From positions 2,012,415-2,076,414 of the forward strand of contig NZ_AP023418.1 in assembly GCF_018408575.1 (NCBI RefSeq): a DNA stretch of 64,000 nt, given 5' to 3'. Below the pieces are notes generated by a model. The model saw only the letters and a list, made by a program, of their open reading frames with translations, was not told the origin of the DNA and searched no databases. Below, one piece after another: positions 1 to 64,000 of this stretch (the stretch's first letter is position 1; every line of letters starts with the position of its first letter). The DNA is from Vescimonas coprocola (GTDB taxonomy: Bacteria; Bacillota; Clostridia; Oscillospirales; Oscillospiraceae). The position numbers and the translations under genes are program-made.

Positions 1-251
1 TCTCGGACTTAATTGATGCGACAACAAATGGTCAATTGCACGGAAATTATGGTCACTCAAGGAACTATTGGACGAGACCGGGCAATCTACAAGCAGAAGC
101 CTTTGCCCACTTTTTCGAAGCGTCTATGGGAGACCAAGGCAAATTAGAGCTATTAGCAAATTTCTTTCCTACAGCGTTTGGTATTTTTTCTTCAATGATT
201 GATTCTATTAGACCAGATAATCATGTTAGGGTCTTGAGCAGAGAAAGGTAG
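1..251 (+). CDS. C-terminal end of a toxin- or phage-structural-like protein (partial)
   Basis: The window opens inside this gene. The third frame is open from base 3 to a TAG at 249-251, giving the last 82 residues. The readable part contains HGNYGHSRNYWTRPGNLQ followed by AEAFAHFFEA, which from memory resembles C-terminal domains of phage minor-head proteins and polymorphic toxins that end in a metallopeptidase-like fold. That link is recall, not a search. No signal peptide or membrane segment is visible in the portion seen. A small gene follows 9 bases after the stop, an arrangement common for toxin-immunity pairs, but nothing here proves that function. Confidence 0.45.
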   Translation, partial: SDLIDATTNGQLHGNYGHSRNYWTRPGNLQAEAFAHFFEASMGDQGKLELLANFFPTAFGIFSSMIDSIRPDNHVRVLSRER

Positions 252-260
252 GTGCATACA

Positions 261-515
261 ATGGACAAAAACAAGAGCGTTGCAGATTTTATGAATAGCT
301 TCCTTAATACACCTGAACCGAAAATTGATAATGAGTATTATGAAATCGAAGAACAGTATTTTCGGCAATTCGGTCATGGTGTCCCAAGGGAAATGTTGCC
401 TGATAGCATTTCAACGGAACAAATTAAACAAGCCATGAAAAAATGCATTCTTTCCAAAAAGGATAATCTCTTTGAACTATTAGGCATCATTATCAACGAT
501 AATTATTTATATTAA
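261..515 (+). CDS. Small unknown protein, possible partner or immunity protein of the upstream gene
   Basis: Encodes 84 residues, acidic and without membrane segments. I chose ATG 261 rather than the in-frame GTG at 252 because an AGGTAGG ribosome site lies 8 bases upstream of 261. It follows the upstream toxin-like gene closely and precedes the DUF1292 gene by 16 bases, so all three may be co-transcribed. I do not recognise the family. The role as an immunity protein is inference from position only. Confidence 0.55.
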   Translation: MDKNKSVADFMNSFLNTPEPKIDNEYYEIEEQYFRQFGHGVPREMLPDSISTEQIKQAMKKCILSKKDNLFELLGIIINDNYLY

Positions 516-531
516 GAAAAGGAACGACGAC

Positions 532-795
532 ATGGATGAAGACAACATTATAACTTTGAATGATGAGAATGGGAACGAAGTTGAATTTGAATTTCTTGAC
601 TTAATACCGTATCGCCAGAACGAATATGTTGTCCTGCTTCCTATTGGAGATTCGGATGGGCAAGTTGTTATTTTGCAGCTGAAAGAAATTGACGATGAAA
701 CAGAAGAATATGTTGGTGTTGAAAACGAATTTGTGTTAGAGACTGTCTTTGCTCTGTTCAAAGAGCGAAACAAAGATTTCTTTACATTTGAGTAA
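532..795 (+). CDS. DUF1292 family protein
   Basis: An 87-residue acidic protein with the pattern of the DUF1292 (YrzB-like) family: an N-terminal DEDNIITLNDENGNEVEFEF block, then YVVLLP, VVILQL and a C-terminal VLETVFALFKE block. Length matches the family. Its biochemical role is unknown; homologues are small cytoplasmic proteins of Firmicutes. It lies between the small unknown gene and the M48 protease gene, on the same strand with short gaps. Confidence 0.8.
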   Translation: MDEDNIITLNDENGNEVEFEFLDLIPYRQNEYVVLLPIGDSDGQVVILQLKEIDDETEEYVGVENEFVLETVFALFKERNKDFFTFE

Positions 796-844
796 TTAAA
801 CAATGCAAGCTCAAACCAACAACACGATAAAAGGGGGGTGCATT

Positions 845-1714
845 ATGGATATTTGGCATCGTGTAGGCAGAATTGTTCGCTTCTCAAACTTAGGAACTCT
901 TCTGTTCTTTACTCTTAATATTCTGCTGATTGTTGCTGTGTTCGGTTCGTCAGGAAGCATTGTTGAACTGATTTGTATTTACTTTTTCACAGTAGCTATC
1001 AGCTTATCCCCATTAGGCGAAATGTGCCTGGCTGCCTTCGCAGGAGCAAGCGATATAAAAAGAGTAGATATAAAACTTCGAGTTGTCCCGCTGGTTCAAT
1101 ATGTTTTAGATAAAGCAAAAGAGAACACATCATACTGTCCTAAAAAAGTGAAAGTGAAGATTATCCATGATCCTGCTCCAAATGCATTTGCTCTAGGTAG
1201 GCAAACACTATGCATAACTGACGGATTGCTTTTACTCTCCGATGATATGATACTTGGAATTCTCGCCCATGAGATCGGACATCTCTCATACGGACATACT
1301 GTTATCCAATTATTGATTGGCGGGGGCAATATATTTATATCCGGGTGCCTCCTGTTAATCAAAATATCCTACTGGATTTTTTCTGCAATCATGGGGCTGT
1401 TCGCAATATGCTCTCGTAGTGGTGTAATGGGTATAATTACCGCAGTTTTCGCAGGAATATCAACAGCACTTTCTTGGTTATGGGTAAAGTTCTGTATGCT
1501 TTTTCTGATGTGGTCTATGAGACAAAATGAGTATCTGGCTGATGAATTTGCTTATAAAATTGGTTTTGGTCTTGAATTAGCGACGGTATTAGACCAACAT
1601 ATCTCAGATGTTCCGCATGATGGTTTTCTCAGTGCAATATACTCAACTCATCCATGCAACGATGATAGGGTTGCAGCATTGCAAAATTTAGGTGTACCCT
1701 ATTCTCGATACTAA
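845..1714 (+). CDS. M48 family (HtpX/Ste24-like) membrane metalloprotease
   Basis: A 289-residue integral membrane zinc protease. Hydrophobic segments near residues 18-32, 40-58, 155-175 and 190-220 would anchor it in the cytoplasmic membrane. The zinc site HEIGH is at residues 142-146, followed by the family's later EYLADEFA motif (ExxxD), so the active site looks complete. ATG 845 is preceded by AAAGGGGGGTG; an upstream extension to 803 lacks a comparable site. Proteases of this family degrade misfolded or regulatory membrane proteins; the substrate here cannot be told. It is transcribed toward ICE1, and whether it is chromosomal or ICE cargo is unclear. Confidence 0.85.
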   Translation: MDIWHRVGRIVRFSNLGTLLFFTLNILLIVAVFGSSGSIVELICIYFFTVAISLSPLGEMCLAAFAGASDIKRVDIKLRVVPLVQYVLDKAKENTSYCPKKVKVKIIHDPAPNAFALGRQTLCITDGLLLLSDDMILGILAHEIGHLSYGHTVIQLLIGGGNIFISGCLLLIKISYWIFSAIMGLFAICSRSGVMGIITAVFAGISTALSWLWVKFCMLFLMWSMRQNEYLADEFAYKIGFGLELATVLDQHISDVPHDGFLSAIYSTHPCNDDRVAALQNLGVPYSRY

Positions 1715-1936
1715 ATTCATAATCTCACAAATTGGCAAGCAGTGTAAACCTGTACAGGTTCACTCATTTTCTCGATTTTCCCTTCGGTGCAATCTTCGCA
1801 AATTTGCTTGTTGGGGAAGCATCCCCAATCCCCTTTGAACATCATCTGCCGATGATGGCTACACGATTTTCAATCGTTTCTCAAAGAACAGTAGAATAAA
1901 AATTTGCCCATGGTTGAAAGCACCGAAATCGAAAAG
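1715..1936. other. Non-coding stretch with hairpin between M48 gene and ICE1 terminator
   Basis: About 220 bases without a convincing gene. It contains a perfect hairpin at 1811-1828 (TTGGGGA, loop AGCA, TCCCCAA). No integrase or attachment site of ICE1 is visible here, so the left end of ICE1 may lie further left, outside the window. Confidence 0.5.
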
Positions 1937-1992
1937 CAAAAAAGCAGCCACGATCCGCACCCTTTGGGGAGTGCAGACCGTGGCTTTTTGCT
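1936..1992 (-). terminator. Terminator after ICE1 relaxase
   Basis: Immediately after the relaxase stop (minus strand) an arm AAAAAGCCACG pairs with CGTGGCTGCTTTTTT across an inner GCAC/GTGC stem, and the RNA would then run into a U-rich tail. This is the 3' end of the long ICE1 transcription unit. Confidence 0.75.
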
Positions 1993-3405
1993 TTAACGGA
2001 AGTTCTTCTTTTCCTCTTTCTCTTTCTCTTTTTCCTGCTCTTTCTGCCTGTCGATATTCAAAATCGTTTCAACCGTCCGTTTGGCAATCAGCAGTTCTTC
2101 TTTCTCTTTTCTGATCTGACGGTACTCAGCGTAGTCCTGCTTTTTCTGGACTGCCAGCTGATGAAACTCCTCATACAATGATTGCATGGACGGGAGCTTT
2201 GTAATCTGCAATTCATCAAAGGCTTGCTTCGCCGCTTTATGAATTGTGATTTCCTGACGGTGTTCTTCAAAGAATTTTTTGCTATATCCAGACTTGCGGT
2301 ACTCGATATAAATTTGCCTTGTGTTGCGATAATTTTTGATGTGCTGCTGCAACGCCTGAACCTCAACCATACGTTTCTCTGCGACCTTGATAGAATCAGA
2401 AAGCGCATCGAACCGGGCAGACAGATTTTCAATATGAGCAGTCAGATCGTCGTAGTTGCCCAAGCCTTTTTCTTTCAGTAGGATTACCGTTCGGGCAGCT
2501 TCTTTTCGGTTGAACTTCTTCGCCCACTTTTCATAACCGACCGTCTTGCCCTCGGCCATCTTTGCCTGAATATCAATCAGCATCTGGAACTGCTTCGGGG
2601 CAGGAGCCTTGGCAGAGCCGCCTTTTGATTTGTGCAGGTTCTTGCCGGAGATAACCGCTTGAATTTCCTCTTTGCTATATCCTTCGCCCAGGGAACGCAG
2701 CCGAATGAAACGCTTCTGATTCTCGCCCTTGAACGCAGGCTGCTTTCCATCCTTGAACTCAAATCCCATGTCAGCCAGAGCCTGAACAAAGCCATCAAAG
2801 CTCTTTGGTTTCTGCTTCAGCACCGCATCAATCGCATCACATAATTCGTCACGCTGGGTACGCTTCTTGGGATAAACAGTTCTTTTCTGGCGCTCCCGAT
2901 ACGGCTTCGGTGTAATAATGGACAGCCCGTGTTCCAGGCAAACCATATCACTGAGTCTTTGCACCGCCAGACCGGAAAGAAAGAAGTTTTTGAATTTCCG
3001 TGTGGCATCCAGCGAGGTCGAATTATAAATGATATGATTGTGAATGTGGGATTTGTCGATGTGGGTCGCAACGATGAAAGCGTGTTTTCCCTTTGTCCAT
3101 CGCATCGCTGTTTCATAGCCGACTTGGTTCGCTTCTTCCGGGGTGATTTCTCCCGGCTTAAAGGACTGGCGTATCTGGTATGCGATGATATTGTTCTTCT
3201 GCTGTCTGCCGGTAATATGCTGATACTGCCGTTTGGAAAGCAGAAATTCCTCATCTGCTGTCTTTGGATCACACTCATAGGAACTGATAAATTCGCCATC
3301 ATTGGTTTTTGCGGCATTTTGTGAGTAGTCGGTTCTGTCTGCCAAACATTGAGCGACCGTCTTTCCCTTATTCACATGGAGTGCAATCAATCTTGTCGCT
3401 GCCAT
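1993..3405 (-). CDS. ICE1 relaxase (mobilization nuclease, VirD2/MobP-like)
   Basis: A 470-residue relaxase that would nick and covalently bind DNA at oriT to start transfer. The metal-binding histidine signature HIDKSHIHNH is at residues 115-124 and matches the Relaxase domain of Firmicutes ICEs. The N-terminal region holds tyrosines that could be the catalytic residue. The C-terminal third is charged and probably coiled coil. ATG 3405 is chosen over the upstream GTG/ATG because AAGGAAG sits 8 bases ahead and the product then starts MAATRLIALHV. It is the last gene of ICE1 in the window, followed by a terminator. Confidence 0.88.
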   Translation of the reverse strand: MAATRLIALHVNKGKTVAQCLADRTDYSQNAAKTNDGEFISSYECDPKTADEEFLLSKRQYQHITGRQQKNNIIAYQIRQSFKPGEITPEEANQVGYETAMRWTKGKHAFIVATHIDKSHIHNHIIYNSTSLDATRKFKNFFLSGLAVQRLSDMVCLEHGLSIITPKPYRERQKRTVYPKKRTQRDELCDAIDAVLKQKPKSFDGFVQALADMGFEFKDGKQPAFKGENQKRFIRLRSLGEGYSKEEIQAVISGKNLHKSKGGSAKAPAPKQFQMLIDIQAKMAEGKTVGYEKWAKKFNRKEAARTVILLKEKGLGNYDDLTAHIENLSARFDALSDSIKVAEKRMVEVQALQQHIKNYRNTRQIYIEYRKSGYSKKFFEEHRQEITIHKAAKQAFDELQITKLPSMQSLYEEFHQLAVQKKQDYAEYRQIRKEKEELLIAKRTVETILNIDRQKEQEKEKEKEEKKNFR

Positions 3406-3467
3406 TCCCATCACTTCCTTCCCAAAAAGAAAAAGCCACCGGTCGGTGACTTTTCTCTGATATTATC

Positions 3468-3752
3468 TTATGACCTGATAAATGCTCCCAGACTTTCTCC
3501 AATATTCTCGACTTTCATAACAGCCCAGACGAGCAAGAACACCGCTGCTATTGTCGCAATTCCAAGAACCACAAGAATAAGCAGGGACTGCCACAAAGCC
3601 TTTACAATGCAGTAAATCGCAGATCCGCCAATGACCAAGAGCAATAAACCAATTACATAGGACACAACATTTGTAAGCAGATTTCCAAGAATGCAAATCA
3701 CTTTTACAACGAACAGCACCGGCAGTGCCAATATCTTCAATACCAGCTTCAT
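3468..3752 (-). CDS. Small ICE1 membrane protein
   Basis: 94 residues, almost entirely hydrophobic, with two to three predicted membrane helices (about residues 3-25, 28-55 and 58-80). It lies between MobC and the relaxase, a usual place for a conserved small membrane protein in this ICE family. No catalytic motif is seen and the function is unknown. The sequence downstream (3420-3465) has a short hairpin but no further gene. Confidence 0.7.
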   Translation of the reverse strand: MKLVLKILALPVLFVVKVICILGNLLTNVVSYVIGLLLLVIGGSAIYCIVKALWQSLLILVVLGIATIAAVFLLVWAVMKVENIGESLGAFIRS

Positions 3753-3868
3753 AGGCTCAACCCCTTTCTTTTAATTATATTGTACAAGGGTATCTGCCAT
3801 AACGCAATGATGTCAACCCTTATGTAAAAGCCGCAGCCGAAACTGCGACTTCCCAACAAGTTGTCGGA

Positions 3869-4201
3869 TTACTGGATTGAGGACAGGCGAACAAGAACTT
3901 CTCTCATGTCCGTCCAGATCTCCTCCAGCCGTTTTTGCAAATCCTCAATGTCAGCACGATAGATGCTGCCTGTTTCGTTCGCTCGCTTTGCGTACTGGTT
4001 CAGGTTGTTGGAGCAGATTCGCAGGAGCGAAACCAGGGCTTTCACATCCTGCAAATCCAGTCTGATACAGTAACCATCCAGAGCCATTTTCCGCAGATAG
4101 GCTCCCATGCTGCGGATGCCAAGCTCGTCCATCTTCTCATGGATTCGCTCGACCTCCTCCTTGGATGCAAGGAAATGAACATCCTGATCTCGCTTTGCCA
4201 T
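3869..4201 (-). CDS. MobC-like relaxosome accessory protein
   Basis: 110 residues with the MobC pattern: an N-terminal ribbon-helix-helix-like segment, GIRSMGAYLRKMALDG, then RICSNNLNQYAKRANETG and a C-terminal helix. MobC proteins bind near oriT and help the relaxase open the DNA. The ATG overlaps the stop of the large helicase gene by one base (TAATG), so translation is probably coupled. Relaxase and MobC are split by the small membrane gene. Confidence 0.85.
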   Translation of the reverse strand: MAKRDQDVHFLASKEEVERIHEKMDELGIRSMGAYLRKMALDGYCIRLDLQDVKALVSLLRICSNNLNQYAKRANETGSIYRADIEDLQKRLEEIWTDMREVLVRLSSIQ

Positions 4202-7200
4202 TACAACACCTCCTCACGGGTTTCAGAGTATTTTGCAGGCGGGATATGCTCCGCTTTGGATTTCAGATCAGCCAACACAGAAGGACGCTCTGACTCGCTT
4301 CTTTCGTCACGATTTTCCACAGAGTCCTCCATATTCAGGGCTGCATCCAGTTCTGCCAGTCGCTGACTTTTGGCTGTCAGCTCTGCTTCCTGCGGGAACG
4401 GTTTTCCAACCTCCGCCTTGGCTGCTTCCTGCTGATTGTAGAGATTATTCAACTGCTCATTGGCTCGTTCTAAGCGCTCAAGGATGCCTGCAAGGGCATT
4501 GTCCAGTCGGGTGATATTTCCTCGTGCGTCCGTTCCAAGGGCTACTCTGTGGCTCACAGCGCCCTTCAGGGTCACATCGAACTCGTTCCGGAAACTGTCA
4601 AACGAAAGCTCCATCTGAAAGCCACGGTAACTGCCAAGAGGAACCGGATCGGCACTTTTCGTGTCCTTACAAGCCGCAAGGAGGATTTCACCGGCATCTG
4701 CCTTTTCGGTGTAGGCTTTGCCCATGATTTCCATGCCGCAAAAGCCATCGGCAATCTGCGGGTGTGCTTCCACGGTTTTAATATCAGCTTCAAAGCCATG
4801 AATATAGCCTGTCTGCTTTTCAATCTCAGCCGGGAAGTATTTCAGAAGCTTATCTTCCATACGGTACTGCTGGCTCTGGTGGTCAGCTTTCAGCACCTTC
4901 AGCCTTGCCACATCAATGTCCAAGTCCATCTTTTCCTTGATAAGCGGATTGCCGGCACACAGCGCCTTGATCTCCGCATAGGACAGCGCCTGCTCATCCA
5001 CATCGTCACAGGAGCGAACCGGTGATTTGGAGGTCATAATCTGAGAAATAAACTTCTGCTTGTTTTCCAAGGTCTGATACAGGTAGGCATCGAAGGTTCC
5101 CTCGGTCACATACTGATACACCTGAACCTCTTTGTTCCGGTTGCCCTGACGGATGATACGACCGTTTCTCTGGGTCATATCAGACGGACGCCAACCCACA
5201 TCCAAGTGGTGAACTGCCACCAATTTGTCCTGGACGTTGGTTCCTGCACCCATCTTTTGCGTACTGCCAAGAAGCACTCGCACCTGCCCGGTACGAACCT
5301 TGGCAAAGAGGTCTTTTTTCTTTGCCTCGGTATCTGCATCATGGATAAAGGCAACTTCTTCCGCAGGCACACCGTTTGCAATCAGCTTGGTTTTGACATC
5401 ATCATAGACATTGAAGGTTCCATCATTTTTCGGTGTGCTAAGGTCGCAGAACACCAACTGGGTCAATTTGTCAGCCTGACCGTCCTGCCAGATACGCAGG
5501 ATATTTCCCACGCAGGCATTGAGCTTGCTGTCAGGGTCATCGGGTAACAGGGTGTTCATTAGCCGCTGATCCAGTCCCAATTTTCGTCCGTCGCTGGTAA
5601 TCTTGAGCATATTATCGACGGACGGGTCTACAATACCGGCATGAACATCTGCTGCTCTCTCTGAAAGGGAAGCCACCATATCCTTCTGGTACTCAGAGGG
5701 CTGAACCACAACCGTTTCAAACTTTGCTTCGGGAACAGGGAGATGCAACTGGTCAGAGGTCTTGATGTCGGCAACCTCCTTGAACATATTCATCAGTTCA
5801 GGCAGGTTGAAGAACTTCGCAAATCGGGTTCTGGCACGATAGCCGGTTCCCTCCGGTGCAAGCTCAATCGCAGTTGTTGTTTCTCCGAAGGTCGATGCCC
5901 AGGAATCAAAATGGGTCAGGTTCTTTTGCTGGAGCGTACTGTACTGGAGATAGCGCATGACCGTATAAAGCTCGGTCATCGAGTTACTTACTGGAGTACC
6001 GGTTGCAAAGATCACACCACGCCCGCCGGTCAGCTCATCCATATAGCGGCACTTCATAAACATATCCGAAGATTTCTGGGCTTCGGAGGTGGACAGACCT
6101 GCCACATTTCGCATTTTTGTGTAGAGGAACAAATTCTTGAACGCATGGCTTTCGTCCACAAACAGCCGGTCTACACCCAACTGCTCAAAGGTAATGACAT
6201 CATCTTTCTTGTCAGCGGCAAGGAGCTTGTCCAGTCTGGCTTCCAATGATTTTCGTGTTTTCTCCATCTGCTTGATCGTGAAGTTTTCGCCACGCTGCCA
6301 TTTCAGCTCCGCAATCGCACCCTCGATCTCATCAATCTGCTCCCGCAGCTGCCGTTCCTGTCGTTCGGCAGAAAGCGGGATTTTTTCAAACTGGCTGTGA
6401 CCGATGATGACTGCATCATAGTCACCCGTTGCGATACGAGCGCAGAACTTCTTACGGTTTGCTGTTTCAAAATCCTTCTTGGTGGCAACAAGGAGCTTGG
6501 CACTCGGATAGAGGTGCAGGAACTCGTTTGCCCACTGTAAGGTCAAGTGATTCGGCACAACGAACAGGGATTTCTGGCTCAATCCAAGCCGTTTACTCTC
6601 CATAGCCGATGCAGCCATCTCGAAGGTCTTGCCCGCACCAACTTCGTGTGCAAGCAGCGTATTTCCACCATATAGCACATGAGCGATAGCATTTCTCTGG
6701 TGTTCACGGAGGGTAATATCCGGGTTCATGCCGCCGAAACGGATATGAGAGCCATCATACTCACGAGGTCTGGTGGAGTTAAAAAGTTCGTTGTACTTGG
6801 TGGAAAGGGTTTCTCGTCTGTGCGGATCTCTCCAAATCCAATCTCGGAACGCATCCTTGATTGCCTGCTGTTTCTGCTGTGCCAGGGTAGTTTCTTTTTT
6901 ATTGAGGACACGCTTCTGCTTACCATCTGCATCTTCAATCGTATCATAGATACGAATATCCTTCAGATTCAGCGTTTCCTCCAGAATCCGATATGCGTTG
7001 GCTCGCTCTGTACCGTAGGTGACATACGCCGCCACATCGTTGTAGTTGGGAGAACTCTTACCGTTGATGCGCCACTCTGCGGTCAGCTCGGAGAACTTGA
7101 CCTCAATGGAACGGCGCAAGTAATACGGCGTTTCAAAGGTTTCCTCCATGAACTGCTGAATATAATCGGCATCAATCCATGTTGCACCCAAACGCACATC

Positions 7201-10200
7201 AATCTCGGACGCATCCAAGTCCTTCGGCTGTGCTTTCTGCAAGGCTTCCACATTGATGTGGAAGGAAGAATCCCTGTCTGCCGCCATCTGTGCGACACGC
7301 AGCTTGCTTCTTACATCGCCGGAAAGGTAATCATCGGCAGTCTGCCATCCAACTTCCACAGCATCGGGAGCCATCGGGTCTTTGAAGATCACCCCTCGAA
7401 GCTCTGCCTGAATCGCATCGTATTCTCCAGGTGTTCCAAGCAGCTGTGCCATAAACGGCAAATCCACCTTGCCACGCTCACCGATAGAGATTGCCAGAGC
7501 TTCGGACGGCGTATCCACGCTCGTCACTCTGCGTTCCGGCTTGATGGTTCGCTTGGTGAACATATCCGCCTTGCTTTTCAGATTGCCGTCCTCATCCACA
7601 TTTTCCAGAGAACACAGGAGATAGTAGGAGGAATCGTCAGCAAATGCCTGACCATTGGCTCGATTATTGATAAGCCCGTTCTTTGCGGCAAACGCATCGT
7701 AGGCATCATTCAGTTCTGCCTGTTTCTGAGTAATCATTTCATCCGGGTAATCCTCAAGCTGATATTCGATCAGCTCGTTGACGATACCACGAAGTTCCAC
7801 CATGCCCATCACACGGTCTTTTGCTTTCTCATTCAGGTCTACACGGCGCATCAGGGAGTTTTCACGGAAGTACACATTGCCATCCACCACGGTATAAGAG
7901 AAATTCTTTACATCCGGGGTTGCAGGAATGGTTTCGATTTCCTTACCCTTGTCAGCTTCGGGAAGCTCCACAGCCTGATAGGTTCCTTGGATGTGGGAAA
8001 CTGCTTCTTTCAGAAGTTCGGACAGTTCCATGCCCTCAATGGGACGCACTGTAATGTCCATGCCGTAGGCGGTACTTTCTTCCACCGTATCGCCCAGAAC
8101 CATTTCAGGATGAGCGACAAAGTAGCTGTTCATGGTGTGTCCTTCTTCGGTGCGGTCAAGGTTTACCCATTCCGGTACAATGTCAATCGGATGGTCACGC
8201 TTTTGCAGGAACAGGATGTCGGACACGACTTCCGTGCCTGCGTTTTTCTTAAAGGCATCGTTTGGCAGACGGATTGCACCAAGCAGTTCCGCCCTCTGCG
8301 CCATATATCGCCTTGCGTCAGAGTTCTTGGAATCCATGGTGTAACGGCTTGTCACAAAAGCGACCACACCACCGGGACGAACCTGATCCAAAGCCTTGGC
8401 AAAGAAATAGTTGTGAATGGAGAATCCCAGCTTGTCATACGGCTTGTCGGACACTTTGTAGTTGCCGAAAGGGACATTACCCACAGCCAGATCGTAAAAG
8501 TCTCGGCGGTCTGTCGTTTCAAAACCGGCTACTTTGATTTCTGCGTTGGGATAGAGCTTCTGAGCAATTCTGCCGGTGATGGAATCCAGTTCCACACCAT
8601 ACAAACGGCTGCTCTGCATTTCAGGAGGGAGCATACCAAAGAAGTTGCCGATACCCATAGCAGGCTCCAGAATATTTCCTGTTTCAAAGCCCATCTGTCC
8701 GACCGCATCGTAGATGGAGCGAATGACCGTAGGGCTGGTGTAATGTGCATTCAGGGTGGAAGCTCTTGCCGCAGCATATTCATCTTCGGAAAGCAGGTTT
8801 TTCAGTGTCTGATACTCCTTCGCCCAATTTCCCTTGTCCGGGTCAAAGGCATCTGCCAGACCGCCCCAACCGACATAATTCGACAAAATCTCCTGTTCTT
8901 CGGTAGTGGCGTTCCTGTTCTCGCTTTCCAGTTTGAACAGAGTTTCAATGGCTGCGATGTTTCTTGCGAATTTCTGCTTCGGTCCACCTTCACCGATGTT
9001 GTCATCCGTGATGTGGAAGTTCACCGCAGGAACAGGTGGGATTTCTCTGGTGGTGATGGACTGCTCAAGCTGAGCGATAATGTCCATGACTTCGGCATTC
9101 TGCCATCCGTCCACCTGGGCATAATCCTGAATGATGGTGTCCTTTCCATCTACGCACTGTACGAAGTCCAGACTACCCGGCAGATCTCTGGTATTCATTG
9201 CACCCAGGGCTTTTCTCTGCGTGTCAGGAAGTGCATAGTAGGCTCGCAGGGCATCATCAAAGGAACTGTATTCCTTGATGTCCAGCGCACCCCGCTTCTG
9301 AATGTCCTCGGCAACATAAAAATGATCGATGAAGTGTTCCGGTTCCTGCTGTTCGGGTTCCGCACTGGCTCTGACCTGTGCGTGTGCCTTTTCGTCAGGG
9401 TAGTCCCCATAGATACGGATGCACTTATGCTCCTGCTGATCGTAAACGGCAGCACCATCGTACTTGAATCCGTCATCCTCCATGGTTCCGTCCACATAGC
9501 CCTGGGCAGCTTTTTCCGCTTCTTCCAGAGTGTAGTAGTCCAGTTTATCATCGAAGCCGTTTTCAAAGTGATGGTAGGCGGCAACCAGATAGCGGGGAGC
9601 CATGCGCTCCTCGTAGCTGTTAATCATCTCAGGTGTCAGCCATTCTGGTTTGTCGGGAATCATTTCATACAGCTCACGCATCTTGGCAATCTGTGCATGG
9701 CGGTTGCCTGCCCACAGATGCTTTTCGCTGTGCTGTCCTGCACCAAGGAAGTATTCGCAGTCCATACGCAGACGGTCTAACAGCTGATACTCAGGGGTGT
9801 AGTCCCTCGGTTCGGTTTTGCCCAGAAAATCCTCTGTAACGGGCTTTTCTTCGGTTTGGGCATCAACCCTTACCGCATGGTTTCTTTCGTCCTGAGAGAG
9901 CATACGCTCGAAATTCTCACGATTCTCGGCACGGAAGATGGGATAAGCAAGCGTAGGGTCACGCAGCTGAACTTCTCTGTCCGTGATCTGCTCCACACGG
10001 AAAGCTGTATCGTCCAGATATACCGTGTCACCGACCTGATAATTCCATTTCGGTTCCTCGGAAGCAGATGCTTCCACAACTTCGGCAGGCTCTGCCACAG
10101 GCGCTTCTGGCTGAACCGACTCCATCGCAGCTACGGACTGACGAACTTCCTCCAAATAGTCATTGGCAAGCCATTCGTCCGTGAAGTATTCCGTAACGCC

Positions 10201-12531
10201 TTCCGGGTCTACATAGTAGTCATCGGTCTGATTATCCCAGATCGCATACTCGCCATCCTCGGTATCAATCACTGCGAAACGGTCATAAACATCTTCCAAC
10301 GGATCAGTTTTAGCTTCTTCGATAGCCTGTCGTTCCGCTTCTTCCTCCGGGCTGAGGTAGCGTCCCTTTCGTATCAGACCGTCGATTCTCTGCACCACCT
10401 GCGCCCAGGACATCTGCAATTTATCGCAACCGCTCTTGGTGTAAGCAACACCCTTGGCATCGTGATCCTGACCGCTGTGCGTTGCACCAGAGCAGGCATG
10501 GGAATGACCACCGGTTCCGTATTCATGCTTCAGGAAGTCCATCTTTTCCTTGGCAGAATGATTCTCCTGCCAGTAGTTATAAATACGGGCTTTACCACCG
10601 GAAAAGCCGCTTCCACGGGTCAAGTCTGCATTGACTTCATCATCCGTAATGAACTGGCGGACAAGGGGCATCTGCATCATATCGGTCTGATACTCACGCA
10701 AAGGCATATTCAACTCATACAGCTGTTTCTGAATGAGATTCAGCTTGTGATAGTGAAAACGAAGCAGATCGGGATTTTCCGCAAGGGTTTTTCTAAATTC
10801 CGAATACTGCTGTACCAAGGTTGCGTGGAAACGAGGGTCATCCAACTTTTCAGCCAAGTCTGCGGTTTCGTCAGGGAAACCACGAAACGGTTCCTGATGA
10901 AGAATTGCCAGATAGTTGCTGGAACGGGCTTCTTCACTCAAATCGTGATAAAGATGCCACAGGGATTCTGCCAACTTCTGACGCTCATATCCGGATGCTT
11001 CTACCAGTTCCACATTAGTTGCGAACCGACCATTTTCAAGCAGTTCTCCAATGCGCTCGGCAACCGTTTCCCAAGAAACGATCTGCGCTCTGGGGCTGTC
11101 AATGGCAGAGGAACCTTTGGCAAGGTGGATACCGTCCTCGGCATACCACGCACAGATATTCCCGCTATCTTCTTTCAGACCATAGCCGCCGTGATAGACC
11201 TGCTTTAAGGTCTGAACGATTTCTTCCAACGGCTTCTGCTTCATATATTCCAGCGCTACGACTTTTCGGGCTTCATCGGTATTGCTACCAAGCAGAAGGA
11301 AGTGGTCGATTTCTTCCTGGGCAAAAGAAAAAGCAGAGGGCGTAAAGCTCTCTGCTCGGTCGATAAAACTGATTTGTTCATTTTCGGAGAGGAAAAGGTT
11401 CAGACTCAGCTGTTGATAAGCTCCGTCATCACGACTTCCTCCGCCTGTGCTTTCAGGCTGTTCATGTGCTGCACCCACGCCATCTGCTGCGTTTCCTTGT
11501 CCGGTGCGGGGCTGTCCTTCAGGTACTGCTCCATCAGAAACTCCACTCTGGCTTTCGCTGTTTCCTCGATCTCCCACAGGTGCGGGAACAGGCTCTCCGT
11601 CAGAATCATGTCGTTCAGGAGCATCGGATTGTTCTGTTCCAAAAATGCTCGACGCATCCTGCCGTACTTGCCCAGAGGTTTCTCTCCCTCGTTCTCCAAC
11701 TGAAGGTTCGGAATCTGATAATCTCCGGCCTGTCTGTAAGTCATCTCGCTCATAATCTGTACTCCTTTCGGTAGCTTTAATCTGCTCATGTTCTCCAATC
11801 GCTTTTTCGATTTCCTGAAACATCCTTGTGCTGATGGCATTCACCGCAGTACCAAGGGCATTTACCGTCTGTCTGGTGTTAAAATCAAACACCTTCTGGA
11901 AATCCTCATGCTCGAAGTAGTTGTCGGGACTTTCCACGAACCGGCAATACATCGTATAGGATACGCTGTTTGCCACCGCATTTTTGAAAGCTACTTCGAT
12001 GTTGAGTTCATCATACTCCTCAAGGAAGCTGTTGGCAACGATGTCGAGGAACTGCTTTTTGTAATCGTCCCAATACTCAGCCGCCAGTGCGGATGCAATA
12101 TCTTCAAGCTGTGCTTCCAGTACCCCGTCAGCGGCAACACCGAAGGTACGCTCCATCGCTTCCATGACATAGGAGCGGTTTTCAGGCGTCACCTCCCACG
12201 GTTTCAGTTCCGGGGAAGAACGGCGAACGCCGGTATCCGCCACATCAAACACATAGCGCAGATACGGTTTATCCCTGTTCATCACAAACAGAGCAATGCC
12301 GGTAGAGCCACGCTTTACATATCTGCGGTAATTTTCAGCGTTCCAGTCCTCATAGGGCTTGCAAAAGGTCGCATTGGGGCGCTGAGCATAAATCATCACC
12401 TGTTCCGGATAGGTGAACTCATAGTTGCGGGACATCGTTCTCAAAAACGAAGTCCAGTTATCTGTGTTCGAGGTGATTTTCCCAATCGTTTCTTTTGCTA
12501 ATCCGGAATAAAATCGCTCTTTTGCGTTCAT
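4201..12531 (-). CDS. Giant ICE protein: ArdC-like domain, N6-DNA methylase-like domain and SNF2 helicase
   Basis: 2776 residues. The first 250 residues resemble the ArdC-like N-terminal domain of these ICE proteins. Residues 260-375 form a Gly/Asp/Glu/Arg-rich linker. A methylase-like domain has NILEPAMGIGNFFG near 1285 and GNVPFGNY near 1350 (a variant of the NPPF motif with the first proline lost). An SNF2/DEAD helicase follows, with HEVGAGKT near 1964, VDESH near 2124 and QRNGRIIRQGN near 2450. Such proteins are thought to protect or process incoming DNA; exact activity is unproven. The linker also encodes tnpV in the +1 frame. The gene is intact despite its length and is transcribed between TTRAP and mobC. 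Confidence 0.9.
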   Translation of the reverse strand: MNAKERFYSGLAKETIGKITSNTDNWTSFLRTMSRNYEFTYPEQVMIYAQRPNATFCKPYEDWNAENYRRYVKRGSTGIALFVMNRDKPYLRYVFDVADTGVRRSSPELKPWEVTPENRSYVMEAMERTFGVAADGVLEAQLEDIASALAAEYWDDYKKQFLDIVANSFLEEYDELNIEVAFKNAVANSVSYTMYCRFVESPDNYFEHEDFQKVFDFNTRQTVNALGTAVNAISTRMFQEIEKAIGEHEQIKATERSTDYERDDLQTGRRLSDSEPSVGERGRETSGQVRQDASSIFGTEQSDAPERHDSDGEPVPAPVGDRGNSESQSGVSDGAVPEGQPRTGQGNAADGVGAAHEQPESTGGGSRDDGAYQQLSLNLFLSENEQISFIDRAESFTPSAFSFAQEEIDHFLLLGSNTDEARKVVALEYMKQKPLEEIVQTLKQVYHGGYGLKEDSGNICAWYAEDGIHLAKGSSAIDSPRAQIVSWETVAERIGELLENGRFATNVELVEASGYERQKLAESLWHLYHDLSEEARSSNYLAILHQEPFRGFPDETADLAEKLDDPRFHATLVQQYSEFRKTLAENPDLLRFHYHKLNLIQKQLYELNMPLREYQTDMMQMPLVRQFITDDEVNADLTRGSGFSGGKARIYNYWQENHSAKEKMDFLKHEYGTGGHSHACSGATHSGQDHDAKGVAYTKSGCDKLQMSWAQVVQRIDGLIRKGRYLSPEEEAERQAIEEAKTDPLEDVYDRFAVIDTEDGEYAIWDNQTDDYYVDPEGVTEYFTDEWLANDYLEEVRQSVAAMESVQPEAPVAEPAEVVEASASEEPKWNYQVGDTVYLDDTAFRVEQITDREVQLRDPTLAYPIFRAENRENFERMLSQDERNHAVRVDAQTEEKPVTEDFLGKTEPRDYTPEYQLLDRLRMDCEYFLGAGQHSEKHLWAGNRHAQIAKMRELYEMIPDKPEWLTPEMINSYEERMAPRYLVAAYHHFENGFDDKLDYYTLEEAEKAAQGYVDGTMEDDGFKYDGAAVYDQQEHKCIRIYGDYPDEKAHAQVRASAEPEQQEPEHFIDHFYVAEDIQKRGALDIKEYSSFDDALRAYYALPDTQRKALGAMNTRDLPGSLDFVQCVDGKDTIIQDYAQVDGWQNAEVMDIIAQLEQSITTREIPPVPAVNFHITDDNIGEGGPKQKFARNIAAIETLFKLESENRNATTEEQEILSNYVGWGGLADAFDPDKGNWAKEYQTLKNLLSEDEYAAARASTLNAHYTSPTVIRSIYDAVGQMGFETGNILEPAMGIGNFFGMLPPEMQSSRLYGVELDSITGRIAQKLYPNAEIKVAGFETTDRRDFYDLAVGNVPFGNYKVSDKPYDKLGFSIHNYFFAKALDQVRPGGVVAFVTSRYTMDSKNSDARRYMAQRAELLGAIRLPNDAFKKNAGTEVVSDILFLQKRDHPIDIVPEWVNLDRTEEGHTMNSYFVAHPEMVLGDTVEESTAYGMDITVRPIEGMELSELLKEAVSHIQGTYQAVELPEADKGKEIETIPATPDVKNFSYTVVDGNVYFRENSLMRRVDLNEKAKDRVMGMVELRGIVNELIEYQLEDYPDEMITQKQAELNDAYDAFAAKNGLINNRANGQAFADDSSYYLLCSLENVDEDGNLKSKADMFTKRTIKPERRVTSVDTPSEALAISIGERGKVDLPFMAQLLGTPGEYDAIQAELRGVIFKDPMAPDAVEVGWQTADDYLSGDVRSKLRVAQMAADRDSSFHINVEALQKAQPKDLDASEIDVRLGATWIDADYIQQFMEETFETPYYLRRSIEVKFSELTAEWRINGKSSPNYNDVAAYVTYGTERANAYRILEETLNLKDIRIYDTIEDADGKQKRVLNKKETTLAQQKQQAIKDAFRDWIWRDPHRRETLSTKYNELFNSTRPREYDGSHIRFGGMNPDITLREHQRNAIAHVLYGGNTLLAHEVGAGKTFEMAASAMESKRLGLSQKSLFVVPNHLTLQWANEFLHLYPSAKLLVATKKDFETANRKKFCARIATGDYDAVIIGHSQFEKIPLSAERQERQLREQIDEIEGAIAELKWQRGENFTIKQMEKTRKSLEARLDKLLAADKKDDVITFEQLGVDRLFVDESHAFKNLFLYTKMRNVAGLSTSEAQKSSDMFMKCRYMDELTGGRGVIFATGTPVSNSMTELYTVMRYLQYSTLQQKNLTHFDSWASTFGETTTAIELAPEGTGYRARTRFAKFFNLPELMNMFKEVADIKTSDQLHLPVPEAKFETVVVQPSEYQKDMVASLSERAADVHAGIVDPSVDNMLKITSDGRKLGLDQRLMNTLLPDDPDSKLNACVGNILRIWQDGQADKLTQLVFCDLSTPKNDGTFNVYDDVKTKLIANGVPAEEVAFIHDADTEAKKKDLFAKVRTGQVRVLLGSTQKMGAGTNVQDKLVAVHHLDVGWRPSDMTQRNGRIIRQGNRNKEVQVYQYVTEGTFDAYLYQTLENKQKFISQIMTSKSPVRSCDDVDEQALSYAEIKALCAGNPLIKEKMDLDIDVARLKVLKADHQSQQYRMEDKLLKYFPAEIEKQTGYIHGFEADIKTVEAHPQIADGFCGMEIMGKAYTEKADAGEILLAACKDTKSADPVPLGSYRGFQMELSFDSFRNEFDVTLKGAVSHRVALGTDARGNITRLDNALAGILERLERANEQLNNLYNQQEAAKAEVGKPFPQEAELTAKSQRLAELDAALNMEDSVENRDERSESERPSVLADLKSKAEHIPPAKYSETREEVL
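11406..11753 (-). CDS. tnpV: TnpV family protein encoded inside the helicase gene in the +1 frame
   Basis: 115 residues, fully embedded on the same strand within codons for residues about 260-375 of the giant helicase protein. The product has the TnpV family layout: AGDYQIPNL, LGKYGRMRRAFLEQNNP, then a C-terminal block WVQHMNSLKAQAEEVVMTEL. It aligns by eye with the two IME tnpV products (WVQSMNSIRNRAEEIIRQEM in IME1). ATG 11753 has its own AAAGGAG 8 bases upstream, although that site lies within the helicase coding sequence. TnpV function is unknown; family members occur next to serine recombinases in Tn4451-type elements. Dual coding rests on the protein pattern and the ribosome site. Confidence 0.72.
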   Translation of the reverse strand: MSEMTYRQAGDYQIPNLQLENEGEKPLGKYGRMRRAFLEQNNPMLLNDMILTESLFPHLWEIEETAKARVEFLMEQYLKDSPAPDKETQQMAWVQHMNSLKAQAEEVVMTELINS

Positions 12532-12549
12532 TGTATCCCTCCAATCCTA

Positions 12550-12756
12550 TCAATCCGGATAAAGGTTCAGCTTCTCAAAGGCGGCATCGTCCATGGCTGA
12601 AACTTTACGGAGAACCGAGTCTGCCAAAGCAAAAAGCTCTGACTCGTCCTCCGAAAGCTGTTCCTTCATCAGTGTCAGTGCTTCACACAGCCCTGACCTT
12701 GTGCCAGGGCTGTAAAGCATCATCATGTTCCGCTCATCCTGTGTGAAATCCATCAT
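12550..12756 (-). CDS. TTRAP-like transposon-transfer assisting protein
   Basis: 68 residues, starting MMDFTQDERNMMMLYSPGTRSG, the pattern of the small transposon-transfer assisting (TTRAP) family of Tn1549-like ICEs. It is soluble and largely helical. The ATG overlaps the stop of the YodL gene (ATGA), and an AGGGAG lies just upstream. It directly precedes the giant helicase gene, so the two are probably co-translated. The family name describes context; no biochemical role is known. Confidence 0.75.
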   Translation of the reverse strand: MMDFTQDERNMMMLYSPGTRSGLCEALTLMKEQLSEDESELFALADSVLRKVSAMDDAAFEKLNLYPD

Positions 12757-13349
12757 TCAATCTCCCTTTCCGGGTGGCTCTTGGGCGGCTTATGGGAAAC
12801 ATCCGGCACGGGCTTTTCCTTTAACTGCTCCAACACCGAAGGACGTTCCTCTAATCCGGACGCTTTTCCGTTATTGATGATACCGTCAATCATCCCATAA
12901 TCATCTTCCATTGCCATCTCTGCGTTTTTCAGGTAGTTTTCGGACTTCATAAAGTTTTCCAGCTTCTGAAACCCAACAGAATCTACATAGTGAAAGGATA
13001 CCTCACCGACTACCTTTAAGGCTACGATGTCGCTGACCGACATACTGTGACCACGGAAATCATCCGGGTGGTCAATATTGAACTTTACATACAAATCTTC
13101 CAGCTGCCGATTCACATCCTCGGACATAGAAATGGAGCCATGATAGACCACCTCGTAACGGTCAATCTCAGGCTCCATTTCTTTCTTCTGAAGGTAGCTG
13201 TAATTTGCAAACATGAGCGGGATATTATCGTCTACATCTTCCCGCAGCTGAAGAATCGCATAGGAATCCGTGGGGCTTTCCAGAAAAGCAACCATTCTGT
13301 CATCCGGGGTGGTATTTCCGTGAACATCATCCCATTTTTCGTTTTTCAT
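12753..13349 (-). CDS. YodL domain protein
   Basis: 198 residues. ATG 13349 has AGGAGG 8 bases upstream, so the longer open frame starting at 13451 is not used. The central part (DDRMVAFLESPTDSYAILQL, then YHGSISMSEDVNRQLEDLYVKFN) matches the YodL domain found in ICE proteins of Firmicutes. The C-terminus carries a PSVLEQLKEKP linker-type motif shared with neighbouring ICE proteins. No catalytic residues are visible. It sits in the tight cluster topB, LPD, YodL, TTRAP, helicase. Confidence 0.75.
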   Translation of the reverse strand: MKNEKWDDVHGNTTPDDRMVAFLESPTDSYAILQLREDVDDNIPLMFANYSYLQKKEMEPEIDRYEVVYHGSISMSEDVNRQLEDLYVKFNIDHPDDFRGHSMSVSDIVALKVVGEVSFHYVDSVGFQKLENFMKSENYLKNAEMAMEDDYGMIDGIINNGKASGLEERPSVLEQLKEKPVPDVSHKPPKSHPEREIE

Positions 13350-13362
13350 ATCCGTGTCCTCC

Positions 13363-14208
13363 TTATCGTTCAGGCTCTTTGCGTTTGGGAGAGGGACTGG
13401 CAGGCGCAGCTTTTTCTGCGGCCTGTGCCAGTTTTTCCATGACCGACTCACGCTTCGGAGAGTCGAGCTTATCCAGCTGACTTTTCAGCACTTTGGCAAC
13501 CTCAACCGCAGTTTCCTCACGGGCTTCTTCAATGGCTGTATTCAGGAACTCACGATACGGAGCCGTATTACCAGCGGCAAGATCTGCCTTGATTTCTTGG
13601 ATATGCGCCTGCACATCATCGACCTGATCCATATATTCATAGGGGTCGAAGTTCTCTGCAAAACGGTCGAGCTTAAAAGCAAGCTCAGCGATAGGGTCAT
13701 TGACCACCACCGCCTGTCTGCCGACTTCAAAAGCCTGCTCCATGACATCCTCATAGAACATTGCCCGCAGTTCCCGGCGCTCCAGCCCGAAGGATTCCAG
13801 AATATCCCGGCGGACTTCGAGCATGGACAGTTCAGGGTTATCAACCTGACCGCCATCAATCTCGTTGTAGTTTTCATCCAACAGGGTGTAGTCGTAACCA
13901 TCTTCGCAGGTCTGCACCGCAAGGATTCTATCCTTTCCGACCTTCCATGCGGCTTCATCGCCCATAATCTCAGGCTCCGGCATATAGCTTGCGCCGTTGC
14001 GCTCCATAATTTCTGCAAACTGGCAGATATGAAACACATTGTATCCGATCTGCGTATGATACTCGTCAATGAAGGTGCAGGGCTTCACAACCATTTCATC
14101 CGGGTAGTGAATCTGCACACAGCTGCCATCGGGGATATGAAACAAATCCTTATAATGGCTGTCGATAAATCGGATTTCCTTACCATCCGGGTTGTACTCA
14201 TTTGTCAT
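13363..14208 (-). CDS. ICE accessory protein with LPD-type domains
   Basis: 281 residues with an N-terminal domain beginning MTNEYNPDGKEIRFIDSHYKDLF and a central DPIAELAFKLDRFAENFDPYEYMD motif. I recall both as the LPD28-like and LPD16-like (large polyvalent protein) domains of ICEs; the exact domain names need a profile search. The C-terminal 60 residues are charged and probably extended. The ATG overlaps the stop of the topB fragment (ATGA), showing it was translated with topB before IME1 split that gene. Function is unknown. Confidence 0.7.
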   Translation of the reverse strand: MTNEYNPDGKEIRFIDSHYKDLFHIPDGSCVQIHYPDEMVVKPCTFIDEYHTQIGYNVFHICQFAEIMERNGASYMPEPEIMGDEAAWKVGKDRILAVQTCEDGYDYTLLDENYNEIDGGQVDNPELSMLEVRRDILESFGLERRELRAMFYEDVMEQAFEVGRQAVVVNDPIAELAFKLDRFAENFDPYEYMDQVDDVQAHIQEIKADLAAGNTAPYREFLNTAIEEAREETAVEVAKVLKSQLDKLDSPKRESVMEKLAQAAEKAAPASPSPKRKEPER

Positions 14209-14886
14209 TTGCGCTTTCCTCCATTTTCAAATTCCATACTGAACTTCGTTTTGCCATCATCTGATACCTCCATAAAGACGGTGGCATCAAAGGTGTTGCC
14301 CGTTCTTTCGGACTTGCAATTCTTGAGCTTTACCTTGCCGGAACCAAGCAATTTCTGCGCCGTGGCAGAAGTCATGCTCTTGCCGATGCTCGCAAAGTAG
14401 CGATTGTTTTTCCAGAGGGCAAATTTGCAAGCTCTGTTGGAACAGAAAAATGCCTTGGCTTTGTCCTCTACAGCACTGCCGCAGAGCGGGCATTTGCCGA
14501 TAGAATTGGCTTCTTTCGACATCATAACCTCGGAATCACGGATTACTTCATAGTTCTGAATCAGACCGGCAATCACATCTTTGATCTCGTCCATAAAGTC
14601 CTCGCTGGCATATTCGCCTTTCTCAATGAGCAACAATTTTTCTTCCCAATCCGCCGTCATGGATGGGGACTGAATCTGTTCCGGCATGACTGTTACCAGA
14701 GCCGTACCCTTGTGGGTCGGAATCAGGTGTTTGGTTTTCTTATCACCCTTACGCTCCAGAAAACCGATGCGAACCAGCTTCTCAATGATACCGGCACGGG
14801 TCGCAGGCGTTCCCAAACCTTTGCGCTCCACCTCATCAGGCATTTCGTCCGCACCGGCAGTTTCCATAGCAGAAAGCAGAGTATCC
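14205..14886 (-). pseudogene. topB: 3' fragment of topB (DNA topoisomerase III), cut by IME1
   Basis: Encodes the last about 227 residues of a topoisomerase III: EDTLLSAMETAG, RKGLGTPATRAGIIEKL (a signature of the type IA core) and a C-terminal zinc finger (CPLCG, CSNRAC). In the same frame a TGA lies just inside the IME1 end, so the fragment has no original start; ATG 14867 could give a 220-residue product. The N-terminal 464 residues with the catalytic tyrosine are at 25395-26788. Joining the halves at the shared GA gives HFTEDTLLSA in frame and a total near 691 residues, the normal length. Confidence 0.92.
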
Positions 14887-14932
14887 TCTGAAAGCTTTTG
14901 TCAAGGGGGTGCGTGGATATTTTTCATATTAC

Positions 14933-15130
14933 TTACGCAGATTCTCTCTCTGCTTCTGCCTGAATAATACGTTTCAACCTGTCCTCCGCAGTCAAACCGC
15001 TACTATGGTCAAAAAACACTTTGACTTTATAATTTGTTTTGCCTTGCTTAATCACAAAAACTCCATCCGGTTTGTTTTTCTCCGAATGGTTATTTGGGGT
15101 GGGTAGTGTACTGTTCACAATATTTGTCAT
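14933..15130 (-). CDS. tnpW: TnpW family protein (IME1)
   Basis: 65 residues. ATG 15130 follows AGGAGG with 8-base spacing; the longer frame to 15193 has no such site. The core DGVFVIKQGKTNYKVKVFFD followed by TAEDRLKRIIQAE is the pattern of the transposon-encoded TnpW family. The stop lies 45 bases from the IME1 crossover point, the same distance as tnpW in IME2. Function is not established; position at the end opposite the recombinase is conserved between both elements. Confidence 0.75.
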   Translation of the reverse strand: MTNIVNSTLPTPNNHSEKNKPDGVFVIKQGKTNYKVKVFFDHSSGLTAEDRLKRIIQAEAERESA

Positions 15131-15158
15131 ACGATATTCCTCCTTGAATGAAAAAGCC

Positions 15159-15372
15159 CGACAAGGAAAGGTCTGACAACGAAGTTCCGACAACGGACAT
15201 CAGAAAACCTTTTTTCTTTATCGGGCGATACTATCTTTTTACTATTTCCTTTTTCTTTATAATATTGGTTGTCATGGTTGTCAGAGAGGGAAAAGTGCCG
15301 CAATATCAAGGCTTTCGGGATTTTTGCCCGACAACCAGACCGACAACCGGCTCGACAACCGAAGCGACAACG
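15159..15372. repeat. Iteron-like array of CGACAACC repeats
   Basis: Four copies of CGACAAC(C/G) start at 15329, 15341, 15353 and 15365, an exact 12-base period. Three looser copies stand at 15159, 15174 and 15188, and two inverted copies (GGTTGTCA) at 15267 and 15276. The array fills the gap between the VapE gene and tnpW. Its 12-base phasing resembles iterons bound by replication proteins, so it is a candidate replication origin or operator of IME1; the VapE and CHC2 genes next to it fit that reading. Confidence 0.7.
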
Positions 15373-15377
15373 GGCTT

Positions 15378-16754
15378 TTATTTTTGCTTCAACCATTCTT
15401 CTGGAAGTCCTAACTGTTCCATTTCCTCTGTCGGGATTTCTTGAAAACCATCCATGCTGTTGTCAGGCTCGTTGTCGTTCCTAATACGCTCCCAGCCTTT
15501 TTGTCGGCGGTAAGGCTCTGGAAAATACCTCGGATTGCTGAACGCCATCCAGCCTGTGACAGCGTTATTCATAATGTCATTGATCTCTCGCAGTTCCCAT
15601 TGTTTCGGTTCGTCATAATCATGCCCCAGTGCTTCCTTATAAAGCTGTTTGGAACAGACCATGCTGCCGGAATAGCGTTCCAGATAGTCTAAAATCTGTC
15701 CTGCCTTTGTGTCCTCCGGCATAAAATCCTTTTGGTGGGCTTTCAGATAATCGTTCATAGCCGGACTGAATCTCAGACGGAAATTGCCGCTTCTGTAAAT
15801 CTCCATAGCTTCTGCCCACATCTGATTGATATACTCTCCGGAAGCCTGTTCATCCGCCAAAATATGAACCTCAGCCCTTTCAGGATAGACCATAACCGGA
15901 ACGAAGCGGCGGTTGCCTGTTCGGTCAAGGGGAAGAAAGTCAAGGGTATTAGAAGAACCTCCAAACACACATTGTCGTTTTCTGTCTGCCGGATGTGTTT
16001 CATACGGTATCTTATAGGTTTCCTTTTGGCGGCTCAGAAAGGACTTGATTTCTTCAACGCTCTTAGCGTTAGCGGTTGCAATCATTTCCGACATTTCAAT
16101 AATCCAATGCCCCTGCATTTTGCGGTACACATTTTCATCATCCAGCTTTTTCAAGTCATCAGAGAACCAATCATCATTGACCGCAAGCAAACGGAAGAAA
16201 GAGGACTTTCCGGCTCCCTGACCGCCTACAAGACAGAGCATTACCTCAAATTTACACCCCGGCTTAAAGGCTCGTGAGATAGCACCCAGCAGAAACAACT
16301 TCAATGCTTCATAGGTGTAATCATCTGTATCAGAACCGAGAAAGCGGTGCAGACAGAAGCGTATGCGTTCTGTTCCGTCCCATTGCAAGGCATTGAGAAA
16401 ATCACAGACAGGGTGGTAACGATTTTCATTGGCAATAACCGCAACTGCGTCTATGATTTTCTTCTCTACGGTCAATCCATAGTTTTCTTCAAAATATAGG
16501 AGCAGATATTTCACATCCACATCCGTCAATGTCGGGCTGTCACGATACCAACCGAGGGGCTTCACAATGTCGATTCTTTCGGTCAGAAGATTTTTTCGGA
16601 TAGCCCCTTTCAAAAGTGGGTCATATTGCAGAACACGCTTATAATTTGCGGCAGTATTATAAACCTTACCTTTCTCGCTCTGCTCTAAGCTGTTTCGGAT
16701 TTCTTCTACTGTGCATGGTTCTGTCTGCTGACAGTTCTGCAATTCGCTGTTCAA
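15378..16754 (-). CDS. VapE family (virulence-associated E) ATPase/helicase-like protein
   Basis: 458 residues with a P-loop GGQGAGKS at 177-184, a downstream WIIEMSEM acidic segment and TGNRRFVPV, the layout of VapE/phage-primase C-terminal ATPases. These proteins act with primases in replication of mobile elements. The start is TTG 16754, supported by AAGGAGGTG 7 bases upstream. It overlaps the CHC2 gene by 89 bases, so the pair probably forms one split primase-helicase. The iteron-like array lies directly downstream. Confidence 0.85.
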   Translation of the reverse strand: MNSELQNCQQTEPCTVEEIRNSLEQSEKGKVYNTAANYKRVLQYDPLLKGAIRKNLLTERIDIVKPLGWYRDSPTLTDVDVKYLLLYFEENYGLTVEKKIIDAVAVIANENRYHPVCDFLNALQWDGTERIRFCLHRFLGSDTDDYTYEALKLFLLGAISRAFKPGCKFEVMLCLVGGQGAGKSSFFRLLAVNDDWFSDDLKKLDDENVYRKMQGHWIIEMSEMIATANAKSVEEIKSFLSRQKETYKIPYETHPADRKRQCVFGGSSNTLDFLPLDRTGNRRFVPVMVYPERAEVHILADEQASGEYINQMWAEAMEIYRSGNFRLRFSPAMNDYLKAHQKDFMPEDTKAGQILDYLERYSGSMVCSKQLYKEALGHDYDEPKQWELREINDIMNNAVTGWMAFSNPRYFPEPYRRQKGWERIRNDNEPDNSMDGFQEIPTEEMEQLGLPEEWLKQK

Positions 16755-17304
16755 GTTTTAACACCTCCTTTCTCTGTTCTGCCACAAGTGCTTTTCGTTC
16801 CTCCAATGAACCATACAGAAGAATATCAAGTAGATATTCGATATAGTTCTTCTTATACAGTGCTTCTGCAAACAGGGGATTCCATTCCTCATCCGGCTGT
16901 TTAGGAGCGTATTTCTTTTCCCATTCTCTAAGAAGATGAAAATAATCCGTCAGCACCTTGTAGCAATGATTTTCTTCTTTTTGATACTTCTGTTCCGGTG
17001 TCGGCTCACGAATACGAGGGCGAATACTGGGCTTTTGTCGGCTGTCATAGTTAAGACCAAAATCTTCAGCAAGTTTGACAGCAGCTTCCCTCAGCCCGAT
17101 ACCGAATAGCTTCGCTGTCAGATCAACAGCGTCTCCGGTTGCCCCGCAGCCAAAACAGTAATAGCGTTCATCCAGCTTCATACTGGGGGACTTATCCGAG
17201 TGAAACGGACAGCACGCCATACCAGTGCGACCCACTTTCAAGCCATAGGCTTCTGCGGCTTGTCGGGCAGTAACATTTTCTTTTACAACTTCAAATACAT
17301 TCAT
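16666..17304 (-). CDS. CHC2 zinc-finger primase domain protein
   Basis: 212 residues. The N-terminal half is a CHC2 zinc finger of the DnaG type, with ligands C32, H35, C50 and C53 (CCPFH and YYCFGCGATGDAVDL). The rest is a helical, charged region without a TOPRIM catalytic core, so it likely binds DNA and works with the VapE protein encoded in the overlapping downstream gene. ATG 17304 is preceded by GGAAAGGAG; the longer frame to 17334 is not supported. It follows cargo repeat A. Confidence 0.85.
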   Translation of the reverse strand: MNVFEVVKENVTARQAAEAYGLKVGRTGMACCPFHSDKSPSMKLDERYYCFGCGATGDAVDLTAKLFGIGLREAAVKLAEDFGLNYDSRQKPSIRPRIREPTPEQKYQKEENHCYKVLTDYFHLLREWEKKYAPKQPDEEWNPLFAEALYKKNYIEYLLDILLYGSLEERKALVAEQRKEVLKLEQRIAELSADRTMHSRRNPKQLRAERER

Positions 17305-17330
17305 GTGACTCCTTTCCAGAAACGAAAAAA

Positions 17331-17454
17331 GCACCTGTCATTTTCAAAACGAAAATAGCAAGTGCCTTAAAGTTCCATATTTAATTTTAGGTGCAAAAAA
17401 GCAGGAGACCTTTTCAGATTTCCTGCTTAGTAAAGCTTTGAAGATTTAATTGTG
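17331..17454 (-). repeat. Repeat A copy 1: terminator plus relaxase-tail relic
   Basis: About 124 bases nearly repeated at 18064-18187 and in half-length form at 18887-18939. On the minus strand it holds a hairpin GCAGGA..TCCTGC with a T run (terminator of the 17502 gene), then a relic reading ATGGAACTTTAA that matches the last codons of the relaxase gene (ATGGAACTCTAA), then a second hairpin around GACAGGTGC. Confidence 0.8.
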
Positions 17455-17501
17455 GTTGGGTTGCCAGTTATACAAACTGGAAATTTTCTTTTTAGAATGA
17501 A

Positions 17502-17972
17502 TTATTTAATTTCTACAATAGCACCATATTTCGTATGCGGAAGATATTGTACCTTTAAATAAGTATTTTTATCAATATACCTTGAAAATACTGTGATTTC
17601 GATTTCATCATCTTTAACTTTATCATATAGAAAAATACTTCTTCTTTCAGAAGATATATCTGCACCACCATGAGATTGTTCAGTTACATATCCTTCTGCA
17701 TAACTATACTGTTTGTTTATGATGTAAGGCATATCTAAAACAAAATCTTTCAAATATAAGATTAAAAGAATAGCTACTATAACAAGAATGGTATTAGCCA
17801 ATCGAAGAAATATTATATCATTTTTTCCAGTATATTCTTTTTTTATCGCTTCTTTATCAAAAAATATCGAATAGATAAGTTTTCTTTTTTTAATTAGATA
17901 GATAATGCAAGCAATTAACGCTATAACAAATAATGAAACTCTTATAAACAATCTAAATATAGCAAAATCCAT
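17502..17972 (-). CDS. IME1 cargo membrane protein, unknown
   Basis: 156 residues with two membrane helices (about 5-26 and 52-72) and a hydrophilic C-terminal domain that begins YAEGYVTEQSHGGADISSERR. I do not recognise the family. The gene is AT-rich compared with ICE1. It is a self-contained unit: promoter 18009-18037 upstream, terminator and repeat A downstream. It lies between a copy of repeat A and the CHC2 gene, a site where a resident IME gene pair appears to have been parted. Confidence 0.65.
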   Translation of the reverse strand: MDFAIFRLFIRVSLFVIALIACIIYLIKKRKLIYSIFFDKEAIKKEYTGKNDIIFLRLANTILVIVAILLILYLKDFVLDMPYIINKQYSYAEGYVTEQSHGGADISSERRSIFLYDKVKDDEIEITVFSRYIDKNTYLKVQYLPHTKYGAIVEIK

Positions 17973-18008
17973 AATATCATCCCCTTAAACTTCAAGTTTG
18001 TTGCTTAC

Positions 18009-18037
18009 ATTATACTTCATCAACCTAAAGAATGGAA
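18009..18037 (-). promoter_or_regulatory. Cargo promoter copy 1
   Basis: Minus strand TTCCAT (18032-18037), 17 bases, TATAAT (18009-18014), about 36 bases before the 17972 start. The same promoter block occurs upstream of the cargo genes at 18755 and 22146 with the same spacing. Confidence 0.65.
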
Positions 18038-18063
18038 GATTTTTTCTTGCCTCCCAAAGCAAA

Positions 18064-18187
18064 AGCACCTGTCATTTTCAAAACGAAGACAGCAAGTGTC
18101 TTAGAGTTCCACATTCTATTTTGAGTGCAAAAAAGCAGGAGAACTTTTCAGATTTCCTGCTTAGTAAAGCTGTGAAGATTTAATTGT
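18064..18187 (-). repeat. Repeat A copy 2: terminator plus relaxase-tail relic
   Basis: A near copy of 17331-17454. It follows the lipoprotein gene and precedes the promoter of the next cargo gene. It again carries the GCAGGA/TCCTGC terminator, the GGAACTCTAA relic of the relaxase end and the GACAGGTGC hairpin. Confidence 0.8.
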
Positions 18188-18245
18188 AGTCAGTTTTTCT
18201 TATACCATCCGAAATTTATACTTTAATGTTCTCTCATAACAAAAA

Positions 18246-18755
18246 TCAATTTTGTCCTCCAACAAAAATACCGTTTGGGGGATTATCCCATATAAAATTA
18301 TCCTCAGCCACTTCGCTCTCCAATGCAATTTCAATTTTATATATCCCCACATTTTGAGCATTTTCATCATCCTCACTATACATATAAAAATTCATACAAT
18401 ACCGTTCCTTCTCTGTCAATATGAGATACATACCATCCAATTCCGTTTTCCTTTTACCATAGTTGCTTTCACTTGATGATGCACAATCGCCCTCAAAACT
18501 TTGGATACTGCCCTCAATATAATCGAAAAAATCAGAGATTTCAGTGTCTAAATTCTCAATGCTCTTTTTGCTTTCTTCGGAAAATAGAGATTTGAGTTTC
18601 TCTGAATCCTGTTGCTTACATGCCTCGATAATTTGTTGACACATCTTATCCGTTTCATTTTGTTCAGAGCTAAACCAGTCATTGAAATATTTGTTAGAGC
18701 AGCCTGTTAAACCGAGTATAATAATCACACTGGAAAGCAACAATACTTTTTTCAT
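18246..18755 (-). CDS. IME1 cargo lipoprotein, DUF5104-like
   Basis: 169 residues from ATG 18755 (the longer frame to 18791 adds a segment unlikely to precede a signal peptide). The N-terminus MKKVLLLSSVIIILGLTGC is a lipoprotein signal with the cysteine at residue 19. The mature part includes ESKKSIENLDTEISDFFDYIEGSI, which I recall from DUF5104-type lipoproteins of Lachnospiraceae; this needs a profile check. It would be anchored on the outer face of the cytoplasmic membrane. The gene is preceded by the shared cargo promoter and followed by repeat A. Confidence 0.7.
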   Translation of the reverse strand: MKKVLLLSSVIIILGLTGCSNKYFNDWFSSEQNETDKMCQQIIEACKQQDSEKLKSLFSEESKKSIENLDTEISDFFDYIEGSIQSFEGDCASSSESNYGKRKTELDGMYLILTEKERYCMNFYMYSEDDENAQNVGIYKIEIALESEVAEDNFIWDNPPNGIFVGGQN

Positions 18756-18830
18756 ATAATTACATCCTTTACTGAATAATTGCAAAATCACTTATTGGAT
18801 TAAGGTCATTACAAAAAATTTCTTACTATC

Positions 18831-18859
18831 ATTATACTTCATCAACCTAAAGAATGGAA
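18831..18859 (-). promoter_or_regulatory. Cargo promoter copy 2
   Basis: Minus strand TTCCAT (18854-18859), 17-base spacer, TATAAT (18831-18836), upstream of the lipoprotein gene. The sequence around it is nearly identical to the copies at 18009 and 22226. Confidence 0.65.
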
Positions 18860-18886
18860 GATATTTTCTTACTCCCTAAAGCAAAA

Positions 18887-18939
18887 GCACCTGTCATTTT
18901 CAAAGTGAAAACAGCAAGTGCTTTAGAGTTCCATATCCT
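18887..18939 (-). repeat. Repeat A copy 3 overlapping the relaxase stop
   Basis: Contains the real relaxase end (ATGGAACTCTAA, stop at 18923-18925) followed by the hairpin AGCACTTGC..GACAGGTGCT. This is the resident copy from which the relics in copies 1 and 2 appear to derive. Confidence 0.75.
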
Positions 18940-20155
18940 GTTTTTTGCTTTTTGCCTGATCCGTCCGGCTGACTTCACGCTCTGCAATTTCTTTCTTTTT
19001 GCGGCTCAACTGCTCTATAATAGAATTTTTGGCTTTCTTCTTGATTTGCTCCGTTCCGGCTTTTTTGACCTCCGGTTTCATCAGCGTGGTTTGGATTTTC
19101 TGAATGGTTGATTTCATAGCGTTTGTGATTCTGGCAATCACGCCATCCAATCGTTTCACTGCATACTCAACTTCTTTCTTTGAAGCCTTACGCTCAGGGG
19201 AGAGAACCCACGCTTTAGACTGCTCCACCAGCTTAATATCCTCCTTGTGCGTTTCCAGTTTTACAGTATCAGCAACGACCTCAACCGCCTTGTCATAGGC
19301 AATATCGGCAACCTCGTCCACCAGAGCTTCCACATCTTCAATCTTCATCGTGAGTTCTTCCAACTTTTGCTCCTGTGCTGCCAGTTGCTCCTTTTGCTTG
19401 AAAAGAATATAGTCCTGTTTTTCCAGATAAGCACGACCACCATATTCCGGTTCTTCTTCCAGTTGTAAGCCATGCTTTTTCGCCACATCAAACAACAGCA
19501 CTCGGCAGGCTGAATCGAAAGTCATCTTGCGGTTATTTTTTCTTCCGACAGGCTTCTCCGGTTCTGGCAGTTCAAACCCCAGTGCTTCCAAAGCCTTTTC
19601 CTGTTGTGGGGCAATCTCCCCATATTGATTTTCACAGTCGAACACATGACGCTCGTGAATATGAGGGGTGCTTTCATCCAAGTGCAGTGCCCAATTCAGG
19701 ATATGGACATGAGAGCCGAAACGCTCATTTACGATTTCCATAAATTCTGTGACGATCTCAATGAGCAGTTCTGGTGGAACATGATTATCAAGCGTTCCAA
19801 TCTGATAGACCGTTTCCTCTGGGCAGGTCTTTTTGCTTTTGAGCAAATCTCCGGTTTCCTTATTTCTTTCAGGGTGTCGGTTCTTCACATTTCTTTCGTT
19901 CTGTCCGGTCACAAAATCACGATACCGCTGACGATAAAAAAGCTGTTCCACATCTTCAAAAGTGGCAGACAGCTCATTTTCCTTTTCGGGATTTTTGAAA
20001 TTGCGGAAGCCATTGTAACAGTCCCAATAGAGATTTTGTTTGGCTCGTTCTTCGTCAATGTGTTCGCTGTTGGCAATGTCAAAACTGCGGTCATTGTGCT
20101 TCGGATTATAAACGCCATTCTTTCCGGCTCGTCCATTGTGCCTTGTTAATTTCAC
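18923..20155 (-). CDS. IME1 relaxase, MobV (Pre/Mob, TnpZ-like)
   Basis: 410 residues. The metal-binding motif HLDESTPHIH at 158-167 is typical of MobV plasmid recombination/mobilization enzymes, which include TnpZ of Tn4451. The C-terminal 180 residues form a long charged coiled coil. It would nick an oriT and let IME1 travel through the channel of a conjugative element. ATG 20155 is preceded by AGGAGG-type sequence, and a strong hairpin 90-120 bases upstream is a candidate oriT. Repeat A copy 3 overlaps its stop. Confidence 0.85.
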   Translation of the reverse strand: MKLTRHNGRAGKNGVYNPKHNDRSFDIANSEHIDEERAKQNLYWDCYNGFRNFKNPEKENELSATFEDVEQLFYRQRYRDFVTGQNERNVKNRHPERNKETGDLLKSKKTCPEETVYQIGTLDNHVPPELLIEIVTEFMEIVNERFGSHVHILNWALHLDESTPHIHERHVFDCENQYGEIAPQQEKALEALGFELPEPEKPVGRKNNRKMTFDSACRVLLFDVAKKHGLQLEEEPEYGGRAYLEKQDYILFKQKEQLAAQEQKLEELTMKIEDVEALVDEVADIAYDKAVEVVADTVKLETHKEDIKLVEQSKAWVLSPERKASKKEVEYAVKRLDGVIARITNAMKSTIQKIQTTLMKPEVKKAGTEQIKKKAKNSIIEQLSRKKKEIAEREVSRTDQAKSKKQDMEL

Positions 20156-20159
20156 ATGA

Positions 20160-20436
20160 GTTCCTCCTTCTTTTTGATTTCCCCGACAGGGGAGAAGGGC
20201 AGCGAAGCTGATTCCTTGCGGCTTTCTGCGTCAAGTAATACCCAGTACTAAGTGGCGAAACGCCACTTAACTGGGCAAGGCTGCCGCCCTTGACCTGCAC
20301 AGGGGTATTGCATTCCCTGTACCCATGCACAAAGGGTTGCACCCTCTGTACTCCCGCCCGAACAAACTGACTTCGCCCCGTCTCAAGCTCTGTCAGTTCC
20401 TTCGGTTTTACAAAACAGTCCACCGGACTATTTTGC
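20160..20436. other. Candidate oriT region of IME1
   Basis: 277 bases without a gene, directly upstream of the MobV-like relaxase. At 20241-20275 a hairpin pairs CCCAGT with ACTGGG and, inside it, AAGTGGCG with CGCCACTT around AAA. MobV relaxases usually act at sites just upstream of their own gene. The rest (20276-20436) is GC-rich with short inverted repeats and no open frame that looks coding. Confidence 0.5.
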
Positions 20437-20438
20437 AA

Positions 20439-20518
20439 AAAGAAAAACCGACGCATGATTGCTTTACGCTCAATACATCGGTTTCTTCATCTGACCTTGA
20501 CGGTCATATTCAGTTGTG
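20439..20518 (-). repeat. Repeat B copy 1 (terminator)
   Basis: About 78 bases, repeated at 21472-21549 with two or three mismatches. An arm AAACCGATGTAT pairs imperfectly with ATGCGTCGGTTTTT, acting as a terminator for the minus-strand gene ending at 20541. Confidence 0.75.
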
Positions 20519-20540
20519 GCAGATTAGACAATTTGAAAAA

Positions 20541-21290
20541 TTACTCTGGCATATCTACTGAATAACTTAGATTGTTTCCTCTCTTGTCGCTCTTTAAATC
20601 ATCATAATACCATAGATACATCGTTCTGTCATATACATTGATTTCAATAACACCATCTGGCTTTTGACCTTCTACTTCTAATGAGTAAATTTCCTTATCA
20701 TGTGCATAGCCAAAAACAAATCTGGTATCTGGATAATTTGGATTCAAGTCCTGTTGAAAATCACTTAATTTTAAAGATGAATGAATTAGTTCTGTAATAT
20801 CAGATATAAGAATGCTATCCGCTTTAGTTGTAACCGGTGTAGCATTCATAAACGCATATTGTACAGTTGTTTCCTCCACCTGTTTTTTGCAGCGTGCCAT
20901 CACAAAACCTTGAACGGGATCATTATCGCTTCCTGCCCGATAGAAAATCGTATCATACTGTTTGCCATTCCATATATGCAATATTTCATCAACATGATTA
21001 AGAAAATCTTCTGGAACAGAAAATTCTTCATTTTCAGTATTCAAAGGAGAATTCAAAATAGCTTCTTCGACAGAACTATAATATATGAGTTCAGAATCCT
21101 TTTTATCGTAATCGCTCAAATTGAATTCGACATATGCATTGTCTTTATTGTCATCTTCCGGAACATAAGTATAGCGACCATTTTCAATATGGTCATCATA
21201 ATCAACAAACAGTCCAATACATATCAGTGCTGCAAAAATCAAAAAGACTATTCCTATAATGATTAGCAATATTTTCAAAAATTTTTTCAT
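20541..21290 (-). CDS. IME1 cargo exported/membrane-anchored protein, unknown
   Basis: 249 residues from ATG 21290 (MKKFLKILLI). One N-terminal membrane helix (about 4-30) with no lipobox, then a large hydrophilic domain probably outside the cell. The domain includes ELIYYSSVEEAILNSPL and GFVMARCKKQVEETTVQYAF. I do not recognise it. It has its own promoter (TTGAAT-17-TATAAT, 21324-21352), repeat B at its 3' end and repeat C upstream, forming one of two tandem C-promoter-gene-B units. Confidence 0.65.
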   Translation of the reverse strand: MKKFLKILLIIIGIVFLIFAALICIGLFVDYDDHIENGRYTYVPEDDNKDNAYVEFNLSDYDKKDSELIYYSSVEEAILNSPLNTENEEFSVPEDFLNHVDEILHIWNGKQYDTIFYRAGSDNDPVQGFVMARCKKQVEETTVQYAFMNATPVTTKADSILISDITELIHSSLKLSDFQQDLNPNYPDTRFVFGYAHDKEIYSLEVEGQKPDGVIEINVYDRTMYLWYYDDLKSDKRGNNLSYSVDMPE

Positions 21291-21323
21291 ACAAAAGTCC
21301 ACCTTCTTGCTTCATTTCAGTAA

Positions 21324-21352
21324 ATTATATCATACCGATATGAACAATTCAA
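21324..21352 (-). promoter_or_regulatory. Promoter of the 21290 cargo gene
   Basis: Minus strand TTGAAT (21347-21352), 17-base spacer, TATAAT (21324-21329), 34 bases before the start codon. Confidence 0.65.
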
Positions 21353-21382
21353 TTTACACTCTATCAAGTAGTTTTTTTACTT

Positions 21383-21440
21383 ACCTGTAACGCACATTTC
21401 TGCAAAATCCATAGTCCCCGATACTTTCCTCACAGGCGAT
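21383..21440 (-). repeat. Repeat C copy 1
   Basis: About 57 bases matching 22288-22345 with a handful of changes, including ATCGCCTGTGAGGAAAGTAT on the minus strand. It lies upstream of a cargo promoter in both places. It could be a relic of a coding tail (CEESIGDYGFCRNVRYR then stop) or a structured RNA; I cannot decide. Confidence 0.7.
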
Positions 21441-21471
21441 ATACAGTCGGAATTCTGTCAGCTCATGAAAT

Positions 21472-21549
21472 AAGAAAAACCGACGCATGATCGCTTTACG
21501 CTCAATACATCGGTTTCTTCATCCGACTTTGACGGTCATATTCAGTTGT
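21472..21549 (-). repeat. Repeat B copy 2 (terminator)
   Basis: Near copy of 20439-20518, immediately downstream of the frameshifted DUF6560-like gene. Confidence 0.75.
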
Positions 21550-21577
21550 CTAACATCGTACTGTTATAAAATCTATG

Positions 21578-22146
21578 TCATTTACGATTCTTCTTATGCT
21601 GATTTGTCCAGTAAGATTTTACAGGGATTCTTCTTCTCTCTATATCTTCCATAAATTCTTCTTTATCGATATTACTATCAATGGTAAATAGCTTTTCCCC
21701 ATTTACATATACACGCACAGAACCTTTTTTTCTCTCGCAGTAGGTAATATCCCCAAAACGAAAAGTTCTCTTTTTTCCAAAAGTTGACCGCCATGTGATT
21801 TCATCTCCGTTCACTTCCAGTTTCCACATTACCATATTGACTATTCCGCTTATGCCTACTAAAAAAATATTCCAAATATACAAATGACAAACATATCTTC
21901 TTTTTCCCTAAGACTCATAGCCGTACAACAAGCAAAAAAAATTGTACCTACGATAAATGCCACGACAAGGAATTTCTCTGTTTTTATTGTATAATGCGTT
22001 CTAATTATTCCCTTTTTCTGTTCTTCCTCTCGTTCTTTAGCTCTCTTTTGTTGAAGATTTACAAGATATTTCAAAAGAAGAAGTACAACTAAATAGGGGC
22101 CTATTTGTGTAATTATATTCAAACACATTCGTAAAAAATCATTCAT
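21578..22146 (-). pseudogene. IME1 cargo membrane protein, DUF6560-like, split by a frameshift
   Basis: Two overlapping frames make one protein. The first (ATG 22146) encodes two membrane helices and stops at 21859 after GIFF. The second continues with FLVGISGIVNMVMWKLEVNGDEI and a PH-like soluble domain ending at 21578. The break is at a run of seven T on the minus strand (21861-21867); one more T joins the frames cleanly. I recall the C-terminal part as DUF6560-like. The gene carries the shared cargo promoter (22226-22254) and ends in repeat B. It may be inactive, phase-variable, or the run may be a sequencing error. Confidence 0.7.
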
Positions 22147-22225
22147 TTTTTGCCCTCCATAGTTCCAGCTATATAAAAATGATTGTTTGAAATCGAGTAT
22201 TAAAAACCTCAATTTTTCATATCTC

Positions 22226-22254
22226 ATTATACTTCATCAACTTAAAGAATGGAA
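22226..22254 (-). promoter_or_regulatory. Cargo promoter copy 3
   Basis: Minus strand TTCCAT (22249-22254), 17-base spacer, TATAAT (22226-22231). The block matches the promoters at 18009 and 18831. Confidence 0.65.
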
Positions 22255-22287
22255 GAAAAAATTTTGTGTACAGAGTTCCTGTTCAAA

Positions 22288-22345
22288 CCTTGTAACGCAC
22301 ATTTCCGTAAAATTTATAGTCTCCGATACTTTCCTCACAGGCGAT
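22288..22345 (-). repeat. Repeat C copy 2
   Basis: Upstream partner of repeat C copy 1, located between the resident gene ending at 22394 and cargo promoter copy 3. Confidence 0.7.
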
Positions 22346-22393
22346 AGGCAACGGTCAAAACATCAGGTTTGCACCTGACATTTTAACCGCATA

Positions 22394-22702
22394 TCAGCCC
22401 TGATTATCACAGTATCCCTGCTGGCTGTTCAGCCCATGCTTTTTCGCATATTCACTGGCTTTCTGTCTGCGTTCCTCACTGTAAGGCGGCAGGAAACGGA
22501 TAGACAGACGGGACTTTGCCAGCTCATAAGAAACACCGCCTTGAACATTGGATTTTTCCAGTCGGCAAAGGTCAGGGTACTTCTTAGCAAAAGCAGCCAA
22601 CCTCTTTTTCAATCCGGCGTTGTGGGTGTAGATATTTGCCTTGTCCTCGCCCTCATTAAAGAGAACGATTGTTTCTTTCTCAATCTTCGTCAGTCTCGTC
22701 AT
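22394..22702 (-). CDS. Conserved small IME protein, unknown
   Basis: 102 residues, basic, with MTRLTKIEKETIVLFNEGED at the start and a C-terminal YSEERRQKASEYAKKHGL helix. I recall similar proteins in Tn4451-type and ICE elements, without known function. The start overlaps the end of the preceding gene by 23 bases, and GGGAGGG lies just upstream. It appears to be part of the resident operon tnpV - 22928 - 22702. Confidence 0.65.
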   Translation of the reverse strand: MTRLTKIEKETIVLFNEGEDKANIYTHNAGLKKRLAAFAKKYPDLCRLEKSNVQGGVSYELAKSRLSIRFLPPYSEERRQKASEYAKKHGLNSQQGYCDNQG

Positions 22703-22928
22703 AGCAGCCCTCCCTATGGTTTTTCAACACACGCAGCTTGCAGTAAAAGCAGCGATACCACCTTTCAACACCCTCAGCACTCAGCTTGACGGAAAGCATA
22801 TAAAACAGCTTCTTCGCCACTGGATCGGGTGCAAGGGCAGCTACCATACGCAAACGCTCGACAGTTGCTTTCAGGTTCGGACAGCCAAAGGCATAAAGGG
22901 CTTCCATTTCATTCCGGTTCATCTTCAT
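22680..22928 (-). CDS. Conserved small IME protein, unknown
   Basis: 82 residues from ATG 22928, preceded by AAGGAGG. The protein begins MKMNRNEMEALYAFGCPNLK and continues with RLRMVAALAPDPVAKKLFYML, a helical pattern recurrent in small proteins of Clostridial elements. There are no membrane segments. It overlaps the downstream gene and follows a terminator-like hairpin after tnpV. Function unknown. Confidence 0.65.
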   Translation of the reverse strand: MKMNRNEMEALYAFGCPNLKATVERLRMVAALAPDPVAKKLFYMLSVKLSAEGVERWYRCFYCKLRVLKNHREGCYDETDED

Positions 22929-22960
22929 TGTGTTTTCCTCCTTAAAGTTTGATAAATGAA

Positions 22961-22997
22961 AAGCGACAGACACTTCATAAGGAAATACCTGTCGCTT
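22961..22997 (-). terminator. Terminator after IME1 tnpV
   Basis: AAGCGACAG and CTGTCGCTT form a 9-base stem followed by TTT on the minus strand, between tnpV (ends 23038) and the 22928 gene. Confidence 0.65.
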
Positions 22998-23037
22998 CGT
23001 TTACGATACAAATTTGTTGGTTTTGGACTTGATAAAA

Positions 23038-23421
23038 TCAGCAGTAAATCATTTCCTGTCTGATGATTTCTTCGGCTCGGTTACGGATAGAGTTCATGGA
23101 CTGTACCCACAACATCTGATTGTCTGCTTTCATGGTTTCGGTCACGCCCTCGGCTTGTTTCATCTGCTCAATGATAAGGCTGCACCTTTCCGTTGCCTGT
23201 TCGTTCAGATCAGCAAGGTAAGTATGCAGTTCGCCGGATAAACAGAGGGCAGAGAACCTTGCAGGGCGGTACTGCTCCAAATATGTCCTGTGCAGTCTGC
23301 CCCACATACCGATAGGGCGGTGTTCCTCCGGTAGCTTCAAGTCCGGCACATAGTAATCACCCACAAGAACATAGTCCAGACCGTTGCTTTCGTCATGGAT
23401 TCGTAGTTTCAATTCTGTCAT
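23038..23421 (-). CDS. tnpV: TnpV family protein (IME1)
   Basis: 127 residues: DYVLVGDYYVPDLKLPEEHRP, IGMWGRLHRTYLEQYRP and a C-terminal WVQSMNSIRNRAEEIIRQEM, the TnpV family layout. The start overlaps the recombinase stop by four bases, so they are translated together. Family function is unknown; association with TnpX-type recombinases suggests a role in regulation or excision. Two other tnpV genes are in the window (IME2 and inside the ICE1 helicase gene). Confidence 0.8.
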   Translation of the reverse strand: MTELKLRIHDESNGLDYVLVGDYYVPDLKLPEEHRPIGMWGRLHRTYLEQYRPARFSALCLSGELHTYLADLNEQATERCSLIIEQMKQAEGVTETMKADNQMLWVQSMNSIRNRAEEIIRQEMIYC

Positions 23422-25340
23422 GCTATTTTTTCTCCTTTCACTTTTTGCCGATTTGATTTGCTTGTGGCGTTCTGTTCAACACACACATTGCTATCAGAGC
23501 TTTTTTCTTCTGCTATACGCTCATGCTCCGCAAATTCTTTTGATTTCTCACGAATCTTTTTCATATACTTACGATTGGATTCTCGTTTTCTGCGAAGTCG
23601 TTCCGCCTCTTTTTCAGCAGCAATCCTTTCTTCCTCGGTTGGTTCATGCTGCTCCACAGGTACTTGAAATTGCCCGACATAGTTAAGATATATCTCCACC
23701 TCTGTGGTGCGGTCTGCACCTTTTCCTTGTGGCTCGTGAACCAGTATTTTGTCGATAAATTCATTTATCATGGCAGGAGTAAGTTCTGTAATGTTCTCAT
23801 ACTTTTTAACCAGCTTTAGAAAACGCTCCACATTATTTTGACCGCCTATAATCCGTTGCATATCAGCGGTGTCAGTCTCAATAATCTTGTTCAGCTCGTT
23901 CTGCTCATTTTCATAATCAGTAAGCATACTCTGAAAAAGTCTGTCCGGCAATCTTCCAATCACATTATCTTCATAGATTTTCCTGATAAGCATATCCAGT
24001 TCGTGAACTCGCTTCTGATTTCTTTCAATGCGGTTTTTTACAGTTTCAGAAACAGCAATATCTTTCATCGCCGATTCTTCTTGCAGAGAATAAACAAACT
24101 CCCGCTCATTCAAAGAAACATAATGGCAAGTCTCCTGTATGGTTTTCAGAATGATGCTTTTAAGTGCTTTTGTTGAAATATGGTGGCAAGTACAATGTCG
24201 GTCATACTTCTGATAAGCAAGATTATATGTGGAACATTCATAACAATCTGCCGGATTGGAATAACTTGTCCTTTTTTCGCCTTTGGCAGTATAGTATATT
24301 CTTTCTCGCCCTTTCCGCTGCCTGTGATTATACATCGGCGCACCACAATCAGCACAGTAAATCTTTCCGGTCAGAACATTAGGCTCGCCCATAGGATCTG
24401 CTTTTCTTACATTCTGTCTTAACTTTTGAGCAAGCAGCCATGTTTCTTCATCGACAATAGGCTCTTGTGTATCATCAAAAACCACCCAATCTTCCTTATC
24501 TGCCCTTTTCGTCTTTTTGTCCTTATAGGAATTTTTGAATGTCCTGAAATTGACAGTCTTTCCGATATACTCTGGTCGGGCAATCAGAGTAGTAACCTGA
24601 TTTCCTCGCCACATATACGGATTTTCTTTGTCATAGTTGCTTGCATGATTTCCAAGTCCCTTTTTGCCAAGATAATAAGATGGTCTTTCAATTTTTTCTT
24701 CTGAAAGTTCTCTTGCTATCTGATAAGGTCCTTTTCCCTCAATAGTCATGCGATAAATTCTGCGGACTACTTCAGCAGCTTCTTCATCAATAATCCAATG
24801 GTCGGGGTTTTCGGGGTCTTTCAAATAGCCGTATGGTGGGATATTACTTGTATGAGCGTTGCCGGAAGAACCTCTGGATTTCAGTACAGCTTTAATTTTC
24901 TTACTTGTGTCCCTGACAAACCACTCATTCATGATATTCAGAAAAGGGGCAAACTCACTGGTTTCTTGACGGTCACTGTCAATACCATTATTGATTGCTA
25001 TAAATCGAACTTCCTTTTCTCTAAACAGAATGTCAGTGAAAAAACCTACTTGCAGATGATCTCTGCCGATTCTGGACATATCTTTGCAGATACAGGCAGT
25101 GATTTCTCCGTTTTTAACACCTTCAACAAGTCTGTTCCATGAAGGTCTGTCAAAAGTCGCTCCACTCCAACCATCATCGGTAAAATGAACAAGATTCGTA
25201 AAACCATGTTTCATAGCATAATCTTCAAGCATTTGCTTTTGATGAACTATACTGTTACTCTCTCCAGCATTATCATCATCACGAGACAGTCTTTCATACA
25301 AAGCAGTAATGCCATTGCTTCTATCTTTTTTTCTTCTCAT
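23418..25340 (-). CDS. Large serine recombinase of IME1 (TnpX-like)
   Basis: 640 residues. N-terminal resolvase domain with YERLSRDD, catalytic serine at residue 19, and the conserved CKDMSRIGRD. A recombinase domain follows with PPYGYLKDPENP and a zinc ribbon (CADCG and a later Cys cluster), then a coiled coil and a charged tail. It would excise and integrate IME1 at GA dinucleotides. ATG 25340 has GAAAGGAG upstream and overlaps the stop of the truncated topB frame (ATGA), so translation may be coupled to the interrupted gene. The start lies about 55 bases inside the element. Confidence 0.92.
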   Translation of the reverse strand: MRRKKDRSNGITALYERLSRDDDNAGESNSIVHQKQMLEDYAMKHGFTNLVHFTDDGWSGATFDRPSWNRLVEGVKNGEITACICKDMSRIGRDHLQVGFFTDILFREKEVRFIAINNGIDSDRQETSEFAPFLNIMNEWFVRDTSKKIKAVLKSRGSSGNAHTSNIPPYGYLKDPENPDHWIIDEEAAEVVRRIYRMTIEGKGPYQIARELSEEKIERPSYYLGKKGLGNHASNYDKENPYMWRGNQVTTLIARPEYIGKTVNFRTFKNSYKDKKTKRADKEDWVVFDDTQEPIVDEETWLLAQKLRQNVRKADPMGEPNVLTGKIYCADCGAPMYNHRQRKGRERIYYTAKGEKRTSYSNPADCYECSTYNLAYQKYDRHCTCHHISTKALKSIILKTIQETCHYVSLNEREFVYSLQEESAMKDIAVSETVKNRIERNQKRVHELDMLIRKIYEDNVIGRLPDRLFQSMLTDYENEQNELNKIIETDTADMQRIIGGQNNVERFLKLVKKYENITELTPAMINEFIDKILVHEPQGKGADRTTEVEIYLNYVGQFQVPVEQHEPTEEERIAAEKEAERLRRKRESNRKYMKKIREKSKEFAEHERIAEEKSSDSNVCVEQNATSKSNRQKVKGEKIA

Positions 25341-26788
25341 GCTGAACTCCTTTCTTCAATTCCTATCCACTCCTTACGCTCACAAAATATCACATCGGTA
25401 AAGTGTTTAGGGGGAGATGTTTTCCCTTCCTTGATTTCCGTGCCGCTGACGGTCATTTCGTCACCAACGGAAACAGAAGGGAGTGTCTGCACGTTTTCGT
25501 CGGATTTTGTCGAATCATTTTTCTGAACCAGAGCTTTCCATCCATCCTGCACAACAGTTTTGCCTTTGGTGGAAAACACGGTACCGCCACAGTCCAGCTC
25601 AATAACTGTCTCTGCGTATCGGTGCGGATCGCCAACAGCTACGCACAACCGATTCGAGATCAGTTGCAAAATTGCAAGTTCACCCTTGGGAAGTTCGCTC
25701 AGATTGCATTTCTGCAATTCTCTGGTCGGAATGATGGCATGGTGATCTGTGACCTTTTTGTTATTCACAACCTGCTCTGCATGAACTGGTATGTTATCCA
25801 CATCCTCCACGGGGAATGTGTGGAAAGCCAGCTTTACGAGGTCGGTCAGGCTATGTGCCATATCTTCCGTCAGAAACCTGCTGTCGGTACGGGGATAAGT
25901 GACCAGTTTCTTTTCATAGAGGTTCTGCGTGTAGTCCAAGGTCTGCTGTGCCGTGTAGCCAAGCACACGGTTGGCTTCTCTCTGTAAACTGGTCAGGTCA
26001 TAGAGCGCAGGCGGCTTTTCTGTTTTCTCCTTACATTCAGCTTTCTGAACGATTGCCACCGAACAGCTTTGTTTGACAGCTTCGGCTGCTGCCTTGGTTT
26101 TGAAGCGTTCGCTTGCAGCCGTAAAACCATCCAATCCAATCTGAACTGTGTAGAACAGTTCAGGCTTGAATGCGGAAATGGCAGCTTCTCGCATAACAGC
26201 CATAGCAAGGGTAGGGGTCATAACACGACCAACATTCAGGGTCTGCCCGTAAAGGGTCGAAAAAAGTCGAGTAGCGTTAATACCAACAATCCAGTCGGCT
26301 CGTTCTCGACACAGTGCTGCTTCATACAAAGCATCATATTCCGTTCCAGACCTGAGATTTTCAAAGCCCTCCTTGATTGCTACATCTTCCATCGAGGAAA
26401 TCCAAAGCCGCTCAAACGGCTTTCTGCACCCGGCTTTGTGGTACACCAACCGAAAGATCAGCTCGCCCTCACGACCGGCATCTGTTGCACACACAAGACT
26501 CGCAACATCTTCTCTGGCCATGAGCTTTTTCAGAATCCCAAACTGTTTTTTCGTACCGGCAGAAACCTCATACTGCCAGTCCATCGGGAAGATAGGAAGG
26601 TCTGCATAAGCCCATTTGCTGTACTTCGCATCATAGACTTCCGGCTGTGCCAGCTCCACCAAATGCCCTACACACCAGCTGACCACATATCCGTTTCCCT
26701 CTAAGTAGCCATCCTCACGCTTGGCAGCACCTAACACTTTGGCAATACTCTGTGCAACCGAAGGCTTTTCAGCCAAAACTAATTTCAT
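25337..26788 (-). pseudogene. topB: 5' fragment of topB (DNA topoisomerase III), cut by IME1
   Basis: Encodes the first 464 residues of a topoisomerase III: MKLVLAEKPSVAQ, the TOPRIM acidic cluster ATDAGREGELIFR, and the catalytic tyrosine in TYPRTDSR. After HFT the frame enters IME1 and adds 19 foreign residues before a stop at 25337. ATG 26788 is chosen over 26794 because AAGGAG is 9 bases upstream of it. The core enzyme is mostly present but the last quarter, with the zinc finger, is detached at 14205-14886. The product could retain partial activity; that is not shown. Confidence 0.92.
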
Positions 26789-26898
26789 TTGCATCTGCTC
26801 CTTTCACAAAAAAATAAGCAGCCACACACCGTAGTGCATGACTGCTATGTAAAAAGTTCGGAAAGGATTTTTGCAACCTGATACAATTTTCTGTTCTA

Positions 26899-26957
26899 CA
26901 ATCTCCGTCATAATAAAAATATCTCCATCATTTCAAAAGAGAATGACGGAGATATTT
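26899..26957 (-). terminator. Terminator after the AAA/DUF4143 gene
   Basis: On the minus strand ATATCTCCGTCATT pairs with AATGATGGAGATAT, followed by TTTTTA. The remaining bases to topB (26795-26898) contain a second weak hairpin and no gene. Confidence 0.75.
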
Positions 26958-26965
26958 CACCTTGC

Positions 26966-28162
26966 TTATTCTTGTAGCAACCAATCGGCTATATCGTGAA
27001 TTTCGATTCCTTCATAGCTATATTGGGGATGTTTGGTTCTGGCAATAATCATTTTCGGATAAGCGTCTCGAATCTGAAGCAGAGGAGAGCATTCTCTCTC
27101 AAATGTTTCCTGCCCGGAAATGTTGTCGCTGACCTGAATATAAATCTTTTCGCTACCTCTCTGAGCAACAAAGTCGATTTCCTTTTGATAGAGCTTGCCG
27201 ACATAGACATCATATCCACGGCGAAGAAGCTCGATACAAACAACGTTTTCATATACTCTGCCATAGTCTATATTTCTGCTTCCCAGTATTGCATATCGAA
27301 TACCGCTGTCACACAAATAGAACTTTTCAGAGCTTTCAAGGTATTTCTTACCTCGGATGTCATATCTCTTAATATCATAAAATACAAAAGCATTGCACAA
27401 ATACTTAATGTACTTGCCGACGGTTACATGATTGGTTGGAGTCTCATTTGCTGTCAGTAGCTGACTGACCTTATTCGGAGAAGTCAGGTTGCTGATATTA
27501 TCCATAAGGAACTCGCTCAGACGTTGTAAAACCAAAGTGTCCGGGAGAGTATATTTCTGTACCAAATCCCTTGTAACAATCGTTTCGTAGACCTCTTTGA
27601 TATAGTTTGTTCTGTCTTTTTCGGTTCTATAAGCATAGGAACCTGCTAAACCGCCCTTGATAGCGTACTCATCAAAGAGCTTATCTTTGTCACTAATATC
27701 ATCATAATACTGGCAATATTCCTGGAAGCTGAAAGGAAACACATGAATTTCAATATAGCGTCCGGTAAACAGAGTTGCCAGATCTGCACTCAACAGGAAA
27801 GCATTAGAGCCTGTTACATAGATGTCGTATTTTCCCTTAGAGTACAGGCTATTGATTGCCAACTCAAACTTGGGACACATCTGAACCTCGTCTACAAACA
27901 GGTAGTTCGTTTTTCCTTCCTGATAATGTTCTTCCACATAGGCGTGTAAGGCATGGTATTCCTTGATTTCTTCATACGCCAAATCCATGAAGTCGATGAA
28001 GATAATATTGATGTTTTCAAAATTGCTTTTCAGATACGCAATATACGCCTGCATCAATTTGGACTTACCAGATCGACGAATGCCCGTGATGATCTTGATG
28101 TCAGGAGTACCATTCAGTTCAATGATTCTATCGAGATATTTTGCTCTCGTGATTGTTTTCAT
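26966..28162 (-). CDS. ATP-binding protein, AAA_14/DUF4143 family
   Basis: 398 residues from ATG 28162. Walker A GIRRSGKS at 27-34, Walker B YLFVDEVQ, and a C-terminal DUF4143 domain with nuclease-like residues (YQKEIDFVAQ). Proteins of this family are scattered in gut bacteria and their role is not settled. The gene is AT-richer than its ICE neighbours, has its own strong terminator and sits between topB and the DUF4366 gene, which are usually adjacent in such ICEs, so it looks like an added cargo gene. Confidence 0.85.
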   Translation of the reverse strand: MKTITRAKYLDRIIELNGTPDIKIITGIRRSGKSKLMQAYIAYLKSNFENINIIFIDFMDLAYEEIKEYHALHAYVEEHYQEGKTNYLFVDEVQMCPKFELAINSLYSKGKYDIYVTGSNAFLLSADLATLFTGRYIEIHVFPFSFQEYCQYYDDISDKDKLFDEYAIKGGLAGSYAYRTEKDRTNYIKEVYETIVTRDLVQKYTLPDTLVLQRLSEFLMDNISNLTSPNKVSQLLTANETPTNHVTVGKYIKYLCNAFVFYDIKRYDIRGKKYLESSEKFYLCDSGIRYAILGSRNIDYGRVYENVVCIELLRRGYDVYVGKLYQKEIDFVAQRGSEKIYIQVSDNISGQETFERECSPLLQIRDAYPKMIIARTKHPQYSYEGIEIHDIADWLLQE

Positions 28163-28349
28163 ATAGTCACCCGCTTTCAAAAATTGAAGTTTTTTCATTT
28201 CTCGAAACCGCTTCGCTGTACTTATTATACTGTCTGCTAATAGTATATGCAAGATGTCACTTTCAAAAACGCAAATTTTTTTATTTTTTGAAAGCGGAAA
28301 CTATGTAAAGGCAACCCGAAGGCTGCCCCAGGCATCAAGCCTATCCTGT

Positions 28350-29033
28350 TTACACAGGTTCATTATCATCTTCATCGACGGAGCTATCTTCATCGTCGTC
28401 CTCAAACTCCGGATCGTACCCATAGTCCTCGTCATCGTCCACATAATCAGCATCTGGGTCAGGCTTTGCCGCTTCCTGTGCCTTCTTCTTTTCCTGGACT
28501 TTCTTAAATACGAAGAATCCACCACCACAGGCAAGCACAATCAGAGTAAGAATCGCCGGGAGCATATTTGTGGATTTCGGCTTTTCCTCCGGTGTCGGTT
28601 CTGTAATTTCAGGAACTGTTTCAACTACTTCCGGCTTTGTTTCCTCAACCGGCTTGGTGAACTCTGCAACTTCTTCCTCGTCCATCAGCTTGAGCAGGTC
28701 GGCTTCATCCACCTGATTCAGAAAATGCACGGTTTCCTCGCCCTTATCATCACGGTCAATGATGATATAGAAGTAGTTTCCGTTTTTGGTTACAGCGGTA
28801 ATGAACTGCTTTCCGCTTTTCGTAGGCGAGCCAGCGTCATCAACCAAAGTCAGATTGCCGTCGGGAGTAAGCGGTAGCATCGGCTCCTCCGGCTCTGTTT
28901 CGGGAACTTTTTCTTCGACCGCAGGTTCTTCAGTCGCTACGCTTTCATCTACATAGGCAAATGCCGTTGTAGAAAACACGCCAAAACACATTGCACACGC
29001 CAGCAATGCGGCTCCAATTTTCTTAAATCTCAT
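28350..29033 (-). CDS. DUF4366 surface protein
   Basis: 227 residues. ATG 29033 follows GAGGAGG. A signal peptide (about 1-26, ending near AFA), an acidic Glu/Pro-rich stretch, a conserved central domain (NGNYFYIIIDRDDKGEETVHFLN is its core), a membrane helix near 160-182 and a strongly acidic cytoplasmic tail match the DUF4366 family of Tn1549-like ICEs. It is likely part of the cell-envelope side of the conjugation channel. It overlaps the DUF4315 gene by 11 bases. Confidence 0.85.
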   Translation of the reverse strand: MRFKKIGAALLACAMCFGVFSTTAFAYVDESVATEEPAVEEKVPETEPEEPMLPLTPDGNLTLVDDAGSPTKSGKQFITAVTKNGNYFYIIIDRDDKGEETVHFLNQVDEADLLKLMDEEEVAEFTKPVEETKPEVVETVPEITEPTPEEKPKSTNMLPAILTLIVLACGGGFFVFKKVQEKKKAQEAAKPDPDADYVDDDEDYGYDPEFEDDDEDSSVDEDDNEPV

Positions 29034-29280
29034 TCTGCGTTTCCTCCTCATTCATAGTATTGATCGTATCAGGCTTCGGAGCCATATCCGCAGCAAACAT
29101 ACGGAGCAGCTCGGAAAGCTGTTCGGGATTCAGGTTCGCAGCATGAACCATCTCATGGATTTCGGAATTTTCCTCCTCACGGTATCTGCGTTCCAGGTCT
29201 TTCACCTTAGCATCCCATTCTGCCCGTTTCTTACGGGCTTTTTCAAGGTCTGCACCTATTCTGTCTAACTTGGCACTCAA
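29023..29280 (-). CDS. DUF4315 family protein
   Basis: 85 residues, mostly one long coiled coil (DLEKARKKRAEWDAKVKDLERRY) then NLNPEQLSELLRMFA, the DUF4315 pattern. The start is TTG 29280 with GGAGG 9 bases upstream. It lies between the NlpC/P60 and DUF4366 genes, its usual place in this ICE family. Function is unknown, probably structural in conjugation. Confidence 0.82.
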   Translation of the reverse strand: MSAKLDRIGADLEKARKKRAEWDAKVKDLERRYREEENSEIHEMVHAANLNPEQLSELLRMFAADMAPKPDTINTMNEEETQNEI

Positions 29281-29294
29281 TCGCCATCCCTCCT

Positions 29295-31031
29295 TTAGTT
29301 TCTGATTCTGCCGAAGCAGTAAAAATGCTGTTGCCAGTAATTCGATTCGATAGAAGCGTAGGAAATGGGGTTTCCGCAGTGGATCATCATACCATTGCCA
29401 ACATAGATACCAACGTGTGATGCACCGGAGGTATCATAAGTGCCTTGGAAGAAAATCAAATCTCCCGGTTTGGCAGAGCTTTTCGGGATAATGTCGCATA
29501 CGCCCATCAAACCGTTTGCGGTCAAACGACCAACACTCCAACCGTTTCCGCAGTGATTGATTACATAGGAAACAAATCCGGAGCAGTCAAAGGAGGTAGA
29601 CGGGCTGCTGCCGCCCCACACATACGGGTATCCCAGATATTTTTCAGCTTCCCGAATCATATTGGCAAATCTTGTGTCTGTCAGCGCTTCGCCCGGAATA
29701 TCATAATCGGTGTACTCGCCGCCAGGGGTGGCGTAAATGTCATTTCCGAAAATATCCGGTCTGTTGCCCCTTGTCTGAAGCAAAATTCTATATCGCTCCA
29801 TATCATCTTCCGACAAGCCGGAATTTGAAATCACACTGTTCAAGCCCTTATTTCTGAGCTTCACATTCAGAATATAATATTCGTAATCTTCTTCCTCTGT
29901 TGTTGTCTCTCCCGTTTCGGGATCAGTAGAAGATGTTGTTCGTGTACGAATCTCTACTACTTCCGTCAGGGTCAGCTCATATTGTTGCTCAAATAGCCAT
30001 TGCAGGGTAGCCTGCACCTCATCTCTGGTGTAATCCTCAAACTTCACCGTCAAATACGCCGCCAGCTCATAAGGATTGTGGTTGATTTCATCAAGGTCAT
30101 ACCGGTACTCGTCATATCCGCTATGAGTACGCTCGATATTATTGATTTTATTGCGGAGCGCAGCTTCCAAAGCCTTGTAATCATTGTCCGCACCAATAAT
30201 ATCTTCCTCTTTTGCAGTAAAAGAAGTTCCCAGAATGATCTGTGTGCCGCCTTGGAACATAGCCGAACAAGACGAGAACATCCCTGAGAGTATCATAAAA
30301 AGCAGTCCGGCAATCAAAACAAACAGAATCGTTTTAGAGTGTGTGGTGCAGAACTCCGTTACTCTTTCTGTGATGTTCTTGGCTCCCTGAGCTGCTTTGC
30401 CCGTTGCCTTGCCTGCACCCTTAGATGCAGAAGCCGTTGTCGAAGCGGTATTCTTACCGGCTTTGGCGGCAGCATATTCTTTCTTGATTGCCCTTTTCTG
30501 TTGCCAACGGGAAAAGGGATTGGAACCGGCATCGGGGTTGTCCTTTTTGAACTTCTCATACAGGGCATTTACATTTGCTTTATCTGACTTCTCAACCAGC
30601 TTTTCCGCCTTGTCGTAGGCTTTCAGCTTGTGACTGTAAACGGCATGATCGACGGTATAGACAGTGGATTCAACAGCCTTGGTCGTTTCCTGCACAGCCT
30701 GAACGCCGATATTATCATCCTCATATTCTGACACCGCCCGATGTGCTTTGGATGTGAGCGTGACTGCGGCACCACGGCTTGCCATGTGCTTTGCCACAGA
30801 TGGGCGCTCGATTTCCGTAAACTCCGCTTTTTCAAAACGGAGCTTTGCTTTACGGGAACCGGCTGCATCTGTTTCCAGCTTTAGCTTCGGCTTTGCCTTT
30901 TTAGAAGCCAATTTGTCTGCCGCTTTTTCAGCCCTATCAACCGCCTTATCTGCACGGTCGGCAGCTTTCTTCACATGAGAATCTGCAAGGTCATCTTCGG
31001 TAAAACGGAGTCGTGTAGGTCTTTTCGCCAT
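29295..31031 (-). CDS. NlpC/P60 peptidoglycan hydrolase of the conjugation channel
   Basis: 578 residues: a basic, Ala/Lys-rich cytoplasmic N-terminus of about 230 residues, one membrane helix (VLIAGLLFMILSGMF), an extracellular linker domain, and a C-terminal C40 (NlpC/P60) domain with catalytic cysteine in TSFDCSGFVSY and histidine in ASHVGIYVG. It would open the cell wall locally for the mating channel, like VirB1/TcpG proteins. ATG 31031 starts three bases after the VirB4 stop and has AAGGAGG upstream. The ICE2 homologue is at 62103. Confidence 0.88.
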   Translation of the reverse strand: MAKRPTRLRFTEDDLADSHVKKAADRADKAVDRAEKAADKLASKKAKPKLKLETDAAGSRKAKLRFEKAEFTEIERPSVAKHMASRGAAVTLTSKAHRAVSEYEDDNIGVQAVQETTKAVESTVYTVDHAVYSHKLKAYDKAEKLVEKSDKANVNALYEKFKKDNPDAGSNPFSRWQQKRAIKKEYAAAKAGKNTASTTASASKGAGKATGKAAQGAKNITERVTEFCTTHSKTILFVLIAGLLFMILSGMFSSCSAMFQGGTQIILGTSFTAKEEDIIGADNDYKALEAALRNKINNIERTHSGYDEYRYDLDEINHNPYELAAYLTVKFEDYTRDEVQATLQWLFEQQYELTLTEVVEIRTRTTSSTDPETGETTTEEEDYEYYILNVKLRNKGLNSVISNSGLSEDDMERYRILLQTRGNRPDIFGNDIYATPGGEYTDYDIPGEALTDTRFANMIREAEKYLGYPYVWGGSSPSTSFDCSGFVSYVINHCGNGWSVGRLTANGLMGVCDIIPKSSAKPGDLIFFQGTYDTSGASHVGIYVGNGMMIHCGNPISYASIESNYWQQHFYCFGRIRN

Positions 31032-31034
31032 ACA

Positions 31035-33461
31035 TTACGCCTCCTTTTCCTGTGCCACCTCGTTTAACTTCGTGGTCATAATGCGATACAGTTCCAGATC
31101 TGTCGGGAATCGGTCAATGAACGGCAGAATCACATTGCCATAGAACAGAAGTCCTTCGCCCTCACCGGAGTTGGTTACATAGGACAGCTGATGCGGCGAA
31201 ATGTTCAACCGCTGTGCCAGAATACTTCGGTCATCGCTTGCCTGATTCAGCATATAGATGAAATCAGAGTTTTCGAGGATGTTGGCAATCTCCGGGGAAC
31301 GAAGCAGGTCTTTGACATTCTGAGTAATACCGGTCGGCAAGCCGCCCCATTTACGGAATCGCTTCCAGATTTCTACGGAATAGGTTGCCGTCTGTTCTTC
31401 CTTCAGAAGCAGATGGAACTCGTCAATATAATATCTGGTCGATTTACCGGCAGAACGGTTGGCAGTTACACGCCCCCAGACCTGATCCTGAACGATCAGC
31501 ATACCGATTTTTTTCAGCTGATTGCCCAGCTCCTTAATGTCGAAGCACACCAGACGATTCTGAATATCCACATTGGTTCTGTTGTTAAACAGTTTCAGAG
31601 AACCCTTAACATAGATTTCCAAGGCGGTCGCTACATGGTGGGCTTCCTTTTCGTCCTGTTTCAGAAGGGCATCATACAAATCCTCAAGGATCGGCATATT
31701 CTCAGGGGCAGGATTGTCGAAATATCTCTGGTAAATCTGATGCACACAACGGTCGATAACCGTCTTTTCGATAGGCTGCAAGCCATCCTTACTGCCCATA
31801 ATCAACTCACAGAGGGACAGGATAAAATCAGCTTTCAGTGCTACCGGGTTGTCATCCTCAGAGTAGTTCAGGTTGATGTCCATAGGGTTGATATAGTTGG
31901 TACTGGAGGAGCTGATTTTTACCACCTGACCATTGAACTTGTGAACCAGAGCCGCATATTCCGCTTCGGGGTCGCAGATGATAATATCGTCATCCGTAAC
32001 CAGGAACGCATTGGTGATTTCACGCTTTGCGGAAAAGGATTTACCGGAACCGGGAGTACCCAGAATCAGTCCGTTGGGGTTCTTGAGCTTCTTTCTGTCC
32101 ACCATGATAAGGTTGTTCGACAGAGCATTCAGCCCGTAATAGAGCGTTTCTCCACCATTCTGGAACAGCTCCTGCGTGGTGAAAGGCACAAAAATAGCCG
32201 TGGAACTGGTAGTCAGGCCACGACGAATCTCAATCAGGTTTTGTGCCAAAGGCAGGCTGCTCATCAGTCCGGATTCCTGCTGAAAATCCAAACGACGCAG
32301 ATTGCAGTTATGCTTCTGGGCGATGCTCTGTGCCTGGAACACATTGTTCTCCAGTTCCTGCTCGGTGCGCCCGGTGTTCAGCACCAGAAATGTCACCATG
32401 AACATTCGCTCATTCTGGCTCTGCAATTCTTTCAGAAGTGACTTCGCATCTTTACCATAGGTAGCAAGGTCAGATGGGATAATGTCCATGTCATAGCCAG
32501 AACGCACAGCCTTTTTCTGTTCCTCGATTTTGGAACGGTCAAGCTCGGTGATGATTCTCTTGATGGTCTTAATCGCCGCAGTCTGGTCAACCGACTGGAT
32601 GTGCATGGTCACGATCTGCGTGGATTCCATATCCAGAAAATCCGCCAGCATACGATCAGACAGGTCTGATGCCGTAATTGCCAGATAAGACATCGAACCG
32701 AAGATACTGCCCATCTGGAAGGTGCGGTTGGTCTTAAAGGCAAACGCCGTCGGAGCAATGAAGTCCTTTACGGACAGCCCGGATTCCACAAGATACTTCC
32801 AATCGAAGAAGAACTTATCATTATCACCCATGTGGAACATAGAGTGCATCAGATGCAGCCGCTCTTTGCCGTTCATGGTAGTGGCAATGACACCCAAACG
32901 CCGAAAGTTATTGAGCAGATCGTTTTCGATATGGTTGAGTCTCGGCTTTGCCTGCCGCATGGATTCGGCTTCAATGCCGAATGTCAGGTACTTGGTTTTG
33001 GTCAAGCCGTTGTTGCCCTGCGCCAACTGCTTTTTCAGCATCTGGCTATACTCGGCACGGACGGGATTGAAGCTGTCCTTCTTGAACGGGATACGGATAC
33101 TCTTTTCAAAGCTTTCAGCATCGGTACTCAGGTTCATAAAGGAAAGCTCAAAGTGAATGGAGCTGTCAAAGAAATTCAGGAAACTGCACCACTCATCGAA
33201 GATGGCAGTCTTATCTTCCTGCTGTGCCAGCTGATAGTTGATGTCCTGAAACTGAATGGTCTTGGTGTAATAACTGTCAGTGACACGGCAGATGCCATCC
33301 GGGAACATTCTCTGAAAGGGAATGGACTGCTGTGCAGTCTGCGGAATACCGTTGTCCTTCTTTGCCCGTTCCACAACAGCTTTAATTTCTCGCTGCTGCT
33401 TCCGATTCAGATTTGCAGGCATTTTGATGTTTCTTGCCTGTGGCTTCTTTTTGAAAAACAA
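31035..33461 (-). CDS. VirB4-like conjugation ATPase (ICE1)
   Basis: 808 residues. Walker A GTPGSGKS follows the conserved ANLN-type N-terminal region and DRKKLKNPNGLILG; Walker B-like and later motifs (YIDEFHLLL, GGLPTGITQN) are present. It powers assembly and transport of the type IV secretion channel. I place the start at TTG 33461, nine bases after AAAAGGAGG and matching the ICE2 homologue (TTG 58496), rather than the TTG at 33470 that abuts the ribosome site. It overlaps the PrgI gene by 80 bases, as in ICE2. Confidence 0.9.
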   Translation of the reverse strand: MFFKKKPQARNIKMPANLNRKQQREIKAVVERAKKDNGIPQTAQQSIPFQRMFPDGICRVTDSYYTKTIQFQDINYQLAQQEDKTAIFDEWCSFLNFFDSSIHFELSFMNLSTDAESFEKSIRIPFKKDSFNPVRAEYSQMLKKQLAQGNNGLTKTKYLTFGIEAESMRQAKPRLNHIENDLLNNFRRLGVIATTMNGKERLHLMHSMFHMGDNDKFFFDWKYLVESGLSVKDFIAPTAFAFKTNRTFQMGSIFGSMSYLAITASDLSDRMLADFLDMESTQIVTMHIQSVDQTAAIKTIKRIITELDRSKIEEQKKAVRSGYDMDIIPSDLATYGKDAKSLLKELQSQNERMFMVTFLVLNTGRTEQELENNVFQAQSIAQKHNCNLRRLDFQQESGLMSSLPLAQNLIEIRRGLTTSSTAIFVPFTTQELFQNGGETLYYGLNALSNNLIMVDRKKLKNPNGLILGTPGSGKSFSAKREITNAFLVTDDDIIICDPEAEYAALVHKFNGQVVKISSSSTNYINPMDINLNYSEDDNPVALKADFILSLCELIMGSKDGLQPIEKTVIDRCVHQIYQRYFDNPAPENMPILEDLYDALLKQDEKEAHHVATALEIYVKGSLKLFNNRTNVDIQNRLVCFDIKELGNQLKKIGMLIVQDQVWGRVTANRSAGKSTRYYIDEFHLLLKEEQTATYSVEIWKRFRKWGGLPTGITQNVKDLLRSPEIANILENSDFIYMLNQASDDRSILAQRLNISPHQLSYVTNSGEGEGLLFYGNVILPFIDRFPTDLELYRIMTTKLNEVAQEKEA

Positions 33462-33816
33462 TTCGTTCAACCTCCTTTTCCAGTTTGTACTGACGCATCA
33501 AAGCGTCATAATAGTTGTCCGTCTGATAAGGGCGAACCTTGGGACGAACGAATTTGGTCTGAATGAAGTGTTCTACAACCACTTCCAACGGCTGACTATC
33601 CTTTTCATACATTGCCAGAAAGAACAACGGTAACATGACGATCATCATGGACAGTGCTGCAAGGCTCACATTTCCGGTTGCTTTGACCAGAAAGAAAATC
33701 GGCACTCCGATGAGCGCCGCCGCACCAAAGCAAAGTAACTGCCGTTTCGTCAGATTGAAGAACACTTTTGTTTTTACCCTCGTCAGGTCACGAGGTACGG
33801 GAATATACGCTGCCAA
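33382..33816 (-). CDS. PrgI family membrane protein (ICE1)
   Basis: 144 residues with two adjacent membrane helices (about 30-75) and YIPVPRDLTRVKTKVFFNLT at the start, the PrgI family pattern. PrgI proteins are inner-membrane parts of the Gram-positive conjugation channel (VirB3-like position). Start TTG 33816 with GAAGGAGG upstream. It overlaps the VirB4 gene. Confidence 0.87.
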   Translation of the reverse strand: MAAYIPVPRDLTRVKTKVFFNLTKRQLLCFGAAALIGVPIFFLVKATGNVSLAALSMMIVMLPLFFLAMYEKDSQPLEVVVEHFIQTKFVRPKVRPYQTDNYYDALMRQYKLEKEVERIVFQKEATGKKHQNACKSESEAAARN

Positions 33817-33833
33817 ACAATTTCCTCCTTCCC

Positions 33834-34700
33834 TTAGTGAGCGCTGAATACACCCTTCGCAAGCGAACCAGTCTTAAACAGGGTGAAGCACAAAAGGACG
33901 GTGTAGCCCATAACACCCCAGATAGAACCGATGATGTCATCACTGAATGCGATAGACTGAATCAGCACCGCATAAATGCCCACGCAGATCATAATCAGGA
34001 ATCCCTGGAATCCGATTGCAAACAGCGAACGCAGATAATTCTGTCCGATATTGCTCTGTTCTCTGTTTCCAAAAGTGGAAAGCGGAATCGGGGCAAGGCT
34101 GACCATCAGATAAATTTCAATCATTCGACCGTAGACGATCACAAAGATGATGATTGCCAAAGCGGACATCGTGACCTGCACGATAAAGGATTGCAGGAAC
34201 AAGCCGAGCAAAGGACCCAAATCCATTGCCATCAGCGTTTCTTCCATTGTTTCCAATGCCGAAGCATCTATGGCAGTATTTCCGGATATGATACCGGCGC
34301 TTGCGTTTATAACGTGCTGTGTCACATCAAACACAGCCATCGTGATATTGAATGTGTTTGTGATTAACATGACCGCAACAAAAGTCTTGAACACCCATTT
34401 GAAGAAGATCCAGGTTTCAAAATTTGCCAGATTGTTGTGGTCAATAATCATCTGAATTAGCTCATAACAGGCAATGAAGGTCAGAATCAAGCCTGCGATT
34501 GGGATAATCACTGACTCGGAGATGTTTCGTACCATGGCAAAGACACCCGGCGAAAAATTCGCCGGGGTCATGCCAACGGAGGTTGCTATCTCGCCAACCT
34601 GGTTGTTGACGGACTCAAACATCCCCGACAGATTTCCCATAATAGCTGAAACGAGCATTTCTTTCAGCCAGTCTGTGATCTGTTGGAGTATGCTGTCCAA
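33834..34700 (-). CDS. VirB6/TrbL-like polytopic membrane protein (ICE1)
   Basis: 288 residues with about six membrane helices, an amphipathic N-terminus (QQITDWLKEMLVSAIMGN) and conserved FETWIFFKWVFKTFVAVML. It matches the CD0411-like membrane protein that follows Maff2 in Tn1549-like ICEs and likely forms the inner-membrane pore. Start TTG 34700 with AAGGAGG upstream. Its ICE2 counterpart is at 57260. Confidence 0.85.
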   Translation of the reverse strand: MDSILQQITDWLKEMLVSAIMGNLSGMFESVNNQVGEIATSVGMTPANFSPGVFAMVRNISESVIIPIAGLILTFIACYELIQMIIDHNNLANFETWIFFKWVFKTFVAVMLITNTFNITMAVFDVTQHVINASAGIISGNTAIDASALETMEETLMAMDLGPLLGLFLQSFIVQVTMSALAIIIFVIVYGRMIEIYLMVSLAPIPLSTFGNREQSNIGQNYLRSLFAIGFQGFLIMICVGIYAVLIQSIAFSDDIIGSIWGVMGYTVLLCFTLFKTGSLAKGVFSAH

Positions 34701-34725
34701 AGGCGATTACCTCCTTGTTTTGTGA

Positions 34726-34941
34726 TTAACCGAACAGTCCGGAGAGCAGAGGTACAAGGGTGGTGCCGATGAGGGCAACACCGCCGCCAGCCATGAGCTG
34801 CTTCATGCCCTGGGACTTTGCGCCGGGGTTATCGTTGCCGTAGCCCTCAAGCAGATTGATTGCACCCCAGATGCCAAGACCTGCGCCCAGAGCGATAACG
34901 AGAGTCTGAAGAACGGTTACTGCGCTATTGAAAAATGCCAT
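34726..34941 (-). CDS. Maff2 family small membrane protein (ICE1)
   Basis: 71 residues with two membrane helices and the family core LGAGLGIWGAINLLEGYG followed by KQLMAGGGVALIG. It is nearly identical to the ICE2 copy at 57024 and has an AGGAGG ribosome site. Maff2 probably is a VirB2-like (pilin-like) or pore component; the role is inferred from size, topology and position before VirB6. Confidence 0.9.
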   Translation of the reverse strand: MAFFNSAVTVLQTLVIALGAGLGIWGAINLLEGYGNDNPGAKSQGMKQLMAGGGVALIGTTLVPLLSGLFG

Positions 34942-34979
34942 AATATTTTCCTCCTAAAATTTGAAATTGTTTTGAGAAT

Positions 34980-35026
34980 AGAAAAAGCCCTCCGTACTAC
35001 CGGCATCAAAACCGGACGGAAGGCTT
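34980..35026 (-). terminator. Terminator after the XRE regulator
   Basis: AAGCCTTCCGTCCGGTTTT and its partner ACGGAGGGCTTTTTC form a GC-rich stem with a T tail at the end of the XRE gene, before Maff2. Confidence 0.7.
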
Positions 35027-35417
35027 AGTTTACGAGAATCTTTTCAAGGAACTCCTCGACGGTTATCACGCCAAGTTTCTGTTCCATTCTGCTTCTTGCA
35101 TATTCAGTTTCACAATCATATATATCACCACCACCTTTCATAAGAAACAGCCAATACATTGACTGCAACAAATCTTCACGAGAAGCACAGATTGTCGGTG
35201 AAAAAACGACAGGTGAAACCTTCAGAACCTCTGCGAGTTTCGCTGTGGTTTCTGCATTAGGGGTTCGAGCGTTTTTCTCATACTGAGCAATACGGACATC
35301 CGCTGTTTTCTCGGAATACCCCATCAGGAGTCCAAGCTCTTTCTGGGTAAGGCGGCGAAATCGTCTAACGAACTTCAATCGCTGCCCAATAGAGGTATCC
35401 GTGATCCACCAAGTCAT
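35025..35417 (-). CDS. XRE family HTH regulator (ICE1)
   Basis: 130 residues. An N-terminal Cro/C1-type helix-turn-helix at about 10-65 (GQRLKFVRRFRRLTQKELGLLMGYSE, TADVRIAQYEKNARTPNAETTAKLAEVL) and a C-terminal domain of unknown role. It sits inside the transfer operon between the 35743 gene and Maff2, with its own terminator, so it may regulate transfer genes or be a later addition. ICE2 lacks it at the same position. Confidence 0.8.
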   Translation of the reverse strand: MTWWITDTSIGQRLKFVRRFRRLTQKELGLLMGYSEKTADVRIAQYEKNARTPNAETTAKLAEVLKVSPVVFSPTICASREDLLQSMYWLFLMKGGGDIYDCETEYARSRMEQKLGVITVEEFLEKILVN

Positions 35418-35422
35418 TTTTT

Positions 35423-35743
35423 TTACACCTCGCTTTCTGCAAATTCTCGATATACAACCTCATTTTTTGCTCTGCGCTTGCCTACGGCTTCACTGGGAGC
35501 AAGGTCAGGGTAGGTTGCCTGCACTTTCTGTCTGCTTCTGCGGACAGTTTCAAACCCCGGAAAGCTGCGTCTATCCAGTTCCTTCAAAAACACAGGAACC
35601 GTCATGGCATGAATGTCGATGCCACGCAGACCGGAATAGTGTTCCAGTACCATCAGGTACAAATGATTGTCGGTATTTCTTGCCTTGTGGTCGTGTTCCA
35701 AGATGTTCTTAACCAGGGCAGATACCGTTTTCAGATTTTCCAA
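35423..35743 (-). CDS. Conserved ICE protein, unknown
   Basis: 106 residues with TVSALVKNILEHDHKARNTDNHLYL at the start and a central RSFPGFETVRRSRQKVQATYPDL. No membrane segments. Start TTG 35743 with TAAGGAGG upstream. It follows the T4CP gene directly. I recall similar proteins after T4CP in related ICEs but know no function. Confidence 0.65.
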   Translation of the reverse strand: MENLKTVSALVKNILEHDHKARNTDNHLYLMVLEHYSGLRGIDIHAMTVPVFLKELDRRSFPGFETVRRSRQKVQATYPDLAPSEAVGKRRAKNEVVYREFAESEV

Positions 35744-35755
35744 ACAGAAACCTCC

Positions 35756-36556
35756 TTAATCCGCATCGACTACCACAAACTCATCACCTGCCTTGAGCTT
35801 CAACCTTCGACTCAGAAACTGCTCAATGTTGAACTCATTTCTCTTATCAAAGTCTGATGTGTACTTATAATTGGGGTGCTGCGTCAGATCGTACTTGTCA
35901 GAAAGAAACGGTCTGACACCACGCAACTGCAAAATACACTTGCTGCCATCCAGAACCGCAAGCTCATCTACGCTCGCAAGGTCTTTGCCTAACTTCTGAT
36001 AATTCAAGCCGTAAGACGGGCTGTTACCTCTGGTGTTGGAGGTGTTGTAGGTGTCGATAGTTTCTTTTCCCAATGCCTGATTCAGTTCTTTGAGCGTGGT
36101 TGGCTCAGAACCACCCAGGAAAATTCGGGAATCCATGTTGCCGATGATGGTATCGGCATTGTCTTTATAAATGGCTTTCAGCTGTGATTGTGCCTGGAGA
36201 ACAAGGCAAGCCGATATTTCACGGCTTCGGATTGTCGCTACCAGTTTTTCCAGATTGGGAATCTGACCGATGTTTGCCATCTCATCAATCAAGCAGCGCA
36301 CATGAACCGGCAGTCTGCCGCCGTACACATCATCTGCTTTCTCGCACAACAAGTTGAACAGCTGTGTGTAAATCATGGAGATCAAAAAATTAAACGTCGC
36401 ATCCGTATCTGACATAATCAGAAAGAGCGCCGTTTTCTTATCTCCGAGAGTATCCAACTGCAACTCGTCATAGGCAGTCACATCTCTGACCTCCTGAATA
36501 TCAAAAGGAGCCAGACGAGCGCCGCAGGAAATCAAAATCGACTTAGCGGTCTTGCC
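35756..36556 (-). pseudogene. 3' fragment of the ICE1 T4CP (VirD4/TraG-like), cut by IME2
   Basis: Encodes the C-terminal about 266 residues of a coupling protein: GKTAKSILISCGARLAPFD, Walker B-like CLIDEMANIGQ and DKYDLTQHPNYKYT. In the same frame a TGA lies just inside the IME2 end, so it lacks its own start. The N-terminal half is at 46145-47097. Joined at the shared GG the protein reads AAGKTAKS and totals about 583 residues, like the intact ICE2 protein (585). Confidence 0.92.
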
Positions 36557-36600
36557 AGAGACGAAAAGTCAAGGACTTTTTCATCAAATTCACAAAGAAG

Positions 36601-36759
36601 TCACATTTTGCGGACTTCCTCACGGAGCAGACGCTTGATTTTGTCCTCCATTGTCTCTTTTGCGGTCTGGCTGAAATGCACACGGACGATATAGGTTGTT
36701 TTGCCGATCTGCTTTCTGACAGTCGGGCAAGTGGCGGTGTTGGTTGCGGTATTGTTCAT
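36601..36759 (-). CDS. tnpW: TnpW family protein (IME2)
   Basis: 52 residues from ATG 36759, with AGGAGG 7 bases upstream. The sequence KQIGKTTYIVRVHFSQTA then ETMEDKIKRLLREEV is the TnpW pattern, clearly related to the IME1 copy. The stop lies 45 bases from the crossover point, exactly as in IME1. Confidence 0.78.
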   Translation of the reverse strand: MNNTATNTATCPTVRKQIGKTTYIVRVHFSQTAKETMEDKIKRLLREEVRKM

Positions 36760-36780
36760 TCAAAATCCTCCTGTAAATGA

Positions 36781-36811
36781 AAAATGCCCGGTGACTGTTC
36801 ATCATCGGGCG
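36781..36811 (-). terminator. Hairpin between primase and tnpW of IME2
   Basis: GCCCGATGA pairs with TCACCGGGC and is followed by ATTTTTC on the minus strand. It would partly separate tnpW from the primase gene. The sequence 36812-36901 contains a second inverted repeat based on GGCAAGGCGGCAA and TTGCCGTCTTTGCC. Confidence 0.6.
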
Positions 36812-36901
36812 GTGTCGGTATGAGGGAACAAGGCAAGGCGGCAACATTAAGGTATCTATAAAAACCTTGCCGTCTTTGCCACGCTTGCCGTGTTCCTGTT
36901 G

Positions 36902-38773
36902 TCAGTCTCGGAGATAGCAGACCCATACTGTGCCGTCTTTCTCGGTCACAAGCCTGTCTCCAATACGGCTTTTAGCTGTCCTCATCGTGCGTGAGGATAT
37001 GCCCCTGTCATTGACCGCTTTTTCCAGCTCTGCACTCGGCATTTTCTTTCCGTCTGCCAGCAATTCCAGTATCAGCATTTCTGCCTGTGCGGTCTTGCTT
37101 TCGGTCTTGGCGGTGTCTGTCCCGGCAAGAAGCTCGTCAGCGGTAATGTCATAAGCCCCTATCCACTCAAAACCTTTCTCATCTCCCAGAGAAAAGGCAA
37201 GGGACTGTCCGGGCGGCGCAAGGGAGCTTTTCTCATGGATCAGCACCCTCGTTGTGGGGCTGTCCTTCAGCTTGCCGATAAAGAGCAGACTGCGGACTGC
37301 CGCCGTAATGTCGATAGACCCTAATCCCCGGTAGGTGCTTTGCGTTCCTGCGGCTTTGTTGAGGTGTCCGATCAGCACGATAGCGCACCCGGTAGCCTGT
37401 GCAATGTCTCCCAGACTGCGGAATATCGGGCGCACCTCGTTTGCTCTGTTCATGTCCACATCTGCACCCAGAAAAGCCTGTACCGGGTCAATGATAACCA
37501 GCCTTGCGCTGTTTTCCCGGATTGCCCTTGCTATGCGTTCATCGGCAAGGGTCAGCGGCGTGTCTCTATCGTCAATGACAAGCACTCGTTCAAGGTCTGC
37601 GTCTGCTTCTATCAGTCGGGGCTTGACGGTATCACCCAGACCGTCCTCGGCGGTCTGATAGATGATATTGAAAGGTTCAAGTGTCTCCATACCGGGCAAA
37701 GGCTTTCGATTGGTGCAAGCCGCCGCAAGGCGCATGGCAAAGTAGGTCTTGCCCTCGCCGGGATTGCCCTGGATAATTGTCAGCTTTCCAAAGGGGATAT
37801 AGGGAAACCATAGCCATTCCACGCTCGTCAGCTCCACATCAGCCATACGGAGCATGGGGACAGGCTGGGCGGTTGGCAGCTCTCGCAGCGTGATTGTCTC
37901 GGCTATGAATTTGCGGCTCGGAATGTCCCCTTGCTGACGGAGAACATCGTTCCAGTCTTTCCTTGCCGGGACAAGGCGAATGACGGCGATCTCGCTGGGA
38001 ATGGATTGTGCCAGTCGGGTACAGGCTTCGCTTCCTGCGGTGTCGCTGTCAAGGCAGAGGAACACTTTTTGGGTGTCCTTGCGTTCAGAAAGAAAACGGT
38101 CAAGAGCCTTGCCCGAAACGCCGCCCAGGGCAAGATAGCTTCGATTTTTCCAGTCCTGCGGGTAAAGGCAGATAAAGGACAAAAGGTCTATCGGTGCTTC
38201 AAAGACAAAGAGCTGATTGCCGTTTCCCCCATAGCGGAACGGATAGGACTTGTCAGACCCGGCAATGTCCTGTCTGAATGGGTCTGCCGTTCCTCGCACA
38301 TGGGCGTATCTCGGCGTACCGCTTCGGTCTCTGCCAACAAAGACAACATTGTGCCGCTTTGCGTCCTCGTAAATATCCCCGGAAAGAAGAAAAGCCTCAA
38401 CCAGTTTCGGGTTGAGACCTCGGCTTTCGCAAAGATATTGAATTGCTCTGTCGGCTGTTCTGTTGTGCAAGGGCAAGTGGAACGCTGTGTGCGGTGCTGT
38501 GGTGGCTTCGGTCTGCCCCTCGCCGTTTTCGCCTGTCAACATCTGGACGGCTTCGGGAAAGGACTTGCCGTAAAACTCCATGACAAAATCAATGGGATAG
38601 CCGCCCTTGCTCTGGCTATGGCGAAACCACTTGTTTCCCCGGACGGTCAAGCTGTCATGTTCTTTCCAGCGGTATTCCCGTCCGCTTTTGATTAGTGTCT
38701 CTCCCTGTGTACGGAGAAAATCTTCCAGACTGACGGCATTTGCCCGGTCAATCTGCGCTTGGGTGTACTGCAT
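36902..38773 (-). CDS. Primase-helicase: DUF3991/TOPRIM plus RepA-like AAA ATPase (IME2)
   Basis: 623 residues. The N-terminal half has a zinc/DUF3991-type segment and a TOPRIM domain (FVFEAPIDLLSF, FLCLDSDTAGSEA). The C-terminal half is a RepA/AAA_25 hexameric helicase with Walker A GNPGEGKT, Walker B RLVIIDPVQAFLG and IVLIGHLNKA. It likely primes and unwinds IME2 DNA during transfer or replication. ATG 38773 follows AAGGAGGA; the frame to 38815 lacks a ribosome site. It replaces the CHC2-VapE pair of IME1. Confidence 0.87.
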   Translation of the reverse strand: MQYTQAQIDRANAVSLEDFLRTQGETLIKSGREYRWKEHDSLTVRGNKWFRHSQSKGGYPIDFVMEFYGKSFPEAVQMLTGENGEGQTEATTAPHTAFHLPLHNRTADRAIQYLCESRGLNPKLVEAFLLSGDIYEDAKRHNVVFVGRDRSGTPRYAHVRGTADPFRQDIAGSDKSYPFRYGGNGNQLFVFEAPIDLLSFICLYPQDWKNRSYLALGGVSGKALDRFLSERKDTQKVFLCLDSDTAGSEACTRLAQSIPSEIAVIRLVPARKDWNDVLRQQGDIPSRKFIAETITLRELPTAQPVPMLRMADVELTSVEWLWFPYIPFGKLTIIQGNPGEGKTYFAMRLAAACTNRKPLPGMETLEPFNIIYQTAEDGLGDTVKPRLIEADADLERVLVIDDRDTPLTLADERIARAIRENSARLVIIDPVQAFLGADVDMNRANEVRPIFRSLGDIAQATGCAIVLIGHLNKAAGTQSTYRGLGSIDITAAVRSLLFIGKLKDSPTTRVLIHEKSSLAPPGQSLAFSLGDEKGFEWIGAYDITADELLAGTDTAKTESKTAQAEMLILELLADGKKMPSAELEKAVNDRGISSRTMRTAKSRIGDRLVTEKDGTVWVCYLRD

Positions 38774-38784
38774 GAGCGTCCTCC

Positions 38785-39087
38785 TTACTTCTTGAAAACA
38801 TCGCATCGTCTGCAAACGCCATGCTCACGCTCGTCCAACGTGTAGGGGCAGTTTGCACATTCCTCGCCGTACTGTCTTGTGGTAACAGGCAGATAGCCCA
38901 GCTCCTGCAACATATCAATCTGGCGGTCGGTGAGGGTGGCTTCAAAGGCAAGGCATTTCCGGGTACGCTCGTCCAACTCAATCAGGTCGGAAAGCGGTCT
39001 GCCATCGGTCAAAGCTTCTCCGCTCAAAAGGCGTTTTGCCGTTCTGCGGATGGGATTGTACTCGTTCTTCCAGTCGTATTTTTTCAT
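38785..39087 (-). CDS. Small zinc-finger-like IME protein
   Basis: 100 residues. The C-terminus has four cysteines in CANC and CRRC arrangement, likely a zinc site; the middle has a helical TDRQIDMLQELGYLPV. It overlaps the relaxase stop by four bases and precedes the primase gene by 12. I recall this protein as a conserved partner of MobA/MobL relaxases in Clostridial elements, with unknown role. Confidence 0.65.
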   Translation of the reverse strand: MKKYDWKNEYNPIRRTAKRLLSGEALTDGRPLSDLIELDERTRKCLAFEATLTDRQIDMLQELGYLPVTTRQYGEECANCPYTLDEREHGVCRRCDVFKK

Positions 39088-40580
39088 CGTGTCATATCCT
39101 CCTTTTTGTGTCGTGTTTGGGGTCGATTTTGGAGCTTTTGTTCCTCTGTACGCTCGTTAAATCGGGCGGCAGTATCTACGCATGACCTGACCTTCCAAAG
39201 GCGGTGCAAATCGTCTCTGACAGCCTTAAACTCGCCATAGGTGGTTTCGTGCGCCTGTTCCAGCTCGTCATACTTGTCGGACAGCTTTTTCATATCCACC
39301 TTGCCGTCCGGGAACTCCTCGGTCAGCTTTCGTCTGGCGGCGTAGAACTGTATCAGTTCCGCTTCATGCTCTGCCTTGTACTTGGCTCTGGGCTTCTCAA
39401 ACTTGATTTTCTGCAAGCCGTCATAGATAGGCTTCAAGCTCTGGAAAGCGGCGGAGCTGTCATAGAGCTGCTTGATTGCTTTCATTCGGGCGTTCTGTTC
39501 GTCCAGCGTTTTCTTCAAGCTCTCTGTGGTAGCACTGTGTTCGCTGACACGGTGTTCCAAATCCTCAAGGGAGTAAATGCCGTTTGCCCGGAGATAATTG
39601 AAAGTCTCATTCATCTCCTTTAGATTGCTGACCTTGCCTTTCTGCGAATACGCCCCGGCTCTGCGCTGGGTGTAATAGGCGTTCAGCAGAGAAACAAGGT
39701 CGGGTGCCTGCGGCTTGGCAAGCTCTGCTTTTGCTTCGGCAATCCAATCGAACAGGAGAGCGATTTTCTTCTTGATGTCCCGGATAACGGCATTGGTTGC
39801 CTTGATCCAGCGGTTGAACTCGCCCTTCTCGGTGCGTATGCCTTTCTTCTCCATTGCCCGGACGGTTGCGCCCTCGTGGACGGTGGGAAGAAGCTCCACG
39901 CCCTGACGCTCATAGCTTCGGTGGTCGATACGAACGTCAAGCCCCTTTTCCGCAAACTTGGCGTTGCATAGCTCCGCCCATGTCTGCCGCCAGTATTCCA
40001 GCGTTTCGGGACTGCCCCAGTCGGTAGTGGGAACGGCGTTGAACACAAACTTTCCGTCTGCGTCCCGGATACGGTTGCCGTCCTCGTCCAGCTCATACAC
40101 CCGGCGTTGCTTTAGTCCCCATTTGCCGTTCTGCTCGATGGGGCGGATGGGGCAAAGCACATGAAAATGCGGGTTTGGTATGCCGCCGTCCTCCCGGTCT
40201 GGCTGGTGTACGGCGAAGTCAACCACCATGCCACGGCTCACAAAGTTCTCCAGCAAAAATTGCCTTGCAAGAGCGATGTTTTCCTCAAGGGAAAATTCAT
40301 TCTGCAAGGCAATGTCAAAGCTGTATGCAAGCTGGGCGTTCTTTCCACGCTCGGCTTTTTCCACGGCGTTCCATAGGGTCTGGCGGTCTGCGTATTCTGG
40401 CGGTGCATGGGACGGCAGGAGAATGTCAGAGCAGATCACGCCGCCCTTTCTGGTGTAGTCGCTGTATTCGCCGTAATACTCGCTATACAGCTTTTCGCCG
40501 GAACGGTAGGCGGCAGAAGCAATAGCGGACTGTCCTGCGCTTCGCTTAGTCTGCGTGACGCTCAGATGAAATAGTGCCAT
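39084..40580 (-). CDS. MobA/MobL family relaxase (IME2)
   Basis: 498 residues. The N-terminus MALFHLSVTQTKRSAGQSAI and the metal-binding HFH (NPHFHVLCPIRP, histidines at 138 and 140, with H125 upstream) are characteristic of MobQ-class MobA/MobL relaxases. The C-terminal 200 residues are coiled coil. It would nick the IME2 oriT so the element can use another element's channel. It overlaps the DUF3847 gene by 35 bases. Confidence 0.87.
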   Translation of the reverse strand: MALFHLSVTQTKRSAGQSAIASAAYRSGEKLYSEYYGEYSDYTRKGGVICSDILLPSHAPPEYADRQTLWNAVEKAERGKNAQLAYSFDIALQNEFSLEENIALARQFLLENFVSRGMVVDFAVHQPDREDGGIPNPHFHVLCPIRPIEQNGKWGLKQRRVYELDEDGNRIRDADGKFVFNAVPTTDWGSPETLEYWRQTWAELCNAKFAEKGLDVRIDHRSYERQGVELLPTVHEGATVRAMEKKGIRTEKGEFNRWIKATNAVIRDIKKKIALLFDWIAEAKAELAKPQAPDLVSLLNAYYTQRRAGAYSQKGKVSNLKEMNETFNYLRANGIYSLEDLEHRVSEHSATTESLKKTLDEQNARMKAIKQLYDSSAAFQSLKPIYDGLQKIKFEKPRAKYKAEHEAELIQFYAARRKLTEEFPDGKVDMKKLSDKYDELEQAHETTYGEFKAVRDDLHRLWKVRSCVDTAARFNERTEEQKLQNRPQTRHKKEDMTR

Positions 40581-40905
40581 CGGCTTTCTGCTCCTTTCCT
40601 CTGCTCGCTTGGTTGATGTGGGTAATCGCCATGTGACGGACGGCTCGCTGGACTTCGGGCAGAGAAAAGATGTGTTCCATCAGCTCCGTCATTTCGGTGC
40701 GTGTGAGATCTTTGAACTCCGGGGCAAGGCTCTCAATCGTGCCGCCCAGATTGCAAAGACGGTGGGTGCGCTTTTGTCTCTCGCCTTTCTCCAGATACTT
40801 CTTTCTGTTCTCCAGACGCTCCAGCTTGTGCTGTTCCTGTGCAAGCTGTGTCTCGACCTGTTCCTTTTCGGCTCGGAGCTGTTCAAGGTTTTTCGGTTTT
40901 GCCAT
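40546..40905 (-). CDS. DUF3847 family protein (IME2)
   Basis: 119 residues from ATG 40905 with AAGGAGG upstream. A coiled coil (AEKEQVETQLAQEQHKLERLE) then RQKRTHRLCNLGGTIESLAPEF matches DUF3847, a family that accompanies MobA/MobL relaxases. It may act as the relaxosome accessory protein (MobC-like), by position. Confidence 0.78.
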   Translation of the reverse strand: MAKPKNLEQLRAEKEQVETQLAQEQHKLERLENRKKYLEKGERQKRTHRLCNLGGTIESLAPEFKDLTRTEMTELMEHIFSLPEVQRAVRHMAITHINQASRGKEQKADGTISSERHAD

Positions 40906-40936
40906 TTTTCGTGACCTCCTTTTTTGAAAATGGGGA

Positions 40937-40992
40937 TAAAAAAAGACCGTCAACTTTTCGCAGATTGCGACCAGTCAACGGTCAGTTTTTCG
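40937..40992 (-). terminator. Terminator after the 41033 cargo gene
   Basis: GACCGTTGACT and AGTTGACGGTC pair across a loop containing CGCAATCTGCG, with a following T run on the minus strand. Confidence 0.7.
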
Positions 40993-41032
40993 GTATTCAG
41001 TTGTTGTGTTCAGTTCGGTAAATTGAAGTTGG

Positions 41033-41557
41033 TCAAAGTTGTTGGCGAAGATATTCCACAACATTTCCATTCGTATCATAGAAACAGATGTTTCCTACAT
41101 TGAGGGGCAGGACAATGGCGAAAGGCTTGCCACTATCAATATCAATCACCTGAATGCCGTTGCCATCATCTACTTCAAGTCGAACAATATTTTGGGTATT
41201 CATTGAGATAAATGCCCTTTCGTTATTTCCCTCAACAACAAACTCTGCAATGTAATCATCAACCTCAACTATATCTCCACCACCACGGAAGAAATATCCA
41301 AAAGACAAGCCAGGGCGATTTACATAGACAGAAAAAGTGTGGTCTGTCTTGTCCTGTGGGTAAGAAATAAATGCAGCCATTCTGTCGGAAATGCTTCCAT
41401 CAACAATCCAATCATCCAAAATTTTTTGAGATTGGCGAATGTCTGCTTCTAAACTGTTTGCGGTTTTACCAATGTCATTGTTTGCATAAAGGAAACCGAA
41501 AACCAACACACAAGCCAAAATAACACCCAAGAGGATTATGGGTAATTTCTTTTTCAT
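41033..41557 (-). CDS. IME2 cargo membrane-anchored protein, unknown
   Basis: 174 residues from ATG 41557 (MKKKLPIILLGVILACVLV). One N-terminal membrane helix without lipobox, then an extracellular-type domain with FFRGGGDIVEVDDYIAEFVV. I do not recognise it. It is separated from the next cargo gene by about 265 bases rich in hairpins and is followed by a terminator before the DUF3847-relaxase operon. Confidence 0.62.
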   Translation of the reverse strand: MKKKLPIILLGVILACVLVFGFLYANNDIGKTANSLEADIRQSQKILDDWIVDGSISDRMAAFISYPQDKTDHTFSVYVNRPGLSFGYFFRGGGDIVEVDDYIAEFVVEGNNERAFISMNTQNIVRLEVDDGNGIQVIDIDSGKPFAIVLPLNVGNICFYDTNGNVVEYLRQQL

Positions 41558-41594
41558 AGAATCACACTCCTTTATCAAATTAAGATTCTTGATT

Positions 41595-41823
41595 TTCAAA
41601 CTTGCTGGCGGCGAACGGTTTGTCAAAACCGTTTGCGGACGGCAAGTCCACAGGGGATAGCCGCTTTAGCGGTGCAAGGGGGTGTAGCCACCTTGACGGA
41701 ACGAAGTGACGCAACATTCGCAGGCAAGCAGTTTTCTTCTGCTGACAGAGAATGAAGCTCCGCAGGACGCACTACTCTCGATAGAGAGTATAGAAGTGCG
41801 CCCTTAGAGTTCTAAGGGTATTT
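41595..41823. other. Hairpin-rich non-coding region of IME2
   Basis: No gene. Perfect or near-perfect inverted repeats follow one another: AACGGTTT/AAACCGTT near 41617, CCGC/GCGG near 41661, ACTCTC-GATA-GAGAGT within a CGCACT/AGTGCG outer stem near 41770-41803, and CCCTTAGA/TCTAAGGG near 41803-41820. The last two could terminate the 41824 gene. The rest is a candidate oriT or regulatory RNA. Confidence 0.5.
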
Positions 41824-42105
41824 TTAGATAATTGGGAATGTTTCTTTGTCAAACTGCGTAACATTGAACAAGATACGCCACTCGACATCATCACCAACCG
41901 GTTCAAAGTGCAGAGCAGAACAAGCAGCATGAAGTTTTTCTTGTGAATTTGTTCCATATATAACTGCTGTCGGACCATCTGCACCACCAATAACACCAAC
42001 AACAAAACAGGAACTACTGCCAACTGGACGGAACGAATGATCGTCTGGTGTAACTTCTATCGGTCTATCGCCTTCATCACAGTCAAAAACCGAAATGTTC
42101 TCCAT
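41824..42105 (-). CDS. Small cargo protein with GADGPT motif
   Basis: 93 residues, soluble. The central VGVIGGADGPTAVIYG is the motif that recurs in beta subunits of sodium-pumping decarboxylases, here in a short protein without membrane helices, followed by EKLHAACSALHFEPVGDDVEW. It starts four bases after the stop of the 42110 pseudogene, so both belonged to one unit. Function unknown; the motif likeness does not imply a pump. Confidence 0.6.
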   Translation of the reverse strand: MENISVFDCDEGDRPIEVTPDDHSFRPVGSSSCFVVGVIGGADGPTAVIYGTNSQEKLHAACSALHFEPVGDDVEWRILFNVTQFDKETFPII

Positions 42106-42109
42106 CGGT

Positions 42110-43362
42110 TCAGGGGGTAAGTGTATAACTCATGGCAATATAATGTGTCGGATAAATCCAGCGATCAGAACCAAAACTATTTTGAGGAACTGTCTGCTGT
42201 TCTATTTCCTGCACGGTCAGTGTATGGGTTATTCCGCTAACAGGATGGGAAAACATAAATGAATCTCCGGGTGCGTGAACTTTGAAATGTGAGCCTGGAA
42301 CTTGTCCTGGTTGCTGCTCCATTGTAAGAAAAAGTTTATTGATTTCAGGGTGATGCTTGGTTCCCCAAGGAAATACGTCTCTGCATATGACCCAGCCATA
42401 AGTACTATCCAGCCCATAATGGTCGATTGCCCATTTTGCTTCCAACTCATTGATAACGCCATCTGGCAGACAAGGATTAAAGCTCACAGCGCAGCCATGG
42501 GTTGTCTGTAATATTTTCTCGTTTAACTTCAAGCAAGGTTTGAAGTTAAAACAAAGTGGGTTTTCCCATTCCATCTGCATCTGTTGCTCACGGGTAAAAT
42601 TTTCACATGAGTCATTTTTCCCAGTCCAGATTCCATTTTTTTCATGAAGTCACGGATGCTTTCTGAATCAACTCGCATACAAAAATCAACGACAAGTCCT
42701 TTGCTACATGAATAAGCTGCCGGAATTACCCAATGATATCCAGCCCAATCGAATTGTTTATCCAGCTTGATCTCTTTTCCGGCACGGTCTTTACCTCGAT
42801 GTCCCCAGAAATCTCCATCAAAATAGACCTTCCATTCAGGGGCAACCAATTCTGCTTCTGAAGTCATATCATTATCGTAATAATCTTCTGTGTATTTAAT
42901 CTGACTGTAATCAAAGGAAGATTGCAGGTTTTTGATATATGTCCACGGTTGTTCCATAGGCAACAAATTCATCTTCTCTGAAATTTCCGATAAAGTTTGC
43001 TGTTGTTCCTGGGTTGTAGGGTTTTCATTGAGAAAGGCTTCAAACTGTGCTTCGTTCCACATCCACGCTTGTTCCACTGCCGCCACATCACCACAAGCCA
43101 GTATAAGCCGCAGAAAGTCGGTAAAATTTTCAGCTACTGGATGAACATAATCAGGAGAAGTATTCATGGGGCTGACAGAGAAAACCATCTCTCCAAATCC
43201 ACGAATGAAACAGAAGTGGATACCATCTATCCCTGCCCATCCAAAAACCGATGCCCCCTTTTGGGGTACAAAAAATAATTTGTATTATCCTCACGGAGTT
43301 CAACTCCCACAGGACTTAAATCGACACCCCGCTGTAAAAATTTTTTTCAAAATTCTATTCAT
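42110..43362 (-). pseudogene. IME2 cargo gene broken by three homopolymer frameshifts
   Basis: Reading across frames gives one protein of about 415 residues. ATG 43362 starts MNRILKK; the frame then moves at an A7 run (43338-43344), a T6 run (about 43272) and another A7 run (42636-42642). With six A, seven T and eight A respectively the frames join: RGVDLSPVGVELREDNTNYF, VPQKGASVFGWAGIDG, FTDFLRLILACGD, and FTREQQMQMEWENPLCFNF to the end. Segments from all frames look like one conserved but unnamed family of Firmicutes elements. I cannot exclude read errors, though larger genes nearby are intact. Confidence 0.65.
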
Positions 43363-43369
43363 TAAGCAT

Positions 43370-43379
43370 CCCCCCCCCC
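43370..43379. repeat. Ten-base C homopolymer
   Basis: Lies 7 bases upstream of the ATG of the 43362 pseudogene, where on the minus strand the G run would serve as its ribosome-binding site. Confidence 0.7.
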
Positions 43380-43501
43380 ATAAAATTAGTGCTATCACGC
43401 TCTTTATTGTAGTAAATTTTATCACAAGAGTGTGAATAAATCTACTGGCGAATGCTGAAACCGCCCGAACAGTTTCTTTCTGCTCAGGCGGCTTTCTTCA
43501 T

Positions 43502-43783
43502 CTATTTTTTCTTTCTTCTGCTGCACTTGTTCATGGGCTTCCTGCTGAACATCAGCCCAGCGGAAAAGCCATACTTGAAGTGACTTTCACTTTCTTCACA
43601 TTGGGCGATTGCTGTCTGCGCCCGGAGTTCCTGCACCAGCTCATAGTCCTCTTTGCTGAGCCGCTGGGACAACTGCTCCATGAGCTTTTCACAGGCTATG
43701 ACTGCCTTTCGGTATTCCGGTGATGTAGGTACAACTGTCTCGCAGGGATAAAACTCCCCATTATACATGGCTTCCAAAATCAT
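43502..43783 (-). CDS. DUF6809-like protein (IME2)
   Basis: 93 residues: ILEAMYNGEFYPCETVVP at the start and FKYGFSAGLMFSRKPM near the end, a pattern I recall as DUF6809. Soluble and helical. It follows tnpV within 13 bases in the same operon. No function known. Upstream bases 43384-43500 hold a hairpin and no other gene. Confidence 0.68.
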   Translation of the reverse strand: MILEAMYNGEFYPCETVVPTSPEYRKAVIACEKLMEQLSQRLSKEDYELVQELRAQTAIAQCEESESHFKYGFSAGLMFSRKPMNKCSRRKKK

Positions 43784-43796
43784 AGCTTTACCTCTC

Positions 43797-44174
43797 TCAA
43801 CAGTAGATTAGTTCCGTCTTGATGATTTCCTCTGCCCGGCAGCGGATGGAGTTCATTGACTGCACCCATAACATCTGATTTTCCGCTTTCATGGCTTCGG
43901 TCACGCCCTCGGCTTTCATCATCTGCCGGATAATCAAGTCCAGCCTGTCTGCCGCCTGCTCGTTCAGATCGGCAACGACGGTGTGGAGGCTGCCGGACAA
44001 AATTAGCTCGTTGTAAAGCATGGGACGGTGCAATTTCAGATAGGACTGGTGCAAGCGTCCCCAATGCCCAATAGGTCGGCGTTCCTCCGGCAGCTTCAAG
44101 TCCGGCACATAGTAGTCGCCCACCAACACATAGTCCATACCGTTCTCATGGATTCTCGGTTTCAACTCTTTCAT
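43797..44174 (-). CDS. tnpV: TnpV family protein (IME2)
   Basis: 125 residues: DYVLVGDYYVPDLKLPEERRP, LGRLHQ-type segment, and C-terminal WVQSMNSIRCRAEEIIKTEL. Very similar to the IME1 copy. It starts four bases after the recombinase stop. The conserved tnpV-recombinase pair marks the right end of both IMEs. Confidence 0.8.
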   Translation of the reverse strand: MKELKPRIHENGMDYVLVGDYYVPDLKLPEERRPIGHWGRLHQSYLKLHRPMLYNELILSGSLHTVVADLNEQAADRLDLIIRQMMKAEGVTEAMKAENQMLWVQSMNSIRCRAEEIIKTELIYC

Positions 44175-44178
44175 AAAA

Positions 44179-46056
44179 TCACGCTCCCTTTCTCGGTCCC
44201 AGCTGCGGCAAACTGCTCACCGGGATAAATACCCCTCTGGCAATATCCTCGGTGCGGATTGCCTGTTTTCTGGCTTCAATCTCCGCTTTTTTCTTGGCTT
44301 TCGTGCGCTCCTCATACTCTTTCTGTTTACCATTGGCTTTCCGCTTCAAGTAGTTCTGGTGGAGCCTGTCCTCGCGTTCCTCACGCTTGCGGATTTCCTC
44401 TAATTCCTCCGGGGTAAGCTCCACTTCGCCAAACGCAGGGGGAACGAAACGACCCACGAAATTGAAGTAAATCTCGACCTCCTGTGTGGTCTGAATACTG
44501 CCCTTGCGGTCACGCTCATGCACAAGGATTTTCTCAATAAACTCATTGAGCATGGCAATCGTCAGCTTGTCGAAGTTCTCATACTTGTCAATCAGAGCGA
44601 TAAAACGGTCAGCGTCCTTTTCGTGCTTCTCGTAGCTCTTGATAGCCTTTTCCAGATCGGAGATTTCAACGGTAAGCTCGGACTGTTCCTTTTCGTATTG
44701 AGCGTCCAGAGTGGCGTATCTGCTGTCGGACAGCTTTCCTAAAATGTTGTCCTCATAGATTTTGCAGAGCAGGACTTCCAGCTCGGAAACTCTCTGCTTT
44801 GCGGTGGCAAGGCGTGTCCGCTGTTTCTTGACCTCTGCCGTCTGCTGGCTGGACTGCGCTTCCTGCACCACACGGACAAACTCGGCTCGGTCATGCTTCG
44901 CATACTCGGCAATGGCTTTCAGCATTTCAGAGACAAGGGACAGTACCACATCTTCATTGATACGGTGCTGTGTCGTGCAGAGCTTTCCAACTGGGACTTT
45001 GCTGTATTGGGAACAGGTATATTGAGAAATACGCTTGCCGTTGTTGGTACGGTGGACATACATCTTGCCGCCGCAATCGGCGCAATAGAGCAAACCCGTG
45101 AGGGGAGCTGCTTCGCCCCAGCCGTCCGGGTAGCGTCTGACATTCCCACGGATTTTCTGCACAAGGTCAAAGGTCTGCTGGTCAATAATGGCTTCGTGCG
45201 TATTCTCAAAAATCGTCCATTCGTCCTCCGGGACATAATGGCTTTTCTTGTCCTTGAAGTGCTTTCGGGTCTTGAAATTGATGGTATGTCCCAGATATTC
45301 ACGCTTTTCAAGAAGGTTGCAGATGGTGGAAGAACCCCAGCCGTACACATCTTTGAAAGTCTTATTCTTGTTCACGCCCTCGCCGTGCTGGGCAAGGTAA
45401 GCGGACGGAATGAGGACTTTTTCTTCTTTCAGCTTGCTGGCGATCTGATACGGACCGTAGCCGTCAATCGTCATGGCAAAGATGCGCTTGACCACATCAG
45501 CGGCTTCGGGGTCAACCAACCATTGGTCTCTGGCTTCGTTCCAGAGATAGCCGTAAATGACCGTGCCTGTGAGGTGCTTGCCGGACTTGCCTTTGGACTG
45601 GAAAGTGGAACGGATTTTACGGCTGGTGTCTCTGGCGTAATACTCGTTCATAATGTTGCGGAAAGGGGTAAAATCATCGTCCCCTCTGGCACTGTCCACG
45701 CCGTCATTGATGGCGATAAGGCGAACGCCACGCTGACGCAGAATTTCCATAATCTGACCGACTTTCAGATAGTCACGACCCATGCGGCTCATGTCCTTGA
45801 TACACAGATACTCCACATTCCCGGCTTCAACCTCTTTCATCATTGCTAAAAATCCGGGACGGTCAAAGCAGGTGCCGCTAATGCCATCGTCCGTGAAATG
45901 GACAATGTTTGTAAAGCCCTGCCGGGCGGCGAACTCCTCCAACATAGCCTTTTGATTGGAAATTGAATTGCTCTCACGCTGTTGGTCATCATCTTTGCCA
46001 AAGTCATCACGGCTCAGTCGTTCGTACAGAGCTGTGATTTTCTCATTTTTTCTCAT
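44179..46056 (-). CDS. Large serine recombinase of IME2 (TnpX-like)
   Basis: 625 residues from ATG 46056, which has AAAGGAG 8 bases upstream. Resolvase domain with YERLSRDD (catalytic serine 15) and IKDMSRMGRD, recombinase domain, zinc ribbon (CADCGGKM), coiled coil and a charged tail. It would excise and integrate IME2 at GG. The open frame extends upstream without a stop into the N-terminal half of the T4CP gene, making a 973-codon chimeric frame; the internal ribosome site argues that the recombinase is made separately. Confidence 0.9.
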   Translation of the reverse strand: MRKNEKITALYERLSRDDFGKDDDQQRESNSISNQKAMLEEFAARQGFTNIVHFTDDGISGTCFDRPGFLAMMKEVEAGNVEYLCIKDMSRMGRDYLKVGQIMEILRQRGVRLIAINDGVDSARGDDDFTPFRNIMNEYYARDTSRKIRSTFQSKGKSGKHLTGTVIYGYLWNEARDQWLVDPEAADVVKRIFAMTIDGYGPYQIASKLKEEKVLIPSAYLAQHGEGVNKNKTFKDVYGWGSSTICNLLEKREYLGHTINFKTRKHFKDKKSHYVPEDEWTIFENTHEAIIDQQTFDLVQKIRGNVRRYPDGWGEAAPLTGLLYCADCGGKMYVHRTNNGKRISQYTCSQYSKVPVGKLCTTQHRINEDVVLSLVSEMLKAIAEYAKHDRAEFVRVVQEAQSSQQTAEVKKQRTRLATAKQRVSELEVLLCKIYEDNILGKLSDSRYATLDAQYEKEQSELTVEISDLEKAIKSYEKHEKDADRFIALIDKYENFDKLTIAMLNEFIEKILVHERDRKGSIQTTQEVEIYFNFVGRFVPPAFGEVELTPEELEEIRKREEREDRLHQNYLKRKANGKQKEYEERTKAKKKAEIEARKQAIRTEDIARGVFIPVSSLPQLGPRKGA

Positions 46057-46144
46057 AACTTGCGCTCCTTTCTTCGGTTTTAGGTTGTGTGTTCTAAGAG
46101 ACTTCCCAACCGCTTGATTAAGAAGTCTTTTAGAGCATACAACA

Positions 46145-47097
46145 CCGGCAGCCAGCTTGTATTTTTTATACTGACGGACTGCAAAGTGATTCGGCTTTTT
46201 CTTTTCCAGGGCTTCAAACATCAGATCCACCGGGTTCTGGAACTCCTCATCATCTTCCCGCACCTCCATTGCGTTCAGGAACTCAATCAGGGTGGAGAAA
46301 TTCTGTTCCTCAACCGGAGCTTCATAGTGGATATATCCGATCAAGGCACAGTAGAGCAGCGTTTCCGCCTTCGTCCAGAACTCATCACCGGCTTTTCCAT
46401 CACCCTTTGTGTTGGCAATCAGCGTTGTCACCAGTTTCAGAATGTCTTTTTCTGAATGGATATAGGCAAATGGGTTATAGTGCATCGACTTCTGAAAGTT
46501 GATGGTGTTGAAAATCTCGATGGTGTAGCCATGCTTCAAAAGGGCGTTGCCGCACTCAATCACGATGCTGCCTTTCGGGTCAGTGACCACATAGGAACTG
46601 TGCATCTGGAGAAGGTTTGGCTTCAACCAAAAGCGAGTTTTACCGGAACCCGAACCGCCGATAATCAGAACATTCTTATTTCGGGCATTGGCAGGATTCT
46701 TCGGGCGATTGCTCATCATCAGCCGCTCCGTTTTCGTCAGGATCACATTGTCCTCGAACTTTGGTGCAATAAACGGCTCAATATCTTTTGCCGTTCCCCA
46801 ACGAGCAGAACCGTACTCAACATTGTGTCGGTACTTCTTTGCGTTTTTGCCTTTTAGATAGACAGCCAGCCGAAGTCCTGCGCCGCAGAGAATACCAATC
46901 AGCAAATCCAACGGGTGAAAGCTGGGAAACGGATTGTTCAGGGCTATCGGAAGGGCATGAAAAAAGCTGAGGATTTTCGCAGATGAATCTGCCCCCTCAG
47001 CCAATCTCCATGCTTCTCCTAAATTCGTAGCGAACAACCCTACCAGAAAATACGGTAAATTCAGAATCAGGAGCTTTTTCATTTTTCTCTTATCCAT
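46145..47097 (-). pseudogene. 5' fragment of the ICE1 T4CP (VirD4/TraG-like), cut by IME2
   Basis: Encodes the first 317 residues of the coupling protein: two N-terminal membrane helices, YGSARWGTAKDIEPFIAP and Walker A GGSGSGKT near residue 145. After LAAG the frame passes into IME2 and continues in phase to the recombinase. ATG 47097 overlaps the PcfB stop (TGATG). The Walker B half lies at 35756-36556, so this fragment alone cannot pump DNA. Confidence 0.92.
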
Positions 47098-47579
47098 CAC
47101 AGATCACGCTCCTGTTTCTTCTCTCGAACCTTCTTCGGAATCGCTGCGACAATTTCCTTGAACTTCTTCAGCTGCGCCAGAACGCTCGGCTTTTCATTCT
47201 TGGTTAATGCCCTTGCCTGATGTTCCTTGCAGATTGCATCCAAAGCATCTGCATCTTTAGAACGGACAAAAACAAGAAACCGGGGAGGATCAACGGACTT
47301 ATCTTTTCTTACGGCAAAGTCCACGCCATACTTCTTGGCGAGCTTTTCAAAATCACGGATACTCTCTTTGTCGATCTCAACATTCGTAGCACCCTGATTC
47401 TGTCCCAAAAGCTGTTTCACGGATTGCTTTCCATGAACGGCAGGGTCTCGTGCCTTTTTCATCTTCACTTTTTCCCGGTGCTGCAAATACTTGCGGATAC
47501 CGGCAATGATAGTGCGCCCCGTCAGCTTGGTTGTGCTGATCGCCAGGTTTACTGTTCTGTTTTCAACTTCTTCCTGCAT
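47097..47579 (-). CDS. PcfB family protein (DUF3801), ICE1
   Basis: 160 residues. NVEIDKESIRDFEKLAKKYGVDFAV and PPRFLVFVRSKDADAL follow the PcfB/DUF3801 pattern; PcfB of pCF10 works with the relaxase and coupling protein. It is translationally coupled to the T4CP fragment. The ICE2 homologue at 54742 is in the same place. Confidence 0.83.
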   Translation of the reverse strand: MQEEVENRTVNLAISTTKLTGRTIIAGIRKYLQHREKVKMKKARDPAVHGKQSVKQLLGQNQGATNVEIDKESIRDFEKLAKKYGVDFAVRKDKSVDPPRFLVFVRSKDADALDAICKEHQARALTKNEKPSVLAQLKKFKEIVAAIPKKVREKKQERDL

Positions 47580-47615
47580 GATTCATCACCTCCTGCAAGC
47601 AGTAGAGTGAACAGA

Positions 47616-47927
47616 TTATCGTGCCATATCTCTGTGGTCGTAATACAGATTGCCCTTGGCAACTGCGGCATGGCTGATAATCTTGATATTGCCAGCTTTC
47701 TGGTTATCCAGAGCCTTCTGATAACCCACATCGCTCAAATACAGGCGATTTCTTTCGCCTTTCCAACCGACAGGCGATTCATCGGTCAGCACATCGAAAA
47801 TAATCATGTGCTTGGTGGCGTCATCAAATCGTGCCAAGTCCATATAGGTATGTCCCTGGTACTCCTTGGCACCATCCTGAATCCGCTTTCGCTCCATCAG
47901 CTCTCCAATCGTCGAATTTCTTTGCAT
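47616..47927 (-). CDS. Conserved ICE protein, unknown
   Basis: 103 residues from ATG 47927 (TAAGGAGG upstream). The core ARFDDATKHMIIFDVLTDESPVGWKG recurs in the ICE2 protein at 53139 (MALERFDPATRHMIVFDVLT), so it is a conserved part of both elements. Soluble, with no catalytic motif I can name. It sits between DUF3846 and PcfB genes. Confidence 0.7.
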   Translation of the reverse strand: MQRNSTIGELMERKRIQDGAKEYQGHTYMDLARFDDATKHMIIFDVLTDESPVGWKGERNRLYLSDVGYQKALDNQKAGNIKIISHAAVAKGNLYYDHRDMAR

Positions 47928-47937
47928 AAGAACCTCC

Positions 47938-48579
47938 TTACAGAACATCTCGGTCAGGGTTACTTTTGTGGGGAACCGAATCAGCTTTGACAGGTGCATC
48001 TTCTTTCTTCACCATGTCATCCGGCAGGGGAAGCGCCATAATGCTGCGCCCCATGCGTACAAAAGTCTCAGGCTGATGAAAGTGTTCCTCAAACTGCTTC
48101 ATCAGTTCCGGGGACAGAGAACAAAAATCATCCTCGCCCAATCCCACAACCAGAAAATCACCGGCGATAATGTCATAAATATCGCCGTCATCATCACGCA
48201 GCGCACGGTTCAGTTCTTTGCCTACGAGTTTACCTTCGTCGTGCATCACCAGTGCAACCGGCTCATTGAACGGATAAGTTGCCTCAATATCGCCACCTAC
48301 GGCTTTCTGCAAATCCTCCAGCTCACAGCCGATCTGCACAGCCTGCGGATACATGAACGGCTTTACCAGCAACACATTCATGGTATCTGCCTGTTCTTTC
48401 TGAACCTCCCGTTCCTCGGTCGTGCCGAACGCAACACCGGTAAAGTTTTCGGAGTCCAGAATGTACTCCGAATTGTAATAAGCGGCTCTAACCTGTTCCT
48501 CTGCCGCATCGTGAGATTCTGCTTGCACCGTAACCGTTTTCTCCAAGGTTTCGGTGATCTTCACATCGTATTCTTTCAA
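47938..48579 (-). CDS. DUF3846 domain protein (PcfM/DpnD-like N-terminus)
   Basis: 213 residues. The N-terminal 60 residues (YDVKITETLEKTVTVQAESHDAAEEQV) resemble DpnD/PcfM-like domains, and residues 68-170 (MNVLLVKPFMYPQAVQIG) resemble DUF3846. These are common in ICE and phage accessory regions and their role is unknown. It lies 11 bases before the 47927 gene. Confidence 0.75.
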   Translation of the reverse strand: MKEYDVKITETLEKTVTVQAESHDAAEEQVRAAYYNSEYILDSENFTGVAFGTTEEREVQKEQADTMNVLLVKPFMYPQAVQIGCELEDLQKAVGGDIEATYPFNEPVALVMHDEGKLVGKELNRALRDDDGDIYDIIAGDFLVVGLGEDDFCSLSPELMKQFEEHFHQPETFVRMGRSIMALPLPDDMVKKEDAPVKADSVPHKSNPDRDVL

Positions 48580-48613
48580 GTTTCGATACCTCCGTTTCTT
48601 TGGAAATAAGAAA

Positions 48614-48654
48614 AGCGACCATCCATGAACCTGTTACAGTTCATAAATAGTCGC
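48614..48654 (-). terminator. Hairpin at the end of the 49161 gene
   Basis: GCGAC..GTCGC with inner ATGAAC/GTTCAT forms a stem overlapping the last codons of the 48634 gene and followed by TTTTC on the minus strand. Confidence 0.55.
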
Positions 48655-49161
48655 ATCCACATCGGCTAAAAGCTCGAACAAGCAAATATCGTCCAGTTCG
48701 CAAATCAGGGAACCCATGTCGAAGAAAATATCGTCCTCGCATTCCACCGTAGTAACCACGCTGCGGTGTTCGTTAAGACAAATGGCTTCTTCCTTGTCCA
48801 TCGTGATCGTAGACATACAGGACACCACATAGAATGTCATATCTTCTGCTAACCACAGCTCCTTGCTCTGAATCGTGCGAACTTTTTCATCGCCGCTCAT
48901 ATCTTCTACATAGGACAGAAGCCGCACGGCTCTGCTGTTCAGAAGTACCTTTCCCTGATAGTCGATACCCTCACCAGCAGAGGACAATACTCGATACTCG
49001 CTAATCATCTCGGCATTTTTCTGAAACGACTTTGCCAGAAGCGCAGGAGAAATATCATCGAACTCCTCACTGTAGTTTACGAGCATATCTACCATATAAT
49101 CAGGATCGCAAAGGTCGTAGAGTTCTTCCAAAGCGCCCTGAATGTTTTTGGGTGTAAACAT
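48634..49161 (-). CDS. Conserved ICE protein, unknown
   Basis: 175 residues, acidic, without membrane segments (MFTPKNIQGALEELYDLCD at the start). It follows ParB closely and ends in a hairpin. I recall such proteins between ParB and DUF3846 in Tn1549-like ICEs but know no function. Confidence 0.65.
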   Translation of the reverse strand: MFTPKNIQGALEELYDLCDPDYMVDMLVNYSEEFDDISPALLAKSFQKNAEMISEYRVLSSAGEGIDYQGKVLLNSRAVRLLSYVEDMSGDEKVRTIQSKELWLAEDMTFYVVSCMSTITMDKEEAICLNEHRSVVTTVECEDDIFFDMGSLICELDDICLFELLADVDATIYEL

Positions 49162-49169
49162 TTTTTACC

Positions 49170-50096
49170 TTACCTTTCCATTGATTTTTCTCTTTTTTTC
49201 TGCCATTGCTCCAAAAGCTGAATGATTTTATCCTCCATCTGCTTGTTGGTATAGGACTTCGGGAAGTATTTTCGCAACGAATCCGTTTTGAAGGTTACTC
49301 TGTCCAGCTCTCCCTTCTTGATTTCATTCATAATCTCGCACATCGCATCCAGCGTACACTCGCCCTCCTGTGCGAGCTTTTTAATTCGCTGTGCTTGCGA
49401 AAGGGAAGGAGCTGCTTGAGCATAATCCATTGCAGAAAGAAAATCCTTCTGTTCTTCACTTGCCAGATAGGAAAGCTCCACCGCAGGATTGAATTTGATC
49501 TGACCCGTATCTACCATATCCAGCAGTTCCGGAATCAGTTCGGTCAGACGGATATAACGGTGTACCTGATTTCTGCTTTCTCCTGCCTCCTGACCGACTA
49601 TATCCATTGCCTGCAACTTCATCCCAACTTGGGATGAAGTTAAATCGGTGCGTTGACCTTGATGTTTAATCGCATCCAGCTTCATCTTATAAGCAAATGC
49701 TCTTTCACTCGGCAGGATACTCTCCCTCTGCAAATTCGCATCAACCATCAAAATAATGGCTGCATCATCGTCCAGGTCACGAACAATCGCAGGCATGGTT
49801 TCCTTACCCGCAAGCTCCGATGCCCGGTGCCGCCTGTGACCAGAAACGATTTCATAACCACCGTCGGGGTCAGGACGGACAATCGCAGGAGTGAGAACTC
49901 CGAAATCTCGGACGCTCTCTGCCGTTTTCATCATTTCTTCATCATCAACCACACGGAAGGGGTGTCCCTCAAAGGGGTGTAGCTCAGAAAGCGGAATTTC
50001 CTGCACACGCTCCTGCTGGGCTTCAGCTCTGGATTGATCGGTGGAGAAAATATCATCGTACCCCTTCAAGCTGATGTTTGCGCCTTTTTTCTGCAT
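49170..50096 (-). CDS. ParB-like partition/DNA-binding protein (ICE1)
   Basis: 308 residues with the ParB N-terminal domain (IPLSELHPFEGHPFRVVDDEEM, GYEIVSGHRRHRASELAG) and a helix-turn-helix middle (QVHRYIRLTELI). With ParA it would stabilise the excised circular ICE. It overlaps the ParA gene by 44 bases. Confidence 0.87.
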   Translation of the reverse strand: MQKKGANISLKGYDDIFSTDQSRAEAQQERVQEIPLSELHPFEGHPFRVVDDEEMMKTAESVRDFGVLTPAIVRPDPDGGYEIVSGHRRHRASELAGKETMPAIVRDLDDDAAIILMVDANLQRESILPSERAFAYKMKLDAIKHQGQRTDLTSSQVGMKLQAMDIVGQEAGESRNQVHRYIRLTELIPELLDMVDTGQIKFNPAVELSYLASEEQKDFLSAMDYAQAAPSLSQAQRIKKLAQEGECTLDAMCEIMNEIKKGELDRVTFKTDSLRKYFPKSYTNKQMEDKIIQLLEQWQKKREKSMER

Positions 50097-50880
50097 TGTT
50101 TAACACCTCCTTCGTCAGAATTTTATAGGCTTCGGCAACTTTGCCTTTGGGATCATGCTTGAAGATACTGGTTCCCTCTGCGCTGATTTCCTCTGCACGG
50201 ACAGAGCGGGGAATGTCGGTCTTGTAAACCTTCAGCTTTCCGCCGTAGCTCTCCCGAATCAGATTGCTGATGTCTTTGGAGTAGTTGGTGCGGCTGTCCA
50301 CCATCGTCAGAAGAATCCCTTCAATCCTCAGTTTCGGGTTGATTTGCCTCTTGACCTTGTTGATGGTTCCAAGCAGCTGTTCCAGACCCTTTGCAGGAAG
50401 GTATGCTGCCTGAACCGGTATCAGCACATTGTCGGCAGCTGCCAACGCATTGACGGTCAGCATACCCAAAGACGGCATACAGTCAAGAAGAATGTAATCA
50501 TAATTCTGTTTGACTGTATCCAGGTATTGCCGGAGAATGGTTTCCCGGCTCATGGCATTGACCAGTGCTACCTCCATACCTGAGAGTTCGATGTTGGACG
50601 GCACCAAATCAACGCCCTCCGGATGATGAAGAATCCCTTCATCGGGAGTAATAGGGTTTTCCATCATAATCTTTCCCATCAGATCGGAAAGTGTCGGAGA
50701 CAGATCATCCGGGCAGGGATTGCCCAAACTGACCGTCAGGGAAGCCTGGGGATCGGTGTCTACCAGAAGCACCTTTTTTCCTTCAAGAGCCAAGCCAACG
50801 CCCAGATTCTCGGTGGTGGTGGTCTTTCCAGTGCCTCCTTTCTGATTGACCACCGCAATGATGGTTGCTTTTTTCGACAT
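50053..50880 (-). CDS. ParA-like partition ATPase (ICE1)
   Basis: 275 residues with the deviant Walker A KGGTGKTTTTENLG near residue 14 and LLDCMPSLGMLTVNAL, typical of ParA/Soj ATPases. It is paired with ParB in one operon, six bases downstream of the RepA-like gene. The combination indicates plasmid-like maintenance of ICE1. Confidence 0.9.
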   Translation of the reverse strand: MSKKATIIAVVNQKGGTGKTTTTENLGVGLALEGKKVLLVDTDPQASLTVSLGNPCPDDLSPTLSDLMGKIMMENPITPDEGILHHPEGVDLVPSNIELSGMEVALVNAMSRETILRQYLDTVKQNYDYILLDCMPSLGMLTVNALAAADNVLIPVQAAYLPAKGLEQLLGTINKVKRQINPKLRIEGILLTMVDSRTNYSKDISNLIRESYGGKLKVYKTDIPRSVRAEEISAEGTSIFKHDPKGKVAEAYKILTKEVLNNAEKRRKHQLEGVR

Positions 50881-50886
50881 TTATCG

Positions 50887-51816
50887 TCACTCTCCTTCCT
50901 CTCGCTTCATTTTCAATTTCTTAAATCCTCCTTCCAAATATCCGTGTGACATATCGTGCCGAACAAGAGCATCGTAGTAGGTGTCTATTGTCGTCGGCGC
51001 ATTGTATATCGTAGTCAGCATATACTGACGGATATTTCTAATCTTTGTGGTGTTCTCCTTGAAGCAGTCCATAACATATCGAATGTGTTCGGCATTCAGT
51101 TTCATAAACCGACTGCGGACAATTTCTGCCGGACGCTCCTCTGCACCAATGCGAATCAACGGTCGCTTCGTGCAAACTGTTTCAACGATCAACTCCAGAA
51201 TGTTATCCAGCATTTCGGAATCGTAAGGGTAATCCTTCTTCAACAAATCCATACTGAGCTGATCCGAGAAATAATCAAAGTATTCTTGATACCGGTCATT
51301 CTCGTCCATCATTCCACCATTTCCGGAAGGAAAGATAGAATCAGTATCACTAAATTCAGTATTTTTAATATCAGTATTATTACATTGTGATTTCGGAAGT
51401 TCTTGAGTTGTGATTTCCATTGTTCCAGAATTGTGATTTTCACAATTCAAGAGTTGTGAATCCACAGCAGAGATAAAGTTCTTCACATAGATCAGGTTGG
51501 GCTTTCCCAAACCCTGGCGCTTACGTTCAATCAATCCTGCTTTCTTCTCAAGTTCACTGAGCAGCTTGATAGCCTTTTGTTCAGCACAGTTCAGAGCCAT
51601 CTTCGCTTCGTCGATTGTAAAAATGATATACACTCTACCGTTTTTATCTATCCAACCATTCTTGGCAGACAGGCTCATGCGGTCAAGCAAAATGCCATAC
51701 AGCATCTTGGCATCGGCAGAAATATTCCAGAACCTCTCGTTCGTGAACAACACCTTCGGAACTCGATAGAATGTGAATAGATCGGATTGCTGACCGTAAA
51801 AATAATCAAAACTCAC
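50887..51816 (-). CDS. RepA-like replication initiator (RepA_N/DUF6017), ICE1
   Basis: 309 residues. The N-terminal RepA_N domain (YRVPKVLFTNERFWNISADAKMLYGILLDR) contains a winged helix, and the C-terminal DUF6017 region has RSRFMKLNAEHIRYVMDC. It may initiate replication of the excised element. The ICE2 protein at 53830 shares the C-terminal block. Translation follows the 51813 gene with a four-base overlap. Confidence 0.83.
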   Translation of the reverse strand: MSFDYFYGQQSDLFTFYRVPKVLFTNERFWNISADAKMLYGILLDRMSLSAKNGWIDKNGRVYIIFTIDEAKMALNCAEQKAIKLLSELEKKAGLIERKRQGLGKPNLIYVKNFISAVDSQLLNCENHNSGTMEITTQELPKSQCNNTDIKNTEFSDTDSIFPSGNGGMMDENDRYQEYFDYFSDQLSMDLLKKDYPYDSEMLDNILELIVETVCTKRPLIRIGAEERPAEIVRSRFMKLNAEHIRYVMDCFKENTTKIRNIRQYMLTTIYNAPTTIDTYYDALVRHDMSHGYLEGGFKKLKMKREEGE

Positions 51817-51947
51817 ACGGCTTCACCACCTTCTTTCTGCGGAAAACTTTCTGTTGTCAGCGGAATGCTGCGGAAAGTCGTATCCGTCTTTTCGTAAGGA
51901 CATCGGGCAAAATAGTAGAAGCGGTATTCCTGTTCATACACATCCAT
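51813..51947 (-). CDS. Very small ICE1 protein, unknown
   Basis: 44 residues if the start is ATG 51947, just after the stop of the Cys-rich gene. The longer frame to 52031 overlaps that gene fully. The product has YRFYYFARCPYEKTDTTFR and no recognisable domain. The start is uncertain. Confidence 0.45.
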   Translation of the reverse strand: MDVYEQEYRFYYFARCPYEKTDTTFRSIPLTTESFPQKEGGEAV

Positions 51948-51948
51948 A

Positions 51949-52173
51949 TCAACGAAGCCCCACTTCACGCATAACCTTCTTCGTACACCAACCAATGCAC
52001 GGGTGATCTCGCCCATAGGGACAGCCATCACATTCCGACTTGGGTTTCGGCGGCAAAGAGATTAAGTAGTAGCAATTATTTCTACCCAGACGGCAGCCCT
52101 TTCTGCCATTCGTCCAGAAGTAGCAGTAATGACAGTCGCTCGGCTTGTCTGCGGTATAAACAGGCTTGCTCAA
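51949..52173 (-). CDS. Small cysteine-rich ICE1 protein
   Basis: 74 residues from TTG 52173, which has GGAGGTG 6 bases upstream. Nine cysteines, including CHYCYF, RKGCRLG and CDGCPYG, suggest zinc binding. The upstream frame to 52395 runs through a terminator-like hairpin and is unlikely. It is the first gene of the ICE1 operon after the attenuator. Confidence 0.65.
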   Translation of the reverse strand: MSKPVYTADKPSDCHYCYFWTNGRKGCRLGRNNCYYLISLPPKPKSECDGCPYGRDHPCIGWCTKKVMREVGLR

Positions 52174-52218
52174 ATAAAACACCTCCAATCTCTTGTATTT
52201 GCCCATGGGTTTGGGCAT

Positions 52219-52266
52219 AAAAAAAGAGCGCCTATCCATCCCCAATGCGGGGCAAATAGACGCTCT
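52219..52266 (-). promoter_or_regulatory. Attenuator/terminator in the ICE1 leader
   Basis: On the minus strand AGAGCG..CTAT pairs with ATAG..CGCTCT around an inner CCCCGCATTGGGG hairpin, followed by TTTTTTTA. It lies between the promoter and the first gene, so it could limit read-through into the transfer operon. Confidence 0.65.
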
Positions 52267-52287
52267 ATGTACATAACGATATTTAAT

Positions 52288-52316
52288 TTTATCTGCTATA
52301 ACTGCATGGTATTCAA
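52288..52316 (-). promoter_or_regulatory. Candidate ICE1 operon promoter
   Basis: TTGAAT (52311-52316), 17-base spacer, GATAAA (52288-52293) on the minus strand, upstream of the attenuator and the 52173 gene. Confidence 0.5.
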
Positions 52317-52329
52317 AACATCCGCCTTT

Positions 52330-52440
52330 TTTGATTAGCTGGATTTTTGGCACGATTTTGGGGCTGATTAGCAGGAAGGGCATTTTCATTAGCAAGAACA
52401 GCCCGTTTTCTGCTAAAAATTAGCTGGCGATTTTGTCTTA
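52330..52440. repeat. Cluster of TTAGC(A/T) repeats at the ICE1 right end
   Basis: GATTAGCTGG, GATTAGCAGG, CATTAGCAAG and AATTAGCTGG (the last preceded by an inverted TGCTAA) lie within about 110 bases, resembling arm-type binding sites of a tyrosine integrase. A similar pair stands on the other side of the tRNA half at 52767-52789. Confidence 0.5.
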
Positions 52441-52544
52441 TAACAACCGTTCGATTCTGGAGGGGTTGTCAAAAATCAAATTTTGGAGTAGAATTTTATC
52501 TCATACAGTGAAAGAGCTTTTTCGTAGCTTTTTATATAAGAAAA

Positions 52545-52576
52545 GCCGAAAACCCTTGAAAACAAAGGCTTTCGGC
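52545..52576. terminator. Hairpin downstream of the tRNA half
   Basis: GCCGAAA..CCTT pairs with AAGG..TTTCGGC, as seen downstream of tRNA genes. Confidence 0.5.
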
Positions 52577-52585
52577 GTTGTTCAC

Positions 52586-52631
52586 TGGCGTCCATAAGAG
52601 GATTTGAACCTCCGACCCCACGCTTAGGAGT
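52586..52631 (-). other. 3' half of tRNA-Arg(CCU), probable ICE attachment site
   Basis: Reading the minus strand, an anticodon loop CTCCTAA, the 3' anticodon strand, a T arm (GGAGG-TTCAAAT-CCTCT), the 3' acceptor strand TATGGAC, and GCCA are present, but the 5' half has no pairing partner. A tRNA 3' half next to ICE genes is what tyrosine-recombinase integration leaves. Because the tRNA points left, the intact copy should lie to the right, beyond ICE2. Confidence 0.75.
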
Positions 52632-52868
52632 ATGGCTTACCATGTGATACACGGTTCGGATGTAACTTCCAATATCATCCCTTACGCAGAATGACTTGTA
52701 GTAAACGAACTTTATGGTGCAAAACACCTATTCTGACGCAGTTTTATGTGTCCGTTGGGTGGTCCTATTAGCAAATTCTTAGCAAGAGGACACCCAGCCA
52801 AAGCCGATTGCTACTGCCATTCTCCACTCCCTTAGTCAAAATGACAAGGCAAATACATGGAGGTTACT
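52632..52868. other. Non-coding left end of ICE2
   Basis: No gene. It holds TTAGCAAATTC and TTAGCAAGAGG (52768-52790), possible integrase arm sites, inside a GGGTG(G)TCCT / AGGACACCC inverted repeat at 52758-52795. It leads into the ribosome site of the HTH gene. Confidence 0.45.
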
Positions 52869-53066
52869 ATGGACAAGAAAGAGAAAAAGTCACTGCCGGA
52901 ACCGCGCACATATACCGTGGAACAGATTGCGGCCATGCTCAACATCGGTCGCACAACCGCATATCAGCTCGTCAAGCAGGAGGAGTTCAGAATCGTCCGC
53001 ATAGGAAATGCGATCCGCGTCTCCAAGAAATCTTTTGACGAGTGGCTGGAAAGTTTGGAATTGTGA
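52869..53066 (+). CDS. Excisionase-type HTH protein (ICE2)
   Basis: 65 residues: TYTVEQIAAMLNIGRTTAYQLVKQEEFRIVRIGNAIRVSKKSFDEWLESL, a MerR/excisionase-type winged helix of the kind placed beside attachment sites. ATG 52869 has GGAGG upstream. It probably binds the nearby att region to favour excision or regulates the next genes. A strong terminator follows. Confidence 0.78.
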   Translation: MDKKEKKSLPEPRTYTVEQIAAMLNIGRTTAYQLVKQEEFRIVRIGNAIRVSKKSFDEWLESLEL

Positions 53067-53076
53067 ATATCGCAAG

Positions 53077-53115
53077 AAACGCCGTAGGCTCAAAAAACCT
53101 ATGGCGTTTTTTTAT
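53077..53115 (+). terminator. Terminator after the HTH gene
   Basis: AAACGCC(G)TAGG pairs with CCTA(T)GGCGTTT around CTCAAAAAA, followed by T7. Confidence 0.8.
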
Positions 53116-53138
53116 ACCCATTTTGAAGGAGGCTGGCA

Positions 53139-53660
53139 ATGAAATTGACAGAAGCAGAAATGAGGATGGTGTTTCAGATTGAAAGTACCAATCAGAACGC
53201 TGCCCTGAATGAGATTTACATGACATGGCGCTATGCGCCGAACCCGGTAACGAAAGAAACGGCGGAAGGCCTTCTGGACAAGCTCCGCCCTCTGTCGGAT
53301 CAGGAGTGTATGGATTTGATCCGCAAGGTGCAGACCGAATATCGTCTGCCGGAGAAGGCCCGCACCATCGGGGAAATGCTGGCAGAAGCCAGGCAACGAT
53401 CCGGGGCGCAGAAGTTATCCGGCCATGACATTATGGCTTTGGAGCGTTTCGACCCGGCAACCAGACACATGATCGTCTTTGATGTTCTTACCCATGACTC
53501 GCCTGTTGGCTGGAAGGGTGAGAAAATGCGCCTGTTCCTGACCGACGCCGGATACAGCAAGGCTTTGGAGAATCAGGAAAACGGGCATATCAAAATCCGC
53601 AACCATGCGAAGGTGCTTTCCGGCGACCTCCACTATGACCATAAAGGCCGTGAGAGGTAG
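53139..53660 (+). CDS. Conserved ICE protein, unknown (ICE2)
   Basis: 173 residues. The C-terminal 90 residues match the ICE1 protein at 47616 (ERFDPATRHMIVFDVLTHDS, then HAKVLSGDLHYDHKGRER). The N-terminal part begins MKLTEAEMRMVFQIESTNQN. AAGGAGG precedes the start. Function unknown. The 170 bases after it (53661-53829) show no gene. Confidence 0.7.
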   Translation: MKLTEAEMRMVFQIESTNQNAALNEIYMTWRYAPNPVTKETAEGLLDKLRPLSDQECMDLIRKVQTEYRLPEKARTIGEMLAEARQRSGAQKLSGHDIMALERFDPATRHMIVFDVLTHDSPVGWKGEKMRLFLTDAGYSKALENQENGHIKIRNHAKVLSGDLHYDHKGRER

Positions 53661-53829
53661 CGCCCCCAAAATGTATCAAAATCAGTGGGATATCTTCTGT
53701 TTCTTCCTCTGTAGCTTGCGTTCTGAACAGGGCGTGGATGTTTTCCCATGTGGGAGGCTATGGAGGCATACGGACGGGTAAACCACTCAAAATCAACACT
53801 TTTTATTTTCACAGGAAGGAGGTGCGAAG

Positions 53830-54741
53830 ATGGCTGTTTTTCGTATTGAAAAGACCCGTGATTATACGGTCATGTCGAACCATCACTTGAAAGATCGAAC
53901 GCTGACCCTGAAATCCAAAGGGCTGCTGTCCATGATGTTGTCGCTCCCTGACGAGTGGAATTACACCACCAGAGGTCTTGCGGCGATCTGTCGGGAAGGT
54001 GTGGACAGTATCGGTGCGGCATTGAAGGAGCTGGAAAACCACGGGTATATCCGGCGCACCCAGCTTCGGGACGAAAAAGGCAAGATTACGGATACTGAGT
54101 ATGTCATTTACGAAATGCCTCAGTGCGAGCCGCCGTCAAGCCCAGATACGCCTTTACCGGGTACGGCAAAGCCATATACGGAAAACCCGGATATGGGTAT
54201 CCCGGATACGGCGGAACCGTGTACGGAAAACCCCGCACAATTAAATACTAAGAAATCAAGTAAAGAAACATCAAAGACTGATTTATCAAGTACAGAACTA
54301 TCAAATCCTATCCAATCAAATCCCCCTACCCCCGCAGGGGCAAGGATGGGAACGGATCGGATGGGAGCCAGAGAATGTTATCGTGAAGTGATTTTGGATA
54401 ACATCGAGTACAGCTATCTGGTGCAGGACAGCCATATCGACCGTGAGCAGCTTGACGAGATTGTTGACTTGATTGTGGATACCGTATGTTCTGCCCGCAA
54501 AGTCATCCGCATTGCCGGAGATGATTATCCGGCGGAGGTAGTAAAGTCCCGGTTTATGAAGCTGGACAGTTCCCATGTTCAGTATGTCATGGACTGCATG
54601 AAGGACAATACCTCCTATGTTCGCAACATCAAGAAATATCTGCTGGCGGCGCTGTATAACGCCCCGACCACCATCAACAGCTACTATTCTTCCCTGGTGC
54701 AGCACGATATGTACGGGGACGGGCAAAGGGGGCGAGGCTAA
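53830..54741 (+). CDS. RepA-like/DUF6017 replication protein (ICE2)
   Basis: 303 residues. The N-terminal winged helix (LKSKGLLSMMLSLPDEWNYTT, RGLAAICREGVDSIGAALKEL) is of the type found in replication proteins, followed by a Pro/Thr linker with imperfect PDT..GTA..YTENP repeats, and a DUF6017 C-terminal block (KSRFMKLDSSHVQYVMDC) shared with the ICE1 protein. AAGGAGG precedes ATG 53830. It is directly followed by PcfB. Confidence 0.8.
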   Translation: MAVFRIEKTRDYTVMSNHHLKDRTLTLKSKGLLSMMLSLPDEWNYTTRGLAAICREGVDSIGAALKELENHGYIRRTQLRDEKGKITDTEYVIYEMPQCEPPSSPDTPLPGTAKPYTENPDMGIPDTAEPCTENPAQLNTKKSSKETSKTDLSSTELSNPIQSNPPTPAGARMGTDRMGARECYREVILDNIEYSYLVQDSHIDREQLDEIVDLIVDTVCSARKVIRIAGDDYPAEVVKSRFMKLDSSHVQYVMDCMKDNTSYVRNIKKYLLAALYNAPTTINSYYSSLVQHDMYGDGQRGRG

Positions 54742-55233
54742 ATGCAGGAGGAAGTAACGCGGGGCGCCGTGACGCTCATTGTTGACGGAGCCAAGCTAAG
54801 TGAGCGGGTCTTTGAAAAGGCCGTCAAAAAGTTCCTGGAGGAAATCCAGAAAAGCCAGAAGCCCAAAATCTACCGCGGCAGGCAGAGCCTTAAACAGCTT
54901 GCCAGCCAGAACGCCGGTCTTGCCAATATCGAGATCAGCGACAAGAATATCAAGGCTTTCTCCCGTGTGGCGAAGAAATACCATGTGGATTTTGCATTGA
55001 AGAAGGACACCGCCGCAGAGCAGCCCCGTTACCTGGTCTTTTTCAAAAGCCGGGACACGGATGCCATCACAGCGGCATTTCAGGAGTTTGCCAGCCGCAA
55101 AATGAGCCGTGAGAAAAAGCCCTCCATCCGGGAACGGCTGACCCAGGCGAAGGAACAGGCGGCGGAGAAAGTGGAACACCGCACCATTGACCGGGAGAAA
55201 GTAAAGGTCAAAGATCGGAGCGTGCAGAGATGA
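54742..55233 (+). CDS. PcfB family protein (DUF3801), ICE2
   Basis: 163 residues, homologous to the ICE1 protein at 47097: SQNAGLANIEISDKNIKAF, YHVDFALKKDTAAEQPRYLVFF. It begins right after the RepA-like stop and overlaps the T4CP start (ATGA), so the three are co-translated. It likely links relaxosome and coupling protein. Confidence 0.83.
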   Translation: MQEEVTRGAVTLIVDGAKLSERVFEKAVKKFLEEIQKSQKPKIYRGRQSLKQLASQNAGLANIEISDKNIKAFSRVAKKYHVDFALKKDTAAEQPRYLVFFKSRDTDAITAAFQEFASRKMSREKKPSIRERLTQAKEQAAEKVEHRTIDREKVKVKDRSVQR

Positions 55234-56987
55234 ATATGAAAAAAATGTTTTTGCTGAACCTTCCGTATCTTCTGTTCGTGTATCCCTTCGATAAGCTGGC
55301 ACAGGCTTTCCGGCTTGCGCCCGGTGCTGACCTTTCCGGCAAGCTGCTCTCCATTGGGGACGGCTTCACGGCAGCCCTTTCCTCCCCGTGGCTCAGTTTC
55401 CATCCCACGGACCTTCTGATCGGTATAGCTGGTGCGGTGGTCCTTCGCATGGCGGTCTACCTGAAAGGCAAAAACGCCAAGAAATACCGCCACGGAATCG
55501 AGTATGGTTCTGCCCGCTGGGGTACGGCGGCAGATATCGCTCCCTACATGGACAAGGACTTTTTCCAGAACATCCCTATGACGCAGACGGAGCGAATCAC
55601 AATGGCGAGCCGTCCAAAGCAGCCGAAGTATGCCAGAAACAAAAACATTCTGGTGATCGGCGGTTCCGGCAGCGGCAAGACACGGTTCTTCTGTAAGCCG
55701 TCGCTGCTGCAAGCCCATTCGTCCTATGTCTGCACCGATCCGAAAGGAACCTTGCTGCCGGAGATCGGCACTTTCCTGGAACGGAAGAAATACCGTATCA
55801 AGTGCCTCAACCTGATAAACTTCCGAAAATCTATGAGATACAACCCACTGGCCTACATTCGGTCAGAGAAGGATATCTTAAAGCTGGTGAACGCCCTGAT
55901 TATGAACACGAAGGGCGAAGGCGAAAAATCTTCGGAAGATTTCTGGGTCAAAGCGGAACGCCTCTATTATTCCGCGCTGATTGGCTACATCTGGTACGAG
56001 GCCACGGAGGAAGAAAAGAACTTCATCACACTTCTGGACCTTATCAATGCCAGTGAAGCCAGAGAGGACGACGAAACCTATCAAAGCCCGGTGGACTTGC
56101 TCTTTTCTCAGTTGGAGGGACGGGAGCCGGACCACTTCGCCGTGAAGCAGTACCGCAAATTCAAAATGGCGGCGGGCAAAACCTTAAAATCCATTCTCAT
56201 TTCCTGCGGTGCCCGGCTTGCTCCCTTTGACATCAAGGAGCTGCGGGACCTGATGGAGTATGACGAACTGGAACTGGATACCCTGGGCGACCAAAAGACG
56301 GTGCTGTTTGTGATCCTGTCGGATACGGACAGCACTTTCAATTTCGTGGCCGCCCTCATGTATAGTCAGCTTTTCAATCTGCTCTGCGACAAGGCGGATG
56401 ACTTCTACGGCGGTCGTCTGCCCGTCCATGTTCGTCTGATCCTGGACGAGTTTGCCAACATCGGCCAGATACCGAACTTTGATAAGCTGATCGCCACCAT
56501 CCGAAGCCGTGAAATATCGGCTTCTATTATTTTGCAGTCGCAGAGTCAGTTAAAGACCATCTACAAGGACGCGGCAGATACCATCGTCGGTAACTGTGAC
56601 AGCACCTTGTTTTTGGGAGGCAAAGAGAAATCCACGCTCAAGGAAATTTCGGAGCTGCTGGGGAAAGAGACCATTGATCTCTATAACCAGTCCGAAAACC
56701 GGGGCAGTCAGGTTTCCCATGGCCTCAGTTATCAGAAATTAGGAAAGGAGTTGATGACCCAGGACGAATTAGCAGTGATGGACGGCGGCAAGTGTATCTT
56801 CATGCTGCGGGGCGTGCGCCCGTTCCTTTCGGACAAGTACGACCTCACCCGGCACCCGAATTACAGATACACGGCCGACGCCGACCCTAAAAATGTCTTT
56901 GACATGGAACGGTACATGAAGAAGCAGCGTGCCGTGGTAAAACCCACGGACACCTTCGATGTGTACGAGATTGACGCAACAACTTAA
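55230..56987 (+). CDS. VirD4/TraG-type coupling protein (T4CP), intact (ICE2)
   Basis: 585 residues. Two N-terminal membrane helices, YGSARWGTAADIAPYMDKD, Walker A GGSGSGKT near 150 and Walker B LILDEFANIGQ near 408; the uninterrupted AAGKTLKSILISCGARL shows the site where IME2 split the ICE1 homologue. It brings the relaxase-DNA complex to the channel and uses ATP to move it. The first and second ATG (55230, 55236) are both possible. It could in principle serve ICE1 and the IMEs. Confidence 0.9.
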   Translation: MNMKKMFLLNLPYLLFVYPFDKLAQAFRLAPGADLSGKLLSIGDGFTAALSSPWLSFHPTDLLIGIAGAVVLRMAVYLKGKNAKKYRHGIEYGSARWGTAADIAPYMDKDFFQNIPMTQTERITMASRPKQPKYARNKNILVIGGSGSGKTRFFCKPSLLQAHSSYVCTDPKGTLLPEIGTFLERKKYRIKCLNLINFRKSMRYNPLAYIRSEKDILKLVNALIMNTKGEGEKSSEDFWVKAERLYYSALIGYIWYEATEEEKNFITLLDLINASEAREDDETYQSPVDLLFSQLEGREPDHFAVKQYRKFKMAAGKTLKSILISCGARLAPFDIKELRDLMEYDELELDTLGDQKTVLFVILSDTDSTFNFVAALMYSQLFNLLCDKADDFYGGRLPVHVRLILDEFANIGQIPNFDKLIATIRSREISASIILQSQSQLKTIYKDAADTIVGNCDSTLFLGGKEKSTLKEISELLGKETIDLYNQSENRGSQVSHGLSYQKLGKELMTQDELAVMDGGKCIFMLRGVRPFLSDKYDLTRHPNYRYTADADPKNVFDMERYMKKQRAVVKPTDTFDVYEIDATT

Positions 56988-57023
56988 CCCAAAATCAAAA
57001 ACATTTTTTAGGAGGATTATTTT

Positions 57024-57239
57024 ATGGAATTTTTCAACAGCGCAGTTGGTGTTTTGCAGACTCTCGTAGTGGCCCTGGGCGCAGGTCTTGGTATCTGGGG
57101 CGTTATCAACCTTCTGGAAGGTTACGGTCAGGACAACCCTGCTTCCAAAAGCCAGGGTATGAAACAGTTGATGGCCGGCGGCGGTGTCGCCCTCATCGGC
57201 ATCACCCTTGTACCTCTGCTCTCCGGCCTGTTCGGTTGA
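57024..57239 (+). CDS. Maff2 family small membrane protein (ICE2)
   Basis: 71 residues, nearly identical to the ICE1 Maff2 (LGAGLGIWGVINLLEGYG, KQLMAGGGVALIG). Two membrane helices. AGGAGG precedes ATG 57024. Probable VirB2-like channel component, by position before VirB6. Confidence 0.9.
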   Translation: MEFFNSAVGVLQTLVVALGAGLGIWGVINLLEGYGQDNPASKSQGMKQLMAGGGVALIGITLVPLLSGLFG

Positions 57240-57259
57240 TCGTCCGGCGGTGATCGCTT

Positions 57260-58129
57260 ATGGGCGGCATACTCGACAAACTCGATGAATGGCTCCGAGG
57301 GCTGCTCATCGAGGGAATCACGGGAAACCTGTCGGGCATGTTCGATACGGTCAATACCAAAGTAGGCGAGATCGCCGGTGAAGTGGGACAGACGCCGCTG
57401 GCATGGAACAGCGGCGTCTTTTCTATGATCCGAAACCTCTCTGAAACGGTGATCGTTCCAATCGCCGGGGTTATCCTGACATTCGTAATGTGTTATGAGC
57501 TGATCCAGCTTGTGACAGAGAAAAACAATCTGCACGATGTAGATACCTGGATGTTCTTCAAGTGGATTTTCAAGACCTTCTGTGCCGTTCTCATTGTGAC
57601 GAACACATGGAATATCGTCATGGGTATCTTCGATGTCGGGCAAAGCGTTGTGAACAGCAGCGCAGGCGTCATCATCGGGAATACCTCCATTGATATCAGC
57701 AGCGTTATCACGGATATGGAGGCGCAGCTTGAAGCCCTGGGCACGGGAGAATTGTTCGGGCTGTGGTTCCAGTCCCTTTTCGTGGGGCTTACCATGAACG
57801 CCCTTTCCATCTGTATCATGCTTGTCATTTACGGCCGCATGATCGAGGTGTATTTGACAACTTCCGTTGGACCAATCCCGCTTGCCGCTATGACGAACCG
57901 GGATTGGAGCCATACGGGGCAAAACTACTTGAAATCCCTGTTTGCATTGGCGTTCCAGGCATTTCTAATCATGGTGTGCGTGGGAATCTACTCTGTTTTG
58001 GTACAGAGTATCGCCACGGACGGAAATATTTCAGGCGCGATATGGGCCTGCATGGGCTACACGGTCCTGCTGTGCTTCGCCCTGTTCAAGACCGGCAGCC
58101 TCTCTAAGAGCCTGTTCGGAGCGCATTAA
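57260..58129 (+). CDS. VirB6/TrbL-like polytopic membrane protein (ICE2)
   Basis: 289 residues, about six membrane helices, with VDTWMFFKWIFKTFCAVLI matching the ICE1 protein at 33834. Likely inner-membrane pore of the conjugation channel. It starts 20 bases after Maff2. Confidence 0.85.
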   Translation: MGGILDKLDEWLRGLLIEGITGNLSGMFDTVNTKVGEIAGEVGQTPLAWNSGVFSMIRNLSETVIVPIAGVILTFVMCYELIQLVTEKNNLHDVDTWMFFKWIFKTFCAVLIVTNTWNIVMGIFDVGQSVVNSSAGVIIGNTSIDISSVITDMEAQLEALGTGELFGLWFQSLFVGLTMNALSICIMLVIYGRMIEVYLTTSVGPIPLAAMTNRDWSHTGQNYLKSLFALAFQAFLIMVCVGIYSVLVQSIATDGNISGAIWACMGYTVLLCFALFKTGSLSKSLFGAH

Positions 58130-58143
58130 GGAGGCTTGATAAA

Positions 58144-58578
58144 TTGGCGTATGTAACCATTCCAAAGGATTTGACGAAAGTAAAATCCAAAGTGCTGTTT
58201 GGGCTTACCAAACGGCAGCTTATATGTTTCGGAGCGGCGGCACTCATCGGAGTACCGCTTTTCTTTTTGCTCAGACGCACGGCCAGCAACAGCGCCGCCG
58301 CGTTCTGCATGATTATCGTCATGCTCCCGTTCTTTCTACTCGCCATGTATGAGCGGCACGGCCAATCCCTGGAAGTGGTGACCGGACAGGTCATCCGCTG
58401 TATGTTCCTGCGGACGAAAGAGCGGCCTTACCAGACAAACAATTTCTACGCAGCCTTGGAGCGGCAGGCCCAGGCGGAAAAGGAGGTGAAAGCCATTGTT
58501 CAGAAAGCAAAAGCCAGAGCCGCAGGCACGACAGGCGGCAAAACCAGCGGTAAAGCTGACCGCCGCAGAAAAGCGTGA
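58144..58578 (+). CDS. PrgI family membrane protein (ICE2)
   Basis: 144 residues, two membrane helices, starting AYVTIPKDLTKVKSKVLFGLT. Start TTG 58144 with AAGGAGG 9 bases upstream. It overlaps VirB4 by 83 bases, as in ICE1. Confidence 0.87.
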   Translation: MAYVTIPKDLTKVKSKVLFGLTKRQLICFGAAALIGVPLFFLLRRTASNSAAAFCMIIVMLPFFLLAMYERHGQSLEVVTGQVIRCMFLRTKERPYQTNNFYAALERQAQAEKEVKAIVQKAKARAAGTTGGKTSGKADRRRKA

Positions 58579-60925
58579 GATCAGCCGTATCTTGGAAACT
58601 GCCAGAGGCGACGGCAAGGTACATTCCGCACAGGATACCTTACCGTTCCGCCAGATGTACCCGGACGGCCTGTGCAAGCTGGACGACCACACCTGGTCGA
58701 AGTGTATCGAGTTCGAGGATGTGAATTATCAGCTTGCAAAGCCTGACGACCAGACGGCGATCTTTGAAGCTCTCTGCGATATGTATAACGCCCATGACGC
58801 TTCTATCGGAATGCAGCTCTCCCTTGTGAGCCGCCGCATGAACCGGGAGGATTTTGTGAAGCGTATCGAGATCGCAGCGCAGGGAGATCACTTCGACCAT
58901 ATCCGTGAGCTTTACACGCAAATGCTCCGCAAGCAGCTTGAACGGGGCAACAACGGTCTTATCAAAACAAAGTATCTGACCCTCACCATCGAGGCACGGG
59001 ACAGCAAAACCGCACGGGCACGATTTTCCCGAATCGTCATGGATGCCCTCAACCATTTCAAGGTCATGGGTGCTCTGGCAAAGGAGCTTGGCGGCAAGGA
59101 GTGGCTGGAAACGCTCCACGGCATCCTGCACCCGGACGGGGAACGGTTTGCCTTTGAATGGAGCTGGCTTGCCCCTTCCGGCCTGTCGGTTCAGGATTTT
59201 ATCGCACCATCTTCCTTCCGCTTCGGTGAAGCACGGAAGTTCACGATGGCGGATAAATTCTGTGCCGTGTCCTTTCTGCAGATCAGCGCACCGGAAATGG
59301 ATGACCGTATGCTCACCGAGCTGCTGGATACGGACAGCGGGCTGCTTGTCAGCCTCCATATCCGCAGCATGGACCAGAACGAGGCAATCAAAACGGTCAA
59401 GCGGAAAATCACTGACATTGACAGTATGAAGATCGACGCACAGAAAAAGGCAGTGCGGGAAGGTTTCGATATGGATATCATCCCCACCGATCTTGCCACC
59501 TACGCAGGCGAGGCAAAGAACATCCTCCGTGACCTGCAAAGCAGAAATGAGCGAATGTTCCTGATGACCTTCCTGGTGGTGAACTTTGCGGACAGCAAGC
59601 AAAAGCTGGAGAATGATCTTCTCCGTGCGGCAAGCGTGGCACAGAAATATAACTGCTCCCTGGTGCGGCTGGACTTCCAGCAGGAGGACGGCTTCGTGTC
59701 GGCTCTGCCCCTGGGTGTCAACCGTATTAAGATACAGCGCGGGCTTACCACTTCGGCAGTGGCGGTGTTCGTTCCCTTCACCACACAGGAGATTTTCCAC
59801 GGCGGCGAGGCCCTCTACTATGGACTCAATGCCACTTCCGGCAACATGATCCTTGCTGACCGCAAAAAGCTGAAAACGCCCAACGGCATGATCTTAGGCA
59901 CGCCCGGCAGCGGCAAGAGTTTTTCCGCAAAGCGTTCCATCGTGGGTGTGTTCCTGAATACAAAGGACGATATCTTGATCTGCGACCCGGAGGCTGAATA
60001 TTTTCCGTTGGTGAACCGTCTGGAAGGACAGGTCATCAAAATCTCACCTACCAGCACGCAGTATGTGAATCCTATGGATATCAACCTCAATTATAGCGAG
60101 GACGATAACCCGCTGGCGCTGAAATCCGACTTTATCCTGTCATTCTGCGAACTGGCGGCAGGCGGACGGAACGGTCTGGAGCCGGTGGAGAAAACGGTCA
60201 TTGACCGTGCTGTGCGGATCGTGTACCGCCCCTATATTGCAGACCCCCGCCCGGAGAATATGCCGCTGCTGGAAGATTTGTATGACGAGATCAAACGGCA
60301 GCCGGAGCCGGAGGCACAGCGGATCGCGGCGGCACTGGAACTGTATGTGCATGGCAGCCTGAATGTTTTTAACCACCGTACCAACGTGGATATCAACAAC
60401 CGCATTGTCTGCTTCGATATCAAGGAGCTGGGAAAGCAGCTCAAAAGCCTGGGTATGCTGGCGATCCAGGACCAGGTATGGAACCGTGTTTCCCAAAACC
60501 GGGATCAGGGTAAATCCACCTGGTACTTCGTGGACGAGTTCCACCTTCTGCTGCGCGGCGAGGTCGGTACCTGGAGCGTGGAGATTTGGAAACGCTTTCG
60601 CAAATGGGGCGGTATCCCCACGGGGATCACGCAGAACATTAAGGACCTGCTTTCCTCCCCGGAGATCGAGAACATCTTTGAAAACAGCGATTTTGTGTAC
60701 CTTCTGAACCAGGCCAGCGGAGACAGGAAAATCCTCTGCGAGCGCCTGAATATCTCCAACCAGCAGGCGGCGCATATCAGCAACGCAGGCCCCGGCGAGG
60801 GGCTGATCTTCTTCGGCAATGTGATCCTGCCTTTTGTGGATGACTTCCCGAAGGACAACGAGCTTTACAGCATTATGACAACAAAACTTGGTGAAACCGG
60901 GAAAGGAGAAAACGAATATGAATGA
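58496..60925 (+). CDS. VirB4-like conjugation ATPase (ICE2)
   Basis: 809 residues, homologous throughout to the ICE1 protein: Walker A GTPGSGKS after DRKKLKTPNGMILG, WYFVDEFHLLLRG and GGIPTGITQNIKDLL. Start TTG 58496, 7 bases after AAGGAGGTG. It energises channel assembly and substrate transfer. The next small gene begins within its last codons. Confidence 0.9.
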   Translation: MFRKQKPEPQARQAAKPAVKLTAAEKREISRILETARGDGKVHSAQDTLPFRQMYPDGLCKLDDHTWSKCIEFEDVNYQLAKPDDQTAIFEALCDMYNAHDASIGMQLSLVSRRMNREDFVKRIEIAAQGDHFDHIRELYTQMLRKQLERGNNGLIKTKYLTLTIEARDSKTARARFSRIVMDALNHFKVMGALAKELGGKEWLETLHGILHPDGERFAFEWSWLAPSGLSVQDFIAPSSFRFGEARKFTMADKFCAVSFLQISAPEMDDRMLTELLDTDSGLLVSLHIRSMDQNEAIKTVKRKITDIDSMKIDAQKKAVREGFDMDIIPTDLATYAGEAKNILRDLQSRNERMFLMTFLVVNFADSKQKLENDLLRAASVAQKYNCSLVRLDFQQEDGFVSALPLGVNRIKIQRGLTTSAVAVFVPFTTQEIFHGGEALYYGLNATSGNMILADRKKLKTPNGMILGTPGSGKSFSAKRSIVGVFLNTKDDILICDPEAEYFPLVNRLEGQVIKISPTSTQYVNPMDINLNYSEDDNPLALKSDFILSFCELAAGGRNGLEPVEKTVIDRAVRIVYRPYIADPRPENMPLLEDLYDEIKRQPEPEAQRIAAALELYVHGSLNVFNHRTNVDINNRIVCFDIKELGKQLKSLGMLAIQDQVWNRVSQNRDQGKSTWYFVDEFHLLLRGEVGTWSVEIWKRFRKWGGIPTGITQNIKDLLSSPEIENIFENSDFVYLLNQASGDRKILCERLNISNQQAAHISNAGPGEGLIFFGNVILPFVDDFPKDNELYSIMTTKLGETGKGENEYE

Positions 60926-61091
60926 TCCCCGCTATTTGCATACAGAAGAAAAACAGGAAGGTGAAACCTTCTTTGATGTGATGAACCGGCTGATTGCCAG
61001 AAGCAAGGCGGTCACGGCGGATATTGAGGCGGTCCTTGCGGAGCTGGAAAGTGAGATCGAACCGTTCCGTGCGCCGAAGGACCATGAATAA
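60918..61091 (+). CDS. Small ICE2 protein, unknown
   Basis: 57 residues from ATG 60918 with GAAAGGAG upstream. Acidic and helical (FFDVMNRLIARSKAVTADIEAVLAE). It overlaps the VirB4 stop and the methylase start, so it belongs to the same translated series. No family recognised. Confidence 0.6.
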   Translation: MNDPRYLHTEEKQEGETFFDVMNRLIARSKAVTADIEAVLAELESEIEPFRAPKDHE

Positions 61092-62106
61092 ACTGACCCA
61101 TGTGAGCCTGTTTTCCGGCATTGGCGGTCTGGACCTGGCGGCGGAGGCTGCCGGGTTTGAAACCGTCTGCCAGTGTGAGTGGGCGGATTTTCCGCACGCC
61201 GTCCTCTCCGCACGATGGCCGGATGTTCCCAGGTTCCGGGATATTACTACTTTCACGAAGGAGGCGTTTTTTGAAAAAACAGGACTTGAAACAGTTACCG
61301 TTATCTCAGGCGGCTTTCCCTGTCAGCCCTTCTCCACCGCCGGAAAACGGAAGGGCTTTGCGGATGAACGCTACCTGTGGCCGGAAATGTGCCGCGTTAT
61401 TACCGAGCTGCGGCCCCGTTGGGTGCTTGGGGAAAATGTTGCTGGCTTCATCAATATGGGGCTCGACAAAACGATCTTTGACCTGGCAAAAGCGGGATAC
61501 GCTGTTCTCCCATTCGTATTTCCGGCTTGCGGCGTCGGCGCATGGCATGAGCGCCAGCGAACTTTTATCGTCGCGGCTGATGTTTCCCACACCCCTTGCC
61601 TCCGACAACAACACCGCCAGGGATGCGGCAAGCCTGGATGTGTTCCTGTCGGACAATGGGATATTCCGCAAGCGGAACCGAAACGGGGCGATTTGGAGCC
61701 TCAGTCTGTCGGCGGCGGTGTTCTATCTGACCCCGGTGGCGTCGGACGGTTTCCGCTCGACCTTGAAGCCGTCGGCCTTCGATCCGGCGAAGAAGGACGG
61801 GAACCTTTCAGCGCAGATCATCTCCCAGGAACGGCCGGTGTCCGAAACATCGGCGCTGAACCCGGATTGGGTGGAATGGCTCATGGGCTTCCCGAAAGGA
61901 TGGACGGACGTAAACTCTGGGCCGCTGAACCGGAAGGAATCCCCCGCATGACTGAGCGCATGGATGACCGGGCACTGCGGCTGAAAACTTTGGGAAATGC
62001 GGTCTGCCCGCCCCAGGCCTATCCCATTTTTCGCTATATCGCCATGATCGAGAATGGAACCTGCGGCGACTTCTGCCCCTATGGAAAGGAAGGTGACTGC
62101 CTATGA
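61084..62106 (+). CDS. C5 cytosine DNA methyltransferase with a frame-switched middle region
   Basis: The open frame gives 340 residues. Motif I (SLFSGIGGLDLAAEAAG), motif IV with catalytic Cys80 (GGFPCQPFSTAG), ENVAGF and, at the end, LGNAVCPPQAYPIF are all in this frame. Between about 61575 and 61948, however, the +1 frame reads as a methylase target-recognition region (MFPTPLASDN, YLTPVASDGFR, LNPDWVEWLMGFPKGWT) and has 82% G/C third positions over 65 codons against about half in the annotated frame. The middle therefore looks shifted by two opposite indels. Function of the present protein is doubtful. Confidence 0.75.
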   Translation: MNKLTHVSLFSGIGGLDLAAEAAGFETVCQCEWADFPHAVLSARWPDVPRFRDITTFTKEAFFEKTGLETVTVISGGFPCQPFSTAGKRKGFADERYLWPEMCRVITELRPRWVLGENVAGFINMGLDKTIFDLAKAGYAVLPFVFPACGVGAWHERQRTFIVAADVSHTPCLRQQHRQGCGKPGCVPVGQWDIPQAEPKRGDLEPQSVGGGVLSDPGGVGRFPLDLEAVGLRSGEEGREPFSADHLPGTAGVRNIGAEPGLGGMAHGLPERMDGRKLWAAEPEGIPRMTERMDDRALRLKTLGNAVCPPQAYPIFRYIAMIENGTCGDFCPYGKEGDCL

Positions 62107-64000
62107 GGGAACTGAAAGCAACCGATAAGATCACGCAGAAAATGACCCGTGACGGTGCGGTATCCGAAAATCTTGCCACGGGAGAGGTGGAACATATCAG
62201 CAGCCGGGAGCCGGAAACGGAGTTGTCCGCTTCTTCGGAAGAATCTGCTGGCGCGGCTGCTGACCTTGCCCTGCGTGCAGCGGAGCACCATGAGAAGAAA
62301 ACCGCACGAAAGGCGGAAAAGGCTGACGCCCAGGCGGTGCGGGACGGCTCTGCCGCAAGGCGGCGCCCGTCCTCCCGTCTGCAATTCACCGAGGAAGAAC
62401 GTGCCGATCCCGCACTTGGAAAGTACATCGACCATTCCGACCGTGCGGCGGACAGGCTGGACGCGGCAAAGGCCGCTATCCCCACAAAGAAAGCTCTCCG
62501 TACCGAGCGTGTTTTTGACGAGACAGCCGGAAAAGGCAAAACGCAGCTTCACTTTGAAGAAGTGGAGAAACGCCCCAACGGACGCCTGCGGCACAATCCG
62601 CTTTCTCGGCCGGTCCATGAGATTGTCCACGCTGCCCACGCGAAGGTGCATGAGGTAGAGCAGGAAAATGTGGGTGTAGAGGCCGGACACAAAGGCGAGG
62701 TGTTGACGGAACGCGGGTTTGCCTATGGAAAGGGCAAAGTCCGTGCCGCCGTCCACCATCACCGCACAAAGCCCTGGCGTGACGCGGCGAAGGCAGAGCA
62801 GGCTTCTTTTAAGGCAAACGCCGACTACCTTTACCAAAAGGCACTGCATGATGATCCTGCATTGGCAGCTTCTAACCCGGTATCCCGCTTTCTGCAGAAA
62901 CAGCGGATCAAGCGGAACTATGCAAAGGAGCTGCGGCAGGCGGAGAAAACCGCAAAGAACACCGCAGCTACGGCGAAAAGTGCGGCGCAGAAAGCAAAGG
63001 ACGCCTTCAAGGAAACATTCCTCTACATCAAACACCATAGCCGGGCGGTTCTGCTGGTGATCGGCATTGGTGCCTGTGTTGCCCTGCTGTTTGGCGGGAT
63101 ATCTTCCTGTTCCATGATGGCGGGCTCCGGCGTGGGCGGTGTATTCACTTCCTCTTATCTCTCCGAAGACACGGATATGCTGGCTGCGGAGGCGGCCTAC
63201 TGCGAATTGGAGCAGGAGCTTCAATATGAGCTGGACCACTATGAGGCTCTGCACCCCGGATATGACGAATACCGTTTTGATCTGGACGAGATCGAGCATG
63301 ACCCTTATGTGCTGATCTCCATTCTCACGGCGTTCCATGAAGGGGTGTTCACCATCGACGAGGTTCAGGCGGAGCTGCAAATGCTCTTTGAAAAACAGTA
63401 CATCCTGACGCAGACCGTGGAAGTGGAAGTGCGCTATCGGACGGAAACACGGACAGACAGCGAGGGAAATGACTATGACGTGGAAGTACCGTATAACTAC
63501 TATATCTGCAATGTGAAGCTGGAAAACTTCGATCTTTCCCATGTGCCGGTCTACATCATGGACGAAGAAACGCTTTCCCTGTATGCGGTCTATATGGCAA
63601 CGCTGGGGAACCGGGAAGATTTGTTCCCCGGCTCCGGCTATGTAGACAAGTACACCAAACCACCCACCACCTATGATATTCCGCCTTCCGCACTGGAAGA
63701 TGAAACCTTTGCGGCGCTCATTACCGAGGCGGAGAAGTACATCGGCTATCCCTATGTATGGGGCGGCAGCAATCCGAACACTTCTTTTGATTGCTCCGGC
63801 TTCGTATCCTGGGTGCTGACGCAAAGCGGTGTCTGCAATACGGGCAGGCTGGGAGCCCAGGGGCTCTACAACATTTCCACCCCGGTATCCTCTGCCAACG
63901 CAAGGCCCGGCGACTTGATCTTTTTCGTCGGCACTTACGATACGCCGGGTGTTTCCCATGTGGGTATCTATGTGGGCGGTGGAAAAATGCTGCACTGCGG
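62103..64000 (+). CDS. NlpC/P60 peptidoglycan hydrolase of the conjugation channel (ICE2, partial)
   Basis: The window ends inside this gene; 632 residues are visible. A charged N-terminus, one membrane helix (VLLVIGIGACVALLFGG), an extracellular linker and a C-terminal C40 domain with catalytic cysteine in TSFDCSGFVSW and histidine in VSHVGIYVGG match the ICE1 protein at 29295. ATG 62103 overlaps the methylase stop (ATGA), and AAGGAAGG lies upstream. Confidence 0.87.
   Translation, partial: MRELKATDKITQKMTRDGAVSENLATGEVEHISSREPETELSASSEESAGAAADLALRAAEHHEKKTARKAEKADAQAVRDGSAARRRPSSRLQFTEEERADPALGKYIDHSDRAADRLDAAKAAIPTKKALRTERVFDETAGKGKTQLHFEEVEKRPNGRLRHNPLSRPVHEIVHAAHAKVHEVEQENVGVEAGHKGEVLTERGFAYGKGKVRAAVHHHRTKPWRDAAKAEQASFKANADYLYQKALHDDPALAASNPVSRFLQKQRIKRNYAKELRQAEKTAKNTAATAKSAAQKAKDAFKETFLYIKHHSRAVLLVIGIGACVALLFGGISSCSMMAGSGVGGVFTSSYLSEDTDMLAAEAAYCELEQELQYELDHYEALHPGYDEYRFDLDEIEHDPYVLISILTAFHEGVFTIDEVQAELQMLFEKQYILTQTVEVEVRYRTETRTDSEGNDYDVEVPYNYYICNVKLENFDLSHVPVYIMDEETLSLYAVYMATLGNREDLFPGSGYVDKYTKPPTTYDIPPSALEDETFAALITEAEKYIGYPYVWGGSNPNTSFDCSGFVSWVLTQSGVCNTGRLGAQGLYNISTPVSSANARPGDLIFFVGTYDTPGVSHVGIYVGGGKMLHC

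Follow-up and report, generated by a model that had tools for sequence, protein, structure and literature searches.

The window, the 64,000-nucleotide stretch of the Vescimonas coprocola genome analysed here, contains a mobilizable element (IME) of gut Firmicutes with two sites at which small gene cassettes form variable arrays. We consider it rather probable that these are orphan-immunity arrays that are reshuffled by homologous recombination and carry protective cargo. The two sets of membrane-protein genes appear swappable, with gain, loss and doubling by way of the repeats between their units, and are probably borrowed protection against the toxins of neighbours.

The mobilizable element

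The IME is about 10.5 kb long and nested inside topB of a larger conjugative element. The N part (25337-26794) and C part (14205-14867) of topB matched adjoining parts of one topoisomerase profile, and comparison of copies places the left end of the IME within tens of bases and the right end within up to about 140 bases. The element and its backbone genes are as follows.

14888..25396, no strand: IME carrying the cassettes (ends are the limits of homology to other copies)
23418..25340, minus strand: large serine recombinase of the IME (PF07508, PF00239)
22394..22702, minus strand: orf102, conserved backbone gene bordering site 1
18923..20155, minus strand: relaxase gene, between both cassette sites (Mob_Pre E 0.0027, below cut-off)
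16666..17304, minus strand: primase-like gene with a CHC2 zinc finger, border of site 2 (PF01807 E 7.9e-16)

Besides the Mob_Pre match, the relaxase call draws on a short match that underlies a MobQ relaxase annotated in Vescimonas; the Subdoligranulum plasmid record was typed, as a whole, as MOBV. No transfer-pore protein was found among the scanned IME ORFs, and the host conjugative element has TraG-like and TrbL-like genes. By its sequence, the element, with its own serine recombinase, a relaxase, ends in topB and no pore of its own, is thus classed as a predicted IME. Pfam and NCBIfam searches found no tyrosine recombinase in the main ORFs of the window IME, and no dedicated recombinase for the cassettes among the IME ORFs scanned. 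Copies of the IME were read from 17 gut Firmicutes genomes or records, one of them a hybrid (L026). With this hybrid left out, the backbone proteins are mostly 96-100% identical (at least 96% in 89 of 94 protein comparisons, lowest 91.7%).

Architecture of the two cassette sites

The first cassette site lies between orf102 and the relaxase and holds two tandem units flanked by the repeats D4 (84 nt, 94%) and D5 (56 nt, 91%), as anticipated from the bracketing repeats in the earlier reading made from the sequence alone.

22291..22346, minus strand: repeat D5, first copy
22225..22254, minus strand: promoter block P3
21578..22146, minus strand: site-1 cassette 1, DUF6560 membrane protein, frameshifted here (PF20197, both halves)
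21466..21549, minus strand: repeat D4, first copy, with a terminator-like hairpin
21386..21441, minus strand: repeat D5, second copy, linked to D4 by a conserved spacer
20541..21290, minus strand: site-1 cassette 2, mem249, exported or membrane protein
20434..20517, minus strand: repeat D4, second copy, adjoining the backbone upstream of the relaxase

The gene starting at 22146, which the sequence-only reading took as a third promoter-bearing gene, indeed follows the promoter, but a frameshift divides it into two ORFs (21859-22146 and 21578-21883) of one DUF6560 protein, which match PF20197 at positions 1-87 (E 1.5e-35) and 86-174 (E 6.7e-49). Some relatives have unsplit copies of the gene. 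D4-like sequence was also found upstream of the diverged relaxases in L172 and L175.

The second cassette site, between the relaxase and the primase, contains the following features.

18884..18936, minus strand: repeat A, native copy, the last codons and stop of the relaxase plus a terminator-like hairpin
18830..18859, minus strand: promoter block P2
18246..18755, minus strand: site-2 cassette 1, DUF5104 lipoprotein, 169 aa (PF17117 E 6.2e-25)
18130..18164, minus strand: cassette hairpin B, a second terminator-like hairpin, read in the sequence (hairpin-type fold -15.3 kcal/mol)
18062..18114, minus strand: repeat A, second copy (relaxase relic plus hairpin)
18008..18037, minus strand: promoter block P1
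17502..17972, minus strand: site-2 cassette 2, mem156 membrane protein (family alignment A1)
17395..17429, minus strand: cassette hairpin B, second copy, read in the sequence
17328..17380, minus strand: repeat A, third copy (relaxase relic plus hairpin)

The core of repeat A is 53 nt long and present in three copies. One of them (18884-18936) is the genuine end of the relaxase gene, MEL-stop with the hairpin, and the other two (17328-17380 and 18062-18114) carry a relic of it, so that behind each site-2 cassette the 3' end of the relaxase is repeated together with its hairpin. The relaxase relics proposed from the sequence alone are thereby borne out, and the site-2 repeat stems from the end of the resident gene.

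The three near-identical TTCCAT-17-TATAAT blocks reported earlier are present, all on the minus strand; a single base separates the third from the other two, which agree at all 30 bp. With up to three mismatches allowed, this pattern matched only the three IME blocks in the whole 2.56-Mb genome, in which a reversed control pattern gave 0 matches. Three hairpin types, one example each, fold far better than shuffled sequences (z -4.3, -3.4 and -5.5). We regard the shared blocks as predicted promoters and the hairpins as terminator-like. The idea that each unit is a promoter-ORF-terminator module fits many units, which carry a promoter block, but the shared promoter is missing from the mem249, f215 and h257 units; the mem249 unit (20541-21290) has its own -10-like sequence, identified by eye. 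In the viral collections, the promoter pattern was found in one contig, which also contains the D4-D5 junction, and repeat A and the mem156 family were found in none.

Array variation among relatives

Between the same repeats, seven configurations of site 1 and six of site 2 were found, each among 14 complete arrays. They differ in both the number and kind of units and include empty sites, which ties the presence or absence of genes to the repeats, as the sequence-only reading had supposed. Since the loci were mostly gathered via the promoter, occupied sites are enriched in this sample. The window and L023 are colinear apart from the stretch between two A cores, and homology between the window and L036 ends three bases past the promoter and restarts at D4. 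A gene in L031 was considered as Lnu(C) and rejected; the nearest NCBIfam models were Lnu(AN2) and Lnu(A), both below cut-off.

Outside the clade, 33 genomes had a relaxase match. The set of diverged IME-like copies comprises loci from 16 of these, together with a diverged second copy from each of the clade genomes G157 and G158; another of the 33, G151, is the one already included as L026. Among these 18 loci, site 2 was not readable in L172, L175 and L185, and it lacked a cassette in all 15 readable copies. Because the diverged copies are empty at this site, the arrays look derived.

Cargo and the immunity reading

The evidence points to cargo genes that confer immunity against polymorphic toxins. 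DUF5104-type genes come after toxin-like proteins with LXG, RHS or VWA N-termini and a shared C-terminal DUF4474 domain. As PF14751 alone gave no match in 14 genomes, the search was repeated with a DUF4474 profile and four domain-positive genomes; this profile, built from three of six clusters with the other three independent of it, matched in 0/14 genomes with the promoter or IME and in 4/4 genomes known to have the domain. Among 27 DUF5104 loci outside the IME, searched over about 1.5 kb on either side, it matched at 10, corresponding to the six clusters in 4/18 genomes, and the other 17 loci show no such domain. The window lipoprotein scores 72 bits against DUF5104 proteins without DUF4474 and 65 bits against the toxin-linked ones. 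In L119, the gene directly after the toxin is a weak DUF5104 relative, and clear copies lie two genes on. This genomic adjacency to toxins suggests that DUF5104 may be an immunity family; no mention of DUF4474, DUF5104 or DUF6560 was found in the literature searched.

For DUF6560, a single RHS-like neighbour was recognized by eye (L113, no Pfam hit), next to a below-cut-off match. Weak DUF6560 matches in L109, L110 and L112 adjoin household genes and were not taken as support. For neither mem156 nor mem249 did a complete toxin neighbour turn up. Relatives of mem156 occur in 7/250 genomes (three IME carriers, one clear and three weak); among plasmids the family was found only in the Subdoligranulum record and among phages in none. 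A toxin-like fragment in L036 was searched for a fuller relative in 250 genomes, and only the fragment itself was found. Family A1 unites several of the cargo proteins, and others are DUF6560-like. The cargo families co-occur in other arrays, where Pfam yielded little for ten further neighbours. One immunity-type array, L111, starts with a tyrosine recombinase, and no shared intergenic repeat was found in it.

It is possible, though we think it unlikely, that the cassettes are instead entry, surface-exclusion or superinfection-exclusion genes of the IME or ICE, varied to set exclusion groups. Small membrane proteins and lipoproteins adjoining a relaxase would suit such a role, and the lipoprotein weakly matches the EexN (E 0.001) and TraV (E 0.003) families, both below cut-off, which leaves room for another function. 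However, homologs of the cargo lie after polymorphic toxins or in other small-gene arrays, all 15 readable diverged copies do without any site-2 cassette, and the window cargo matches PADLOC entries only weakly (best E 0.0035). In the immunity reading, the cargo would shield the host from toxins that competing Firmicutes produce, and the DUF5104 lipoproteins would counter those with a DUF4474 domain.

Probable recombination between repeats

Haplotypes of the 53-nt site-2 repeat are mixed with both left and right contexts. Among 36 copies, five of eight tested core positions display the four-gamete pattern with left and right context, and the remaining three display three combinations only; the copies are related, so this count is no formal test. 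In addition, alleles of mem249 and DUF6560 are mosaic, with breaks also within coding regions. The haplotype mixing fits homologous recombination, and the patterns can be explained by such recombination between repeats, so the new capture process proposed from the sequence alone is not supported.

A cassette usually holds a single small gene for a membrane protein, exported protein or lipoprotein, occasionally more than one, with a terminator-like hairpin at its end, and many share the promoter block. Homologous recombination by the host, acting on the 53-84-nt repeats, may add, delete, duplicate and swap cassettes and may also act inside related cargo alleles. New cassettes would enter the arrays, and the IME and its host conjugative elements would spread them.

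A dedicated cassette system, in which the hairpin repeats are attC-like sites for a site-specific recombinase (the IME serine recombinase or host Xer), appears improbable. Strong hairpins at unit ends, the same layout at two different sites of one element and the tyrosine recombinase heading L111 speak for it, but the core haplotypes are shuffled with respect to the left and the right flank alike instead of at a single point, mosaic breaks reach into coding regions, A-like hairpins are present in 3/15 cassette-free relatives, and the scanned IME ORFs include no tyrosine recombinase. Tandem copying of a single ancestral cargo gene followed by divergence, very improbable overall, finds a recent example in L036 (two mismatches in 1180 bp) and agrees with the shared A1 and DUF6560-like families. 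However, cargo without detected similarity between the same repeats (DUF5104, mem156, DUF6560, mem249 and others) already rules it out as the only cause, and the L036 cassette recurs in different hosts (L025 and L035) with other neighbours at near identity; duplication remains a component.

Comparison with known systems

Integron cassettes are small gene units that end in a hairpin and form variable arrays, and the IME units likewise end in hairpins in variable arrays. As far as tested, the IME differs from integrons, in line with the sequence-only reading: the scanned ORFs contain no IntI-type integrase, many units have a promoter block, the site-2 repeat duplicates a resident gene end, and haplotypes mix on both repeat sides. 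A bolder and rather doubtful extension is that gene-end hairpins serve as docking repeats at the two sites, at which any repeat-bearing cassette could be docked, stacked or swapped during conjugative spread, perhaps with the aid of recombination between hairpins in single-stranded transfer DNA; the IME would then be a mobile, modular store of acquired immunity to the toxins of competitors and an integrase-free integron analogue for anti-toxin cargo.

The recombinase-associated acquired interbacterial defence (rAID) arrays of Bacteroidales are orphan immunity arrays acting against a type VI system (PMC12247911). Like them, the IME arrays come from gut bacteria and consist of short genes in one orientation with conserved sequence between the genes; an orphan-immunity role, as proposed for the rAID genes (PMC12247911), is probable for those of the IME. 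The intergenic motifs conserved within the IME arrays are the D4-D5 junctions and the A repeats between units. The rAID arrays are headed by a tyrosine recombinase, whereas the IME, hosted by Firmicutes and itself the carrier of the arrays, has a large serine recombinase and no tyrosine one in the scanned ORFs; many IME units have a promoter block, the cargo is membrane proteins and lipoproteins, and the site-2 repeat is a resident gene 3' end plus hairpin.

In Firmicutes, tandem T7SS immunity clusters (esaG/tipC) alter their copy number by recombination in short homology blocks (PMC9484751), as is probable for the IME arrays. There, paralogues of one family recombine via blocks within genes, whereas in the IME unrelated families lie between non-coding repeats on a mobile element. 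The IME_Rho_tet elements are gut Bacillota IMEs of well-conserved structure with tet genes, and share with the present IME a relaxase, a serine recombinase and occurrence in many species (PMC12904643). The main text on these elements lacks the terms immunity, cargo and topoisomerase (PMC12904643), and the comparison is by description.

Our best reading is that the IME carries orphan immunity cassettes, a Gram-positive counterpart of the Bacteroidales rAID arrays. The arrays form a natural series on a single, nearly identical backbone, in which cassette gain, loss and swapping are directly readable. If the reading is true, DUF5104/DUF4474, and possibly DUF6560, become testable immunity families, and an IME counterpart in many gut Firmicutes would indicate a way in which commensals of the Gram-positive type may exchange defences against toxins such as LXG and RHS.

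Layout of the arrays

Re-checking on the raw sequence bore out the repeat, promoter and cargo layout described in the sequence-only reading. The order of elements is given below, with D4 (84 nt) and D5 (56 nt) as site-1 repeats, A as the 53-nt site-2 repeat and P1 to P3 as TTCCAT-17-TATAAT promoter blocks.

Site 1, minus strand: orf102 - D5 - P3 - DUF6560 gene (frameshifted) - D4 - D5 - mem249 gene - D4 - relaxase
Site 2, minus strand: relaxase - A - P2 - DUF5104 lipoprotein - hairpin B - A - P1 - mem156 - hairpin B - A - primase

In the whole 2.56-Mb genome, three matches to the promoter block were seen, all within the array region; the block was present in 2 of the 149 genomes of the relatives search (V. 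coprocola and genome G018). The 53-nt A core is composed of the last relaxase codons, the stop and a hairpin, and predicted folds of the three hairpin types lay far below those of shuffled sequences (one example per type). The blocks and hairpins are putative promoters and terminators. The DUF6560 gene (window 21578-22146) is frameshifted in V. coprocola, and relatives have unsplit copies. Just upstream of the relaxase, the inverted repeat GCAAAATAGTCCGGTGGACTGTTTTG (window 20411-20436) was picked out by eye as a candidate oriT-like sequence.

Carrier element and hosts

A loosened promoter pattern, run on one genome per species (84,980 species), gave 15 stretches on 12 contigs of 11 genomes. 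We read 18 further loci (L numbers) from these genomes, a Subdoligranulum plasmid record (94.9% over its whole 5.1 kb), a phage-filed fragment, one IMG/VR contig, and the genomes G018, G349 and G389, the last two found via DUF6560 rather than the promoter. The IME clade comprises the window and 17 of the 18 further loci (17 genomes or records, two loci from one genome); L031 is another element outside it. Backbone proteins were at least 96% identical to those of the window in 89 of 94 comparisons (lowest 91.7%, the hybrid L026 left out). In L026, from Dorea phocaeensis, orf102 (95%) and the DUF6560 cassette (99-100%) are clade-like, the relaxase is at 56%, with the break close to where the relaxase gene begins; its sequence marks it as a hybrid IME. 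L021 (MT839825.1), a record labelled as a bacteriophage scaffold, represents part of the IME.

Homology between IME copies ends near window 25396 and 14888, inside topB, whose parts (25337-26794 and 14205-14867) align with neighbouring segments of a single topoisomerase profile; the junction was read by eye as SPPKHFTD / EDTLLSAMETAG. The IME abuts topB in other copies too. These host topB parts are about 40-100% alike, so that many different elements harbour the IME in their topB, which seems to serve as its integration target. The host element in the window carries TraG-like, TrbL-like, NlpC/P60 and MobA/MobL genes, as expected of a conjugative element, and IME cassettes may spread by conjugation. 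The flanks (window 12753-14867 and 25337-26794; topB halves, orf281, orf232) share 100% protein identity with their counterparts in Clostridium fessum (L033), a hint that the whole nested element was transferred recently. Within the IME, orf127 (window 23038-23421) hits PF14198 (E 1.4e-42), the profile of the transposon-encoded TnpV family.

Variable cassette content

Counting alleles of one family as one kind, we found 7 configurations among 14 completely readable site-1 arrays and 6 among 14 complete site-2 arrays with a clade-type relaxase. Since the promoter served to find most loci, these counts are weighted towards occupied arrays.

Cassette configurations by site. Cargo: c, 131-aa plus 148-aa pair; d, 158 aa; e, 162 aa; f, 215 aa; g, 255 aa; h, 257 aa. 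Outside the site-1 count: L024, L027, L028 (incomplete) and L021 (ends short of the site). Outside the site-2 count: L029 (contig end), L024, L028 (short of the site) and L026 (diverged relaxase; site 2 empty).
Site 1, DUF6560+mem249: window, L022, L023, L032, L033, L034, L123, L124 (n=8)
Site 1, DUF6560+c+mem249: L025
Site 1, d+c+c+mem249: L036
Site 1, f+c: L035
Site 1, e: L030
Site 1, g: L029
Site 1, h+DUF6560: L026
Site 2, empty: L023, L124
Site 2, lipoprotein: L032, L123
Site 2, lipoprotein+mem156: window, L022, L025, L030, L033, L034, L035 (n=7)
Site 2, one further configuration each: L027, L036, L021

Ancestral state and probable exchange of cassettes

A relaxase DNA query matched in 38 of 397 genomes, 5 of them from the IME clade, and 18 diverged-type loci were fetched (16 from other genomes, 2 second copies in clade genomes). 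Site 2, readable in 15 of the 18, was cassette-free in all 15, the relaxase stop lying about 20-155 bp from the primase (or vapE). By blastn, an A-like hairpin lies at the relaxase end in three readable loci (L183, L184, L189), while L172 and L175 have D4-like sequence on the upstream side of the relaxase. Since diverged relatives carry A-like or D4-like sequence and all those readable at site 2 are cassette-free there, the A and D4 hairpins look native and the cassette arrays derived.

Colinearity of the window with L023 breaks off at base 8118 and resumes at 9621 (window-oriented); as both break points fall inside A, the states with and without the cassettes differ here by what lies between two A copies. 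In L036, cassette c is doubled (1180 bp per copy), with 2 mismatches, both within D5. The 36 A copies comprise 9 core sequences, two of which have the relaxase or its relic to their left and at least two different contexts to their right. Among 8 variable core positions tested, all four combinations occur with both left and right context at 5 and three at 3, a pattern among related copies and not a formal test. The mem249 gene of L034 is the same as that of L036 in its first part and resembles L033 in its second (96-98%), and DUF6560 of L123 likewise switches between L034 and L033. The junctions, tandem copy, mixed haplotypes and mosaic alleles, all seen by sequence comparison, are consistent with homologous recombination over repeats and related alleles, and RecA-type recombination would be the agent of cassette change.

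Cargo families and toxin-like neighbours

The window lipoprotein belongs to DUF5104 (E 6e-25) and the split gene to DUF6560, one half of the latter weakly matching a 'tandem five-TM' family below cut-off. Among ten other cargo ORFs scanned, two were DUF6560-like and eight had no match above cut-off. Of 250 genomes from the family of the Blautia host, IME carriers among them, 21 had a DUF5104 match above cut-off and 16 a DUF6560 match.

DUF5104-type genes were located after three toxin-like proteins that have DUF4474 as their common C-terminal domain (E 1e-8 to 9e-10) and whose other parts hold LXG, RHS repeats and VWA, in one protein each. The two genes are immediate neighbours in L117 and L121; in L119 the gene next to the toxin is a weak DUF5104 relative, with clear copies two genes later. 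The DUF4474 profile matched 10 of 27 non-IME DUF5104 loci; these form 6 clusters, spread over 4 of the 18 genomes, and half of the clusters (3) had supplied the profile. In G381, toxin domains alternate with DUF5104 genes. The domain was not found in 14 searched genomes carrying the promoter or IME (including G155, with the promoter only, in another element; G152 and three single records left out), and was recovered in 4 of 4 known-positive genomes. The window lipoprotein shows slightly higher similarity to DUF5104 proteins lacking a DUF4474 neighbour, which counts against the toxin link.

By eye, a toxin-like fragment with a glycine-rich stretch lies among the site-2 cargo of L036 (oriented 13127-13576) and L021 (1613-2011), directly preceding a mem156-family gene in L036. 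It had no Pfam match, and a search of 250 genomes for relatives found only itself. Membrane toxins paired with membrane immunity proteins have been described for T7SS (PMC12744356). The IME cargo probably consists of immunity genes.

Related arrays and known systems

Other arrays also combine these cargo families: mem249+DUF6560+j (L140), mem249+DUF6560 (L125), DUF6560+f (L107/L108), mem156+DUF6560 (L046) and f+mem249 (L111). At L111 (2760-14616), a tyrosine recombinase gene (PF00589, E 6e-44) precedes about ten co-oriented genes. The majority encode small membrane or secreted proteins, and relatives of cargo f215, DUF6560 and mem249 are among them. This array, a single case from a genome of the Blautia family, is similar in layout to the recombinase-associated acquired interbacterial defence (rAID) arrays of Bacteroidales; no common intergenic repeat was found in it. 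A second array kind, independent of the IME (L139, L107, L108), combines the DUF6560, f215 and mem249 families with a common 400-aa gene, in two different contents among three genomes. A different element, in L031 (Clostridium sp. AT4, 7444-8147), has the same promoter block, together with a piece of D5, upstream of a gene resembling those for lincosamide nucleotidyltransferases; Lnu(AN2) and Lnu(A) are the nearest families, both with scores below cut-off.

The known systems nearest to the IME arrays are rAID arrays (PMC12247911), recombining T7SS immunity clusters (PMC9484751) and, by layout alone, integrons. The IME ORFs scanned include neither a tyrosine recombinase, as in rAID arrays, nor an integron-type integrase. 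In the accessible portions of the open-access literature on orphan immunity, Firmicutes, IMEs, T7SS and cassettes, no description of such IME arrays was recognised. We class the IME arrays as probable mobile orphan immunity arrays, in a variant not recognised in the literature searched.
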